NCBI RefSeq assembly: GCF_026212465.1
Contig: NC_080056.1
Coordinates: 9,176,179-9,240,178, forward strand
Direction of reading: 5' to 3'
DNA length: 64,000 nucleotides
From: Amaranthus tricolor
Taxonomy: Eukaryota; Streptophyta; Magnoliopsida; Caryophyllales; Amaranthaceae
Shown: one piece after another, positions 1-64,000 of the stretch
Numbering within the stretch: position 1 is the stretch's first letter
Layout: each line of letters starts with the position of its first letter
Translations under genes and position numbers: made by a program
The notes under the pieces: generated by a model
The model's database searches: none
What the model was told of the DNA's origin: nothing
Seen by the model: the letters and a program-made list of their open reading frames with translations, nothing else

Positions 1-2425
1 TTGACTTTGAATTTGAATTTGACCAACCTAAGTGGTAACTTCATTTATTTAATATAATTCTTAATCATAACGTTTAATTCACCTTTACGTCTTTATATGT
101 TCATTACTTAATTTTTACACATTAAATTTTATTTATAACTTTATTTTAATAGTTCACTAAATTCACACTAATAGCTTAATATTTAATTAATAGTCTCCAA
201 ATTAGTATTTTCCACAAGTAGCTACTAAAATCTATTTCTCTTGAAATAAGTTCCCAAAATCAAAATTTCCAACTTTAAAATAAATAAAACTTTATTCTCC
301 TCACAAAATCAAACATTCTAATTAAAATTCAAGTTAAACTGCAACCTTTGGATAAGTTTTCAAAATTCAACAAGTTTACCAAAAAAAATAATTATTTCAA
401 GTTTGGAAAAACAAGTAAACTTATTAGATTCGCGAAAATCAACATTCTAGTTATAAAACAAATAAAACTTATAATTTCACAAAAAATCAATATTTCACAC
501 ATAGTTTAAGAACAAGTTTACTAAAAATACTTTTACATCTTTTTATATAAATTTTGGTCAAATAGTTAGCAGATAAAATATTATTTTGTACTAAATAATT
601 AAATGTCACAAAAGTTATTATTATTTTTTTTTAATTATGAAATCTCATATATTCAAGAAAATCACTTCAATATTTAATAACTTATAAAGCTTTTTCAAAA
701 ATAACTTTTAAGATTTTATTTTAATATTATCACAAAATAGATTATAATAATATAAAAAAGAATAAATCAAACTCTTTTTCTTTTAATATGATAATGGTCG
801 AATGGCCTATGAGTATTTCGGGGCCTTTTTTTTCACTAATAAAACAACTTCATTTAATTTATTATAGTAAATTCAAGATTTAAATAATTAACATAATCAC
901 TAAAAAAAACAAATAAAAAAATAAAAACTTTACACAATAACTTAGAAATTTACTATAACTTTAAGGATAAACTTAAATCTCATAATAAAGTATAATAACA
1001 ATATTCTTAATATAATCATAATTAGTAAAATACGTTCATAAAATAACTTACTACCTTACAAACTAGTTTGAAGGCTAACATAAACATATTAATACAAAAT
1101 TCTAACATAAAATACATTCTTAAATATAATAACATTTCTAATGTAACACATAACTCATAAATATACTAGTACTAGTTTATAACATGAATCATGCTTAATA
1201 TCACTAGAATATAATTTTGCACTCAACTTCCTAAACTTGTTCAAAGACTATTAGATTAACATACTAAATATACTTTTAGCATACACATAATATAATCTTG
1301 ATCATAATTTCATTAAACTAACTTCCACTAAAATATATCAACATATTTCATACTTTGCATATTATAAAGTAAATATAATGTAAAATTCCACAAAAAGAGT
1401 AGGGTAAGAAGTTATACCATACTAACACCAAGGATTAGTACTAAGTACTAATTAGAAAAATAATAAGAAATAAGATCCTCCAAGATAGATAATAATGCTC
1501 CAAAGATAATTAATCCCAACTCCCAAAATAATGATGATGATTTAAGCTAAGTAAAGAGTGTTCTAAGCTCCATGTTCTTTAATTTCTTCAATTAATAAAG
1601 GTATTAATGTAGTAAGATTTTAATGAAGTGAAAATATAAGAAAGAATGTTAGAAAGATTTGATGATGGTGGTGTAAGTGATCTCATGGCTAAGGGGGTAT
1701 TTATAATGAGTTTGGGCAACTTTGTAGTTCATTAGATTGTATGAAAAAGAGTGTTAGGAGTTGTAATATCCTTTCTTTAAAAAAAAAAGAATAATAATAA
1801 TAATGAATAAATTTCAGAAAAAAAAAATTAAAAAAAAAATAAAAAACAATAAAAACATAACCCACCATTAACAATAACCTCCCATACCATTAACAATAAC
1901 CTTCCACACCATTAACAATAACTTCCCACACCATTAACAATAACTTCCCACTCTTCTTCCCACTCTTCCCACTAAGCCTCATAACTAACCTCACTTACCT
2001 CTTATAAATCAAATCAATTATCCTTAATTTCATTCACATTATTACTCACACTTCCTTCTTCTCTTACAAATTATTTCCTCCATCTTCCATTTGCTTAAAA
2101 TTCAGTCAAGTAAACGCAAGATTTTGATATTTAAGGTATGAAATTTCATCTCTTTATAATATTGTTCTACCAATTTCAATTCAAATTACACATTTTGCAT
2201 TTGAAAAAAAAAAAGAAAAAAAATATTCATGACCTTAGTTTTCCGGCGATACGGCAGTCACCGGGATACCACCGGCGTGAGACGGCGGCCACCGAAGCTA
2301 CTGCCGGCCGGCACCTTCTCCTTCTTCTTTCTCCCTTCCTCCTTCTCTCTCCTCCTTCCCTTTCTTTTTCTGTTTCGTGAGTTACTGGAACTCACCTTCT
2401 TTTTTTTTTATATATAATAATTATG

Positions 2426-2466
<41 letters not shown>

Positions 2467-4673
2467 CCTTAACCCTTATAAATTTCTAAATCTTATAATA
2501 AAATGAGTTAACTATTTTAAATCCCTGCTCTTCTATACTACTCTTAAAATCTTAAATTACATATTTAAAATTATTCTTTCTAAATAAAGTATACAAAATG
2601 AAAAAGAGTCTTTTAATTTATTTATTTCGATGGGTTGATCGGGGTATTAAATTGAGATATATTATTTTCTCGTGTAGACAGCGGATTCGTAGACAGAAAT
2701 TATTAGGAGCGTACGTTGTCTAGAATCGTGTGACAAGGTAATTCTCAATGTCCATCTAATTAGGACTATCCCGTTAGTATTATGTGCTAAGTGATAATTA
2801 ATGTGTTTAAATTGATGCATGATTTGATATGACATTATTTTATATGATGTTATGCTTAATATATTCTCAAATTATATTTACTATTATTTTTTTTTGTCAA
2901 ACTTGAATTTATAATTTTTATTTCGATAAAATTTATATTATTATTTTGATAACGAAATTGGATACGATTTAAATTGGAAGAGAAATATTTATGATATTAA
3001 TTCCTATTGCCACCAATTGATGTTAGAATGGTGATTTGGAAAATGAGATTTCAGTTGGATATTCCTGAGATATATATTTATTGGGAAAAATTTATGATCA
3101 TAAAATATAATGTATAATGCATGTTTGATTTTAAGTTTGTGTGCTCGCAACTAATTATTAAAATATATTAAATCACGTAAAGTGTAACACGAGGGAAATG
3201 AAGCTCTTATATTTGTTGTGATCCAAGTATAAGGGTGATGAACAGGTTGCCCTGTTTGGTTAGTATAGCTGCCGACAAGTATTATTATTTCTGATACTTG
3301 ATATGATGTTTGGTCTTCCTTCTATTTGTTGTGATCCAAGTAGAAGGGGTGTGCACACTAGGGTTCCCTGAGACTACTCTGCTGGCCTTGAATTATTTGG
3401 GGTGACGACCTCTTGTTGAAGTAGGTATAGGGGTAAAGCCTCGGCCTACTGGCGTTCTTGTTCCCTCAAATTTAAAATTGATTATGTGTTTGTCATTATT
3501 AATTATCAAATTAATAAATTGGTTTATGTGATAATATATACATTATTTTCTCAAACTGTTTTCTATTAAACTCAGCTATATGTTATTTTCTAAAATTATT
3601 TTCAATTTGATTATATTGTATTTTCTTAAATCAGTTTCAAACTTAATCGTCTTACGGGATGGAGTTGGAATTACTCAATTTTTCTGATTTTGGGAGTTTT
3701 TCCCTTGTTTTTCTTGCATTCTTATGTTACAGGTTATTGATTGCATGGGAATCGCGGAGTGAGGATCACTTAGAAATATAGCTTTTACTAGAGTCGTATT
3801 TCAGTTTTAATTTTTACCTTAGGTTGTTTAAATTTTATATGGACACAAATTACGTTTCAGTCTTTTCCTATGTTGTAAGATCCTTTGTTGGATTTAAAAT
3901 TATTAAGTTATTTCTTAGTTGTTAAGCCTTACATTTATTTTATTAGAAATAGATGTGGCGGTAACACTCCCATGAGTAGGTTTTGGCTCATGTTTTTCAT
4001 TAAAGGTGTTTTCAAAAGTTCGACCTATTCTGAGGGTGTTACAGGAGTATAGAAGAAGATTAACTTGTGTAAGTGATTTAGAGTGTGTAAGTGAATGTGT
4101 AAGAGTTGGAGTGTAGAAGAAGGCTTGTGTAAGGAAATGGTGATAGCTTGTGTAAGTGATGAACATCATCATGGGTTACCATAGAAAGGATTTTGGTTCA
4201 TTAAAATTTTGTTCTAATATGTACAAGTGAATATACTTTAAAATAATGGGTAAATTTGATCATGAAAATATGTAGTTTATTTAAAATTTTGCTTAAACTG
4301 TACTTAATGTTAATAAAAATACGACTCATTTTTATGTATAAAATAATTATATCAAAATTATAAGGTTAAATAATAAGTAGTAATGTTAATTTAAGGAAGA
4401 AAGTTAAAAAGTAACGTTTTACAAAATCGTGAATATAATAATAAAAACTTACTTTTCGTACTATAAAATAATAAAATAATATTTTAGTGCTTATAAAAAG
4501 ATTTTAAACAAAATACTATTTTAAAGTTTAATATTTGAAAGAAATTACAAAATCGGAAAAGATTTAGGAATTAAAGATGGTTTGAAATGGATAATCAAAG
4601 GATTAGAGATTTGATTTGAAAATTCAGAATAATTAATCGAAAGATTAATATTAAGAATTTTGAGTCTGTTACA
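1..4673 (-). mobile_element. LTR-like sequence nested in the MULE (A1 copy, cut by window edge)
   Basis: Read on the minus strand this starts TGTAACAGACTC at 4673, a typical plant LTR start, and runs leftwards out of the window. A minus-strand TATA-like box (TATAAATACCCCC) lies near 1697-1710, as in an LTR promoter. It interrupts the MULE transposase reading frame. No gag or pol frame is visible, so it is probably a solo or non-autonomous LTR; a younger solo LTR sits inside it (1762..4043). In the A2 copy the whole insertion is visible (28008..34178). No clear target-site duplication was found. Confidence 0.65.
1762..4043 (+). mobile_element. Solo LTR, chromovirus (Tekay)-like, 2.28 kb
   Basis: The sequence starts TGTAATATCC and ends GGGTGTTACA and is flanked by a perfect 5-bp target duplication, ggagt, at 1757-1761 and 4044-4048. 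It has a TATA-like box near 2010, a GC-rich leader near 2240-2320, an ATT microsatellite (2425-2466), and the 'atgtggcggtaac' tail before the 3' end that I associate with plant Tekay/Del LTRs. No internal coding region or second LTR is present, so it is a solo LTR left by recombination. Short reading frames inside it are not genes. The family name is from memory. Confidence 0.8.
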
Positions 4674-5945
4674 CCTATTATGCCAAGGTCATTGCTCTTC
4701 ACATGATTCATGGTAGTGCATTAAAGCAATACCAAAGGGTTTGGGACTATGCCGCTGCAGTTAGGAAATACCTAGTAGGTTCATCTACTTTTGTTGTTGT
4801 GAGTGATATAGAAAGGCCCCCAGCTACATTCCAAAGAATGTACATCTGTTTGCAGCCTTGTAAGGAGGGGTTTATACAAGGTTGTATGCACATAATTGGA
4901 GTGGATGGTTACCACTTGAAGGGGTTTATACAAGGTTATAAACTCTATTCTTTTTTGGTATACAATAATCAATAACAATGTATTAATCCCACTTAAATAA
5001 TGCAGGACAAATTCAATGACCACATGCAAGCCATTAAGATGTTGTCCGTTGATGTTTTCAAGTATTTGGACAACATCCCTGTTCAAAGGTGGAGTAGGCA
5101 TGCCTTCAACCCCAAGAGCAAGTCAGCCATGCTGTTGAACAATTGTTGTGAGTCATTCAATTCGGTTTTGAGGGAGTGCAGAAACAAACCAATATTGAGC
5201 ATGATGGAGTGGATAAGAAGATATGTCATGGCAAGGGCTTTTAACAAAAGGGAGGGATGTAGGAATTATCAAGGGTCAATCATGCCAGCTGCTTTGAAGG
5301 TGCTCAAAAGTGCCCAAGATATGGCCAAGAACTGCTTTGAGACAATTTCTGACATTGACTTGTTTGAGGTGGATCATGATGGAGATAGATGGGTGGTTGA
5401 CTTGAAAAAGCATTCATGTGGTTGTTTCAGGTGGGATTTGACAGGAATCCCTTGTTGTCATGCATTCAAATGCATCATGGCATTCAGGGGCAATCCTGAA
5501 ATGTATGTGCACAAGGCATACAGTAAGGAGATGTATGCCTTAGCGTATGCACCTATTTTCCAACCCATGCCTGGAATGAAGCAATGGGATTCTACAGACC
5601 ATCCCAAACCTAACCCCCCTGGTATTAGAAAGCTCCCTGGCAGACCATCACAAAAAAAAAAGAATCAAAGAGAAGGGTGAAGGGGAAGTTGAACCAGAAC
5701 CTCCAGTGCTGAGAAAGAGGAAGCCCAATGCATGCAGTAACTGTGGAGGTCTAGGCCACAATAAGAGCAAGTGCAAGAACCCACCTGCACCCCCTAAACC
5801 TCCAGCAAAAAGAGGAAGGCCAATGGGTGATGGTGTTCCAAAACAAGCAATACAGAAGAAAAGGGGAGAAACGAGCCAATGTCAAGAAGAGGTCAACACC
5901 AACTCTTCACAACCAGTAGACGCATCTCAAACATATCACACATGA
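4674..5945 (+). pseudogene. MULE transposase, C-terminal part (broken), A1 copy
   Basis: Segment one (about 4675-4925) encodes a MULE region ending in the IGVDGYHLKG motif, which carries the first catalytic Asp of the DDE fold. The frame then fails, and the rest of the catalytic core, including the second Asp and the Glu, is missing. Segment two resumes after a splice-acceptor-like TGCAG (exon from about 5006) with NNCCESFNS and a SWIM zinc finger (CGC...CCH) near residues 140-157 of that frame. An A10 run at 5651-5660 shifts the frame by one base; the other frame continues into a CCHC zinc knuckle (CSNCGGLGHNKSKC) and stops at 5945. With the central deletion, the frameshift and the LTR insertion upstream, this copy cannot make active transposase. 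Confidence 0.88.
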
Positions 5946-6302
5946 ATTTAATAGCTTTGATGTTAGTTTGTGAAAAATTATTAGTGTTTATTAGTTAGTC
6001 AATGACTTTAGTATCTCTGATGTAGCAAATGAACCTTATGTATGACTTCAGGATGTAGCTAATGAACCTTTTGTAGTTTCATGTTATGGATAATATGCAT
6101 TATGAAATTTGGTTCAATACTTCAGCTGCACATTATAAAATGGAGGCAAAAACAAAAACAACTAAGAAATTTGGTTCAATAATTAAGGTGTACATTATGA
6201 TATGGAGGCAAACACAAAAACGACCAATAAGTTTGGTTCAATAATTCAACTGTACATTTTGAAATTGAGGCAAACACAAAAACAACCAACCAAACAACCA
6301 AA

Positions 6303-6785
6303 CTACTCCATAATCTTAAATAGAGTTCCTAAAAATAAAACAACCAAAAGAGCCAAATATTGAGATTTGCTGAAGTTTTTGGCCAGCTTCAACCTCCCAA
6401 CATGCCAACCGTCAAATCCGTCACCAGTAACCTTTGCAGCAGCCTTCGCCTCCTCTAATTCGAACTCAGCAACAAGACATGATTTCTCATACTCCGACCT
6501 ACTCAACCGACTCCTCAGCACATTCACTTCATTCCTCAGTTCCTTATTGGCCTCCACCAACACAATAATAGTTACCCTTTGCCACTCCACTTGATCGGCA
6601 TCAATCCACCTGAAGAACGAGCAACCCCTTCTTCCACTTTCAATGTCATATAATTTACAAGCCATGAACCTACGCCCAAGATTTTTGGGGGTCCAAGACC
6701 TCATCATCGCAATTTTCATCCCACAGTAGCATCTAGTAGGTTGTGAGTTTTCAATGGCACGAGAAGAACCACTAGAAGAAGACAT
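6303..6785 (-). CDS. GRF-type zinc-finger protein carried in the MULE, A1 copy
   Basis: A 160-residue frame, read leftwards. I start at the Met at 6785 (MSSSSGSSRA); an in-frame extension to 6833 looks like leader. Near residues 19-60 is a GRF zinc finger: CYCG, a W-T-N-G-R-F spacing, then C and CSFFRWID. A leucine/glutamate-rich, probably coiled-coil stretch follows (about 70-115), then a hydrophobic C-terminal segment (LALLVVLFLGTLF), a possible membrane anchor. Small plant proteins of this build (the At4g04775-like group) are common, many inside transposons. It lies inside the MULE, convergent with the transposase, so it is probably an accessory gene of the element. Its role is unknown. 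The frame is intact and identical in the A2 copy. Confidence 0.75.
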   Translation of the reverse strand: MSSSSGSSRAIENSQPTRCYCGMKIAMMRSWTPKNLGRRFMACKLYDIESGRRGCSFFRWIDADQVEWQRVTIIVLVEANKELRNEVNVLRSRLSRSEYEKSCLVAEFELEEAKAAAKVTGDGFDGWHVGRLKLAKNFSKSQYLALLVVLFLGTLFKIME

Positions 6786-7073
6786 ATTAAACCAAACAAA
6801 AACAACAGAGCACCATTGTAAACAGAACATCAAAGCATCAACTTTTCATAAAAAATGGAGAAAACTTCTACAACAACGCACATACCTACGCAATTTCAGA
6901 TGAAAACCCTAGAAATTGAACTTCAAAAGCACAGAGAGAGAGAAAGAGAAGAGGTGAAGTGATTTGAAATGGGAGTTGAGGGTGTAAATGGAGTATTTAT
7001 TGAGGTTGAAATGAAAGGAGCGTGGATTAAGAACAATTTGCAATCACGCGCACGTATTTGGAGGTCAACAGGC

Positions 7074-7233
7074 ATAGTCAACGCCGGAAATTACACAAAA
7101 GCCACCGGAAATTGAATTAAGGTGTCTATTTTAAAAAAAAGTCTCTTAAAAGGTGTTTTTTTACAAAAAAATTTATAAAATGTGTTTCTTTACAAAAAAG
7201 GGGTTTTAAAAGGTGTTTCTTTGCAAATTTCCC
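7074..7233 (-). repeat. MULE right terminal inverted repeat, A1 copy
   Basis: About 160 bp, the inverse of 26531..26689: both contain GGCGTTGACTAT at the inner edge and GGGAAATTTGCAAAG at the outer edge. Long TIRs and a 9-bp target duplication are typical of MULEs. Confidence 0.9.
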
Positions 7234-7242
7234 TTATTTTTA

Positions 7243-7646
7243 TTATCTAAAATTTACTAACCTGAAATTTAAAATGTTGAGAATCATTAAGGAAAATAAT
7301 TTATAAAAAAAGATGTGTTTTAAAATATTTAAAGAAGAGAATAATCTTAAAAATGAAAATAATTTATAACTTGAAATTAATTTCAATCAAAAAACAACAG
7401 TTTAGTGGAAAGAGTGACCTCCAAATTTTTGTACAACATACTCATGCATTTTATCAAGCCTTCATGGATCCAAAAAAACTACTTATTGCAATGGCATATC
7501 CCAATTTCAATAAGTTATCTTTAAGAAACAAGTTTATTTTGGCTTTTGTACTATCATATTCGGTCGGTTAATGCAGGGGCGAATTCAATGGGGTGTCAAC
7601 GATGTCAATTGACGTCACTTAAATTTCAGGAAAAATTATTCTATAA
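7243..7646. other. AT-rich flank of the MULE; no gene seen
   Basis: Unique flanking DNA that is also found at 56728..57095 next to the unoccupied target site. A 72-codon frame here shows no recognisable domain and is not preserved in the 57-kb copy, so I do not call it a gene. Confidence 0.6.
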
Positions 7647-8005
7647 GAAAAATTTGCAAAGAAACACCTTATAAAACCAGTTTTTTGTAAAAAACACTTT
7701 TAAAATTTTTTTTTTGTAAAAAAAACACCTTTTAAGAGAATTTTTATTAAAAAAAAAACACCTTAAATCAGTTTTCAGTGACTTTTGTCAACTTTCAGGC
7801 GTTGACTATGCCATTTGAGCTCAAAAGTCAATGCCTGAAAGTTGACAAATGGCATAGTCAATGTCTGAAAGTTGACAAAAGTCACTGAAAACTGATTTAA
7901 GGTGTTTTTTTAATAAAAAGTCTCTTAAAAGGTGTTTTTTACAAAAAAATTTTAAAAGGTGTTTTTTTTACAAAATTGATTTTGTAAGGTGTTTCTTTGC
8001 AAATT
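7647..8005. mobile_element. Foldback MITE derived from the MULE termini, A1 copy
   Basis: A 359-bp element whose two halves are inverse copies of the MULE TIR: outer ends AATTTGCAAAGAAACACC / GGTGTTTCTTTGCAAATT, inner GTTGACTATGCC palindromic segments. It is flanked by a 9-bp direct repeat, attctataa (7638-7646 and 8006-8014). It has no coding capacity and would have been mobilised by a MULE transposase. Confidence 0.85.
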
Positions 8006-8095
8006 ATTCTATAATAGAACATGATAATTCAAAAGAAATGAAAACAGAAATGAAACAAATATTCTTCAAACACATATCAAAAATACAAACAAAAA

Positions 8096-8205
8096 AGCTA
8101 CATTAGTTCTCTGACGATTAGACAGGAACCCTACCGATCCATTTCTATTGTTTCGAACAGTTGAGATTATTATGATATCCTCTTCACCGCCTTGAAACCC
8201 ATCAA
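8096..8205 (-). pseudogene. Captured fragment of SF1 helicase exon 5, antisense, A1 copy
   Basis: The reverse complement of these 110 bp matches helicase exon 5 at 22352-22461 with three differences, all G to A on the gene's sense strand. It covers the motif V to VI region: DGFQGGEED through RQRTNVA. It lies between two MULE-derived foldback MITEs, the setting in which Pack-MULE-like gene capture occurs. It has no start codon, splice sites or complete domain, so it is not a gene. A transcript through the region from the left would be antisense to helicase mRNA. Confidence 0.93.
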
Positions 8206-8721
8206 CTAAGGGGCGGAACCAGAAATACAAATAAGTGATGTCGATAATTAAAAAAATACAATTAAAAATGATAAATAAATTGCATTCGACAACGATTAAT
8301 TAAGATAATTGTTCAGACCGAGTTTTCATATGTAAAAATGACATATAATATAATCATTGAATAAATTTTAAACTGTAAATACAATCATTAATCAAAATTC
8401 CTAATTAGCTAAACAAATAAAAAACTCTAATTTTTTAAAGGCCTAAAATACCTAAGAAGAGAATTAAATCCTAATTTACCTAAATAGATAAAAAAAATAA
8501 AAAGCCCTAATTTATCAATTTTTTAAAAACCCAAATTTACCTTAAAAACTAAGCAGAGAAGATGAATTGGGGACAAGGGAAGAGGAAAAAAGAACTAAAG
8601 AAGAGAAGTAGATGCTTGATGAGCAGTGAAAAGAACTACAGCTTTACCAAATTTTTTGAGTAGATGATTGGGGACAAGGGAATGGAAAAAAATTATCTAT
8701 GCCCCGAAAAATAGAAATCTT

Positions 8722-9001
8722 TAAAGAGAATTTTTATTAAAAAAAACACCTTAAATCAGTTTTCGGTGACTTTTGTCAACTTTCAGGCGTTGACTATGCC
8801 ATTTGAGCTCAAAAGTCAACGCTTGAAAGTTGACAAATGGCATAGTCAACGCCTGAAAGTTGACAAAATTCACCGGAAACTAATTAAAGGTTTTTTTTTT
8901 TTAATAAAAAGTCTCTTAAAAGGTGTTTTTTTACAAAACAAATTTTAAAATGTGTTTTTTTTTTACAAAAAATGGTTTTATAAGGTGTTTCTTTGCAAAT
9001 T
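8722..9001. mobile_element. Second foldback MITE, left-truncated, A1 copy
   Basis: The same family as 7647..8005 (GTTGACTATGCC palindrome, right end GGTGTTTCTTTGCAAATT) but without the outermost left TIR. The stretch 8210-8720 between the captured exon and this element is AT-rich with no recognised gene; it reappears inverted and direct at 58384..59191. Confidence 0.8.
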
Positions 9002-9139
9002 ATTCTCTATTATAGATTAAATGGAATCTTGCATTTTTGTCCTTAATTTCTTATTAAAATTAAGTGTACAATCTACTAGCTTTTTTGTTTGACATAAATG
9101 GTTTTTATTGTGATTTGGGTGTTTAATTTAGCCTTTTTA

Positions 9140-10260
9140 AGGTAAGTCATCACTTTAGCTATAATTAATTATTTTAAAGTCATCACATACAACTGTAAAA
9201 CCAGTACTTATTAACTGTAGGTAATTAATTTAACAATGTAAGTCATCATTGTAAGGTGATAAGTCATCACTTTAAGGTTATAAGTAATCATAAAGGTCAT
9301 CACATAGAACCCTAAAATGAATACTATAAGTAGTAGATAATTAATTTAACAGTGCAAGTCATCACTTTGGAGTGGTAACTCATCACTTTAAAGTTATAAG
9401 TAGTCACTTTAAGGTGATCGATCACATGCAACTTTAAATTGAGAACTTATAAGCAGTAGGTAATTAATTTAACAATGTAAGTCATTATTTTAAAATGATA
9501 AATCATTACTTTAGGACTATAAGTAATCACTTTAAGATCATTACATATAATCTTAAAATGAGTACTTATGAGTAGAAGACAATCAATTTAACAATGCAAG
9601 TTCTCACTTTAAAATGTTAAGTCATCACTTTAAGGCTATACGTAATCATTTTAAGGTCATCGCATACAACCTAAAAATGAGTACTTATAAGTCGTAGGTA
9701 ATTAATTTAACAATGTAAGTGTAACATCCCGGCCTTTTGGACCGCTGGTGACTACTCATGGAGACTGTAGACTAGCCCCAGAAACCAACACAAGTCTTTT
9801 CAGCGCACTTTGGCCTCACTCGTGCGCACCCGGAAGAACTTCCCAGGAGGTCACCCATCCTAAGATTGATCTCCACCAAGCACGCTTAACTGTGGAGTTC
9901 TTAGCAAATAGGCTCCCTAGAAAAGAAGATGCACCTTGTTGATATGAGTAGTCTATCAATCGTTTTTCAAGCTAAATTTAGGGTATTACAGTAAGTCATA
10001 AGATGATAAGTGATCACTTTAAGGATATAAATTATCACTTTAAGAACATTAGTGATAGAATTTAATTTTATTTGATATTATAAGTCATCACTTTTAAGTT
10101 ATAAGTTATCATTTTAAGGGTATAAGTGATCAATTTAAAAATATAAGTGATTCCTTTAAAATTATCACTAACAACTTTAAAATGATTACTTATAATAGTA
10201 TAAGTAATCACTCTATTAAAAAATGAGAGAAGAAAAAAAATGGTATAAAATATTGGCTGA
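9140..10260. repeat. Degenerate tandem repeat, about 120-bp period, A1 copy
   Basis: About five successive units of 99-125 bp (starting near 9140, 9239, 9355, 9478 and 9596), each with AAGTCATCACTTTAAGG-like cores, a GAGTACTTATAAG segment and TAGGTAATTAATTTAACAATG at the end. More diverged units follow after a Cassandra insertion (9991-10260). Reading frames in it are artefacts. Confidence 0.85.
9720..9990 (-). mobile_element. Cassandra solo LTR with 5S rRNA-like core, A1 copy
   Basis: On the minus strand it starts TGTAATACCC and ends GGGATGTTACA, flanked by a perfect 5-bp duplication gtaag (9715-9719 and 9991-9995). Its centre (about 9833-9905, minus strand) matches plant 5S rRNA, including GTTAAGCGTGCTTGG and GGATGGGTGACCTCCTGG, the internal-promoter region. 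Cassandra, a TRIM retrotransposon, is defined by such 5S-like LTRs. It is not a functional 5S gene: only part of 5S is present and the element interrupts a tandem repeat. Confidence 0.93.
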
Positions 10261-10320
10261 GGTGGATGCAATTCCATAATTTACAACATTGGCTTGGGGG
10301 CTTCTAATGCTCATTATCAA

Positions 10321-13300
10321 ATGAATTTATGTGATGCCGATGCGCTCAGAATGCCTTGCTTGTCATCCAGGGATGTTTCATGTCTTCTTAAACCAAACAT
10401 GCGATTTGTGTGCGCAGCGCCTCATATAGAATCGACTTCTGGTATGGAGAATGAATTGGATTCTCTGCAAGGGGGTTCTCGTGGAGATATCTTACCAAGC
10501 TCTGCCGCTTACTCCAATACGTCATCTTTTTTAGATGAACATTTGGTAGGATCGCAGGAAAGATTTGCTGGCTCTCTTGGTTGGTCAGCAGGGTTCTCCA
10601 TTGAGAACACAGACGAACAAAACAGCCAACAAGCACAAGTGCTCAAATACTCTAATGACGAGTCCTACAAACAAATGAGTGGCAAGAAAATAGGCGTTGT
10701 TGGTGAACAGAATATACTAAGCCCTCTGGAAACTTCTACTGGCCGTGCTAAAAAGAGAAGGAAGATTTCTGATGATTTTGAGTCTATCAAATATCTGCAT
10801 TTGGAAGGTAGAAGAATCTATCAGGAAGCAGAAAAAAAGCTTTTTTCTTTACACGATAGTTTAATCAGACCTATTATGAATGAGCAGATAGAGAAGGAAC
10901 GTTTTTCACAGCCTGTCAGTAAATCTAATACCGGTGCCAATCCTAGAATGCCTTACATTCAAAATAAGCAATTACTTGAACCAGAGGTAGTCCTTCAGCA
11001 AGCTGGTGAATCTAAGGTGCAGATGCAAGTGGCACCTGGTCTAAGTGACAAAAGGGGAAGCTCCCAGCAATTACATGTTGGAAGAGGCCAAAGCACACAC
11101 AATCAAGATGCTGTGAGTAGCGTTCTGGAAGTGATGAATGGGGATTACATGAAACTACTTGATTTGGATGATGAAGTTGCTGAAGAACAATTCCGAATGG
11201 TGATGGAAAGGCCTCTGTCTCCAATCCTTCCCGAGTTTGGTATTCTGGAGTTTAGTCAAAAGGTTCAAGCGCAGACTGTATCTGAAAATATTGAAGCTGT
11301 GTATCAACGTGGTTTTTCAGTACAAAATAAAAACCAACTGTACTTTGTTTTGTTTTCTGATATGGAGGATATTGGCAGTGTAACAAGGATATTTTGTGCT
11401 ACTAGAACCTGCGTAGATCAATGCTGCCTGTTTTTTCAAACAAATTGGGCAGTTCAAGATATACTAGGGGTCTTACTATTGGAGAACGAACTGACTCCCA
11501 GGTAATTTTTTTTGTTGAGGATGAACAAATAAAATGAAACCTCTTAATACTTAAAAGCCTTTGATTTAGTTACCGTGCTGCTGCCTTCATATTTGAAAAA
11601 GAAGGTTTATGCAAAAAGCGTGATTCAAGAAATTGTTTTCTCCATTTTTTTCTATTTCATCTTGTTCCTAACGGTGTCCTTAGCTAACTTTTTTTTACTT
11701 TATTATTTTTTTTGCATTTTCAGGGAAAAAGCCTGTGTTTTATTTTCTCTTCTGCTACTTAATTTTTCCGCTATATCATCGAACAAGTCTGTGACCTTCC
11801 AAGTCCAAGAGCAAATGGTTACTTTGTCTGCACAGATGCACGCAGGTATGATACTGTGTCATCATCCTCGAAATACAGTCTCCTTTTATATTGTTATCAT
11901 GATGTACCAGTTTTCTTTTCTGCACCTTCACTTTGCTTTTGTTGCTCACTATTTGATGAACATATATAATGCAGTGTTAAACTCTGATACCAGAGAAATG
12001 CTTAGAAAAATCTGTAACCTTCATGATGTACTTGCATTGGGTGAAGAATTTGTACTGAACAGAAAAGTTTTATCCGATGTTGACGTGAGCGGCGAACTGC
12101 TTGTTGATTGTGGCTCAAGTATTGGGATTGTACATCAAGGGGAGAATACTGTTTTGTGGCCTAAGATAGCTCCAACTGATCTGGTTGTTACTGGGAGCAG
12201 CATATTGGCTTCTATCTATAAAGCAGTTGGTCATCTTGGCTCTTTATGTGAATTTTCACTCAAGTTGCTGCACATGGGCAGAGCTGATTATTCTTTGGCG
12301 TTGTCAATTCTTCATAATTTTGCTTGCTTATGTGGTGAAGATTATTTTACCAACAGCAATTATTCTTCGGTTATGAAAGTTGTTAAATCTGTGGTGGCGT
12401 TCATGGAGGCTTCTTTGTCCAAGGGTCCCATTAAAGATCTCCAAGCAGGGGATATTACTTGGCATCATTTCACAACTTGTGTCAGATGCCCATTCAAAGA
12501 AGGCTCTGTTACTCTTGATGCTGTTTCTTCAGAGCTGTTGGACGAGCTACGAAGACATCTTGTCCCTCAAATTCCAGGTGCAACGGCTCATTCATTGAAC
12601 AGCAAAGCTGTTTCTTGCCTTCTAAGTGATGTCCTGTCTTCTTTGGAACTCATTGCATCAATTATGGTATTGTTCTCTGTCAGCCATTAGTAATTCCTTG
12701 TTCTTTTTCCAAACCTATCAGGCTAGTGTCTAATTAATTTTTAAATTTGCAGTGCTGGGACTGGGTATGCGAGAACATTGTACAAAAGCTATTTCACATG
12801 TTGGAATTAAGTTGTCAGAATGAAGTCTTTTCTACTGCCCTTGTGGTGCTTCTCGGTTATATCGGGAGGTGAGGTTTTCTTTGGCTATAATTTCTGGCTG
12901 ATTTCACATTCACCTTTTCAGGATATATATCAATATGTGCAGGACCTCTCATTGGTCAACCCCACTCCCCCCGAAATAATTTTTATAGATGTAATTGGAA
13001 CACTGTAAAAATATGTTGAAATTATTATGCCCGCCTTACTGGAATTTGTAACACTTAGCTGTTCAAAGGAAGATGATACTTTTCCTTCGCTTCTGACCTC
13101 GTTGACACATTATTGTTTCAGACTGGGAGTTGAAGCACGTGGCTATAATGACGCTGGAGTTGAGGGTATAAGACACCATTTGTTAGGTCTTTTATGTCAG
13201 GCTACCACATCGAAGTGTGATTCAGCTGTACCAATGGCCATCCTTTATGGAGTGACTGGGCTTTGTCCGAAAGGTCATGAGATTTTTCAGAAGGTTTATG

Positions 13301-13443
13301 ATGTAATTCATTCATCCAAAGATTGGCATTCTGCATCATCTCCATCTGATGATATTGTAAGCAAATTTCTTTCATCTCTTAGCAGCAAACAAGCAACCTC
13401 CTTGGCTAGTCTATTGAGTTTTGATTCAGGACTAGCTGCATAG
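10321..13443 (+). CDS. EMB1611: EMB1611/MEE22-like protein, C-terminal part, A1 copy
   Basis: Proposed exons: 10321-11501, 11724-11845, 11975-12666, 12753-12868 and 13122-13443, all with GT-AG borders and consistent phases, giving about 810 residues. Landmarks I recall from plant EMB1611/MEE22 proteins are LVGSQER, a KKRRK basic patch (about residues 144-148, probable nuclear signal), GDYMKLLDLD, ATRTCVDQC, EKACVLFSLLLLNFS and SLNSKAVSCLLSDVLSSLE. In Arabidopsis the gene is needed for embryo and shoot-meristem development. Full family members are well over 1,000 residues with a long N-terminal coiled coil; that part is absent and repeats lie directly upstream, so this is N-terminally truncated. 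The start at 10321 is only the first in-frame ATG. The last intron could be shorter, since 13027-13121 is open in frame. No disabling mutation is seen, but I cannot tell whether it is expressed. Confidence 0.75.
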
Positions 13444-15123
13444 TTCATGTTGCCTACATGTTGTAAGTAGGGCGATTTTGCATTTTTACTGGTAGTTTTA
13501 TCTTTTACGTGTAATCTACGGTATAAGTTATAGAATGAGATCTCTTGATTTTGTAACTGATCGAGTTTTATTTTGACTAGATGTTAGGTTCTAGCTTGAG
13601 CAAATAGGCTCCCGAAAGAATTGACATAAAGATGTCAGATCAAGATTTTTAACATTGTATGGTTTTTCGAACATGCTCCTTGTTTTTGTTCCGAGGGATG
13701 CTTGGTATAATGCTATACAATGAAAAAGAGTAAATATGAGAACTTCTGATTCCATTGTTAGTTTTATTACTCTTAACGGTCTGTTTGGTTATTGATATTA
13801 AATATTAGGAATGACTTGCTACTTGTTTTATTTACTTTTTGGTTACTATTTATTAATCACTTTTAAATTGTGTCTTATTATTGATAAAGTTAAAATATAG
13901 TTAAGTGAAATCTTATTTAATTCGTCTCAACATAAAGATTACTGTTATCAATTTTTTATAATTTTTCATTTTTCACAATTAGAAATATTAAGGATTAAAA
14001 TATTACCTTAATAAGTACAAATAAGGTAGACAAGACAAGTAGGTTGAATAGGAGAGTGTAAGTAATCTGAATTAACAGTGTGGAGAATACATGATATATT
14101 AGCCCAACTATTTTAGAATTTCTTGCATAGTAGGTATATTTTCTTTCACTTATATTTTCTCCGTTTTTAAATACTTGCAACATTTTGGTTATGAGCACTA
14201 TTTATTATTCAAGTTTATTATATATATTACGGTTAATGTGTAAGTAAAAATATAGTCTAGTGGATTCTTGTTTGAATCGTCTAATCGCATACTTTCATAA
14301 TAATTTTTTATAATTTTTAGATGTGTATAATTCAATATATAAATGAATAAAATAATATTTTAGATTGCGTAAAAAGTGAAATATAGCAAATATAATATAA
14401 AAGAAGTATTTTAAAAGGTTCATTTTATATTTGATTCAATTACAATTACGATAGTTTAAAAATAAAAATTTCAAAGAGAATTAAATTTTGCGTCACTGAT
14501 GGTGACTACTATTTTTCTTGGTGCGACCTATGTTTGATTTTTATTTACACTCCCGACCTAAATAACAAAAAAAGTAAAAGCTTCAAAACAATTAAAAATT
14601 AATTCTTAAAAAATGAGGGAGCATCAAAGGAAATTTACTCGCAGGATCCTTTTTTGCCGACACTGCGCCATGACTAGTAATACAAAATGAACAATTGATA
14701 ATCACATCATGAAAAAGTGGTAAACAAAACAACTAATTAAAGGAGAGGAAATCAATGCAAGCATGAAGCTTCAATAAGTAAAGCTAAAATTTAAAGGAAG
14801 AAATAGTTAAAGCAAGCTAAAATTAACTAAAGGAGAAGAAATCAAGCATGAAGCTTCAATAATTAAAAGGTAGAAAATATCTTACGGTAAGATTTTTTCT
14901 ATTTAGTTAGCCTAATGTACATTTACAGTGTTAAAGTAATCACTTGCAATTTTCAAATGATCACTTATTCAGTTACCATCTTAAAGTGACCACTTTGAAA
15001 AGTAAGCTGATTTTATTGATCCATCTCATGGTGAAACGAACTCATACAATATTTAACTGTTAGAAGTAAAATTCAAAGGGTAAGAATTAAGAAATAGTTA
15101 AACCGAGAGATTCAAATCTTATA
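13444..15123. other. 3' flank and spacer with MITE relics; no gene
   Basis: After the stop codon comes about 370 bp of shared A-block sequence, then AT-rich DNA unique to this copy. At 13812-14060 and 14140-14420 are diverged relatives of the Stowaway-like MITE at 15124 (shared 'aaaatatagt..agtg' and 'ttttataattttt' blocks). A roughly 85-bp imperfect direct repeat (AGCATGAAGCTTCAATAA) lies at 14745-14880. I see no coding sequence. Confidence 0.6.
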
Positions 15124-15381
15124 CTCCCTCCAATTCATTACTAATGTTCTATTTGCTTTTTGGATACTATTCATTGCTTACTCTTAACTTGTACTTTATA
15201 ATTAATCTATAAGTTAAAATATAGTCAAGTGAGATCTTGTTTAATTCGTTTTAATATAAGGATTATTTATATCAACTTTTCATAATTTTTAATTATGCCT
15301 AATTGGAGATATTAAAAACTGAATAAATACATTAGAAAAAGTGCGTAAAGCAAATGACACATTAATAGTAAATTGGAGGGT
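15124..15381. mobile_element. Stowaway-like MITE upstream of helicase copy 1
   Basis: The left end CTCCCTCCAATTCATTACTA is the inverse of the right end (TAGTAAATTGGAGGG), about 258 bp in all, with TA before the left end. The CTCCCTCC termini are typical of Stowaway (Tc1/mariner) MITEs. It lies about 320 bp upstream of the helicase start codon and is also present at 46117 in copy 2. Confidence 0.65.
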
Positions 15382-15696
15382 GTCATTTAGAACAAATATA
15401 ATACTTTTCTCGAATAAGATTTTGAATTCGACTCTAAGTTACCCCTCTCCTTCCTATACTCCAAAATAAAAAAAGCAATCTCCAAGTCTTCGTCAAGTAC
15501 CAAGTCTCCGTCAAGTAAAGCACCTTCCATTACATAATCTAACCTCTTTAATTTCACGAAGCTACATAAAGTTTAATGCAAATGCATCTTTTTATGTTAT
15601 TTGTGTATTGAAAGAAGGAAAAATAACCTAAAAAAATATAGAATTATTTTAATTTTGAAGTTTATATTACTCAAATTCGATTATTTTCTGCAATTG

Positions 15697-15847
15697 ATGA
15701 ATACGAAAATGAAGAAGTTTAACAATGGAAAAAAGGAACGACTCCCTGACATTTTAGATTTTGTGTTCTTATGGTCAATCAAAGATGTTCTTAACAATAA
15801 TCTCTACGTTAATAAGGTAATTATAATATACTCATTTTTTTAATACT

Positions 15848-15917
<70 letters not shown>

Positions 15918-18900
15918 TTGGGAATTATTTTGATATTGATTATTATTAGGAAATTATGAAATTAGTTATATATATATATATATATATGAAATAAAATATT
16001 TTTCTTAGTTAAATATATTTCTTTGTTTGTTTATTAAAAATTTTGGTTATTTGAATATATTTCTACGCTTATATAAAACATACACAAAAAAATTAAAATC
16101 ATCATATGGTTATTCAAAAAAAGGTGATAGTAAAAGAACTAAAATTTACATCTTCAGTTTTGAAATACTCTCTGATCACAAAATAATTAACACATATTGT
16201 CATTTTGAATGTTATAATTGATACTTAAGATATTAAAAACTAAGTTTATTAAAAGTTAGATGGAAAAAAAAAACTTTAGTATTTAAAAACTTCAATTTAA
16301 AAAAGTGAATATAAATTATAATTACAAAAGTGAGGATTTAACAACAAATATTAAGAATGTGATTGTAGTGAACTAAATAAGGTCTAATGTTAAAATCGTG
16401 TATAGATAAAATTTACCAAACAAAACTATGAAAATTTGAAAATTTAAACCCTATAATTTCAACTATTTATTAAAATCACACTACATGTAAATATATGTGC
16501 ACATATCATCTTTATAAGCTAAGAATATATCATCCCAAATAACATAAAAATAAAATGAAGAATATAATCACTTATAAAAACTATATATTATCCATAATTC
16601 AATAATGCCAATTACATAAATATCTACAGATATTTTTTTTCCAACCTCAGAGCATAGCAAACACCAAATTTATTGTGTATTTGCACCCTTGTTACATAAA
16701 AGCAATTTAACTATGCTAATTTTTTGTGTATTTTTGTTCCATCTTTCGGAGCATAGAGAACTAATCAATTTTCAAATTCAATTATATTATATGCAAAAAC
16801 GCAATAAGAGACCGTTTTATTATGAAGCGGGTATTAATAAGTTGGACCAAACTCAAAGTTAAAAATAAAATCAATTTTAACTTTAAAGGTATCAATTTTA
16901 ACATCAAAACGATTAATTTCAACTTAAAGTAAACCTTAAATGGATCAATTAAAATGAAAAGTTCAATTATAACATTAAAAGCATCAATTATAATCTTAAA
17001 ATAGTCTATTATGCTTTTAAGTTATATATTATAAATGATCAATTATAACTTTAAAAGAAATCAACTTTGACCTTAACGACGTCAATTATGACACTAAATC
17101 GATCAATCACAGATCATCATCGTCATCATACTCAGTGTATCCCGCTCAAAGAAAACTATGGTCAGGGTCTGGAGAGGGAAAAAAGACGACAGTTTATACC
17201 CATAGAGGAGAGTGCGGTCAAAGAATCTCTCGGTTCGATAAGGGTCTTCAAAGGGAGAGAAACCTGCAACTACCCAAAAGCCTGTAATCAAATAGCTACA
17301 AAAACCTAATAAATAGAAATATAGAATACGTATAAATAACTAAAAATAAAGATAAGTAAAGGAGGTAAAGAGCAATGATTAAAGGCAATGAACAATAACA
17401 AACGATGGGTAAGAGGAACGAGTTTAGTAATCTAAGATGTGGATAAGGCGCCACCAACACTGATCGCATATTGTAAAAAATCATAATTGGACTGATTAAG
17501 CTATTGGTCTCACAATAAAACGATCATTCACAAGACCTGCTGGAATTATATTGTGTTTTCTCAAATTTTTTACATTGTATACAATAAACAGGTCAAACCC
17601 ATACCGAACATATTCTCATCAACTGAACATTTCATGAACTCATTTAAATTGCCACTTATAGAGGAGACTCGCGCTGAATTCTGTTCAGGCTTAGAATCAG
17701 TTGGCCATGCACCTGCTTGTGAGATATCATCTATTTCGTTTTCTAAGAAATACAAACCTCCTAAAAAATTATATTACGGCATTTCCACGAAAATAATACA
17801 TGATGTTAATAATCATGCCGCACATTACGAGCCAGAGACAGGTGATATATTTGCTATAACAAATTCAAGGCCAAGAAGTATTGATGATTTGATCAAACCG
17901 GATAAACCCCTTCATTTTGGGTATGTGTCAGAGTATGATGAAGATGAACTTAAGTTTGAGATATTACTGTCACAAAAAATTGATCGGGAGATATTAAGTA
18001 AGAAAGATGTGAGGCTTTTTGTTACATTTTTGATGAATATTACTACCAATATGAGGATTTGGAGGGCATTGAATCCTGATCCTCATAGTAGAAGACTGGG
18101 TCCCATTCACAAGATGCTACAACATGACTCTTCTGTAAGTATATCTATTGTTTTTGCTTGTTGGTTGACTTTTGAATAAGTCTTTAAAAGTGATCGATTA
18201 GTTGATATTTACCCGATTTTGTAATTTGAATCTGATTTAACCCGACTTCAAAATGTATGTAAAAATATATAAAAATCAATGTGAGCATAAAACTCGATTT
18301 AGAATTAACCCAATACACATGACCCGAAATCAACCAGATGACTCGAATGAACACCTCTACTTTTGACTTTTAATTTATTGATCGGTCAAACAAATAATTA
18401 TTGTTTCTATTGTTGACTTAATTGGGCATCCCCAGTACTTAAGAATATTGACATAAGGTATCCGAAGCACCAACATGTAACAAAGACAACAATACTAGTC
18501 TTATTCTCAAAAGATTGGGGTTGATTGCATAAATCAATATATTAATTCCAATAGTCGTTCATATGGATTTTTTCTCCGGTTCTCCATTCATTTCAATTTT
18601 CTACTATCTTAATTTGTAAGTCTAGGTTATTCATATTATTTTACACTTTTGTCCACTAAGTCATTTATAGAAAATCATAATGCACAAATAAGACTGATTT
18701 GAGTTTTGAATAATTGGTTTTTGTTAATTTATCAATGAGGAAAACACCTCTATTCATGCATGAGATTAGGACTAAAAATAAGGAAACAAAATATTGACAT
18801 AAACCTAAATAATAGGAAACAAAATAACCTTAATATCCTAAATATTAAAAAAGATTTTAATTTCCTAAAAACATAATATTCTGAAATATAATATCTTTAC

Positions 18901-21900
18901 TTTATTCTACTTTTTATTTTCCTACATCATTTTCGGTCTTCCTCACCCTCTTTTTAAGTCTAATGAGTTCCAACTTTCTATCGTTCTTATCGGTTCGCTA
19001 ATGTTCATCACTTTTTTGTTGAAGTAACTACTTCATGTAATCTGTCTTCCTCCGACTCAAACTAAACTCTCGTGACTCCTACACATGTGTCCCTCATTCT
19101 AACTTAGCATTCACCCCTGTGTGATCTCATTTACCAACACAATGCTAACAGCAAACAACCAATGGTAGCATCTGGTCGAAAAGCCTCTGGTGAACAACTA
19201 AGAGCTAATTGCAATACACCAGCTAATTAAGAGTGTTTTTTTAGCTCTGCTAATTGTTTTTAGTAACTGTTAAGTAATCTACTAGTTGCTAAAATTTGGA
19301 TATTTGTTGACAAAGTATCATTTCTAATTCATAGTGTTTATTTCTCAATTGTTTCTCAGGTGGATGATGGTTATTGTACCCTTTGCATCTCTGAAGAAAA
19401 CTTCAATGTTACACAAACAGAAGTGTTTGACCTTATTAGTTCATTTGGATTAGACAAATCTCAAACAGAAGCAGTTTTAAGCAGCATTTCCATGACTAAA
19501 TGCACACACCAGCAATACAATTCAAAGCTAATTTGGGGTCCACCAGGAACTGGGAAGACCAAGACATTAGCTTCATTACTTTTTGTACTACTAAAACTCA
19601 ACTACTGTAGGACACTAACTTGTGCACCCACCAATGTAGCAGTGATTCAGGTTGCAAAAAGACTAGTAACACTCTTCTTAGAGTCCTTGGCTTATGATAC
19701 TTATGGGTTAGGAGACATAGTCCTAGTCGGAAATGAAAAAAGAATGAAGATCGATGATGATTTTGAGCTAGTCGACATATTTCTCAAATATCGTGTGAAG
19801 CTTATTGAAGAGTGTATCTTACCGTTAACTGGTTGGAAGACTAGTTTGGAGTCTATGATTTCATTACTCGAAGACCCTAAGGCGAAGCATGATACTTACT
19901 TAGTACAGGTTGAGAAAGAGGATAACATGAATGAAGATTCATCATCATCAAACCCAGTTTATTCTGCTCATAAAAACTATGGTCAGGGTCTGGGGAGGGA
20001 AGAAAAACGGAAACTTATACCAATAAAGAAGAAGAAAAATAAGATGAAGGAAAAAAAAAAGGGCCAAGCAAGTAATGATAAGGCGGATATAAAAACCGAT
20101 GAATTTTCGACATTTGATGAGTTTGTGAGGAAGAGTTTCGTTTCTTTAGCAAATCGTTTAGTGTTTTGTGCAGAGAATTTGTATACTCACTTACCGACAT
20201 CAAGTTTACCACTTCGTGTGGCTAAACAGATGATTGAATTAGTTGGTATGCTTAATACCCTGGTAGAAAATGCGCGAAAAAATAGTTGTAATTTCACTGA
20301 ACAGGTTATGATGAATAGAGAAGGATTGATGGGTATATTGAATTTACTTCATAAGAGATTTCCTAAGCCCAAGATTAAGGGAAGTGTTAAGGATTTTTGC
20401 TTGAATAATGCGCGATTGATATTCTGCACTGCTTCAGGCGCGATTAAAATAGGTTCAGATGTTGAAACAGTGATAATAGATGAAGCAGCACAGCTCAAAG
20501 AATGCGAGTCAGCGATTCCTTTACAGATTTTTGGTCTGAAAACTGTGATTCTCATAGGGGATGATCGGCAACTCCCAGCAATGGTTCGGAGCAAGGTCAG
20601 ATAATGTCTCCCTACATAATGTTTGCATCTTTTTAGCATTTAAAGTAGAAGTGTTCAACGGGGAGGGTCGACCCAATGGGTGATATTAGGCCGTGACAAA
20701 TTGTCAAATAATCTCACTGTAGCCCACTCGTGTGGACACAGAAAACCCGTGGGCTCGGGCCCACAAACCCACGAGTCAAGAGCGTTTACTTGCACATACA
20801 CTTAGTGAGATTCACTATTTCCCAAAACTATATAGTAGTAGGAAGATTAGCTCACCCAATATATATGCAAAGTCAACAACCCACTATTTTATTGATGTGG
20901 GATCTTGTCTCACGTGTGAAGTATATCCAACAGGTCAAGAATCGGGTCACATTTTAACGGTTCATTAGTGGGCGTTGGTGTAAAGGGTCGGGCAGGGTCG
21001 GATAGTTATAAGAATTAATTGCGGAAAAAAATTTACCACTTTTTTATATTCTTAAATGATATTATTATATACATAAGTGGATCGACCAAACGGGTTATAA
21101 AGTATAATAAAAAAAACTATTTTATCAACTTTTAAAATGGGTCAAAGTGGGTCGGATTTAAACGGACTTTGACCCGCTGCGACCTGTTTAATATTTGACA
21201 TGACTCGACCCGACCCTGCCCATTTAAATTTTGACCGCCCTGCCCCGTTGAACACCTCTCATTTAAAGTATGAAAATCTTAAGGTTCTTTTTTTTTTTAT
21301 ATAGGTTTTAGGAAAGATGAACTTCGGAAGGAGTTTATTTCAACGGCTGGCAGGGTTAGGGAAAGAAAAGCATCTTTTGAACATTCAGTATCGGATGCAC
21401 CCTTCTATCAGCTTGTTTCCGAATAAAGAATTTTATCAGAACAAGATTGTAAATGCACCCAATGTCGAAGGAAGAAACTATGTTAAGAATTATCTCAAAG
21501 GGAGCATGTTTGGATCTTATTCTTTCGTACATGTGACTGATGGAAAGGAGAATTTCAAGAAAGGGCATAGTCCTAGAAATTTTAAGGAGGCAAAGGTTAT
21601 TGATCAGATCATTGCAAAGCTTTTCAAAGGTATGGAACTGAAACTTCTTTTTATTAGTATGAATGTTCTAAAGAATGGAAAATATCCTTATTGTACAAGA
21701 ATCAACATTATGATACTTCAAAGAACCAACTCAACTAAAAGCTTAAGTTGGTGATTGAGGCGCCATGATATGCTATATACTTAAATACGTCCCCTTGTAC
21801 GAAAGTCCTTTAGTCTAGAAGTGTAGATGTAACGCATTACTCTTTTGTCAAGGAACCAACTCAACTAAAAGTTTAAAGGTCGAAGCCCTATGATATGTTA

Positions 21901-24731
21901 TATATTCTAACACGTTCCCTTACATGAGAGTCCTTTAGGCTAAAAGTGTGGATGCAACTTAGACCTCCTCATACCTAGTGCGAAATATTCCATTTGAATT
22001 TGAGGGGTAGTTGAGATTTGAACATGTGACCTATGGTCACGTTGACTTTTGATATCATATCAAGAAACCAACTCAACCAAAAGCTTAAGCTAATGGTTAA
22101 GGAGGCCCTATAATATGTTATATACTCTAACAACTCCTCATACCCGGTGCTGAATATATTTTATACTCTAGAATATTTGGAGCCTTTTATTATAACATTT
22201 CTTGTATGTGCAGAACATTATTGCATCACTAAACAGAAGGTGAGTGTGGGAGTACTATCGCCATATAAGGGTCAAGTAGGTTTGCTTCAAGAAAAACTGG
22301 AGAAGAAATACACGAAACATAAGGAAAAGTTTTGCATCAACATTCGATCAATTGATGGGTTTCAAGGCGGTGAAGAGGATATCATAATAATCTCAACTGT
22401 TCGAAGCAATGGAAATGGATCGGTAGGGTTCCTGTCTGATCGTCAGAGAACTAATGTAGCTCTCACCAGGGCGAGGTATTAATCAGTATGCCTTAACAAT
22501 GTTTTCGTTTCTTGGAAGATTACGAACAATAACAACAGTTTCTGTTATGTCGATGTAAAATTTAGGTACTGTCTTTGGATAGTTGGAAGTGGAAGTACTT
22601 TAGGTAACAGCTCTTCAGTGTGGAAAAACCTTATACGCGATGCAAAAAATCGTGGTTGCTTCTATTATGCTGATGAGATCGTTAATCTTAATCACGAAAC
22701 ACCAGTTGATAAACTTGATTTCTTCAGCCACCTTAAACTCGAGGAAGCAAGATGGAAGGTACTTATTTCATCACTACTCTAAACTAGAGCTGTTAATTCA
22801 ACGGAGCAGGTCGACCCAATTGGTCAAGGATCAGGTCACATTTTAACGGGTCAAGTCAATAACGGGCCTTGATGCAAAGGGTCGGGCCGGATAATTATAA
22901 TAATTAATTGCCGGAAAAAATTTATCATTTTTTTTATATATTTTAAAACGATATTACTATTATATACATTTGACCTGGCCGGATATTACTATCATTTTAA
23001 AATTATAATAAAAAAATTATTTTATTAACTTTTTAAAAACGGGTCAAAATGGATCGGGTTTAAACGGACTTTAACCTGGCTCAACCCGTTTAACATTTGA
23101 CATGACCCGTCCCATTTAAATTTTGACCCACCCCGCCCCGACCTGGCACCTCTACTCTAAACCATAGATGGCTAGCATTTATTCCATCACTAGTCTGAAT
23201 CTCTGATCTTTATGCAGGTTACCTTTAGCAATGAGTTTAAACAATCTATATCAAGCATAAAGAGTGTCAAGGCTCAGAAACGCGTACAAAATCTGCTGCG
23301 CAAGATTGCTGATGGCTGGCGGCAGTCCATCACTGATGATGGCGCGACCCATGAGTTGTTGGTGATTTACAAGGTTGATAAAACGCTTAATCTCGCTTGG
23401 ACAGTCGACATTCTTGAGGAAGAATCAAGTTATATACAAGTCATCAAGGTTTGGGATGTTTTACCAGATTCCAAGGTTCCTGATCTTGCAAAGAATCTAA
23501 GTATTCTGTTTGAAGGATATAGTGTTAACTTTATTAATCTGTGCAAGTACAAATCTTATGAAGGGTATGGATGAAAATTAATTATTTCCTAGAAGAATGT
23601 GCAATTATGCAGATGTAGTTATGTTTTAAGGTAATATGTTTTCTGTGTTACAGGAACTTGGTTGTGCCTAAGTCATGGAAGCTTCATTCCTCTTGTGAAG
23701 CTCCACTTACAACTGATCTTGTAGATGATTGTTTGTCTTACCAATTTGCTGCCATGAATGTAAAAGACAATCCAGGAAAACCAAGTTCAAGCGTTAGGTA
23801 TGTTATTACGTTTCAGGAAATATTGTTGAAAATAATCGAACATTTCACTTATTCGCTGCGAATAATCTCATCTATTGATTATTTATAATAATCTCATCTC
23901 TAATATGTATTTGCTCCCAACATATCTGAAGTGGGAGAGGAGGGGAGGGGTTGTAGTGGTCAAGACCCACTGGGTTTGCTGGGAGCAAATATATATCAAA
24001 ATGTTGTATTATTAGATAATAATCAAAAGTGGGATTACTCGCGGCCGTTGAGTAAAAGGGTAAATTATTCTCGATAATTTTTCCTACATTTTATTATTAT
24101 TCAGGTTTTTTTATGAATTTTGTATCAATTAGTCATGGAATCAACTTTATCAAAAGTTTAAGCTGATGGTTGAAGATCCAAAATATGTTATAATATTGAG
24201 AGTCCTTTTGACTAGAAGGGTAGATGCACCACCAAAAGCTTAAGTTGATGGTTCAACCATAGGACATATTATACACTATCAAGCCCTCATACAGTATTTC
24301 TTTTGGCTAGAAGTGTGGATGCGACACATATGATACTAGATGATTTTAAAGGCCCTGGTATATATTATACTATATAATAATAAGTCACCTTACACGAAAG
24401 CGCTTTGGATTAGAATTATGGATTTACCACATGCCCTTATTTACAACTTGAAATAAGGAATGGATGAGATTCAAATTCGTAACCTTTTTATCACGTTGGT
24501 TTCAGATACTAAGCCAACAAATCAACTCAACCAAAAGCTTAAGCTGATAGTTGAAAACTAAGCTTAAACCAATAAACTTTTGTGAAAAATTAAATTATCT
24601 AACATCATTTTATTTGTCATAATTGTTTCTTAAGTCTTTGCTAACATGCATTTTTTTTTCTTACCCTTGTTTTATGTCCTCTCGTTCGCAGAAAGAATTG
24701 TGTTGCAGTATGGAAACCAATACAACGCTAG
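15697..24731 (+). CDS. SF1 RNA/DNA helicase, SEN1/UPF1-like, copy 1
   Basis: Nine exons: 15697-15816, 17592-18134, 19360-20595, 21305-21629, 22214-22475, 22566-22758, 23218-23564, 23654-23797 and 24692-24731. All borders are GT-AG, phases join, and the spliced frame is 1069 residues. Motifs: Walker A GPPGTGKT (281-288), DEAA (595-598), GDDRQLP (621-627), QYRMHPS (661-667), DGFQGGEED (789-797) and [12 protein letters not shown] (818-829). The N-terminus (LVFSW-type WSIKDVLN exon, then an [15 protein letters not shown] domain) and the C-terminal VKVWDVLP-type domain match the plant subgroup once called 'tRNA-splicing endonuclease positive effector-related' (At1g65780/At1g65810 type). It should unwind nucleic acid using ATP, probably in RNA metabolism; the substrate is unknown. 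A low-complexity Lys-rich linker (about 410-460) separates motifs Ia and II. Introns carry several MITEs but the frame is intact. Confidence 0.92.
15849..15913. repeat. (TA)n microsatellite in helicase intron 1, copy 1
   Basis: About 32 TA units 30 bp after exon 1. A longer run lies at the same place in copy 2 (46818..46896), so it is a length-variable marker. Confidence 0.95.
17112..17465 (+). mobile_element. Dispersed repeat inserted in intron 1 of copy 1 only
   Basis: Copy 2 lacks this stretch (compare 48085-48145). It starts with TCATCATCGTCATCATACTC and contains AACTATGGTCAGGGTCTGG. The same 75-90 bp also lies inside helicase exon 3 as coding sequence (19937-20030 and 50448-50540). The 'ggtcagggtctgg(g)gaggg' signature is common in plant dispersed repeats. 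The exact borders and the element class are unclear. Confidence 0.6.
20646..21260. mobile_element. hAT-type MITE in helicase intron 3, copy 1
   Basis: The ends TAGAAGTGTTCAACGGGG and CCCCGTTGAACACCTCTC are inverted repeats, and an 8-bp duplication atttaaag flanks it (20638-20645 and 21261-21268). The body has GGGTCGACC-like GC-rich subtermini. A TRIM solo LTR is nested inside. The same family sits in intron 6. Confidence 0.88.
20684..20932 (-). mobile_element. Solo LTR of a 249-bp-LTR TRIM, nested in the intron 3 MITE
   Basis: Exactly 249 bp, as are both LTRs of the complete element at 43622..44175. Minus-strand start TGTTGGATAT, end GGCCTAATA. Flanks are ggtga (20679-20683) and ggtca (20933-20937), a 5-bp duplication with one mismatch. 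In copy 2 the first 25 bp remain near 51199 and the rest is deleted, so the insertion predates the H1/H2 duplication. Confidence 0.9.
21715..22150. repeat. Dispersed repeat copies in intron 4, copy 1
   Basis: Three relatives of the motif CCAACTCAACTAAAAGCTTA followed by 'tggttgaggcgccatgatatgctatatact' type sequence, near 21725, 21855 and 22069. Similar copies lie in intron 8 (24200-24560) and near 44630 and 44760. They look like fragments of an LTR-type repeat. Confidence 0.6.
22785..23154. mobile_element. hAT-type MITE in helicase intron 6, copy 1
   Basis: The ends TAGAGCTGTTAATTCAACGG and GACCTGGCACCTCTA are imperfect inverted repeats; a perfect 8-bp duplication ctctaaac lies at 22777-22784 and 23155-23162. 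It belongs to the same family as the intron 3 element (shared GGGTCAAA.TGG.TCGG and TTTAACATTTGACATGAC blocks). Confidence 0.9.
23798..24691. other. Helicase intron 8, copy 1: repeat-filled
   Basis: The last intron. It holds a short inverted pair (ATTTGCTCCCAACATAT near 23910 and GCTGGGAGCAAATATAT near 23979) and three dispersed-repeat pieces with AAAAGCTTAAG between 24150 and 24560. No separate gene is seen. Confidence 0.6.
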
Positions 24732-26330
24732 AATGGCATTGGCAGCCATTCCAAGAAGCAGTGCCAGCCCTCGGCAAGGATAAGTTGGACTTACGCTCAG
24801 AGCCACCAAAAAAATTACCTTATTATTTTTGGCAGAAATTAAACCCAAGTCGCATGTATAAAGGCTTAATGCTTTGCCATCAAGCTGCGTCAAAGTTAAA
24901 GCTAACTTTCATAGTTGAAGATAATTAAATAGAGTGACTGTTGTAATAAGCACAAAGGAACACGCACCTTCAATAAATATTATTTGACAATTATAATATT
25001 TTTATATATTATTTAACAATTATAATATTTTTAGTTTTCTTGCAGGTTTACTTGTTGCATTGTGTGACTAACTCTCCAAAATTTATGATTTTTCTAATTA
25101 TTTCCTTCTATTATATTTATAATACATTGCTATTGTGTTTTTTTTGACTAATTTTATATTTATTGATTTAAGCTAAACATGTAAATGCGTAATATTTTCT
25201 CTTTGCTATTTGGAATTGTCAATTTGTTATATGGATTTTTATGTGGTCATTTGAAGTTGTAATATTTTGATAAAATATTTGATTGATTATTGTAAGGATA
25301 AGTGAATTTTAAGTTGTGCAATCTCATTTTTTAAATCATATATTTTTTTTGTCTTGACTCTATCAATATAATGCAGACCCATTTAACTAATTGTTTTTCA
25401 ATAATTAGTATAAGAAAACTTTTTTTGATTTAGACATTGTGATATTAGTGATTCTGCATCAAAAATTGCTACTAGAAATATCTTTGTTTGATTTTATATT
25501 ATGTATTAGTGCATACTTTATTTTTATTTTCCAACATTATAGATTTAATTTTTTTTATAAATGTCTTATATTTACTTCGTTCTATTTTAATTCTATTTGA
25601 TAGCGACATATTGTTTGAAGAAATAACATTATCAATTGTAAGTAATATGGAATAAAGGAATAATATAGTTATGACCTATACCTTTCAAAAAAAATATAAT
25701 TAAGGCCAATAAATTTTATCCCAGGGCCAACCCTGCCAAGAAGTTGCTTCAATGGGGTTAAAATGCTCTCTTATAATTGTATGGCCTATGTTTTCAGTAA
25801 ATTTCTAAATTGTCAATTAAATTAAGTCTATTAGCTTCTATAATTCTTTTAGCTCATAAATTTTCTTCTTCAATATTTTAATAATGATATAAAAAGAGAA
25901 TTACAATTTACAAGTAACAAATGTCTAAATTAGCATCATTATTTACACAATCCCCATTTTCTATGAATGAATCATGGATAATTAGAGTATGATTTGATCT
26001 TGAACTCTCTTTTATTTAATGGGTTATTACATGGCATTTGTTGATAGAAGAATTTTGGACTTAAAGATAGGTGTAACTAGTTGAATCAAAGCTTAGAGCA
26101 TTGGTTTTTAAATATTTATACCATGATTTGGTGATACAAGAAACAAGTGTGGATTGATTTGTTTGGGTTACTACATGGTGCACTAGGATGCGTGAACAAT
26201 TGTTGAATATGCTTTGGAGGAAGGCGACCAAATGGATACGTGGAAGCAATCAAGAAAGGTAACAATAGCTGTTAGCTCAAACCTGCTCGATTGAACATAT
26301 GTTGTGCTCAAACGAGCATGACCGCAACAA
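24732..26330. other. 3' flank of helicase copy 1; no gene
   Basis: AT-rich DNA. A 101-codon frame (24623-24928) overlaps the last exon in another phase and is broken in copy 2, so I do not call it. Bases of about 24826-25440 are absent from copy 2. No promoter or RNA gene could be supported. Confidence 0.5.
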
Positions 26331-26510
26331 GGCTAATAGGGCTTGTAGTGTAGGGTAGGAGAAAGGGCGATTAAGGCCTATAGGATAGAGTACAGATAGG
26401 GGCCAACAGGGCTCGTAGGGTAGGGTAGGAGTAAAGTCCAATAAGGTTCGTAGGATAGATTAGAGGTAGGGGCCAATAGGGCTTGTAGGGCCTGTAGGGT
26501 GTGGTTGGTT
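26331..26510. repeat. 70-bp tandem repeat, about 2.5 units
   Basis: Units at 26331-26400 and 26401-26470 plus a partial third unit, each GGCCAATAGGGCTCGTAGGG-like. Present at 55977..56136 in block H2. Confidence 0.8.
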
Positions 26511-26530
26511 AAAATATATGTTTATTTTTA

Positions 26531-26689
26531 GGGAAATTTGCAAAGAAACACCTTTTAAAACCTTTTTTTTTTGTAAAAAAACACCTTTTATAATCTTTTT
26601 TGTAAAAAACCTTTTAAGAGACTTTTTTTTAAAATAGATACCTTAATTCAATTTTCGGTGGCTTTTGTGTAATTTCTGGCGTTGACTAT
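26531..26689 (+). repeat. MULE left terminal inverted repeat
   Basis: Starts GGGAAATTTGCAAAGAAACA and ends in GGCGTTGACTAT, inverse to 36579..36738. The MULE-derived foldback MITEs share this sequence. Confidence 0.92.
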
Positions 26690-27038
26690 AGTATATCAGT
26701 TGCATAATACGCGAGTGATTGCAAACGCAGGGAAGTATAATGAGACACAATACTTCGTGAGTTTCTACTGCCTCTTCCTCAACTCCATCTCCTTCCCTCC
26801 ACATTTCCCTTCACTTTGTCTGGTTTCTCATTTGTCACCATTGTTGATTGTGACCGAAGATTCGTAGCGATTTTACTTCCTCTCAACAGTAAAAGGTAAG
26901 GTTTTTTTTCCCATTAAAGTTAATGTCTTTTTGGTGTCAATTGCATTGTTAATTGAATTGTTCAATTGAATTGTTCAATTGCTACGGTTTGTTTTTGTGG
27001 AGTTCTGAAGTTAGGGTTTGTAATTGGTAATTGCGCAG

Positions 27039-28007
27039 ATGAGGACAAAAAACCCTTTATTTAATCCTTCAACTGGAATCAAAAGCATTTTCAACCTAAA
27101 AATATGGCATGAGGGACGGTTTGTTTTTAAGAAGAAAACGAGGTTGTATGATGATGGGTGCCTTGATATCAAAGTGGGTTGTTTTGAAATTAATTATTTT
27201 GGTATTGTACAATCAGTTAGGAAGGTGATTGAGAGGAAAGATGCTGACTTTACTGTATATTATAGGTGTAAAGGGAGGAGCTTGATGAATGGTTTAATTG
27301 AATTTACACCCAACACACCTTTAGTTGATGTATTGGCAACGAAAGATGAGAATGATTTCATTACTGTATATGTTGAGTATGATCAGAGTATGTTTGATGT
27401 GGGATCTTTTGATGCTGGTTGTGGAGTTGAGGAGGATAATGATCATGATGGATTTCAGGAGGATAATGATGATGATGGATGTCAGGACAATTTTGATTAT
27501 GAAGATGATGGAAAGAATATGGACAATAAAGATTGTGGTTGGGCTGGGCCTAAGGTATTAGAAGGTTGCCAAAGTACTTTTGTTGGCCCAGAAGTTGAGT
27601 TAGACCACAATGAAATGGGAAATAAAAGCAAAAACCCTCAGTCCAAAAAAGCAGAAAAACTAGCAACCTTGAGGAGAAAAACAAAGGCTTCTGTTCAACA
27701 AGAAACCATTGAACAACTAGAACCCCAGATTGAACCAGAGGATGATGTATTCTATGATGGTGCCGCAGATGAAAATTGAAATTGGAGGAAACTTGGCAGA
27801 TTAAAAGTATGACCAGTGAACATAGTTGTGGATTTCATAGTGCAAACCCCAAAGTTACATCTGAATTTCTTGCTGAAAGGTATTTAGACCATTTTAGGGA
27901 TGACCCCAATCTGAAGCTCAAATACTTCATGAAGTTGATTCTTAGGGACATTGGGGTAAGTGTGAAGTATCACAAGGCCTATTGTAACAAGAGAGGCAAT
28001 CTCGATA
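27039..28007 (+). pseudogene. MULE transposase, N-terminal part (broken)
   Basis: The first frame runs from the ATG at 27039 to a stop at 27779 (246 residues). It begins with a MuDR N-terminal (PB1-like) domain (KIWHEGRF...YVEYDQ, about 1-115), followed by an acidic Asp-rich linker. The family's next segment is missing: another phase (27782-28007) resumes at WQIKSMTSEHSCGF, the DNA-binding region, and runs to NKRGNLDT, where the LTR-like insertion starts. Joining 28007 to 34179 restores the codon (GATA + CCTATTATG gives D-T-Y-Y), so the two halves were one gene before the insertion. An internal deletion with frame change and the insertion make it non-functional. Confidence 0.88.
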
Positions 28008-28719
28008 CATAATTAACATTTAATAATAATGTTTAATACAAAAAAAATATTGCGGAAGTCTCAAAATGCCGAATTGTTAAAAACTTTAAATCATAAAACT
28101 TAAACTGTTTAAAACAGAAGTAAAATATTACCTCTGATAAGAAATATTGTTTGCTCAAAAAGAAAAAAAAATACATCATCATCAAGTGATCAATAAAGAT
28201 ACAAAAAACAGCTAAGTTCTCGATAAATAGTAATTGCTGCGGCCTGGATCGGAACCTGAACTAAATCCTGCAAAATGCTGCCATCCATGATACGGATGAC
28301 AGCCGATTGAATCCGTCAGCACTTAACGCCGAGCATAACTTCCTATCCAGCTCAAAATACGAAAATTATACGCTACATTTACAATATAATAATTTAAGTA
28401 CGAATTTATACTTAATTGACACCACCGTATATTTTTACCATGTTCTTTTTCTGTTACATACTTTTAAGTCATTAAGATACCATTCTCGATCTTGACAGAA
28501 GTACGTTACTGCCACTTATACAATTCGGTAATCTTAACACTTGAGTAAGTTCATTTGGTTAATACTCATAACCGTACCATGCATTATAGCATCAACACTA
28601 ATCAAGTTTATCAGTGATCAACAAGCACATCAATATGACACCTGATATATGTAAGGGTCTGGTTAGGTGAGAACCGTAGTCCTAAACCCTAACTGTGGTG
28701 GGAGTCGTCACCCCTCCAA

Positions 28720-29314
28720 CTAGGTTGCACTAAAACGGACACGGACACGGACACGGACACGACACGGGTACGGGAAAACGCCAACTTAAAAATGACGGAC
28801 ACGGGGACACGTAAATGGTAATATAATAAATATATCAAATTAAAGATAATTTTACAATCTTTCATTTGATATTTGTAAATAAACACTTTAAAAATATAAA
28901 ACTCACATAACATTCAAGTAGTTGCAGCGGTGGCGGTGGCGTGATGGAGGTGGAGGAAGAGGTGAGTTCGAGTTTTTAGGGTTAGAGGAGGAGTGAGAGG
29001 CTGAGAGCAAGAGAGGGAATTGAGAGGGAAATGCAAAAAAAGGAATTCGATTGTTCGGCTGTTCGCTTACTGTGTCTGTGTACTGTGTACTAATTTTGTT
29101 TTCAAATTTATTTTTTTAAATAAAAACAACACACGTGTCCTTGCCGTGTACGTCGCGTGTCCTTGCCGTGTCCACGTGTCCGAAAAAATATTAAAATATT
29201 GGACACTTCATTTGGCGTGTCGGACACGGATTTTCGCGTGTCCGTCGCGTGTCCGTGTCTGACACGTGTCCGACACGGGACACGCCAGTTAGGTGACGTG
29301 TCCGTGTTTCCCAG
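28720..29314 (+). mobile_element. hAT-type element with GTGTCCG subterminal arrays
   Basis: Starts CTAGGTTGCACTAAAACGG and ends ACGTGTCCGTGTTTCCCAG, with a perfect 8-bp duplication ccctccaa at 28712-28719 and 29315-29322. Both ends carry clustered CGGACA / GTGTCC repeats. The inside is AT-rich with a short G-rich piece near 28925-28990 and has no transposase, so it is non-autonomous. A relative in opposite orientation lies at 44978..45717. Confidence 0.9.
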
Positions 29315-31269
29315 CCCTCCAATACAATATTTATGCTCGAGCTCTACAGGATAGGTAGAGAACCCCCTGTCTTACACCGCATTTTACGTGCCGGCTAACA
29401 CGGACGCCGGGATTTTACATGCCGGTCCATAGTTCGACATTACCTTACTATCAGGGTCATTCAATCAATACATTTCACACAAGTACATCACATTTTTATT
29501 ACTCCAAGTTGACTTTGAATTTGAATTTGACCAACCTAAGTGGTAACTTCATTTATTTAATATAATTCTTAATCATAACGTTTAATTCACCTTTACGTCT
29601 TTATATGTTCATTACTTAATTTTTACACATTAAATTTTATTTATAACTTTATTTTAATAGTTCACTAAATTCACACTAATAACTTAATATTTAATTAATA
29701 GTCTCCAAATTAGTATTTTCCACAAGTAGCTACTAAAATCTATTTCTCTTGAAATAAGTTCCCAAAATCAAAATTTCCAACTTTAAAATAAATAAAACTT
29801 TATTCTCCTCACAAAATCAAACATTCTAATTAAAATTCAAGTTAAACTGCAACCTTTGGATAAGTTTTCAAAATTCAACAAGTTTACCAAAAAAAATAAT
29901 TATTTCAAGTTTGGAAAAACAAGTAAACTTATTAGATTCGCGAAAATCAACATTCTAGTTATAAAACAAATAAAACTTATAATTTCACAAAAAATCAATA
30001 TTTCACACATAGTTTAAGAACAAGTTTACTAAAAATACTTTTACATCTTTTTATATAAATTTTGGTCAAATAGTTAGCAGATAAAATATTATTTTGTACT
30101 AAATAATTAAATGTCACAAAAGTTATTATTATTTTTTTTTAATTATGAAATCTCATATATTCAAGAAAATCACTTCAATATTTAATAACTTATAAAGCTT
30201 TTTCAAAAATAACTTTTAAGATTTTATTTTAATATTATCACAAAATAGATTATAATAATATAAAAAAGAATAAATCAAACTCTTTTTCTTTTAATATGAT
30301 AATGGTCGAATGGCCTATGAGTATTTCGGGGCCTTTTTTTTCACTAATAAAACAACTTCATTTAATTTATTATAGTAAATTCAAGATTTAAATAATTAAC
30401 ATAATCACTAAAAAAAACAAATAAAAAAATAAAAACTTTACACAATAACTTAGAAATTTACTATAACTTTAAGGATAAACTTAAATCTCATAATAAAGTA
30501 TAATAACAATATTCTTAATATAATCATAATTAGTAAAATACGTTCATAAAATAACTTACTACCTTACAAACTAGTTTGAAGGCTAACATAAACATATTAA
30601 TACAAAATTCTAACATAAAATACATTCTTAAATATAATAACATTTCTAATGTAACACATAACTCATAAATATACTAGTACTAGTTTATAACATGAATCAT
30701 GCTTAATATCACTAGAATATAATTTTGCACTCAACTTCCTAAACTTGTTCAAAGACTATTAGATTAACATACTAAATATACTTTTAGCATACACATAATA
30801 TAATCTTGATCATAATTTCATTAAACTAACTTCCACTAAAATATATCAACATATTTCATACTTTGCATATTATAAAGTAAATATAATGTAAAATTCCACA
30901 AAAAGAGTAGGGTAAGAAGTTATACCATACTAACACCAAGGATTAGTACTAAGTACTAATTAGAAAAATAATAAGAAATAAGATCCTCCAAGATAGATAA
31001 TAATGCTCCAAAGATAATTAATCCCAACTCCCAAAATAATGATGATGATTTAAGCTAAGTAAAGAGTGTTCTAAGCTCCATGTTCTTTAATTTCTTCAAT
31101 TAATAAAGGTATTAATGTAGTAAGATTTTAATGAAGTGAAAATATAAGAAAGAATGTTAGAAAGATTTGATGATGGTGGTGTAAGTGATCTCATGGCTAA
31201 GGGGGTATTTATAATGAGTTTGGGCAACTTTGTAGTTCATTAGATTGTATGAAAAAGAGTGTTAGGAGT

Positions 31270-31933
31270 TGTAATATCCTTTCTTTAAAAAAAAAAGAAT
31301 AATAATAATAATGAATAAATTTCAGAAAAAAAAAATTAAAAAAAAAATAAAAAACAATAAAAACATAACCCACCATTAACAATAACCTCCCATACCATTA
31401 ACAATAACCTTCCACACCATTAACAATAACTTCCCACACCATTAACAATAACTTCCCACTCTTCTTCCCACTCTTCCCACTAAGCCTCATAACTAACCTC
31501 ACTTACCTCTTATAAATCAAATCAATTATCCTTAATTTCATTCACATTATTACTCACACTTCCTTCTTCTCTTACAAATTATTTCCTCCATCTTCCATTT
31601 GCTTAAAATTCAGTCAAGTAAACGCAAGATTTTGATATTTAAGGTATGAAATTTCATCTCTTTATAATATTGTTCTACCAATTTCAATTCAAATTACACA
31701 TTTTGCATTTGAAAAAAAAAAAGAAAAAAAATATTCATGACCTTAGTTTTCCGGCGATACGGCAGTCACCGGGATACCACCGGCGTGAGACGGCGGCCAC
31801 CGAAGCTACTGCCGGCCGGCACCTTCTCCTTCTTCTTTCTCCCTTCCTCCTTCTCTCTCCTCCTTCCCTTTCTTTTTCTGTTTCGTGAGTTACTGGAACT
31901 CACCTTCTTTTTTTTTTATATATAATAATTATG

Positions 31934-31971
<38 letters not shown>

Positions 31972-33548
31972 CCTTAACCCTTATAAATTTCTAAATCTTA
32001 TAATAAAATGAGTTAACTATTTTAAATCCCTGCTCTTCTATACTACTCTTAAAATCTTAAATTACATATTTAAAATTATTCTTTCTAAATAAAGTATACA
32101 AAATGAAAAAGAGTCTTTTAATTTATTTATTTCGATGGGTTGATCGGGGTATTAAATTGAGATATATTATTTTCTCGTGTAGACAGCGGATTCGTAGACA
32201 GAAATTATTAGGAGCGTACGTTGTCTAGAATCGTGTGACAAGGTAATTCTCAATGTCCATCTAATTAGGACTATCCCGTTAGTATTATGTGCTAAGTGAT
32301 AATTAATGTGTTTAAATTGATGCATGATTTGATATGACATTATTTTATATGATGTTATGCTTAATATATTCTCAAATTATATTTACTATTATTTTTTTTT
32401 GTCAAACTTGAATTTATAATTTTTATTTCGATAAAATTTATATTATTATTTTGATAACGAAATTGGATACGATTTAAATTGGAAGAGAAATATTTATGAT
32501 ATTAATTCCTATTGCCACCAATTGATGTTAGAATGGTGATTTGGAAAATGAGATTTCAGTTGGATATTCCTGAGATATATATTTATTGGGAAAAATTTAT
32601 GATCATAAAATATAATGTATAATGCATGTTTGATTTTAAGTTTGTGTGCTCGCAACTAATTATTAAAATATATTAAATCACGTAAAGTGTAACACGAGGG
32701 AAATGAAGCTCTTATATTTATTGTGATCCAAGTATAAGGGTGATGAACAGGTTGCCCTGTTTGGTTAGTATAGCTGCCGACAAGTATTATTATTTCTGAT
32801 ACTTGATATGATGTTTGGTCTTCCTTCTATTTGTTGTGATCCAAGTAGAATGGGTGTGCACACTAGGGTTCCCTGAGACTACTCTGCTGGCCTTGAATTA
32901 TTTGGGGTGACGACCTCTTGTTGAAGTAGGTATAGGGGTAAAGCCTCGGCCTACTGGCGTTCTTGTTCCCTCAAATTTAAAATTGATTATGTGTTTGTCA
33001 TTATTAATTATCAAATTAATAAATTGGTTTATGTGATAATATATACATTATTTTCTCAAACTGTTTTCTATTAAACTCAGCTATATGTTATTTTCTAAAA
33101 TTATTTTCAATTTGATTATATTGTATTTTCTTAAATCAGTTTCAAACTTAATCGTCTTACGGGATGGAGTTGGAATTACTCAATTTTTCTGATTTTGGGA
33201 GTTTTTCCCTTGTTTTTCTTGCATTCTTATGTTACAGGTTATTGATTGCATGGGAATCGCGGAGTGAGGATCACTTAGAAATATAGCTTTTACTAGAGTC
33301 GTATTTCAGTTTTAATTTTTACCTTAGGTTGTTTAAATTTTATATGGACACAAATTACGTTTCAGTCTTTTCCTATGTTGTAAGATCCTTTGTTGGATTT
33401 AAAATTATTAAGTTATTTCTTAGTTGTTAAGCCTTACATTTATTTTATTAGAAATAGATGTGGCGGTAACACTCCCATGAGTAGGTTTTGGCTCATGTTT
33501 TTCATTAAAGGTGTTTTCAAAAGTTCGACCTATTCTGAGGGTGTTACA
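31270..33548 (+). mobile_element. Solo LTR, chromovirus (Tekay)-like, A2 copy
   Basis: Copy of 1762..4043, 3 bp shorter in the ATT microsatellite. Target duplication ggagt at 31265-31269 and 33549-33553. A duplicated 'TTGTGATCCAAGTA' motif (near 32720 and 32838) marks its U5-like part. Confidence 0.8.
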
Positions 33549-34178
33549 GGAGTATAGAAGAAGATTAACTTGTGTAAGTGATTTAGAGTGTGTAAGTGAA
33601 TGTGTAAGAGTTGGAGTGTAGAAGAAGGCTTGTGTAAGGAAATGGTGATAGCTTGTGTAAGTGATGAACATCATCATGGGTTACCATAGAAAGGATTTTG
33701 GTTCATTAAAATTTTGTTCTAATATGTACAAGTGAATATACTTTAAAATAATGGGTAAATTTGATCATGAAAATATGTAGTTTATTTAAAATTTTGCTTA
33801 AACTGTACTTAATGTTAATAAAAATACGACTCATTTTTATGTATAAAATAATTATATCAAAATTATAAGGTTAAATAATAAGTAGTAATGTTAATTTAAG
33901 GAAGAAAGTTAAAAAGTAACGTTTTACAAAATCGTGAATATAATAATAAAAACTTACTTTTCGTACTATAAAATAATAAAATAATATTTTAGTGCTTATG
34001 AAAAGATTTTAAACAAAATACTATTTTAAAGTTTAATATTTGAAAGAAATTACAAAATCGGAAAAGATTTAGGAATTAAAGATGGTTTGAAATGGATAAT
34101 CAAAGGATTAGAGATTTGATTTGAAAATTCAGAATAATTAATCGAAAGATTAATATTAAGAATTTTGAGTCTGTTACA

Positions 34179-35450
34179 CCTATTATGCCAAGGTCATTGC
34201 TCTTCACATGATTCATGGTAGTGCATTAAAGCAATACCAAAGGGTTTGGGACTATGCCGCTGCAGTTAGGAAATACCTAGTAGGTTCATCTACTTTTGTT
34301 GTTGTGAGTGATATAGAAAGGCCCCCAGCTACATTCCAAAGAATGTACATCTGTTTGCAGCCTTGTAAGGAGGGGTTTATACAAGGTTGTATGCACATAA
34401 TTGGAGTGGATGGTTACCACTTGAAGGGGTTTATACAAGGTTATAAACTCTATTCTTTTTTGGTATACAATAATCAATAACAATGTATTAATCCCACTTA
34501 AATAATGCAGGACAAATTCAATGACCACATGCAAGCCATTAAGATGTTGTCCGTTGATGTTTTCAAGTATTTGGACAACATCCCTGTTCAAAGGTGGAGT
34601 AGGCATGCCTTCAACCCCAAGAGCAAGTCAGCCATGCTGTTGAACAATTGTTGTGAGTCATTCAATTCGGTTTTGAGGGAGTGCAGAAACAAACCAATAT
34701 TGAGCATGATGGAGTGGATAAGAAGATATGTCATGGCAAGGGCTTTTAACAAAAGGGAGGGATGTAGGAATTATCAAGGGTCAATCATGCCAGCTGCTTT
34801 GAAGGTGCTCAAAAGTGCCCAAGATATGGCCAAGAACTGCTTTGAGACAATTTCTGACATTGACTTGTTTGAGGTGGATCATGATGGAGATAGATGGGTG
34901 GTTGACTTGAAAAAGCATTCATGTGGTTGTTTCAGGTGGGATTTGACAGGAATCCCTTGTTGTCATGCATTCAAATGCATCATGGCATTCAGGGGCAATC
35001 CTGAAATGTATGTGCACAAGGCATACAGTAAGGAGATGTATGCCTTAGCGTATGCACCTATTTTCCAACCCATGCCTGGAATGAAGCAATGGGATTCTAC
35101 AGACCATCCCAAACCTAACCCCCCTGGTATTAGAAAGCTCCCTGGCAGACCATCACAAAAAAAAAAGAATCAAAGAGAAGGGTGAAGGGGAAGTTGAACC
35201 AGAACCTCCAGTGCTGAGAAAGAGGAAGCCCAATGCATGCAGTAACTGTGGAGGTCTAGGCCACAATAAGAGCAAGTGCAAGAACCCACCTGCACCCCCT
35301 AAACCTCCAGCAAAAAGAGGAAGGCCAATGGGTGATGGTGTTCCAAAACAAGCAATACAGAAGAAAAGGGGAGAAACGAGCCAATGTCAAGAAGAGGTCA
35401 ACACCAACTCTTCACAACCAGTAGACGCATCTCAAACATATCACACATGA
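34179..35450 (+). pseudogene. MULE transposase, C-terminal part (broken), A2 copy
   Basis: Base-for-base equivalent of 4674..5945: IGVDGYHLKG end of segment one, missing catalytic core, SWIM zinc finger, A10 frameshift near 35156-35165, and CCHC zinc knuckle. Because 26531..28007 supplies the N-terminal half, this is the copy in which the whole element can be read. Confidence 0.88.
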
Positions 35451-35807
35451 ATTTAATAGCTTTGATGTTAGTTTGTGAAAAATTATTAGTGTTTATTAGT
35501 TAGTCAATGACTTTAGTATCTCTGATGTAGCAAATGAACCTTATGTATGACTTCAGGATGTAGCTAATGAACCTTTTGTAGTTTCATGTTATGGATAATA
35601 TGCATTATGAAATTTGGTTCAATACTTCAGCTGCACATTATAAAATGGAGGCAAAAACAAAAACAACTAAGAAATTTGGTTCAATAATTAAGGTGTACAT
35701 TATGATATGGAGGCAAACACAAAAACGACCAATAAGTTTGGTTCAATAATTCAACTGTACATTTTGAAATTGAGGCAAACACAAAAACAACCAACCAAAC
35801 AACCAAA

Positions 35808-36290
35808 CTACTCCATAATCTTAAATAGAGTTCCTAAAAATAAAACAACCAAAAGAGCCAAATATTGAGATTTGCTGAAGTTTTTGGCCAGCTTCAACCT
35901 CCCAACATGCCAACCGTCAAATCCGTCACCAGTAACCTTTGCAGCAGCCTTCGCCTCCTCTAATTCGAACTCAGCAACAAGACATGATTTCTCATACTCC
36001 GACCTACTCAACCGACTCCTCAGCACATTCACTTCATTCCTCAGTTCCTTATTGGCCTCCACCAACACAATAATAGTTACCCTTTGCCACTCCACTTGAT
36101 CGGCATCAATCCACCTGAAGAACGAGCAACCCCTTCTTCCACTTTCAATGTCATATAATTTACAAGCCATGAACCTACGCCCAAGATTTTTGGGGGTCCA
36201 AGACCTCATCATCGCAATTTTCATCCCACAGTAGCATCTAGTAGGTTGTGAGTTTTCAATGGCACGAGAAGAACCACTAGAAGAAGACAT
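35808..36290 (-). CDS. GRF-type zinc-finger protein carried in the MULE, A2 copy
   Basis: Identical in sequence to 6303..6785: 160 residues, N-terminal GRF zinc finger, coiled-coil-like middle and hydrophobic C-terminus. Here both MULE TIRs are present, which supports the view that the gene travels with the element. It is transcribed towards the transposase. An AGAGAGAGAAAGAGAAG purine tract just upstream (near 36437-36455) may be promoter-proximal. Confidence 0.75.
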   Translation of the reverse strand: MSSSSGSSRAIENSQPTRCYCGMKIAMMRSWTPKNLGRRFMACKLYDIESGRRGCSFFRWIDADQVEWQRVTIIVLVEANKELRNEVNVLRSRLSRSEYEKSCLVAEFELEEAKAAAKVTGDGFDGWHVGRLKLAKNFSKSQYLALLVVLFLGTLFKIME

Positions 36291-37151
36291 ATTAAACCAA
36301 ACAAAAACAACAGAGCACCATTGTAAACAGAACATCAAAGCATCAACTTTTCATAAAAAATGGAGAAAACTTCTACAACAACGCACATACCTACGCAATT
36401 TCAGATGAAAACCCTAGAAATTGAACTTCAAAAGCACAGAGAGAGAGAAAGAGAAGAGGTGAAGTGATTTGAAATGGGAGTTGAGGGTGTAAATGGAGTA
36501 TTTATTGAGGTTGAAATGAAAGGAGCGTGGATTAAGAACAATTTGCAATCACGCGCACGTATTTGGAGGTCAACAGGCATAGTCAACGCCGGAAATTACA
36601 CAAAAGCCACCGGAAATTGAATTAAGGTGTCTATTTTAAAAAAAAGTCTCTTAAAAGGTGTTTTTTTACAAAAAAATTTATAAAATGTGTTTCTTTACAA
36701 AAAAGGGGTTTTAAAAGGTGTTTCTTTGCAAATTTCCCTTATTTTTATTATCTAAAATTTACTAACCTGAAATTTAAAATGTTGAGAATCATTAAGGAAA
36801 ATAATTTATAAAAAAAGATGTGTTTTAAAATATTTAAAGAAGAGAATAATCTTAAAAATGAAAATAATTTATAACTTGAAATTAATTTCAATCAAAAAAC
36901 AACAGTTTAGTGGAAAGAGTGACCTCCAAATTTTTGTACAACATACTCATGCATTTTATCAAGCCTTCATGGATCCAAAAAAACTACTTATTGCAATGGC
37001 ATATCCCAATTTCAATAAGTTATCTTTAAGAAACAAGTTTATTTTGGCTTTTGTACTATCATATTCGGTCGGTTAATGCAGGGGCGAATTCAATGGGGTG
37101 TCAACGATGTCAATTGACGTCACTTAAATTTCAGGAAAAATTATTCTATAA

Positions 37152-37510
37152 GAAAAATTTGCAAAGAAACACCTTATAAAACCAGTTTTTTGTAAAAAAC
37201 ACTTTTAAAATTTTTTTTTTGTAAAAAAAACACCTTTTAAGAGAATTTTTATTAAAAAAAAAACACCTTAAATCAGTTTTCAGTGACTTTTGTCAACTTT
37301 CAGGCGTTGACTATGCCATTTGAGCTCAAAAGTCAATGCCTGAAAGTTGACAAATGGCATAGTCAATGTCTGAAAGTTGACAAAAGTCACTGAAAACTGA
37401 TTTAAGGTGTTTTTTTAATAAAAAGTCTCTTAAAAGGTGTTTTTTACAAAAAAATTTTAAAAGGTGTTTTTTTTACAAAATTGATTTTGTAAGGTGTTTC
37501 TTTGCAAATT
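37152..37510. mobile_element. Foldback MITE derived from the MULE termini, A2 copy
   Basis: Same as 7647..8005, with the 9-bp duplication attctataa at 37143-37151 and 37511-37519. Confidence 0.85.
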
Positions 37511-37600
37511 ATTCTATAATAGAACATGATAATTCAAAAGAAATGAAAACAGAAATGAAACAAATATTCTTCAAACACATATCAAAAATACAAACAAAAA

Positions 37601-37710
37601 AGCTACATTAGTTCTCTGACGATTAGACAGGAACCCTACCGATCCATTTCTATTGTTTCGAACAGTTGAGATTATTATGATATCCTCTTCACCGCCTTGA
37701 AACCCATCAA
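37601..37710 (-). pseudogene. Captured fragment of SF1 helicase exon 5, antisense, A2 copy
   Basis: Identical to 8096..8205. It lies between two active-type helicase genes, about 9 kb upstream of helicase copy 2 and in the opposite orientation. Confidence 0.93.
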
Positions 37711-38226
37711 CTAAGGGGCGGAACCAGAAATACAAATAAGTGATGTCGATAATTAAAAAAATACAATTAAAAATGATAAATAAATTGCATTCGACAACGA
37801 TTAATTAAGATAATTGTTCAGACCGAGTTTTCATATGTAAAAATGACATATAATATAATCATTGAATAAATTTTAAACTGTAAATACAATCATTAATCAA
37901 AATTCCTAATTAGCTAAACAAATAAAAAACTCTAATTTTTTAAAGGCCTAAAATACCTAAGAAGAGAATTAAATCCTAATTTACCTAAATAGATAAAAAA
38001 AATAAAAAGCCCTAATTTATCAATTTTTTAAAAACCCAAATTTACCTTAAAAACTAAGCAGAGAAGATGAATTGGGGACAAGGGAAGAGGAAAAAAGAAC
38101 TAAAGAAGAGAAGTAGATGCTTGATGAGCAGTGAAAAGAACTACAGCTTTACCAAATTTTTTGAGTAGATGATTGGGGACAAGGGAATGGAAAAAAATTA
38201 TCTATGCCCCGAAAAATAGAAATCTT

Positions 38227-38506
38227 TAAAGAGAATTTTTATTAAAAAAAACACCTTAAATCAGTTTTCGGTGACTTTTGTCAACTTTCAGGCGTTGACT
38301 ATGCCATTTGAGCTCAAAAGTCAACGCTTGAAAGTTGACAAATGGCATAGTCAACGCCTGAAAGTTGACAAAATTCACCGGAAACTAATTAAAGGTTTTT
38401 TTTTTTTAATAAAAAGTCTCTTAAAAGGTGTTTTTTTACAAAACAAATTTTAAAATGTGTTTTTTTTTTACAAAAAATGGTTTTATAAGGTGTTTCTTTG
38501 CAAATT
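38227..38506. mobile_element. Second foldback MITE, left-truncated, A2 copy
   Basis: Equivalent of 8722..9001; a third copy is at 59192..59469 in block A3. Confidence 0.8.
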
Positions 38507-38644
38507 ATTCTCTATTATAGATTAAATGGAATCTTGCATTTTTGTCCTTAATTTCTTATTAAAATTAAGTGTACAATCTACTAGCTTTTTTGTTTGACAT
38601 AAATGGTTTTTATTGTGATTTGGGTGTTTAATTTAGCCTTTTTA

Positions 38645-39765
38645 AGGTAAGTCATCACTTTAGCTATAATTAATTATTTTAAAGTCATCACATACAACTG
38701 TAAAACCAGTACTTATTAACTGTAGGTAATTAATTTAACAATGTAAGTCATCATTGTAAGGTGATAAGTCATCACTTTAAGGTTATAAGTAATCATAAAG
38801 GTCATCACATAGAACCCTAAAATGAATACTATAAGTAGTAGATAATTAATTTAACAGTGCAAGTCATCACTTTGGAGTGGTAACTCATCACTTTAAAGTT
38901 ATAAGTAGTCACTTTAAGGTGATCGATCACATGCAACTTTAAATTGAGAACTTATAAGCAGTAGGTAATTAATTTAACAATGTAAGTCATTATTTTAAAA
39001 TGATAAATCATTACTTTAGGACTATAAGTAATCACTTTAAGATCATTACATATAATCTTAAAATGAGTACTTATGAGTAGAAGACAATCAATTTAACAAT
39101 GCAAGTTCTCACTTTAAAATGTTAAGTCATCACTTTAAGGCTATACGTAATCATTTTAAGGTCATCGCATACAACCTAAAAATGAGTACTTATAAGTCGT
39201 AGGTAATTAATTTAACAATGTAAGTGTAACATCCCGGCCTTTTGGACCGCTGGTGACTACTCATGGAGACTGTAGACTAGCCCCAGAAACCAACACAAGT
39301 CTTTTCAGCGCACTTTGGCCTCACTCGTGCGCACCCGGAAGAACTTCCCAGGAGGTCACCCATCCTAAGATTGATCTCCACCAAGCACGCTTAACTGTGG
39401 AGTTCTTAGCAAATAGGCTCCCTAGAAAAGAAGATGCACCTTGTTGATATGAGTAGTCTATCAATCGTTTTTCAAGCTAAATTTAGGGTATTACAGTAAG
39501 TCATAAGATGATAAGTGATCACTTTAAGGATATAAATTATCACTTTAAGAACATTAGTGATAGAATTTAATTTTATTTGATATTATAAGTCATCACTTTT
39601 AAGTTATAAGTTATCATTTTAAGGGTATAAGTGATCAATTTAAAAATATAAGTGATTCCTTTAAAATTATCACTAACAACTTTAAAATGATTACTTATAA
39701 TAGTATAAGTAATCACTCTATTAAAAAATGAGAGAAGAAAAAAAATGGTATAAAATATTGGCTGA
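38645..39765. repeat. Degenerate tandem repeat, about 120-bp period, A2 copy
   Basis: Equivalent of 9140..10260. Block A3 keeps only the first one to two units (59605..59780). Confidence 0.85.
39225..39495 (-). mobile_element. Cassandra solo LTR with 5S rRNA-like core, A2 copy
   Basis: Same as 9720..9990, with duplication gtaag at 39220-39224 and 39496-39500. The 5S-like core is about 39338-39410 on the minus strand. Confidence 0.93.
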
Positions 39766-39825
39766 GGTGGATGCAATTCCATAATTTACAACATTGGCTT
39801 GGGGGCTTCTAATGCTCATTATCAA

Positions 39826-42800
39826 ATGAATTTATGTGATGCCGATGCGCTCAGAATGCCTTGCTTGTCATCCAGGGATGTTTCATGTCTTCTTAAACCA
39901 AACATGCGATTTGTGTGCGCAGCGCCTCATATAGAATCGACTTCTGGTATGGAGAATGAATTGGATTCTCTGCAAGGGGGTTCTCGTGGAGATATCTTAC
40001 CAAGCTCTGCCGCTTACTCCAATACGTCATCTTTTTTAGATGAACATTTGGTAGGATCGCAGGAAAGATTTGCTGGCTCTCTTGGTTGGTCAGCAGGGTT
40101 CTCCATTGAGAACACAGACGAACAAAACAGCCAACAAGCACAAGTGCTCAAATACTCTAATGACGAGTCCTACAAACAAATGAGTGGCAAGAAAATAGGC
40201 GTTGTTGGTGAACAGAATATACTAAGCCCTCTGGAAACTTCTACTGGCCGTGCTAAAAAGAGAAGGAAGATTTCTGATGATTTTGAGTCTATCAAATATC
40301 TGCATTTGGAAGGTAGAAGAATCTATCAGGAAGCAGAAAAAAAGCTTTTTTCTTTACACGATAGTTTAATCAGACCTATTATGAATGAGCAGATAGAGAA
40401 GGAACGTTTTTCACAGCCTGTCAGTAAATCTAATACCGGTGCCAATCCTAGAATGCCTTACATTCAAAATAAGCAATTACTTGAACCAGAGGTAGTCCTT
40501 CAGCAAGCTGGTGAATCTAAGGTGCAGATGCAAGTGGCACCTGGTCTAAGTGACAAAAGGGGAAGCTCCCAGCAATTACATGTTGGAAGAGGCCAAAGCA
40601 CACACAATCAAGATGCTGTGAGTAGCGTTCTGGAAGTGATGAATGGGGATTACATGAAACTACTTGATTTGGATGATGAAGTTGCTGAAGAACAATTCCG
40701 AATGGTGATGGAAAGGCCTCTGTCTCCAATCCTTCCCGAGTTTGGTATTCTGGAGTTTAGTCAAAAGGTTCAAGCGCAGACTGTATCTGAAAATATTGAA
40801 GCTGTGTATCAACGTGGTTTTTCAGTACAAAATAAAAACCAACTGTACTTTGTTTTGTTTTCTGATATGGAGGATATTGGCAGTGTAACAAGGATATTTT
40901 GTGCTACTAGAACCTGCGTAGATCAATGCTGCCTGTTTTTTCAAACAAATTGGGCAGTTCAAGATATACTAGGGGTCTTACTATTGGAGAACGAACTGAC
41001 TCCCAGGTAATTTTTTTTGTTGAGGATGAACAAATAAAATGAAACCTCTTAATACTTAAAAGCCTTTGATTTAGTTACCGTGCTGCTGCCTTCATATTTG
41101 AAAAAGAAGGTTTATGCAAAAAGCGTGATTCAAGAAATTGTTTTCTCCATTTTTTTCTATTTCATCTTGTTCCTAACGGTGTCCTTAGCTAACTTTTTTT
41201 TACTTTATTATTTTTTTTGCATTTTCAGGGAAAAAGCCTGTGTTTTATTTTCTCTTCTGCTACTTAATTTTTCCGCTATATCATCGAACAAGTCTGTGAC
41301 CTTCCAAGTCCAAGAGCAAATGGTTACTTTGTCTGCACAGATGCACGCAGGTATGATACTGTGTCATCATCCTCGAAATACAGTCTCCTTTTATATTGTT
41401 ATCATGATGTACCAGTTTTCTTTTCTGCACCTTCACTTTGCTTTTGTTGCTCACTATTTGATGAACATATATAATGCAGTGTTAAACTCTGATACCAGAG
41501 AAATGCTTAGAAAAATCTGTAACCTTCATGATGTACTTGCATTGGGTGAAGAATTTGTACTGAACAGAAAAGTTTTATCCGATGTTGACGTGAGCGGCGA
41601 ACTGCTTGTTGATTGTGGCTCAAGTATTGGGATTGTACATCAAGGGGAGAATACTGTTTTGTGGCCTAAGATAGCTCCAACTGATCTGGTTGTTACTGGG
41701 AGCAGCATATTGGCTTCTATCTATAAAGCAGTTGGTCATCTTGGCTCTTTATGTGAATTTTCACTCAAGTTGCTGCACATGGGCAGAGCTGATTATTCTT
41801 TGGCGTTGTCAATTCTTCATAATTTTGCTTGCTTATGTGGTGAAGATTATTTTACCAACAGCAATTATTCTTCGGTTATGAAAGTTGTTAAATCTGTGGT
41901 GGCGTTCATGGAGGCTTCTTTGTCCAAGGGTCCCATTAAAGATCTCCAAGCAGGGGATATTACTTGGCATCATTTCACAACTTGTGTCAGATGCCCATTC
42001 AAAGAAGGCTCTGTTACTCTTGATGCTGTTTCTTCAGAGCTGTTGGACGAGCTACGAAGACATCTTGTCCCTCAAATTCCAGGTGCAACGGCTCATTCAT
42101 TGAACAGCAAAGCTGTTTCTTGCCTTCTAAGTGATGTCCTGTCTTCTTTGGAACTCATTGCATCAATTATGGTATTGTTCTCTGTCAGCCATTAGTAATT
42201 CCTTGTTCTTTTTCCAAACCTATCAGGCTAGTGTCTAATTAATTTTTAAATTTGCAGTGCTGGGACTGGGTATGCGAGAACATTGTACAAAAGCTATTTC
42301 ACATGTTGGAATTAAGTTGTCAGAATGAAGTCTTTTCTACTGCCCTTGTGGTGCTTCTCGGTTATATCGGGAGGTGAGGTTTTCTTTGGCTATAATTTCT
42401 GGCTGATTTCACATTCACCTTTTCAGGATATATATCAATATGTGCAGGACCTCTCATTGGTCAACCCCACTCCCCCCGAAATAATTTTTATAGATGTAAT
42501 TGGAACACTGTAAAAATATGTTGAAATTATTATGCCCGCCTTACTGGAATTTGTAACACTTAGCTGTTCAAAGGAAGATGATACTTTTCCTTCGCTTCTG
42601 ACCTCGTTGACACATTATTGTTTCAGACTGGGAGTTGAAGCACGTGGCTATAATGACGCTGGAGTTGAGGGTATAAGACACCATTTGTTAGGTCTTTTAT
42701 GTCAGGCTACCACATCGAAGTGTGATTCAGCTGTACCAATGGCCATCCTTTATGGAGTGACTGGGCTTTGTCCGAAAGGTCATGAGATTTTTCAGAAGGT

Positions 42801-42948
42801 TTATGATGTAATTCATTCATCCAAAGATTGGCATTCTGCATCATCTCCATCTGATGATATTGTAAGCAAATTTCTTTCATCTCTTAGCAGCAAACAAGCA
42901 ACCTCCTTGGCTAGTCTATTGAGTTTTGATTCAGGACTAGCTGCATAG
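39826..42948 (+). CDS. EMB1611: EMB1611/MEE22-like protein, C-terminal part, A2 copy
   Basis: Exons 39826-41006, 41229-41350, 41480-42171, 42258-42373 and 42627-42948, identical in protein to the A1 copy (about 810 residues). It lacks the same N-terminal coiled-coil half and has the same repeat-derived upstream sequence, so the truncation happened before the two A blocks were copied. No copy with the missing exons is in the window; a full-length parent elsewhere in the genome is likely, since the family is essential in Arabidopsis. Possible fates are a dominant-negative short protein, a silent pseudogene or a source of small RNA. Confidence 0.75.
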
Positions 42949-43317
42949 TTCATGTTGCCTACATGTTGTAAGTAGGGCGATTTTGCATTTTTACTGGTAG
43001 TTTTATCTTTTACGTGTAATCTACGGTATAAGTTATAGAATGAGATCTCTTGATTTTGTAACTGATCGAGTTTTATTTTGACTAGATGTTAGGTTCTAGC
43101 TTGAGCAAATAGGCTCCCGAAAGAATTGACATATAGATGTCAGATCAAGATTTTTAACATTGTATCGTTTTTCGAACATGCTCCTTGTTTTTGTTCCGAG
43201 GGATGCTTGGTATAATGCTATACAATGAAAAAGAGTAAATATGAGAACTTCTGATTCCATTGTTAGTTTTATTACTCTTAACGGTCTGTTTGGTTATTGG
43301 TATTAAATAATAGGAAT

Positions 43318-43621
43318 GGTAGTGAATATTTTATATATTTTAGCTAGAAAAACTACTGGACAAGGGTTTTGGTCAAGCTTGTCCTTTTCTAATCAACATT
43401 TTTCTTTACAAAATTCATTTTAATCTATTATCACTTGCAGATATAATGTAATTTAGCTAGGAAAATTACTAACAAATTTTTACATTCAAGATCATCATTA
43501 GAGAAACTTGCATACCTCTCTATCATTTAACAAATAAATTTTTTTTTTCTGAACTACATAAAGGAATATAGCGAATGTTTGATTAAAAACATCAAGTTAT
43601 TGTCAAGTTTGCATATCTATA
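43318..43621. other. AT-rich spacer unique to copy 2; no gene
   Basis: Sequence with no counterpart after block A1. No coding or structural signal was seen apart from its last 5 bp, the left target duplication of the TRIM. Confidence 0.5.
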
Positions 43622-44175
43622 TATTAGGCCGTGACAATTCGTCACATAATTTTCACCGTGGCCCACTCTTGTGGACACGGGACACCCGTGGACTTGGGCC
43701 CACAAACCCACGAGTCAAGAGCGTTGACTTGCACATACAGTTAGTGAGGTTCATTGTTTCCCAAAACCATATGGTAGTAGGAAGATTAGCTCACCCACTA
43801 TATATGCAAGTCAACAACCCACTATTTTATCGATGTGGGATCTTGTCTCACATATGAAGTATTTCCAACACTCCCCCTCATATGTGAGCCACATCATACC
43901 AGGAACCACCTTCGGCTCTGATACCATATTAGGCCGTGACAATTCGTCACAATTTTTTCATCGTGGCCTACTCGTGTGGACACGGGACACCCGTGGACTT
44001 GGGCCCACAAACCCACAAGTCAAGAGCGTTGACTTGCACATACAGTTAGTGAGGTTCATTGTTTCCCAAAACCATATGGTAGTAGGAAGATTAGCTCACC
44101 CACTATATATGCAAGTCAACAACCCACTATTTTATCGATGTGAAATCTTGTCTCACATGTGAAGTATTTCCAACA
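43622..44175 (-). mobile_element. Complete TRIM retrotransposon, 554 bp
   Basis: Two 249-bp LTRs (43622..43870 and 43927..44175; minus-strand start TGTTGGAAATAC, end GGCCTAATA) flank a 56-bp interior. On the minus strand the interior begins TGGTATCAGAGC, the primer-binding site for initiator-Met tRNA, and ends with a polypurine tract ATATGAGGGGGAG. A perfect 5-bp duplication ctata lies at 43617-43621 and 44176-44180. The LTRs differ at only a few positions. There is no coding capacity; such miniature elements depend on enzymes from other retrotransposons. Confidence 0.96.
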
Positions 44176-44180
44176 CTATA

Positions 44181-44801
44181 AAACAGCCAGTAGCAAGATA
44201 GCCTTCTTTACAATCTTCTTTTTTCATCACTTCCTGTATCCATCGACGGAACCTTTGTTTATCTTTCTGGGTTTAAAATTGTTTCTAATGGAAGATATAA
44301 GAGCACACTGTTTATCTATTAGTGGCATCTTGAATAAGTCCAGATAATGAGTTATTGATGAGAAGTTATTGCCAGGTATTTGCTGCACCTGTTAATCCAT
44401 ATAAGATTGTTAAGTTAAGTTGGACTTATTGTCAATGCCTGTATATAATCAGGGAAATACGAGGTGCACATATTTCACAAGCCAAGGAAATATCATCCCA
44501 AAACCTTATGGCAATGGGAGAAAAGGCTTCAATTAACTAGTTATAAAGTGTATATACCATCATTTAATTTATTGATGTGGGATAAACCTTTCCAATAAAG
44601 ATATCCCGTGCTTCAACCATCAACTTCAATGAACCAACTCAACCAAACATTACGTTGATGATTGAATCTTCATGTTATGTTATAACACGAAAACACTTTG
44701 GCCTAGAAATGTATATGCACTACATGCGTGGATGAAATTCAAACCCGAGATCATGAGCAACTCAACCAAAAATTCTAGTTGATGGTTGAAACTCGAAGAT
44801 A
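44181..44801. other. Spacer with dispersed-repeat pieces; no gene
   Basis: Contains fragments related to 61720-61840 (CCCAAAACCTTATGGCAATGGG and GATGTGGGATAAACC) and two CCAACTCAACCAAA repeats. Small frames show no recognisable domain. Confidence 0.45.
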
Positions 44802-44828
44802 TCATATATATATATATATATAATATAT

Positions 44829-44902
<74 letters not shown>
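44802..44902. repeat. (TA)n microsatellite, about 100 bp
   Basis: Almost pure TA with two interruptions. Confidence 0.95.
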
Positions 44903-44903
<1 letters not shown>

Positions 44904-44977
44904 TATCACAATGAAAAAGTACATTACAATGTGAGCGTTAATTTGAATCTGAAAATACTAAAAAAAGTAGGGATACC

Positions 44978-45717
44978 CTAGGAAGCACGGACACGCCCCT
45001 GGACCTGCGTGTCGCGTGTCGGACACGGACACACAAAAATCCATGTCCGACACGCCAAATGAAGTGTCCAATATTTTAATATTTTTCCGGACACGTGGAC
45101 ACGACAAAGACACACGACGGACACGACAAGGACACGGAAGTGACACGTGCCCCACGTGATTTAAAAAAAAAAAATCAAAAACAGGGGCTTGGTTACTCAA
45201 TTACTCCCTCCCGCAGACCCGCACACTCTCTCACTCTAAACCTAAAAACTCTTCCTCCAGTCGCTGCCGCTCTCCTGCACGGCCGCACCACGCCACCGCC
45301 GGGCGCCGGCTGCTTCTCGCCTGCTCCATCACAGACGTTGTCGGTGCTGCTGCCTGTTGCCTGCTGCACGCTGTGGGTTGCTCGAGCCTCGAAGCGACGA
45401 AGCCTCGATTCGAAGTTTGATTGTTCGTATGATGTGTGATGATCAAACTTGAATTTACCTATTTATTTGGTTTTCTTTGATTTGGTTTGTATGACTATTT
45501 TTAAAAACTCATGTTGTTTATTGGTACTTATTTGCATTTTATGTAAGTTTTATGTTTTTAAAGTGTTTATTTACATATATCAAATGAAAGATTGTAAAGT
45601 TATCTTTAATTTGATATATTTATTATATTACCATTTTCGTGTTCCCATGTCCGCCATTTTTAAGTTGACGTTTTCCTGTATCCGTGTCGTGTCCGTGTCC
45701 CTTTTAGTGCAACTTAG
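44978..45717 (-). mobile_element. hAT-type element with GTGTCCG subterminal arrays (second copy)
   Basis: Inverse orientation relative to 28720..29314: starts CTAGGAAGCACGGACACG, ends TAGTGCAACTTAG, 8-bp duplication gggatacc at 44970-44977 and 45718-45725. The middle (45180-45420) is GC-richer with short open frames that overlap on both strands; none has a recognisable domain. Confidence 0.92.
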
Positions 45718-45725
45718 GGGATACC

Positions 45726-46116
45726 TGGTTCTTGAAAAGTTTTTGTTGAGTACATCTTTGATTGACCAGATAACGCCAAGTTTAGAAGATGTACGGTTTT
45801 TTGTTTCTGCTTTTTAGTTGTGCAATTCTCGATTTTCACCTTTCAAGACAAAGAAGTTGAATAGTTAGAAGTATATATCATAAACAGCAGAAAATAAAGG
45901 AGAAGAACTCTGAAAGAAAATGATTCAAATTAAAAAGACTTGTAATAATTAAAATAATGAGGAAGTTGAAGGGACAAGCCCATGCACACATTGTTACCCT
46001 TGGAAGACGAAACAATCATGATGCATCAATTACATGGGTCATCTAAGACGTTTAAACCGAGATCTTGTTAAGCCGAGAATTAATAAATAGTTAAACCCAC
46101 AGATTTAAATCCTATA
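45726..46116. other. Spacer before helicase copy 2; no recognised gene
   Basis: The first 90 bp are open on the plus strand and continue a short frame from the hAT element, with a plausible but unrecognised peptide. From about 46050 it matches block H1. Confidence 0.4.
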
Positions 46117-46373
46117 CTCCTTTTAATTCACTACTAATGTCCCATTTGTTTTTTAGATACTATTCATTTTTTACTGTTAACTTATACTTTATAATTAATC
46201 TATAAGTTAAAATATAGTCAAGTGAGATCTTGTTTAATTCGTTTTAATATAAGGATTATTTATATCAACTTTTCATAATTTTTAATTATGCCTAATTAAA
46301 GATAATAAACTGAATAAATGCATTAAAAAGAGTGCGTAAAGCAAATAAGATATCAGTAGTAAATTGGAGGGAG
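46117..46373. mobile_element. Stowaway-like MITE upstream of helicase copy 2
   Basis: Orthologous to 15124..15381. The right end (TAGTAAATTGGAGGGAG) is better preserved here, and the left end has drifted (CTCCTTTTAATTCACTACTA). Confidence 0.65.
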
Positions 46374-46659
46374 TGTCATTTAGAGCAAATGTATATAATA
46401 CTTTTTCTCGAATAAGATTTTTAATTCACTCTAAGTTATCCCTCTCCTTCCTATACTCCAAAATACAAAAAGCAATCTCCAAGTCTTCGTCAAGTAACCT
46501 TCCATTACATAATCTAACCTCTTTAATCTCCAAGTTTTATGCAAATGCATCTTTTTATGTTTTTTGTGTATTGTAAGAGGGAAAAATAACCTAAAAAAAA
46601 TATAGAATTATTTTAATTTTGAAGTTTATATTACTCAAATTCGATTATTTTTGCAATTG

Positions 46660-46813
46660 ATGAATACGAAAATGAAGAAGTTTAGCAATGGAAAAAAGGA
46701 AAGACTCCCTGACATTTTAGATTTTGTGTTCTTATGGTCAATCAAAGATATTCTTAACAATGATCTCTACGTTGATAAGGTAATTGTAATATACTCGCTC
46801 ATTTTTTTAATAC

Positions 46814-46899
<86 letters not shown>

Positions 46900-49800
46900 G
46901 GAATTATTTTGATATTTATTATTATTAGGAAATTATGGAATTAGTTATATATGTGAAATAAAATATTTTGCTTAGTTAAATATATTTATTTGTTTGTTTA
47001 TTAAAAATTTGGTTATTTGAATATATCTCTACGCTTATATAAAACATACACAAAAAAATTAAAATCATCGTATGATTATTCAAAAACAGGTGATAGTAAA
47101 AGAACTAAAATTTACATCTTTGGTTTTGAAATACTCTCTGATTACAGAATATTTAACACATATAGTCATTTTGAATGTTATAATTGATACTTAAGATATT
47201 AAAAACTAAGTTTATTAAAAGTTGATGGAAAAAAAAATTTAGTATTTAAAAACTCCAATTTAAAAAAGTGAATATAAATTATAATTACAAAAGTGAGGAT
47301 TTAACGACAAATATTAAGAATGTGATTGTAGTGAACTAAATAAGGTCTAATGTTAAAATCGTGTATGGATAAAATTTACCAAACAAAACTATGAAAAATT
47401 GAAAATTTAAATCCCATAATTTCAACTGTTTATTAAAATGACACTACATGTAAATATATGTGCACATATCATCTTTATAAGCTAAGAATATATCATCCCA
47501 AATAATATAAAAATAAAATGAAGAATATAATTACTTATAAAAACTATATATTATTCATAATTCAATAATGCCAATTACAGCAAAAGCGTTAGTTTTTGAC
47601 ATATAAAAGGTGTTCGGTGCCAAGGCAGTACATGACCTTTAATTATTGTGTATTTGCACCTTTGTTACATACAAGCAATTTACCTATGCTAATTTTTTCT
47701 GTATTTTTGTTCCGTCTTTCGAAGCATAGAGAGCTAATCAATTTTTAAAGTCAATTATATTATATGCAAAAACGCATAAGAGACTGTTTTATTATGAAGC
47801 GGGTATTAATAAGTTGGACCAAACTCAAAGTTAAAAATAAAATCAATTAAACCTTAAAGGTATCAATTTAACATCAAAACGATCAATTTAAACTTAAAGT
47901 AAACCTTAAATAGATTAATTAAAATGAAAAGTCCAATTATAACATTAAAAGGATCAATTTATAATCTTAAAATAGTCTATTATGCTTTTAAGTTATATAT
48001 TATTAATGATCAATTATAACTTTAAAAGAAATCAATTTTGACCTTAACGACATCAATTATGATACAAAATTGATCAATCACAGATCATCATCTTAAAGGT
48101 ATTATCAATTGTAACCTGTACTTGATAAAAAATAATCGCATTTTTGTAAAAAATTATAGTTGAACCGATTGAGCTAGTAGTCTCACGGTATGACAATCTT
48201 TCACAAGACTTGCTTGAATTATATTGTGTTTTGTCAAATTTTTTACATTGTTTACTTTAAACAGGTCAAACCCATACCGGACATATTCTCATCAACTGAA
48301 CATTTCATGGACTCATTCAAATTGCCACTTATAGAGGAGACTCGTGCTGAATTCTGTTCAGGCTTAGAATCAGTTGGCCATGCACCTGCTTGTGAGATAT
48401 CATCTATTTCGTTTTCTAAGAAATACAAACCTCCTAAAAAATTATATTACGGCATTTCCACAAAAATAATACATGATGTTAATAATCATGCCGCACATTA
48501 CGAGCCACATACATGTGATATATTTGCTATAACAAATTCAAGGCCAAGAAGTATTGATGATTTGATCAAACCGGATAAACCCCTTCATTTTGGGTATGTG
48601 TCAAAGTATGATGAAGATGAACTTAAGTTTGAGATATTACTGTCACAACAAATTGATTGGGAGATATTAAGAAAGAAAGATGAGAGACTTTTTGTTACAT
48701 TTTTGATGAATATTACTACCAATATGAGGATTTGGAGGGCTTTGAATCCTGATCCTCATAGTATAAGACTGGGTCCCATTCACAAGATGCTACAACATGA
48801 CTCTTCTGTAAGTATATCTATTGTTTTTGCTAGTTGGTTGACTTTTGAATAATTCTTTAAAAGAGATCTTGACCCGACTTCAAAATGAATGTAAAAATAT
48901 ATACAAATTAATGTGAGCACAAAACTTGATTTAGAATTGACCCAATACACATGACTCGAAATCAACCAGATAATTCGAATGAACACCTCTACTTTTGACT
49001 TTTAATTTATTGGTTGGTCAAGCAAATAATTATTATTTCTATTGTTGACTTAATTGCACTTAATTGGACATCCCCAATACTTAAGAATATTGACATAAGG
49101 TATCCGAAGCACCAACATGCAACAAAAACAACAATACTAATCTTATTCTCAAAAGATTGGGGTTGGTTGTACAAATCAATATATTAATTTCCATAGTCAT
49201 TCATTTGGATTTTTTTTGGATTCTCCATTTGTACTATCTTAATTTGTAACTAATTGTAAGCCTAGGTTATTCATATCATTTTACACTTTTGTCCACCAAG
49301 TCATTTATAGATAATCATAAACCTAAATAATAAGAAACAAAATATCCTTAATATCCTAAATAATAAAAAAGATCTTAATTTCCTAAAAACATAATATTCT
49401 GAAATAATAATATCTTTATTTTATTCTACTTTTTATTTTCCTACATCATTTTCGGTCTTCTTCACTCTCTTTTAAAGTCTAATGAGTTTCAGCTTTCTGT
49501 CGTTCTTATCGGTTCGCTATTGTTCATCACTTTTTTGTTGAAGTAACTACTTCATGTAATCTGTCTTTGTCCGACTCAAACTAAACTCACGTGACTCCAA
49601 CACATGTCTCCCTCATTCTAACTTAGCATTCACCCCTGCGGGATCTCATTTACCAACACAATGCTAACAGCAAACAACCAATGGTAGCATCTGGTCGAAA
49701 AGCCTCTGGTTAACAACTAAGAGCTAATTGCAATACACCAGCTAATAGTGTTTTTTAGCTCTGCTAATTGTTTTTAGTAACTGTTAACTAATCTATTAGT

Positions 49801-52800
49801 TGCTAAAATTTGGATATTTGTTGACAAAGTATCATTTCTAATTGATAGTGTTTATTTCTCAATTATTTCTCAGGTGGATGATGGTTATTGTACCCTTTGC
49901 ATCTCTGAAGAAAACTTCAATGCTACACAAACAGAAGTGTTTGACCTTATTAGTTCATTTGGATTAGACAAATCTCAAACAGAAGCAGTTTTAAGCAGCA
50001 TTTCCATGACTAAATGCACACACCAGCAATACAATTCAAAGCTAATTTGGGGTCCACCAGGAACTGGGAAGACCAAGACATTAGCTTCATTACTTTTTGT
50101 ACTACTAAAACTCAACTACTGTAGGACACTAACTTGTGCACCCACCAATGTAGCAGTGATTCAGGTTGCAAAAAGACTAGTAACACTCTTCTTAGAGTCC
50201 TTGGCTTATGATACTTATGGGTTAGGAGACATAGTCCTAGTCGGAAATGAAAAAAGAATGAAGATCGATGATGATTTTGAGCTAGTCGACATATTTCTCA
50301 AATATCGTGTGAAGCTTATTGAAGAGTGTATCTTACCGTTAACTGGTTGGAATACTAGTTTGGAGTCTATGATTTCATTACTCGAAGACCCTAAGGCGAA
50401 GCATGATACTTACTTGGTACAGGTCGAGAAAGAGGATAACATGAATGAAGATTCATCATCATCATACCCTGTATATCCTACTCATAGAAACTATGGTCAG
50501 GGTCTGGGGAGGCAAGAAAAACGGCAACTCAAACCAATAAAGAAAAAGGAAAATAAGATGAAGGGAAAAAAAAAGGGCCAAGCAAGTAATGATAAGGTGG
50601 ATATAAAAACCGATGAATTTTTGACATTTGATGAGTTTCTAAGGAAGAGTTTCGTTTCTTTAGCAAATCGTTTAGTGTTTTGTGCAGAGAATTTGTATAC
50701 TCACTTACCGACATCAAGTTTAACACTTTGTGTGGCTAAACAGATGATTGAATTAGTTGGTATGCTTAATACCCTGGTAGAAAATGCGCTAAAAAATAGT
50801 TGTAATTTCACCGAACAGGTTGTGATGAATAGAGAAAGATTGATGGGTATATTGAATTTACTTCGTAAGAGATTTCCTAAGCCCAAGATTGAGGGAAGTG
50901 TTAAAGATTTCTGCTTGAATAATGCGCGATTGATATTCTGCACTGCTTCAGGCGCGATTAAAATAGGTTCAAATGTTAAATTAGTAATAATAGATGAAGC
51001 AGCACAACTCAAAGAATGCGAGTCAGCGATTCCTCTACAGATTTTTGGTCTGAAAACTGTGATTCTCATAGGGGACGATCGGCAACTCCCAGCAATGGTT
51101 CGGAGCAAGGTCAGACAATGTCTCCCTACATAATGTTTGCATGTTTTTAGCAATTAAAGTAGAAGTGTTCAACGGGGATGGTCGACCCAATGGGTGATAT
51201 TAGGCCGTGACAAATTGTTATATTTTTAAATGATATTATTATATACATAAGTGGATCGACCAAACGGGTTATAAAGTACAACAAAAAAAACTATTTTATT
51301 AACTTTTAAAAAATGGGTCAAAGTGAGTCGGATTTAAATGGACTTTGACCCGCTTCGACCTGTTTAACATTTGACATGACTCGACTCGACCCAGCCATTT
51401 AAATTTTGACTACCCTGCCCCGTTGAACACCTCAACTATGAAAATCTTAAAGTTCTTTTTTATATAGGTTTTAGGAAAGATGAACTTCGGAAGGAGTTTA
51501 TTTCAACGGCTGGCAGAATTAGGGAAAGAAAAGCATCTTTTGAACATTCAGTATCGGATGCACCCTTCTATCAGCTTGTTTCCGAATAAAGAATTTTATC
51601 AGAACAAGATTGTAAATGCACCCAATGTCGAAGGAAGAAACTATGTTAAGAATTATCTCAAAGGGAGCATGTTTGGATCTTATTCTTTCGTACATGTGAC
51701 TGATGGAAAGGAGAATTTCAAGAAAGGGCATAGTCCTAGAAATTTTAAGGAGGCAAAGGTTATTGATCAGATCATTGCAAAGCTTTTCAAAGGTATGGAA
51801 CTGAAACTTCTTTTTATTAGTATGAATGTTCTAAAGAATGGAAAATATCCTTATTGTACAAGAATCAACATTATGATACCTCAAAGAACCAACTCAACTA
51901 AAAGCTTAAGTTGGTGGTTGAGGCGCCATGATATGCTATATACTTAAATACGTCCCCTTGTACGAGAGTCCTTTAGTCTAAAAGTGTAGATGTAACGCAT
52001 TACTCTTTTATCAAGGAACCAACTCAACTAAAAGTTTAAAGGTCGAAGCCCTATGATATGTTATATACTCTAACACGTTCCCTTACATGAGAGCCCTTTA
52101 GACTAAAAGTGTGGATGCAACTTAGACCTCCTCATACCTAGTGCGAAATATTCCATTTGAATTTGAGGGGTAGTTGAGATTTAAACATGTGACTTCTGAT
52201 CACGTTGACTTTTGATACCATGTCAAGAAACCAACTCAATCAAAAGCTTAAGCTAATGGTTAAAGAGCCCTATAATATGTTATATACTCTAACAATTGCT
52301 CATACCCGGTGCTAATTATATTATATACACTAGAATATTTGGAGCCTTTCATTTCTTGTAAGAGCCCTATAATATGTTATATACTCTAACAATTGCTCAT
52401 ACCCGGTGCTAAATATATTATATACACTAGAATATTTGGAGCCTTTCATTTCTTGTATGTGCAGAACATTATTGCATCACTAAACAGAAGGTGAGTGTGG
52501 GAGTAATATCGCCATATAAGGGTCAAGTAGGTTTGCTTCAAGAAAAACTGGAGAAGAAATACACGAAACATAAGGAAAAGTTTTGCATCAACATTCGATC
52601 AATTGATGGGTTTCAAGGCGGTGAAGAGGATATCATAATAATCTCAACTGTTCGAAGCAATGGAAATGGATCGGTAGGGTTCCTGTCTGATCGTCAGAGA
52701 ACTAATGTAGCTCTCACCAGGGCGAGGTATTAATCAGTATGCCTTAACAATGTTTTCATTTCTTGGAAGATTACGAACAATAACAACAGTTTATGTTATG

Positions 52801-54873
52801 TCAATGTAAAATTTAGGTACTGTCTTTGGATAGTTGGAAGTGGAAGTACTTTAGGTAACAGCTCTTCAGTGTGGAAAGACCTTATACGCGATGCAAAAAA
52901 TCGTGGTTGCTTCTTTTATGCTAATGAGATCGTTAATTTTAATCACGAAACACCAGTTGATAAACTCGATTTCTTCAGCCACCTTAAACTCGAGGAAGCA
53001 AGATGGAAGGTACTTATTTCATCACTACTCTAAACTAGAGCTGTTCAACGGAGCAGGTTGACCCGGGTCGGGCCGGATAATTATATTAATTAATTGCCGG
53101 AAAAAATTTATCAATTTTTTTTATATTTTAAAATGATATTACTATTCTATACATAAGTGGATTGACCCAACGGGTTATAAAGTATAATAAAAAAAATATT
53201 TTATTAACTTTTTAAAAACGGGTCAAAGTGGATCGGATTTAAACGGGCTTTGACTCGACCAGACCCGTTTAACATTTGACATGACCCGGCCCATTTAAAT
53301 TTTGACCAGCCCCGCCCCGACCTGGCACCTCTACTCTAAACCATAGATGCCAGGCATTTATTCCATCACTAGTCTGAATCTCTGATCTTTATGCAGGTTA
53401 ACTTTAGCAATGAGTTTAAACAATCTATATCAAGCATAAAGAGTGTCAAGGCTCAGAAACGCGTACAAAATCTGCTGCGCAAGATTGCTGATGGCTGGCG
53501 GCTGTCCATCACTGATGATGGCGCGACCCATGAGTTGTTGGTAATTTACAAGGTTGATAAAACGCTTAATCTCGCTTGGACAGTCGACATTCTTGAGGAA
53601 GAATCAAGTTATATACAAGTCATCAAGGTTTGGGATGTTTTACCAGATTCCAAGGTTCCTGATCTTGCAAAGAATCTAAGTATTCTGTTTGAAGGATATA
53701 GTGTTAACTTTATTAATCTGTGCAAGTACAAATCTTATGAAGGGTATGGATGAAAATTAATTATTTCCTAGAAGAATGTGCAATTATGCAGATGTAGTTA
53801 TGTTTTAAGGTAATATGTTTTCTGTGTTACAGGAACTTGGTTGTGCCTAAGTCATGGAAGCTTCATTCCTCTTGTGAAGCTCCACTTACAACTGATCTTG
53901 TAGATGATTGTTTGTCTTACCAATTTGCTGCCATGAATGTAAAAGACAATCCAGGAAAACCAAGTTCAAGCGTTAGGTATGTTATTACGTTTCAGGAAAT
54001 ATTGTCGAAAATAATCGAACATTTCACTTATTCGCTGCGAATAATCTCATCTATTGATTATTTATAATAATCTCATCTCTAATATGTATTTGCTCCCAAC
54101 ATATCTGAAGTGGGAGAGGAGGGGAGGGGTTGTAGTGGTCAAGACCCACTGGGTTTGCTGGGAGCAAATATATATCAAAATGTTGTATTATTAGATAATA
54201 ATCAAAAGTGGGATTACTCGCGGCCGTTGAGTAAAAGGGTAAATTATTCTCGATAATTTTTCCTACATTTTATTATTTTTCAGGTTTTTTTATGAATTTT
54301 GTATCAATTAGTCATGGAATCAACTTTATCAAAAGTTTAAGCTGATGGTTGAAGATCCAAAATATGTTATAATATTGAGAGTCCTTTTGACTAGAAGGGT
54401 AGATGCACCACCAAAAGCTTAAGTTGATGGTTCAACCATAGGACATATTATACACTATCAACCCCTCATATAGTATTTCTTTTGGCTAGAAGTGTGGATG
54501 CGACACATATGATACTAGATGATTTTAAAGGCCCTGGTATATATTATACTATATAATAATAAGTCACCTTACACGAAAGCGCTTTGGATTAGAATTATGG
54601 ATTTACCACATGCCCTTATTTACAACTTGAAATAAGGAATGGATGAGATTCAAATTCATAACCTTTTTATCACGTTGGTTTCAAATACTAAGCCAACAAA
54701 TCAACTCAACCAAAAGCTTAAGTTTAAAGCAATAAACTTTTGTGAAAAATTAAATTATCTAACATCATTTTATTTGTCATAATTGTTTCTTAAGTCTTTG
54801 CTAATATGCATTTTCTTTTCTTACCCTTGTTTTATGTCCTCTCGTTCGCAGAAAATATTGTGTTGTGCTATGA
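46660..54873 (+). CDS. SF1 RNA/DNA helicase, SEN1/UPF1-like, copy 2
   Basis: Exons 46660-46779, 48265-48807, 49874-51109, 51468-51792, 52465-52726, 52817-53009, 53397-53743, 53833-53976 and 54852-54873; exons 1-8 have exactly the lengths of copy 1. Spliced frame 1063 residues. Walker [36 protein letters not shown] and [12 protein letters not shown] are all intact. About 35 residues differ from copy 1, mostly in the N-terminal exon 2 domain and the Lys-rich linker of exon 3 and few in motif regions, which suggests purifying selection on the motor. In exon 9 a TGG codon has become TGA, so the protein ends RKYCVVL and loses the last residues. Likely functional; expression relative to copy 1 is unknown. 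Confidence 0.92.
46818..46896. repeat. (TA)n microsatellite in helicase intron 1, copy 2
   Basis: About 39 TA units, longer than in copy 1; reading frames through it are artefacts. Confidence 0.95.
51160..51433. mobile_element. Intron 3 hAT-type MITE, internally deleted, copy 2
   Basis: Counterpart of 20646..21260. The first 25 bp of the TRIM LTR (from about 51198) remain, then the sequence jumps to the distal MITE body, so about 330 bp were lost. The target duplication has decayed. Confidence 0.85.
52264..52457 (+). repeat. 97-bp tandem duplication at the 3' end of intron 4, copy 2
   Basis: Units 52264-52360 and 52361-52457 differ at one or two positions. The second copy runs into the exon 5 acceptor (TGTGCAG, exon from 52465), so the branch-point and polypyrimidine region is doubled. 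Copy 1 has a single unit. Confidence 0.9.
53036..53333. mobile_element. hAT-type MITE in helicase intron 6, copy 2
   Basis: Counterpart of 22785..23154, with the 8-bp duplication ctctaaac at 53028-53035 and 53334-53341; about 70 bp shorter by internal deletion. Confidence 0.9.
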
Positions 54874-55976
54874 AAAACAATACGACGCTAGAATGGCATT
54901 GGAAGCCCTTCCAAGAAGCAGTGCCGGACTTCGGCAAGGATAAGCTGGACTTACACTCAGGGCCACCAAAAAAATTACCTTATTAGTGATATTAGTGATT
55001 AGTATAAGAAAAAACTTTGCATCAAAAATTAGTATAAGAAAACTTTTTTTGATTTAGACATTGTGATATTAATGATTTTGCATCAAAAATTGCTGCTAGA
55101 AATATCTTTGTTTGATTTTATATTATGTATAGGTGCATACTTTATTTTTCATTTCCAACATTATAGATTTAATTTTTGTTATTGTTTTATATTTCCTTCG
55201 TTCTATTTTAATTCTATTTGATAGCGACATATTGTTTGAAGAAATAACATTATCATTTATAAGTAATATGGAATAAAGCAATAATATAGTTATGACCTAT
55301 ACCTTTCAAAAAAAAAAATATTATTAAGACCAATAAATTATTTCCCGTTCGGCTCCTATTATTTTAGGGCCAGCCCTGCCAAGAAGTTGCTTCAACGGGG
55401 TGTTCTCTTATAATTGTAAGGCCTATGTTTTCAATAAATTTCTAAATTGTCAATTAAATTAAGTCTATTAGCTTCTATAATTCTTTTAGCTCATAAATTT
55501 TCTTCTTCAATTATTTAATAATGATATAAAAAGAGAATTACAATTTACAATTTACAACAGATAACAAGTGTCTAAATTAGCATCATAATTTACACAATCC
55601 CCATTTTCTATAAATGAATCATGGATAATTGGAGTATGAATTGATCTTGAACTCTCTTTTGTTTAATGGGTTATTACTTGACAATTGTTGATAGAAGAAT
55701 TTTAGAATTAAAGATAGGTGTAACTAGTTGAATCAAAGCTTAGATAGTTGGTTGTTAAATATTATACCATGATTTGGTAATACAAGAAACAAGTGTGGAT
55801 TGATTTGTTTGGGTTACTACTTGGTGCACTAGGATGCGTGAACAATTGTTGAATATGCTTTGGAGGAAGGCGACCAAATGAATATGTGGAAGCAATCAAG
55901 AAAGGTAACAATAGCTGTTAGCTCAAACCTGCTCGATTGAACATATGTTGTGCTCAAACGAGCATGACTGCAACAA
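54874..55976. other. 3' flank of helicase copy 2; no gene
   Basis: AT-rich. The sequence jumps near 54985 to the equivalent of about 25440 in H1. Near 55000-55060 short copies of TAGTATAAGAAAA and GCATCAAAAATT are repeated, as expected at a repaired deletion junction. Confidence 0.5.
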
Positions 55977-56136
55977 GGCTAATAGGGCTTGTAGTGTAGG
56001 GTAGGAGTAAGGGTCATTAAGGCCTGTAGGATAGAGTACAGATAAGGGCAAATAGGGCTCGTAGGGTAGGGTAGGAGTAAAGGCCAATAGGGTCCGTAGG
56101 ATAGATTAGAGGTAGGGGCCAATAGGGCTTGTAGGG
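55977..56136. repeat. 70-bp tandem repeat, H2 copy
   Basis: Counterpart of 26331..26510. Confidence 0.8.
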
Positions 56137-56144
56137 CCTGTAGG

Positions 56145-56687
56145 TAGGAATGCAGGCGGGGCGAGTCTAGTAGGAAACCCGCCCCATCCCCGCCCCGATG
56201 GGGTGCGGATGGGTCCCGGTTTGATGGGTCATGGTACGGGTATAAAATTCATACCCACCGCGGGGATGGGGATGGGGATGGGTTTTAGGTGATACCCGCC
56301 CCATCCCCGCCCCGCCCCGCCCCGCCTCAAGATATGTATAAATTTTGGAAAACCCTGGTTTATTTGAGACTTTGGATGTGTGTTTGTTTGATAATTTGGA
56401 GTTTGGATATGTATTATGGGTTTTAAGGCCCAAATGATTGAATATAAATATATGGCACAGATGGGTATTAAGCGGGGATTTGACGGGTGGTGAGGCGGAA
56501 AAAATGGGAGACGGGGATGGATACCCAGATGGATGGTGGGGCGGGGATGGTTTTAGTTACAAACCCATCAGGGAGGAGACGGGGAAAAAAATTATATTCG
56601 CCGCGGGGATGGGGACGGGGATGGATATTGCATTAACAGATGGGGATGGGGATGGGAATTCCAATCCCCGCCCCGTTTGCATCCATA
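56145..56687. mobile_element. hAT-type MITE with GC-rich ends, present only in copy 2
   Basis: Ends TAGGAATGCAGGCGGGGCG and CCCCGTTTGCATCCATA are imperfect inverted repeats with GGGGATGGGGATGGG subtermini. An 8-bp duplication cctgtagg lies at 56137-56144 and 56688-56695. The empty site is at about 26490-26500 in H1. Confidence 0.92.
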
Positions 56688-56718
56688 CCTGTAGGGTGTG
56701 GCTGGTTAAAATGTATGT

Positions 56719-56727
56719 TTATTTTTA
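56719..56727. other. Unoccupied MULE target site
   Basis: A single ttattttta continuous with both flanks: 'aaaatgtatgt' on the left as at 26511, and 'ttatctaaaa' on the right as at 36748. Confidence 0.93.
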
Positions 56728-57095
56728 TTATCTAAAAATTACTAACCTGAAATTTAAAATATTGAGAATCATTAAAGAAAATAATTGATAAAAAAAGATG
56801 TGTTTTAAAATATTTTAAGAAGAGAATAATCTTAAAAATGAAAATAATTTATAACTTGAAATCAATTTCAATCAAAAAACAACAGTTTAGTGGAAAGAGT
56901 GACCTCCAAATTTTTGTACAACATACTCATGCATTTTATCAAGCCTTCCTGGATCCAAAAAACTACTTATTGCAATGGCATATCCCAATTTCAATAAGTT
57001 ATCTTTAAGAAACAAGTTTATTTTGGCTTTTTACTATCAGTATTCGGTCAGTGCTTAATGCAGGGGCGGATTTAATGGAGTGTCAACGATGTAAA

Positions 57096-57346
57096 AAAAA
57101 ATAGTTACAAATCTATGTTGGATCAGTTAGTGGGGTAATGACGTAATGTACATTTAACCAAAAGGTCATGGGGTTTAAACCCCATTAAACTTTTATTCTT
57201 TTTACTCCACATTTCTATTTCTTGTTTCATTAATTCATTTACTGATTTCTTCTTTTCCATTTCCTCTTCATTTTACTTGTCTGCATAAATGGATTTCAAG
57301 AACTAAAAAAGTTTTCTTGTTAGGGTGTGCATAACTCATTAATCGA

Positions 57347-57401
<55 letters not shown>
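57096..57401. other. Dispersed-repeat fragment and (TA)n; no gene
   Basis: 57096-57346 is AT-rich with a 'gtaatgacgtaatgtacatttaacc' type segment like plant dispersed repeats; 57347-57401 is a TA run. Confidence 0.55.
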
Positions 57402-57406
<5 letters not shown>

Positions 57407-58170
57407 CATGATCATGGGTGGCCCGGCCCGAAAAAGTGAGGGTTTGGGTACCAAAATATAGCCCGAATGGCGGGTTTGGGCATAAAATAAGTGGCTCGAA
57501 TTTTTTTGGGATTGGCGTTTGGCCCGCGGGCTAGCCCGGCCCGAAAAGACATGGGTTTTGGTACTTGCATTAACATTATCGATATCATTTAATATTGTTT
57601 TAGGTCCATCGCAATTGAAATAATTGCTTGACATAATTAAATTTTATTCTCATTAATTTTCTTTGGTGCGATTTATATTATGAAAAAATTGCCTCTGTTA
57701 GATTGCTTAACGATTGGCGTAATAATTTCAAATAATCAATGTACTTAGTTTTTCTTTTCAATTTGTTTCTTTTTTCCAGAATATTCATTAGATTGTTAAT
57801 CTGATTTGGTGCCATATTTCTATACGAAAACAATATGCTTTTTATGTAGTAATGTTAAACTACATGCTACTATATGAAATATTTAAAACCGGTAGTACAT
57901 GTACTGAAATATTGAAAAATAACATCATAATTAATTTTAAAGAAGACAAATACAATTCCGTTTCAAAGAATTTAAAATGTTTGAGCTAATGTATTAGAGT
58001 TGTATAATAAAATAAACAAAATATTATAATGTATAAATAGTATATAACATAGGCCCGCTAAAAAAGCCTGCATATTAAGGTTTTGGGTAAGAACTTTTAG
58101 GCCCGCACTTCGACCCGGCCCACATCAATGGGCTGTTTTCCCGCCCAGCCCGGCCCGGTGTTTGATTAGG

Positions 58171-58175
<5 letters not shown>
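57402..58175. mobile_element. hAT-type element with GGCCCGGCCC ends, inserted in a TA run
   Basis: Ends TTAGACATGATCATGGG and GTTTGATTAGGTCTAA are inverted repeats with GGCCCGGCCC subtermini. Both sides are TA microsatellite (57347-57401 and 58176-58264), so it split one run and the target duplication is hidden in it. No transposase. Confidence 0.8.

Positions 58176-58264
<89 letters not shown>
58176..58264. repeat. (TA)n microsatellite
   Basis: About 44 TA units. Together with 57347-57401 it was probably one run before the hAT insertion. Confidence 0.95.
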
Positions 58265-58267
<3 letters not shown>

Positions 58268-58383
58268 TTTTAACCATTTTCCGAATTTTATGATAGTTTA
58301 TAGTTTTTGAATATCTTCTTGAAGTATTAACCAATTCAATTGTATTTGTTCCATTTTCCCATTTTTATTGTAAATGAATTATT

Positions 58384-59191
58384 AAAGATTTCTATTTTTC
58401 GGGGCATAGATAATTTTTTTCCATTCCCTTGTCCCCAATCATCTACTCAAAAAATTTGGTAAAGCTGTAGTTCTTTTCACTGCTCATCAAGCATCTACTT
58501 CTCTTCTTTAGTTCTTTTTTCCTCTTCCCTTGTCCCCAATTCATCTTCTCTGCTTAGTTTTTAAGGTAAATTTGGGTTTTTAAAAAATTGATAAATTAGG
58601 GCTTTTTATTTTTTTTATCTATTTAGGTAAATTAGGATTTAATTCTCTTCTTAGGTATTTTAGGCCTTTAAAAAATTAGAGTTTTTTATTTGTTTAGCTA
58701 ATTAGGAATTTTGATTAATGATTGTATTTACAGTTTAAAATTTATTCAATGATTATATTATATGTCATTTTTACATATGAAAACTCGGTCTGAACAATTA
58801 TCTTAATTAATCGTTGTCGAATGCAATTTATTTATCATTTTTAATTGTATTTTTTTAATTATCGACATCACTTATTTGTATTTCTGGTTCCGCCCCTTAG
58901 TTGATGGGTTTCAAGGCGGTGAAGAGGATATCATAATAATCTCAACTGTTCGAAACAATAGAAATAAAAAGCCCTAATTTATCAATTTTTTAAAAACCCA
59001 AATTTACCTTAAAAACTAAGCAGAGAAGATGAATTGGGGACAAGGGAAGAGGAAAAAAGAACTAAAGAAGAGAAGTAGATGCTTGATGAGCAGTGAAAAG
59101 AACTACAGCTTTACCAAATTTTTTGAGTAGATGATTGGGGACAAGGGAATGGAAAAAAATTATCTATGCCCCGAAAAATAGAAATCTTTAA
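58384..59191. repeat. Long inverted repeat, arms about 227 bp
   Basis: The arms 58384..58610 and 58965..59191 are essentially perfect reverse complements (for example AGCATCTACTTCTCTTCTT against AAGAAGAGAAGTAGATGCT). The loop of about 354 bp includes a sense-strand helicase exon 5 fragment (58901..58965). It would fold into a long hairpin if transcribed. Confidence 0.93.
58901..58965 (+). pseudogene. Helicase exon 5 fragment, sense orientation, in A3
   Basis: 65 bp matching 22352-22416 with the same G-to-A changes as the A1/A2 fragments, so it derives from them and not directly from the gene. It is truncated at the inversion junction. Confidence 0.9.
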
Positions 59192-59469
59192 AGAGAATTT
59201 TTATTAAAAAAAACACCTTAAATCAGTTTTCGGTGACTTTTGTCAACTTTCAGGCGTTGACTATGCCATTTTAGCTCAAAAGTCAACGCTTGAAAGTTGA
59301 CAAATGGCATAGTCAACGCCTGAAAGTTGACAAAATTCACCGGAAACTAATTAAAGGTTTTTTTTTTTTAATAAAAAGTCTCTTAAAAGGTGTTTTTTTA
59401 CAAAACAAATTTTAAAATGTGTTTTTTTTTTTACAAAAAATGGTTTTATAAGGTGTTTCTTTGCAAATT
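59192..59469. mobile_element. Second foldback MITE, A3 copy
   Basis: Counterpart of 8722..9001, with a few substitutions (for example TTTAGCTC for TTGAGCTC in the loop). Confidence 0.8.
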
Positions 59470-59885
59470 ATTCTCTATTATAGATTAAATGGAATCTCGC
59501 ATCTTTGTCCTTAATTTCTTATTAAAATTAAGTGTACAATCTACTAGCTTTTTTGTTTGACATAAATGGTTTTTATTGTGATTTGGGTGTTTAATTTAGC
59601 CTTTTTAAGGTAAGTCATCACTTTAGCTATAATTAATTATTTTAAAGTCATCATATACAACCTTAAAATCAGTACTTATTAACTGTAGGTAATTAATTTA
59701 ATAATGTAAGTCATTATTATAAGGTAATAAGTCATTACATTCAGGTTATAAGTAATCATATTAAAGTCATCAGATAACCCTAAGATGAGAGAAGAAAAAA
59801 TATGGTATAAAATATTGGCTGAGGTGGATGCAATTTCATAATTTACAACATTGGCTTAGGGGCTTCTAATGATCATTATCAAATG
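59470..59885. other. Tandem-repeat remnant and EMB1611-upstream sequence, A3
   Basis: About one and a half 120-bp units (59605-59780), then the sequence that precedes the EMB1611-like frame in A1/A2, ending abruptly at CATTATCAAATG. Confidence 0.75.
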
Positions 59886-59896
59886 TGGTCGGAACT

Positions 59897-60518
59897 GGGA
59901 TAAGTCGGATTTTGGGTTAGATCCAGTTAAATCCAGATCTTAATTTTTTTATTAGACTCAGATTTGGATTTAGATTTGCAAGGTCTGGATCTGGATCTAA
60001 AATATTTTTTTTTTTTTCCTGAAAATTGTTTAAAAATATATTATGAAGTACAATTTTGGCCATTGGCATAAAATTATTTAAACATTTTCGACAAACAATG
60101 ATCTTCTAATACTTTATACTTGTTGAGCGAATAAATATATGAAGTTTTCCAACATTCAAGTTCTTATAGCGAAATGTTTATCAGGTCTTTAGTACAATGA
60201 TCACATTTTAAATTACATGAATCTTGAAAGGTCAAAATCATGTAATGTTTAGAAATAAAATAAAATTTCAAATCAAATAATTAAAATACACATGATAACT
60301 AATGTATAATTTTTTAAAAAAAGATAAAAATGGGTCAATGGGTCGGATCTAGGTCGAATCTGGGTCTCAAACGTGTAGACTCGGACCCAGATCTAAATTC
60401 GGATCCTAAAGTCATGGACCTAGATCCAACCCAAATCTATAGGGTTCAAAAATAAGTGGATCCAAAACCTTAAAATTAAGATCGGATTGAATCCTTAAGG
60501 TCCAAGAATACTCATCCC
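59897..60518. mobile_element. Non-autonomous DNA element with GGGATAAGT ends
   Basis: Ends GGGATAAGTCGG and ATACTCATCCC are inverted repeats, with subterminal GGATCTGGATCT-type repeats. The flanks share tggtcggaact (59886-59896 and 60519-60529), a target duplication of 8-11 bp. It is probably hAT-like. Confidence 0.8.
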
Positions 60519-60529
60519 TGGTCGGAACT

Positions 60530-60721
60530 GAGGTCTGGGAACAATGCTCTTTTATTTCATCAAAAACCAATTAATGATGTGGGTATGTACAATTATTTCC
60601 AAATTAAAAGCTGAAAACGACGATGTATTAGAGTTCGAACAATGTGTTTCAAACTCCAATATTGCCAAGATCGAGTCTATAAGGTTTTGTGACAAACAAA
60701 TTACGCTATCAATGATATCGA
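60530..60721 (+). other. Unrecognised, possibly once-coding segment
   Basis: With the 59897 element removed, the frame of the EMB1611-upstream region continues in phase through QMWSELRSGNNALLFHQKP to a stop near 60613. A second frame gives KLKAENDDVLEFEQCVSNSN to about 60735. I recognise neither. It may be a gene relic with a frameshift or a chance opening. Confidence 0.3.
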
Positions 60722-61318
60722 TGTTTGTAGGATAAAATAATGCAATAAAATGACACAAGGATTTAACGAGGTTCACCCTACTAAGGTTACGTCCTCCGGT
60801 GTGTAGTATCTATTATATTATCAAAAGAGTTCAAAGAACTCTCAAATATGGAGAATTACAATAGAGAAGAGATATAGGCTAGTGTTTGGCTTCGGGTGTA
60901 TTTTGTGGATAATTACAAAATGTGAACGAGAGCTCTCTATTTATAGGAGAGATCACACTAAGTAACATTAAGTACATTAAAACTATGAATAAATGATAAT
61001 AAAACATCTCCAAGAACTTGAAGAGTCAAAAACAGCATCTTAGGAGCATCAAAGACATCGCTCGGTCGAGCGGGATACAGAAAGTTTCTGGTTGCATTCT
61101 GTCTGCTCGCTCGACCCATCCTACAGCTCGCTCGGTCGAGCGAGCTGGTCGAGCGGCACTTCAGAGGTCTTCTGACAGTATTGCTCGACTTGCATAGTAG
61201 AGCATCTTGAATTGAACCTTTTAACTTCTTCATTAAGTCCCATAACTCCCATGACTAACTCATTAATTCATACTTTAATCATCATCATAAACCACAAATA
61301 TTAAGACAAAACTTAACA
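60722..61318 (-). mobile_element. Probable solo LTR (copia-like), minus orientation
   Basis: Minus-strand start TGTTAAGTTTTGTC at 61318 and end CCTACAAACA at 60722. A TATA-like CTCTATTTATAGG lies near 60938 and an 'aacgaggttcaccctac' motif near 60769, which I associate with copia-type LTRs. No matching target duplication was found and no internal region is present. A 91-codon frame inside is not a gene. Confidence 0.5.
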
Positions 61319-61842
61319 CACCCATTCATGACATACTTATGAGATTCCATCCCAAAAAGTCACCACATGAATGCACACACTAATTGCGCACTCAAGTCAC
61401 ACCAATCATAACAAAAGCTATTGTAATGGCATGATAACTATACACTGTACAATTTCATCTTATTTTCTGCCAAAAAATGACAGTTATCAAGTATGTTATG
61501 TTCACATTTCAGTTTACTTAATTATTTATTTTTTAAAATTATTTAATTGTGCTGTTTGTATGGATATATCTCACGGTGAGACGGTCTTACAAAAGACTTG
61601 CTATAAAAATGAATAAAAAATAGTGAGGTCATTTTCAAAAAAGAGAAATTCGGCTTGCTAAATTAGGTTGGACTATGTGAATGCTAGCATATTATCTGGG
61701 AAGTCACAAGATTACACATCATAAAGTACGGAGATATATACCATCCCAAAACCATATGACAATGGGAAAGAAGGTCTCCAATAGCTTATATAGTGTGAAT
61801 ACTATCTTTAATTTTTCAATGTGAGATAAATCATCTCAACAT
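61319..61842. other. Repeat fragment region; no gene
   Basis: 61720-61842 resembles 44460-44590 (CCCAAAACCATATGACAATGGG). A short frame (61371-61616) has no recognisable domain. Confidence 0.45.
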
Positions 61843-62090
61843 TGTTGGAAATACTTCACATGTGAGACAAGATCCCACATTGATAAAATAGTGGCTTGTT
61901 GATTTGCACATATATCGGTTGTGCTAATCTTCATACTACCATATGGTTTTGGAAAACAATGAACCTCACCAAGTACATGTGCAAGTCAACACATTTGGCC
62001 CGTGGATTTGTGGGCCCAAGCGCACAGGTGTCCCGTGTCCACACGAGTGGACCACGGTGAGATTACGTGACGAATTGTTATAGTGTAATA
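61843..62090 (+). mobile_element. Solo LTR of the 249-bp-LTR TRIM family, plus orientation
   Basis: Starts TGTTGGAAATACTTCACATG and ends GTGTAATA, 248 bp, collinear with the LTRs of 43622..44175 but more diverged. The flanks (aacat / gggct) do not match, so the insertion is old or was rearranged. Confidence 0.85.
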
Positions 62091-63502
62091 GGGCTAAATT
62101 AGTAAGATAGATTAAAATGAAAAGTAATGTAAATTAAGTGGAAAAAGTATAAAATATAAATAGTTTACATGACCTATTATAAAATCTTTATTTACATCAC
62201 TTAGTTTTATAATTTATGTGACTTGATCTAAATAAAAAGAGAAAAAAAAATTGGGAAATTGATTTATTCTTATATACGCCAGGTCATCACTTAAACGAAA
62301 GGGTTAATTCATGCTTTCAACTTATTTTTTCGTTTTTTTTTATATAATTCAACTTCAATCTTTTTGAAAGCACGAGTCATGCCCTTTGTTATTAACATTT
62401 ATTGATGCTTGTTATATCTTGATTTCCAATACGCCATGTATATGTAGATTTTTCTACTGTTGTGTTATATGAAATAGTTTATTTGGGTTATCAAATTAAT
62501 TTTAAAATAGATTTTTTGAACGGTTTCAAATCGAGTTTTGTTTTAATTTATTTTTACATAATTGTAAATTGATTTTTTTAGTCAACTCAAATCGATTTCA
62601 GTTAAAAAAATTGGCTAATTTTCAAATTGTCAGTTTCTCTATCATACCCTTAGAGAAAATTAAATCCTCAGATTGAATATTTAGATATGATCCCTCATAA
62701 AAGGAATATAAATAACAAAACTTGATTATTTGATTTTAATTTGGAAATTTGTAATACGTAAGCTGTGGTATACTTTGGTTGATTCTTCTAGAAATTGCAA
62801 AGTTTTACTGTTATAATTATAGATATAGATGTATTAGAAAAGGCAGTTAATATCTTGCATGATATCATGATAGTATAATATAGCTAAAAATAACATAATA
62901 TGAATGCAATTATGCGAAGTCACGGAGATTACATACGTATCTATTTATAACTATTACTAAAATAAAACACTATTTCATCACTACTTAAAATTACTTATGT
63001 GTCATAACCTTAACAAAAATTTTCCTTCCAACACTTGATGATTATGTCATTATTTTTTGACTATTATCTTTATCTTTGTCTTTATTACTCACATCATTTA
63101 ATGTATTAGAAAACCATATATATTATTTCTTTTTTTTCAATTATTTATAATATATTTTTTATTTTATTTTTTAAATGAGTATTATTTAGCTTATTGGATA
63201 TTTTGAGATGTTTAAAACATAAAATACTTAAATTAAGATTTTTTGTCATTTATACAATTAGTTACTTAAATGCAATGCATAAGTCAATTATATTTTTCAT
63301 TGCAAAAGCATCTTTTTTTCGTTTAAACTTTTATAAAATAACTTTACATATTTTGTGTTAAATTTGATTTTGAAATGTGTTATTAATAGTTGTAATACTT
63401 TATATAAATTAATGTAATTTATGTCGTAAAATTTGATAAAACCATACATCACACTGGCACTATCTAGTAAATCACTAAAATAAAATATAATTATTACTCA
63501 AA
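62091..63502. other. AT-rich intergenic DNA; nothing recognised
   Basis: No open frame of interest, RNA gene or clear repeat was seen. Confidence 0.5.
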
Positions 63503-63785
63503 GGAAAATTTGTAAATAATACTCTCAATTATTGCTCATTGACTCAAAATACTCTAAATTATTATTTAACTCTTTATACCCTTAAGTATTGGAATAATGA
63601 ATCTTGTATACTCTCAATTGTTGCTTATTGACTCAAAATATCTCTAAAACGGCCTATTGAAAATAATTTGCTTAGTGTTTAAGGCTAAGTATCCCAATAC
63701 TTAGGGATATACAAAGTTAAATACTCCTAATAATTAAAAATAAATTCATTAAGCAATAATTGAAAGTATTATTCACAAATTTTTC
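63503..63785. mobile_element. MITE with about 38-bp terminal inverted repeats
   Basis: Left end GGAAAATTTGTAAATAATAC and right end GTATTATTCACAAATTTTTC are inverse, and the homology continues through CTCTCAATTATTGCT. Total about 283 bp. No firm target duplication. The ends resemble Mutator-type MITEs; the last 215 bp of the window show nothing further. Confidence 0.7.
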
Positions 63786-64000
63786 TATACAAATGATGCT
63801 GACAATTTTTCTTTAAAAATTGGTTATGTTACTTTGTCATGAAAGTTTTTACTTCTAAAATGCCATCATCATTATGAATATATTGTCATTTTTTGTATCT
63901 TAATTAAATAATTCATATAATTATTGATTTAGATAAGTTTACTATTTATGTTGGATGATTTTTGGAAATTTAAGATAATTAACACACTGATTTATATACT

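Follow-up and report, generated by a model that had tools for sequence, protein, structure and literature searches.

How a 110 bp piece of a helicase exon came to lie in antisense orientation 14 kb from its parent gene, and whether it acts on that gene, is the question raised by a 64,000 nt stretch of the Amaranthus tricolor genome (C10:9176179–9240178; hereafter, the window). The initial annotation had placed the piece in two copies, A1 (8096–8205) and A2 (37601–37710), and both were confirmed. Self-comparison of the window showed them to be identical at 110/110 positions, and each matches the exon of the two helicase genes (H1 and H2) on the opposite strand at 107 of 110 positions (E ~1e-49), well above chance expectation. 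The borders between fragment and gene match are sharp on both sides, the flanking sequences are unlike the gene, and the match is exactly 110 bp. The A1 fragment and its parent exon are 14 kb apart within one repeated unit. A third, shortened copy in the region A3, which lies in sense orientation, had been overlooked. Coordinates of the features discussed are given in Table 1.

Table 1. Positions and strands of the fragment copies, their parent exons and the neighbouring elements (window coordinates, except where C10 is given).
Feature	Position	Strand	Remarks
hAT-like element, left end	7574–7635	+	CAGGGGCG...; matches ends in genome loci L047 and L035
Foldback MITE 1	7646–8009	.	arms like MULE terminal repeats
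Right flank of MITE insertion in repeat Z	8010–8095	+	starts with target duplication TATAATAGA (8010–8018); 8085–8095 unmatched in relatives
Helicase exon fragment A1	8096–8205	-	antisense to + strand helicase genes; 107/110 to 22352–22461
hAT-like element, right-end part	8209–8724	-	inverted relative to A3 copy; last bases TTTAA (8720–8724) could belong to MITE 2
Foldback MITE 2	8725–9005	.	left arm shortened at joint with hAT-like part
Left flank of same MITE insertion in repeat Z	9006–9145	-	inverted; duplication at 9006–9014
Donor exon piece, gene H1	22352–22461	+	AAA_12; motif V–VI label from the initial annotation
MULE-like element, 10.2 kb	26531–36738	+	9 bp duplication TTATTTTTA (26522–26530, 36739–36747); A1 copy ends at 7233
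Fragment copy in unit A2	37601–37710	-	110/110 to A1 fragment
Donor exon piece, gene H2	52603–52712	+	same 110 bp as H1, no difference
hAT-like element, A3 copy	57061–58897	+	both ends in proper inverted order; further sequence inside
Short fragment copy in A3	58901–58965	+ (sense)	65 bp; 65/65 to A1, opposite strand
Inverted repeat arm 2, A3	58962–59191	+	perfect 230 bp with 58382–58611; joint with fragment shares 4 bases
Full fragments	C10: 9154760, 9184274, 9213779, 10679126		genome search
65 bp fragment copy	C10: 9235079		genome search
Helicase gene copies, 97% to fragment	C10: 9139508, 9169022, 9198530, 9228781, 10693386		

The donor exon belongs to a predicted plant SEN1/MAGATAMA-3-like helicase. 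The open reading frame that contains it (22114–22482) matches AAA_12 (Pfam PF13087, E = 1.4e-29), and an upstream frame (19267–20604) matches AAA_11. When the helicase stretches were joined and compared with proteins, the best match was LOC130826185 of Amaranthus tricolor, at 98% over 78% of the query. The description of two intact helicase genes therefore holds for H1 as far as its core exon stretches go, these being open frames that match homologues and an annotated protein of the same species. A 237 bp repeat at 61843–62078 matches 20696–20932, located between helicase exons. Neither this repeat nor any of the further weak matches of A1 and A3 to the gene region (E from 3e-6 to 5e-3, one of them a 32 bp match inside an exon stretch) was accepted as a helicase piece.

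The whole 519.85 Mb genome was searched with the 110 bp fragment, giving counts that are lower bounds. At least 11 places match: five gene copies, four full fragments, one shortened copy of 65 bp, and one distant match of 79% on C1. C10:9127459–9219496 is a tandem array of three 29.5 kb helicase units that are 99.9% alike, and within the window positions 1–13813 and 29509–43318, both parts of such units, are 99.92% identical, so that the duplication of the units is recent. The H2 unit adjoins the array as a paralogue at 90–96%, i.e., it is 4–10% different in five aligned stretches, and on this divergence H2 is an older paralogue than the array units. The near identity of A1 and A2 beside the difference between H1 and H2 is explained by this arrangement, a longer array of near-identical units next to an older paralogous one. 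A 36.1 kb block (C10:10670347–10706488), 1.5 Mb away, is 99.99% identical to the array but has N runs at both ends, which makes its genomic place insecure; it may be a real dispersed duplication or a misplaced contig.

All four full fragments found are in array units or in this near-identical block, and none of the matches found genome-wide places a fragment outside the helicase array and the N-bounded block. Had it been an ordinary dispersed repeat, as the initial annotation allowed, it should have recurred elsewhere; instead its matches are confined to the array, one block and the single 79% match. This restricted distribution points to a single origin, and the fragment most likely arose once and then multiplied by segmental duplication of the 29.5 kb unit. 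The A1 and A2 copies, real as both are, consequently count as one observation and not as two independent ones. The array's left edge starts inside a stretch (10261–13443) of coding-like + strand open reading frames, two of which were given to Pfam and had no match.

The immediate neighbour of the fragment on one side is a transposon end. The fragment adjoins the outer side of a terminus that recurs throughout the genome: the right-end part of the element has at least 50 matches in the genome, drawn from the 40 candidates scored out of 70, and many of them begin at 8209–8211. Both ends of the family were recognised in two of the 12 loci scanned (L041 and L047). They carry short terminal inverted repeats, the ends being CAGGGGCGG / CCGCCCC, and an 8 bp target duplication is exact in L041 and has one mismatch in L047, each being the best register within 14–18 bases. 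hAT elements produce 8 bp target duplications, and the non-autonomous element at 8209–8724 and 57061–58897 is classed on these features as hAT-like. In A3, the 65 bp fragment copy starts three bases (TAG) past the right end of the element. The eight bases preceding the A1 element match AGTTGATG, which follows the A3 element, at 6/8, and those of A3 itself match it at 5/8. Both values are the highest among five registers, and they make microhomology at the outer joints no more than a possibility.

On the other side the fragment meets repeat Z, and beyond both neighbours lie the two foldback MITEs. The MITE arms are 82–91% alike to both ends of the MULE-like element over 79–177 bp, so their description as MULE-derived is a fair one, and the initial annotation was right that such foldbacks flank the fragment. 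MULEs produce 9 bp target duplications, and the 9 bp sequence TATAATAGA is found at both outer ends. These two copies do not mark two elements. The sequence at 8010–8084 has three relatives elsewhere in the genome (L049, L050 and L051), and when the two Z flanks are joined they align across the joint in all three: L050 (183/205) and L051 (171/204) are ungapped at the joint, and in L049 (162/185) a gap of five bases falls at the target site. Positions 8010–8084 and 9006–9145 were therefore formerly contiguous, and the fragment today sits between the ends of a single MITE insertion, which stand in opposite order. A degenerate tandem repeat with a period of about 117 bp and copies that are 77–84% alike (9143–9720) lies beside repeat Z.

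The segment 8010–8724 is taken as the inverted one because the hAT-like element of A3 is complete in the other orientation, and the flank from 9006 onward is the same in both. Since the fragment lies in this inverted segment and the A3 copy is sense, the antisense orientation in A1 would be a by-product of the inversion. The arms of the MITEs are mutually 92–98% alike, which leaves the pair of arms that would have recombined ambiguous. A palindrome formed by one fold-back at MITE 1 is not favoured, because the two arms of that MITE agree at 94% of aligned bases (85% with gaps counted), whereas A1 and A3 are 100% identical in the hAT-like part. Capture of the exon piece by the foldbacks, as had been proposed, does not agree with this arrangement: the next neighbours of the fragment are repeat Z and the hAT-like terminus, and what the two MITEs delimit is an inverted segment and not a capturing element.

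The MULE-like element is named for its SWIM zinc finger, long terminal repeats and 9 bp duplication. In the A1 copy the SWIM zinc finger lies in 4997–5680, and a separate open reading frame on the other strand encodes a GRF zinc finger. Pfam searches of selected open reading frames of the element gave no transposase-domain match, and 27024–27779 had no match of any kind. The empty site is preserved in A3 (56719–56727), so the element inserted after the A units and A3 had separated.

A3 is a mosaic in which the hAT-like element keeps its native order and a part of the inverted block is present as well. It has perfect inverted arms of 230 bp (58382–58611 and 58962–59191) around 350 bp, and the matching blocks overlap at 58962–58965. 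These arms consist of hAT-like sequence, and a hairpin RNA formed from them would accordingly match the hAT-like family and not the helicase. Identity between A1 and A3 is uneven along the locus: the left flank agrees at 329/337 positions and the left end at 31/37 (six differences), the fragment with the hAT-like part at 354/354 and 230/230, MITE 2 at 289/290, and the sequence further rightwards at 144/146 and then 144/158. The contrast between no difference in 584 bp and eight in the 337 bp of the left flank (Fisher p = 3e-4) argues for later copying between units.

The arrangement is probably best explained by break repair, with the fragment being filler DNA that was laid down beside a hAT-like end, was later inverted and duplicated, and likely has no function. 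The 110 bp would have been copied as a short templated patch from a helicase gene of the array into a break beside the right end of the hAT-like element. A subsequent rearrangement with ends in or near the foldback MITEs, perhaps by recombination between their arms, would have flipped the segment with the fragment and left it antisense in A1 and A2, and the segmental duplication of about 29.5 kb would then have multiplied it together with the helicase genes. The fragment has the hallmarks of a filler: it is short, it duplicates sequence present elsewhere, and its joints are sharp. Speaking against this reading, none of the genome loci examined represents the site before capture without the fragment, and the mosaic structure of A3 calls for further copying between units.

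Comparable events are described from other systems. At the rice transposon excisions reported in PMC4423477, fillers are 1–123 bp long with a mean of 13 bp. The amaranth fragment shares with these the short foreign copy at the edge of a DNA transposon and its 110 bp fall inside that range, but it is far longer than the mean and has also been inverted and multiplied. For animals, PMC8277862 describes how gaps are filled from nearby donors with microhomology, and the resemblance to the Pack-TIR and Pack-MULE gap filling treated there is that a gene piece matching a parent 14 kb away lies at terminal-inverted-repeat transposons. The A1 fragment differs from that account (PMC8277862) in that no single transposon encloses it between its ends, and no copies of the fragment were found at other loci. 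The inverted segment ending at elements with long inverted repeats recalls the inversions by ectopic recombination described for Galileo in Drosophila; the present one is about 1 kb and not chromosomal, involves another element family, and has an ambiguous crossover.

The main structural rival to a filler is the relic of a tandem helicase copy, into which the hAT-like element inserted and of which little but 110 bp survived deletion. We regard this as unlikely, although several observations agree with it. In A3, where the hAT-like order is native, the fragment is oriented like the tandem genes; the helicase bases TTGATG occupy the position expected for the right target duplication of the element; and the sequence left of the element is similar to the part of the gene directly preceding the fragment (16/21 aligned bases, with one gap), a score reached by 61 of 5000 random windows. 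Against a relic, no other strong helicase exon match was found in A1 or A3 (the weakest listed was 32 bp at 84%, E = 0.005), and the left flank matches the gene no better than shuffled sequences do, which scored as well in 102 of 200 cases for the long region and 144 of 200 for the short one. The left flank was for this reason not accepted as decayed helicase, its last 22 bases alone being suggestive.

Carriage by a transposon, i.e., capture inside a MULE or hAT element and delivery by transposition, is improbable in spite of the MULE-like foldbacks and hAT-like ends on either side. The fragment lies outside the hAT-like terminus, and the outer MITE ends stem from one insertion in repeat Z that was split by the inversion, not from a transposon surrounding the fragment. 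It does not sit, as a Pack-MULE cargo would, between the terminal repeats of one element with matching duplications, the TATAATAGA pair belonging to a single split MITE insertion. Spread by transposition, which is not required of single-copy Pack-MULE cases, was likewise not seen, no copy having been found beyond the array and the N-bounded block.

A functional role had been proposed, in which the antisense fragment seeds small RNAs against the nearby helicase genes and bears the mark of methylation. The three differences from the gene are as had been stated, gene G to fragment A at each of 22406, 22411 and 22438. Their direction was assessed from homologues, for which 120 proteins were listed and 105 were readable, 15 that did not fit the motif pattern being left out. 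At 22438 the gene has Asp and the fragment Asn, and the homologues have Asn in 96, Asp in seven, Thr in one and Ser in one of the 105; a smaller set gave Asn in five of eight readable among 120. The paralogue on C1 has the fragment's base at this site and the gene's base at 22406 and 22411. By these comparisons the gene carries the derived base at 22438. At 22406 the homologues have Cys (80), Ser (23), Gly (1) and Asn (1) of 105, and at 22411 Gly in 80, the fragment's Arg in five and other residues in 20, so that the fragment looks derived at these two and the proposed direction would fit two of the three sites.

Methylated DNA decays first at CpG. All four CpGs of the fragment (eight cytosines) are intact, and the changes at 22406 and 22411 are in CHH context on the strand where C became T. 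The reading of the differences as deamination of silenced DNA fails on these grounds together with the opposite polarity of 22438; two transitions of one kind are, as judged from context and homologues, no footprint of methylation. All three changes alter the protein, and coding constraint on the fragment is therefore not suggested.

With this supposed footprint of silencing removed, it is very improbable that the fragment seeds small RNAs against the helicase genes. Pairing itself would be feasible: 43 of its 90 21-mers and 34 of its 87 24-mers match the gene exactly, so small RNAs, if made, could pair with it, and targeting from the fragment is to that extent possible. It is antisense in A1 and A2, and near it lie foldback MITEs and a MULE-like element on the + strand. 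The closest precedent is Mu killer of maize, where silencing is proposed to be fed by short antisense transcripts with about 250 complementary bases (PMC3440606). The A3 copy, on the other hand, is sense, and no inverted partner turned up within about 5 kb of the fragment in A1 or A3, the nearest useful complement being the gene, 14 kb away. Searches of 3100–13200 and 54000–63900 gave nothing beyond matches of about 15 bases (E ≥ 0.79), and none of the 25 inverted-repeat pairs listed out of 36 covers the fragment. The locus resembles Mu killer, as described in PMC3440606, in being a rearranged, partly inverted, Mutator-related region able to yield antisense RNA. In Mu killer, however, about 1.3 kb of the transposase gene are duplicated in inverted form and transcripts have been measured (PMC3440606), whereas the 110 bp target piece lies outside any hairpin arm found; an inverted repeat over the target sequence, as expected for silencing of the Mu killer type, was not found in the intervals searched.

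Mis-joining of repeated units and of the folded A3 during assembly is highly improbable as a source of the arrangement. In its favour, the units are 99.9% identical and the block 1.5 Mb away is N-bounded on both sides, but C10:9070001–9260000 has no N runs, the H2 unit is 4–10% different in five aligned stretches, and A3 has differences of its own. If it is the same assembly, the published one for A. tricolor is moreover described as built with HiFi and ultra-long reads (PMC9847342). Also highly improbable is that the array has a built-in repressor, in which one antisense 110 bp copy of a conserved helicase exon per 29.5 kb unit, set between foldback MITEs and read through from the upstream MULE-like element, would yield small RNAs that scale the array's expression to the number of copies.

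Were small RNAs to be detected, the fragment would turn into a self-repressor of its gene array, linked to dosage. The locus is also a warning that a methylation history should not be inferred from a few base changes that have not been polarised. On the favoured reading, that of a filler later inverted and duplicated, the case shows how a seemingly designed 'antisense gene piece' may arise by break repair, a MITE-ended inversion and segmental duplication.
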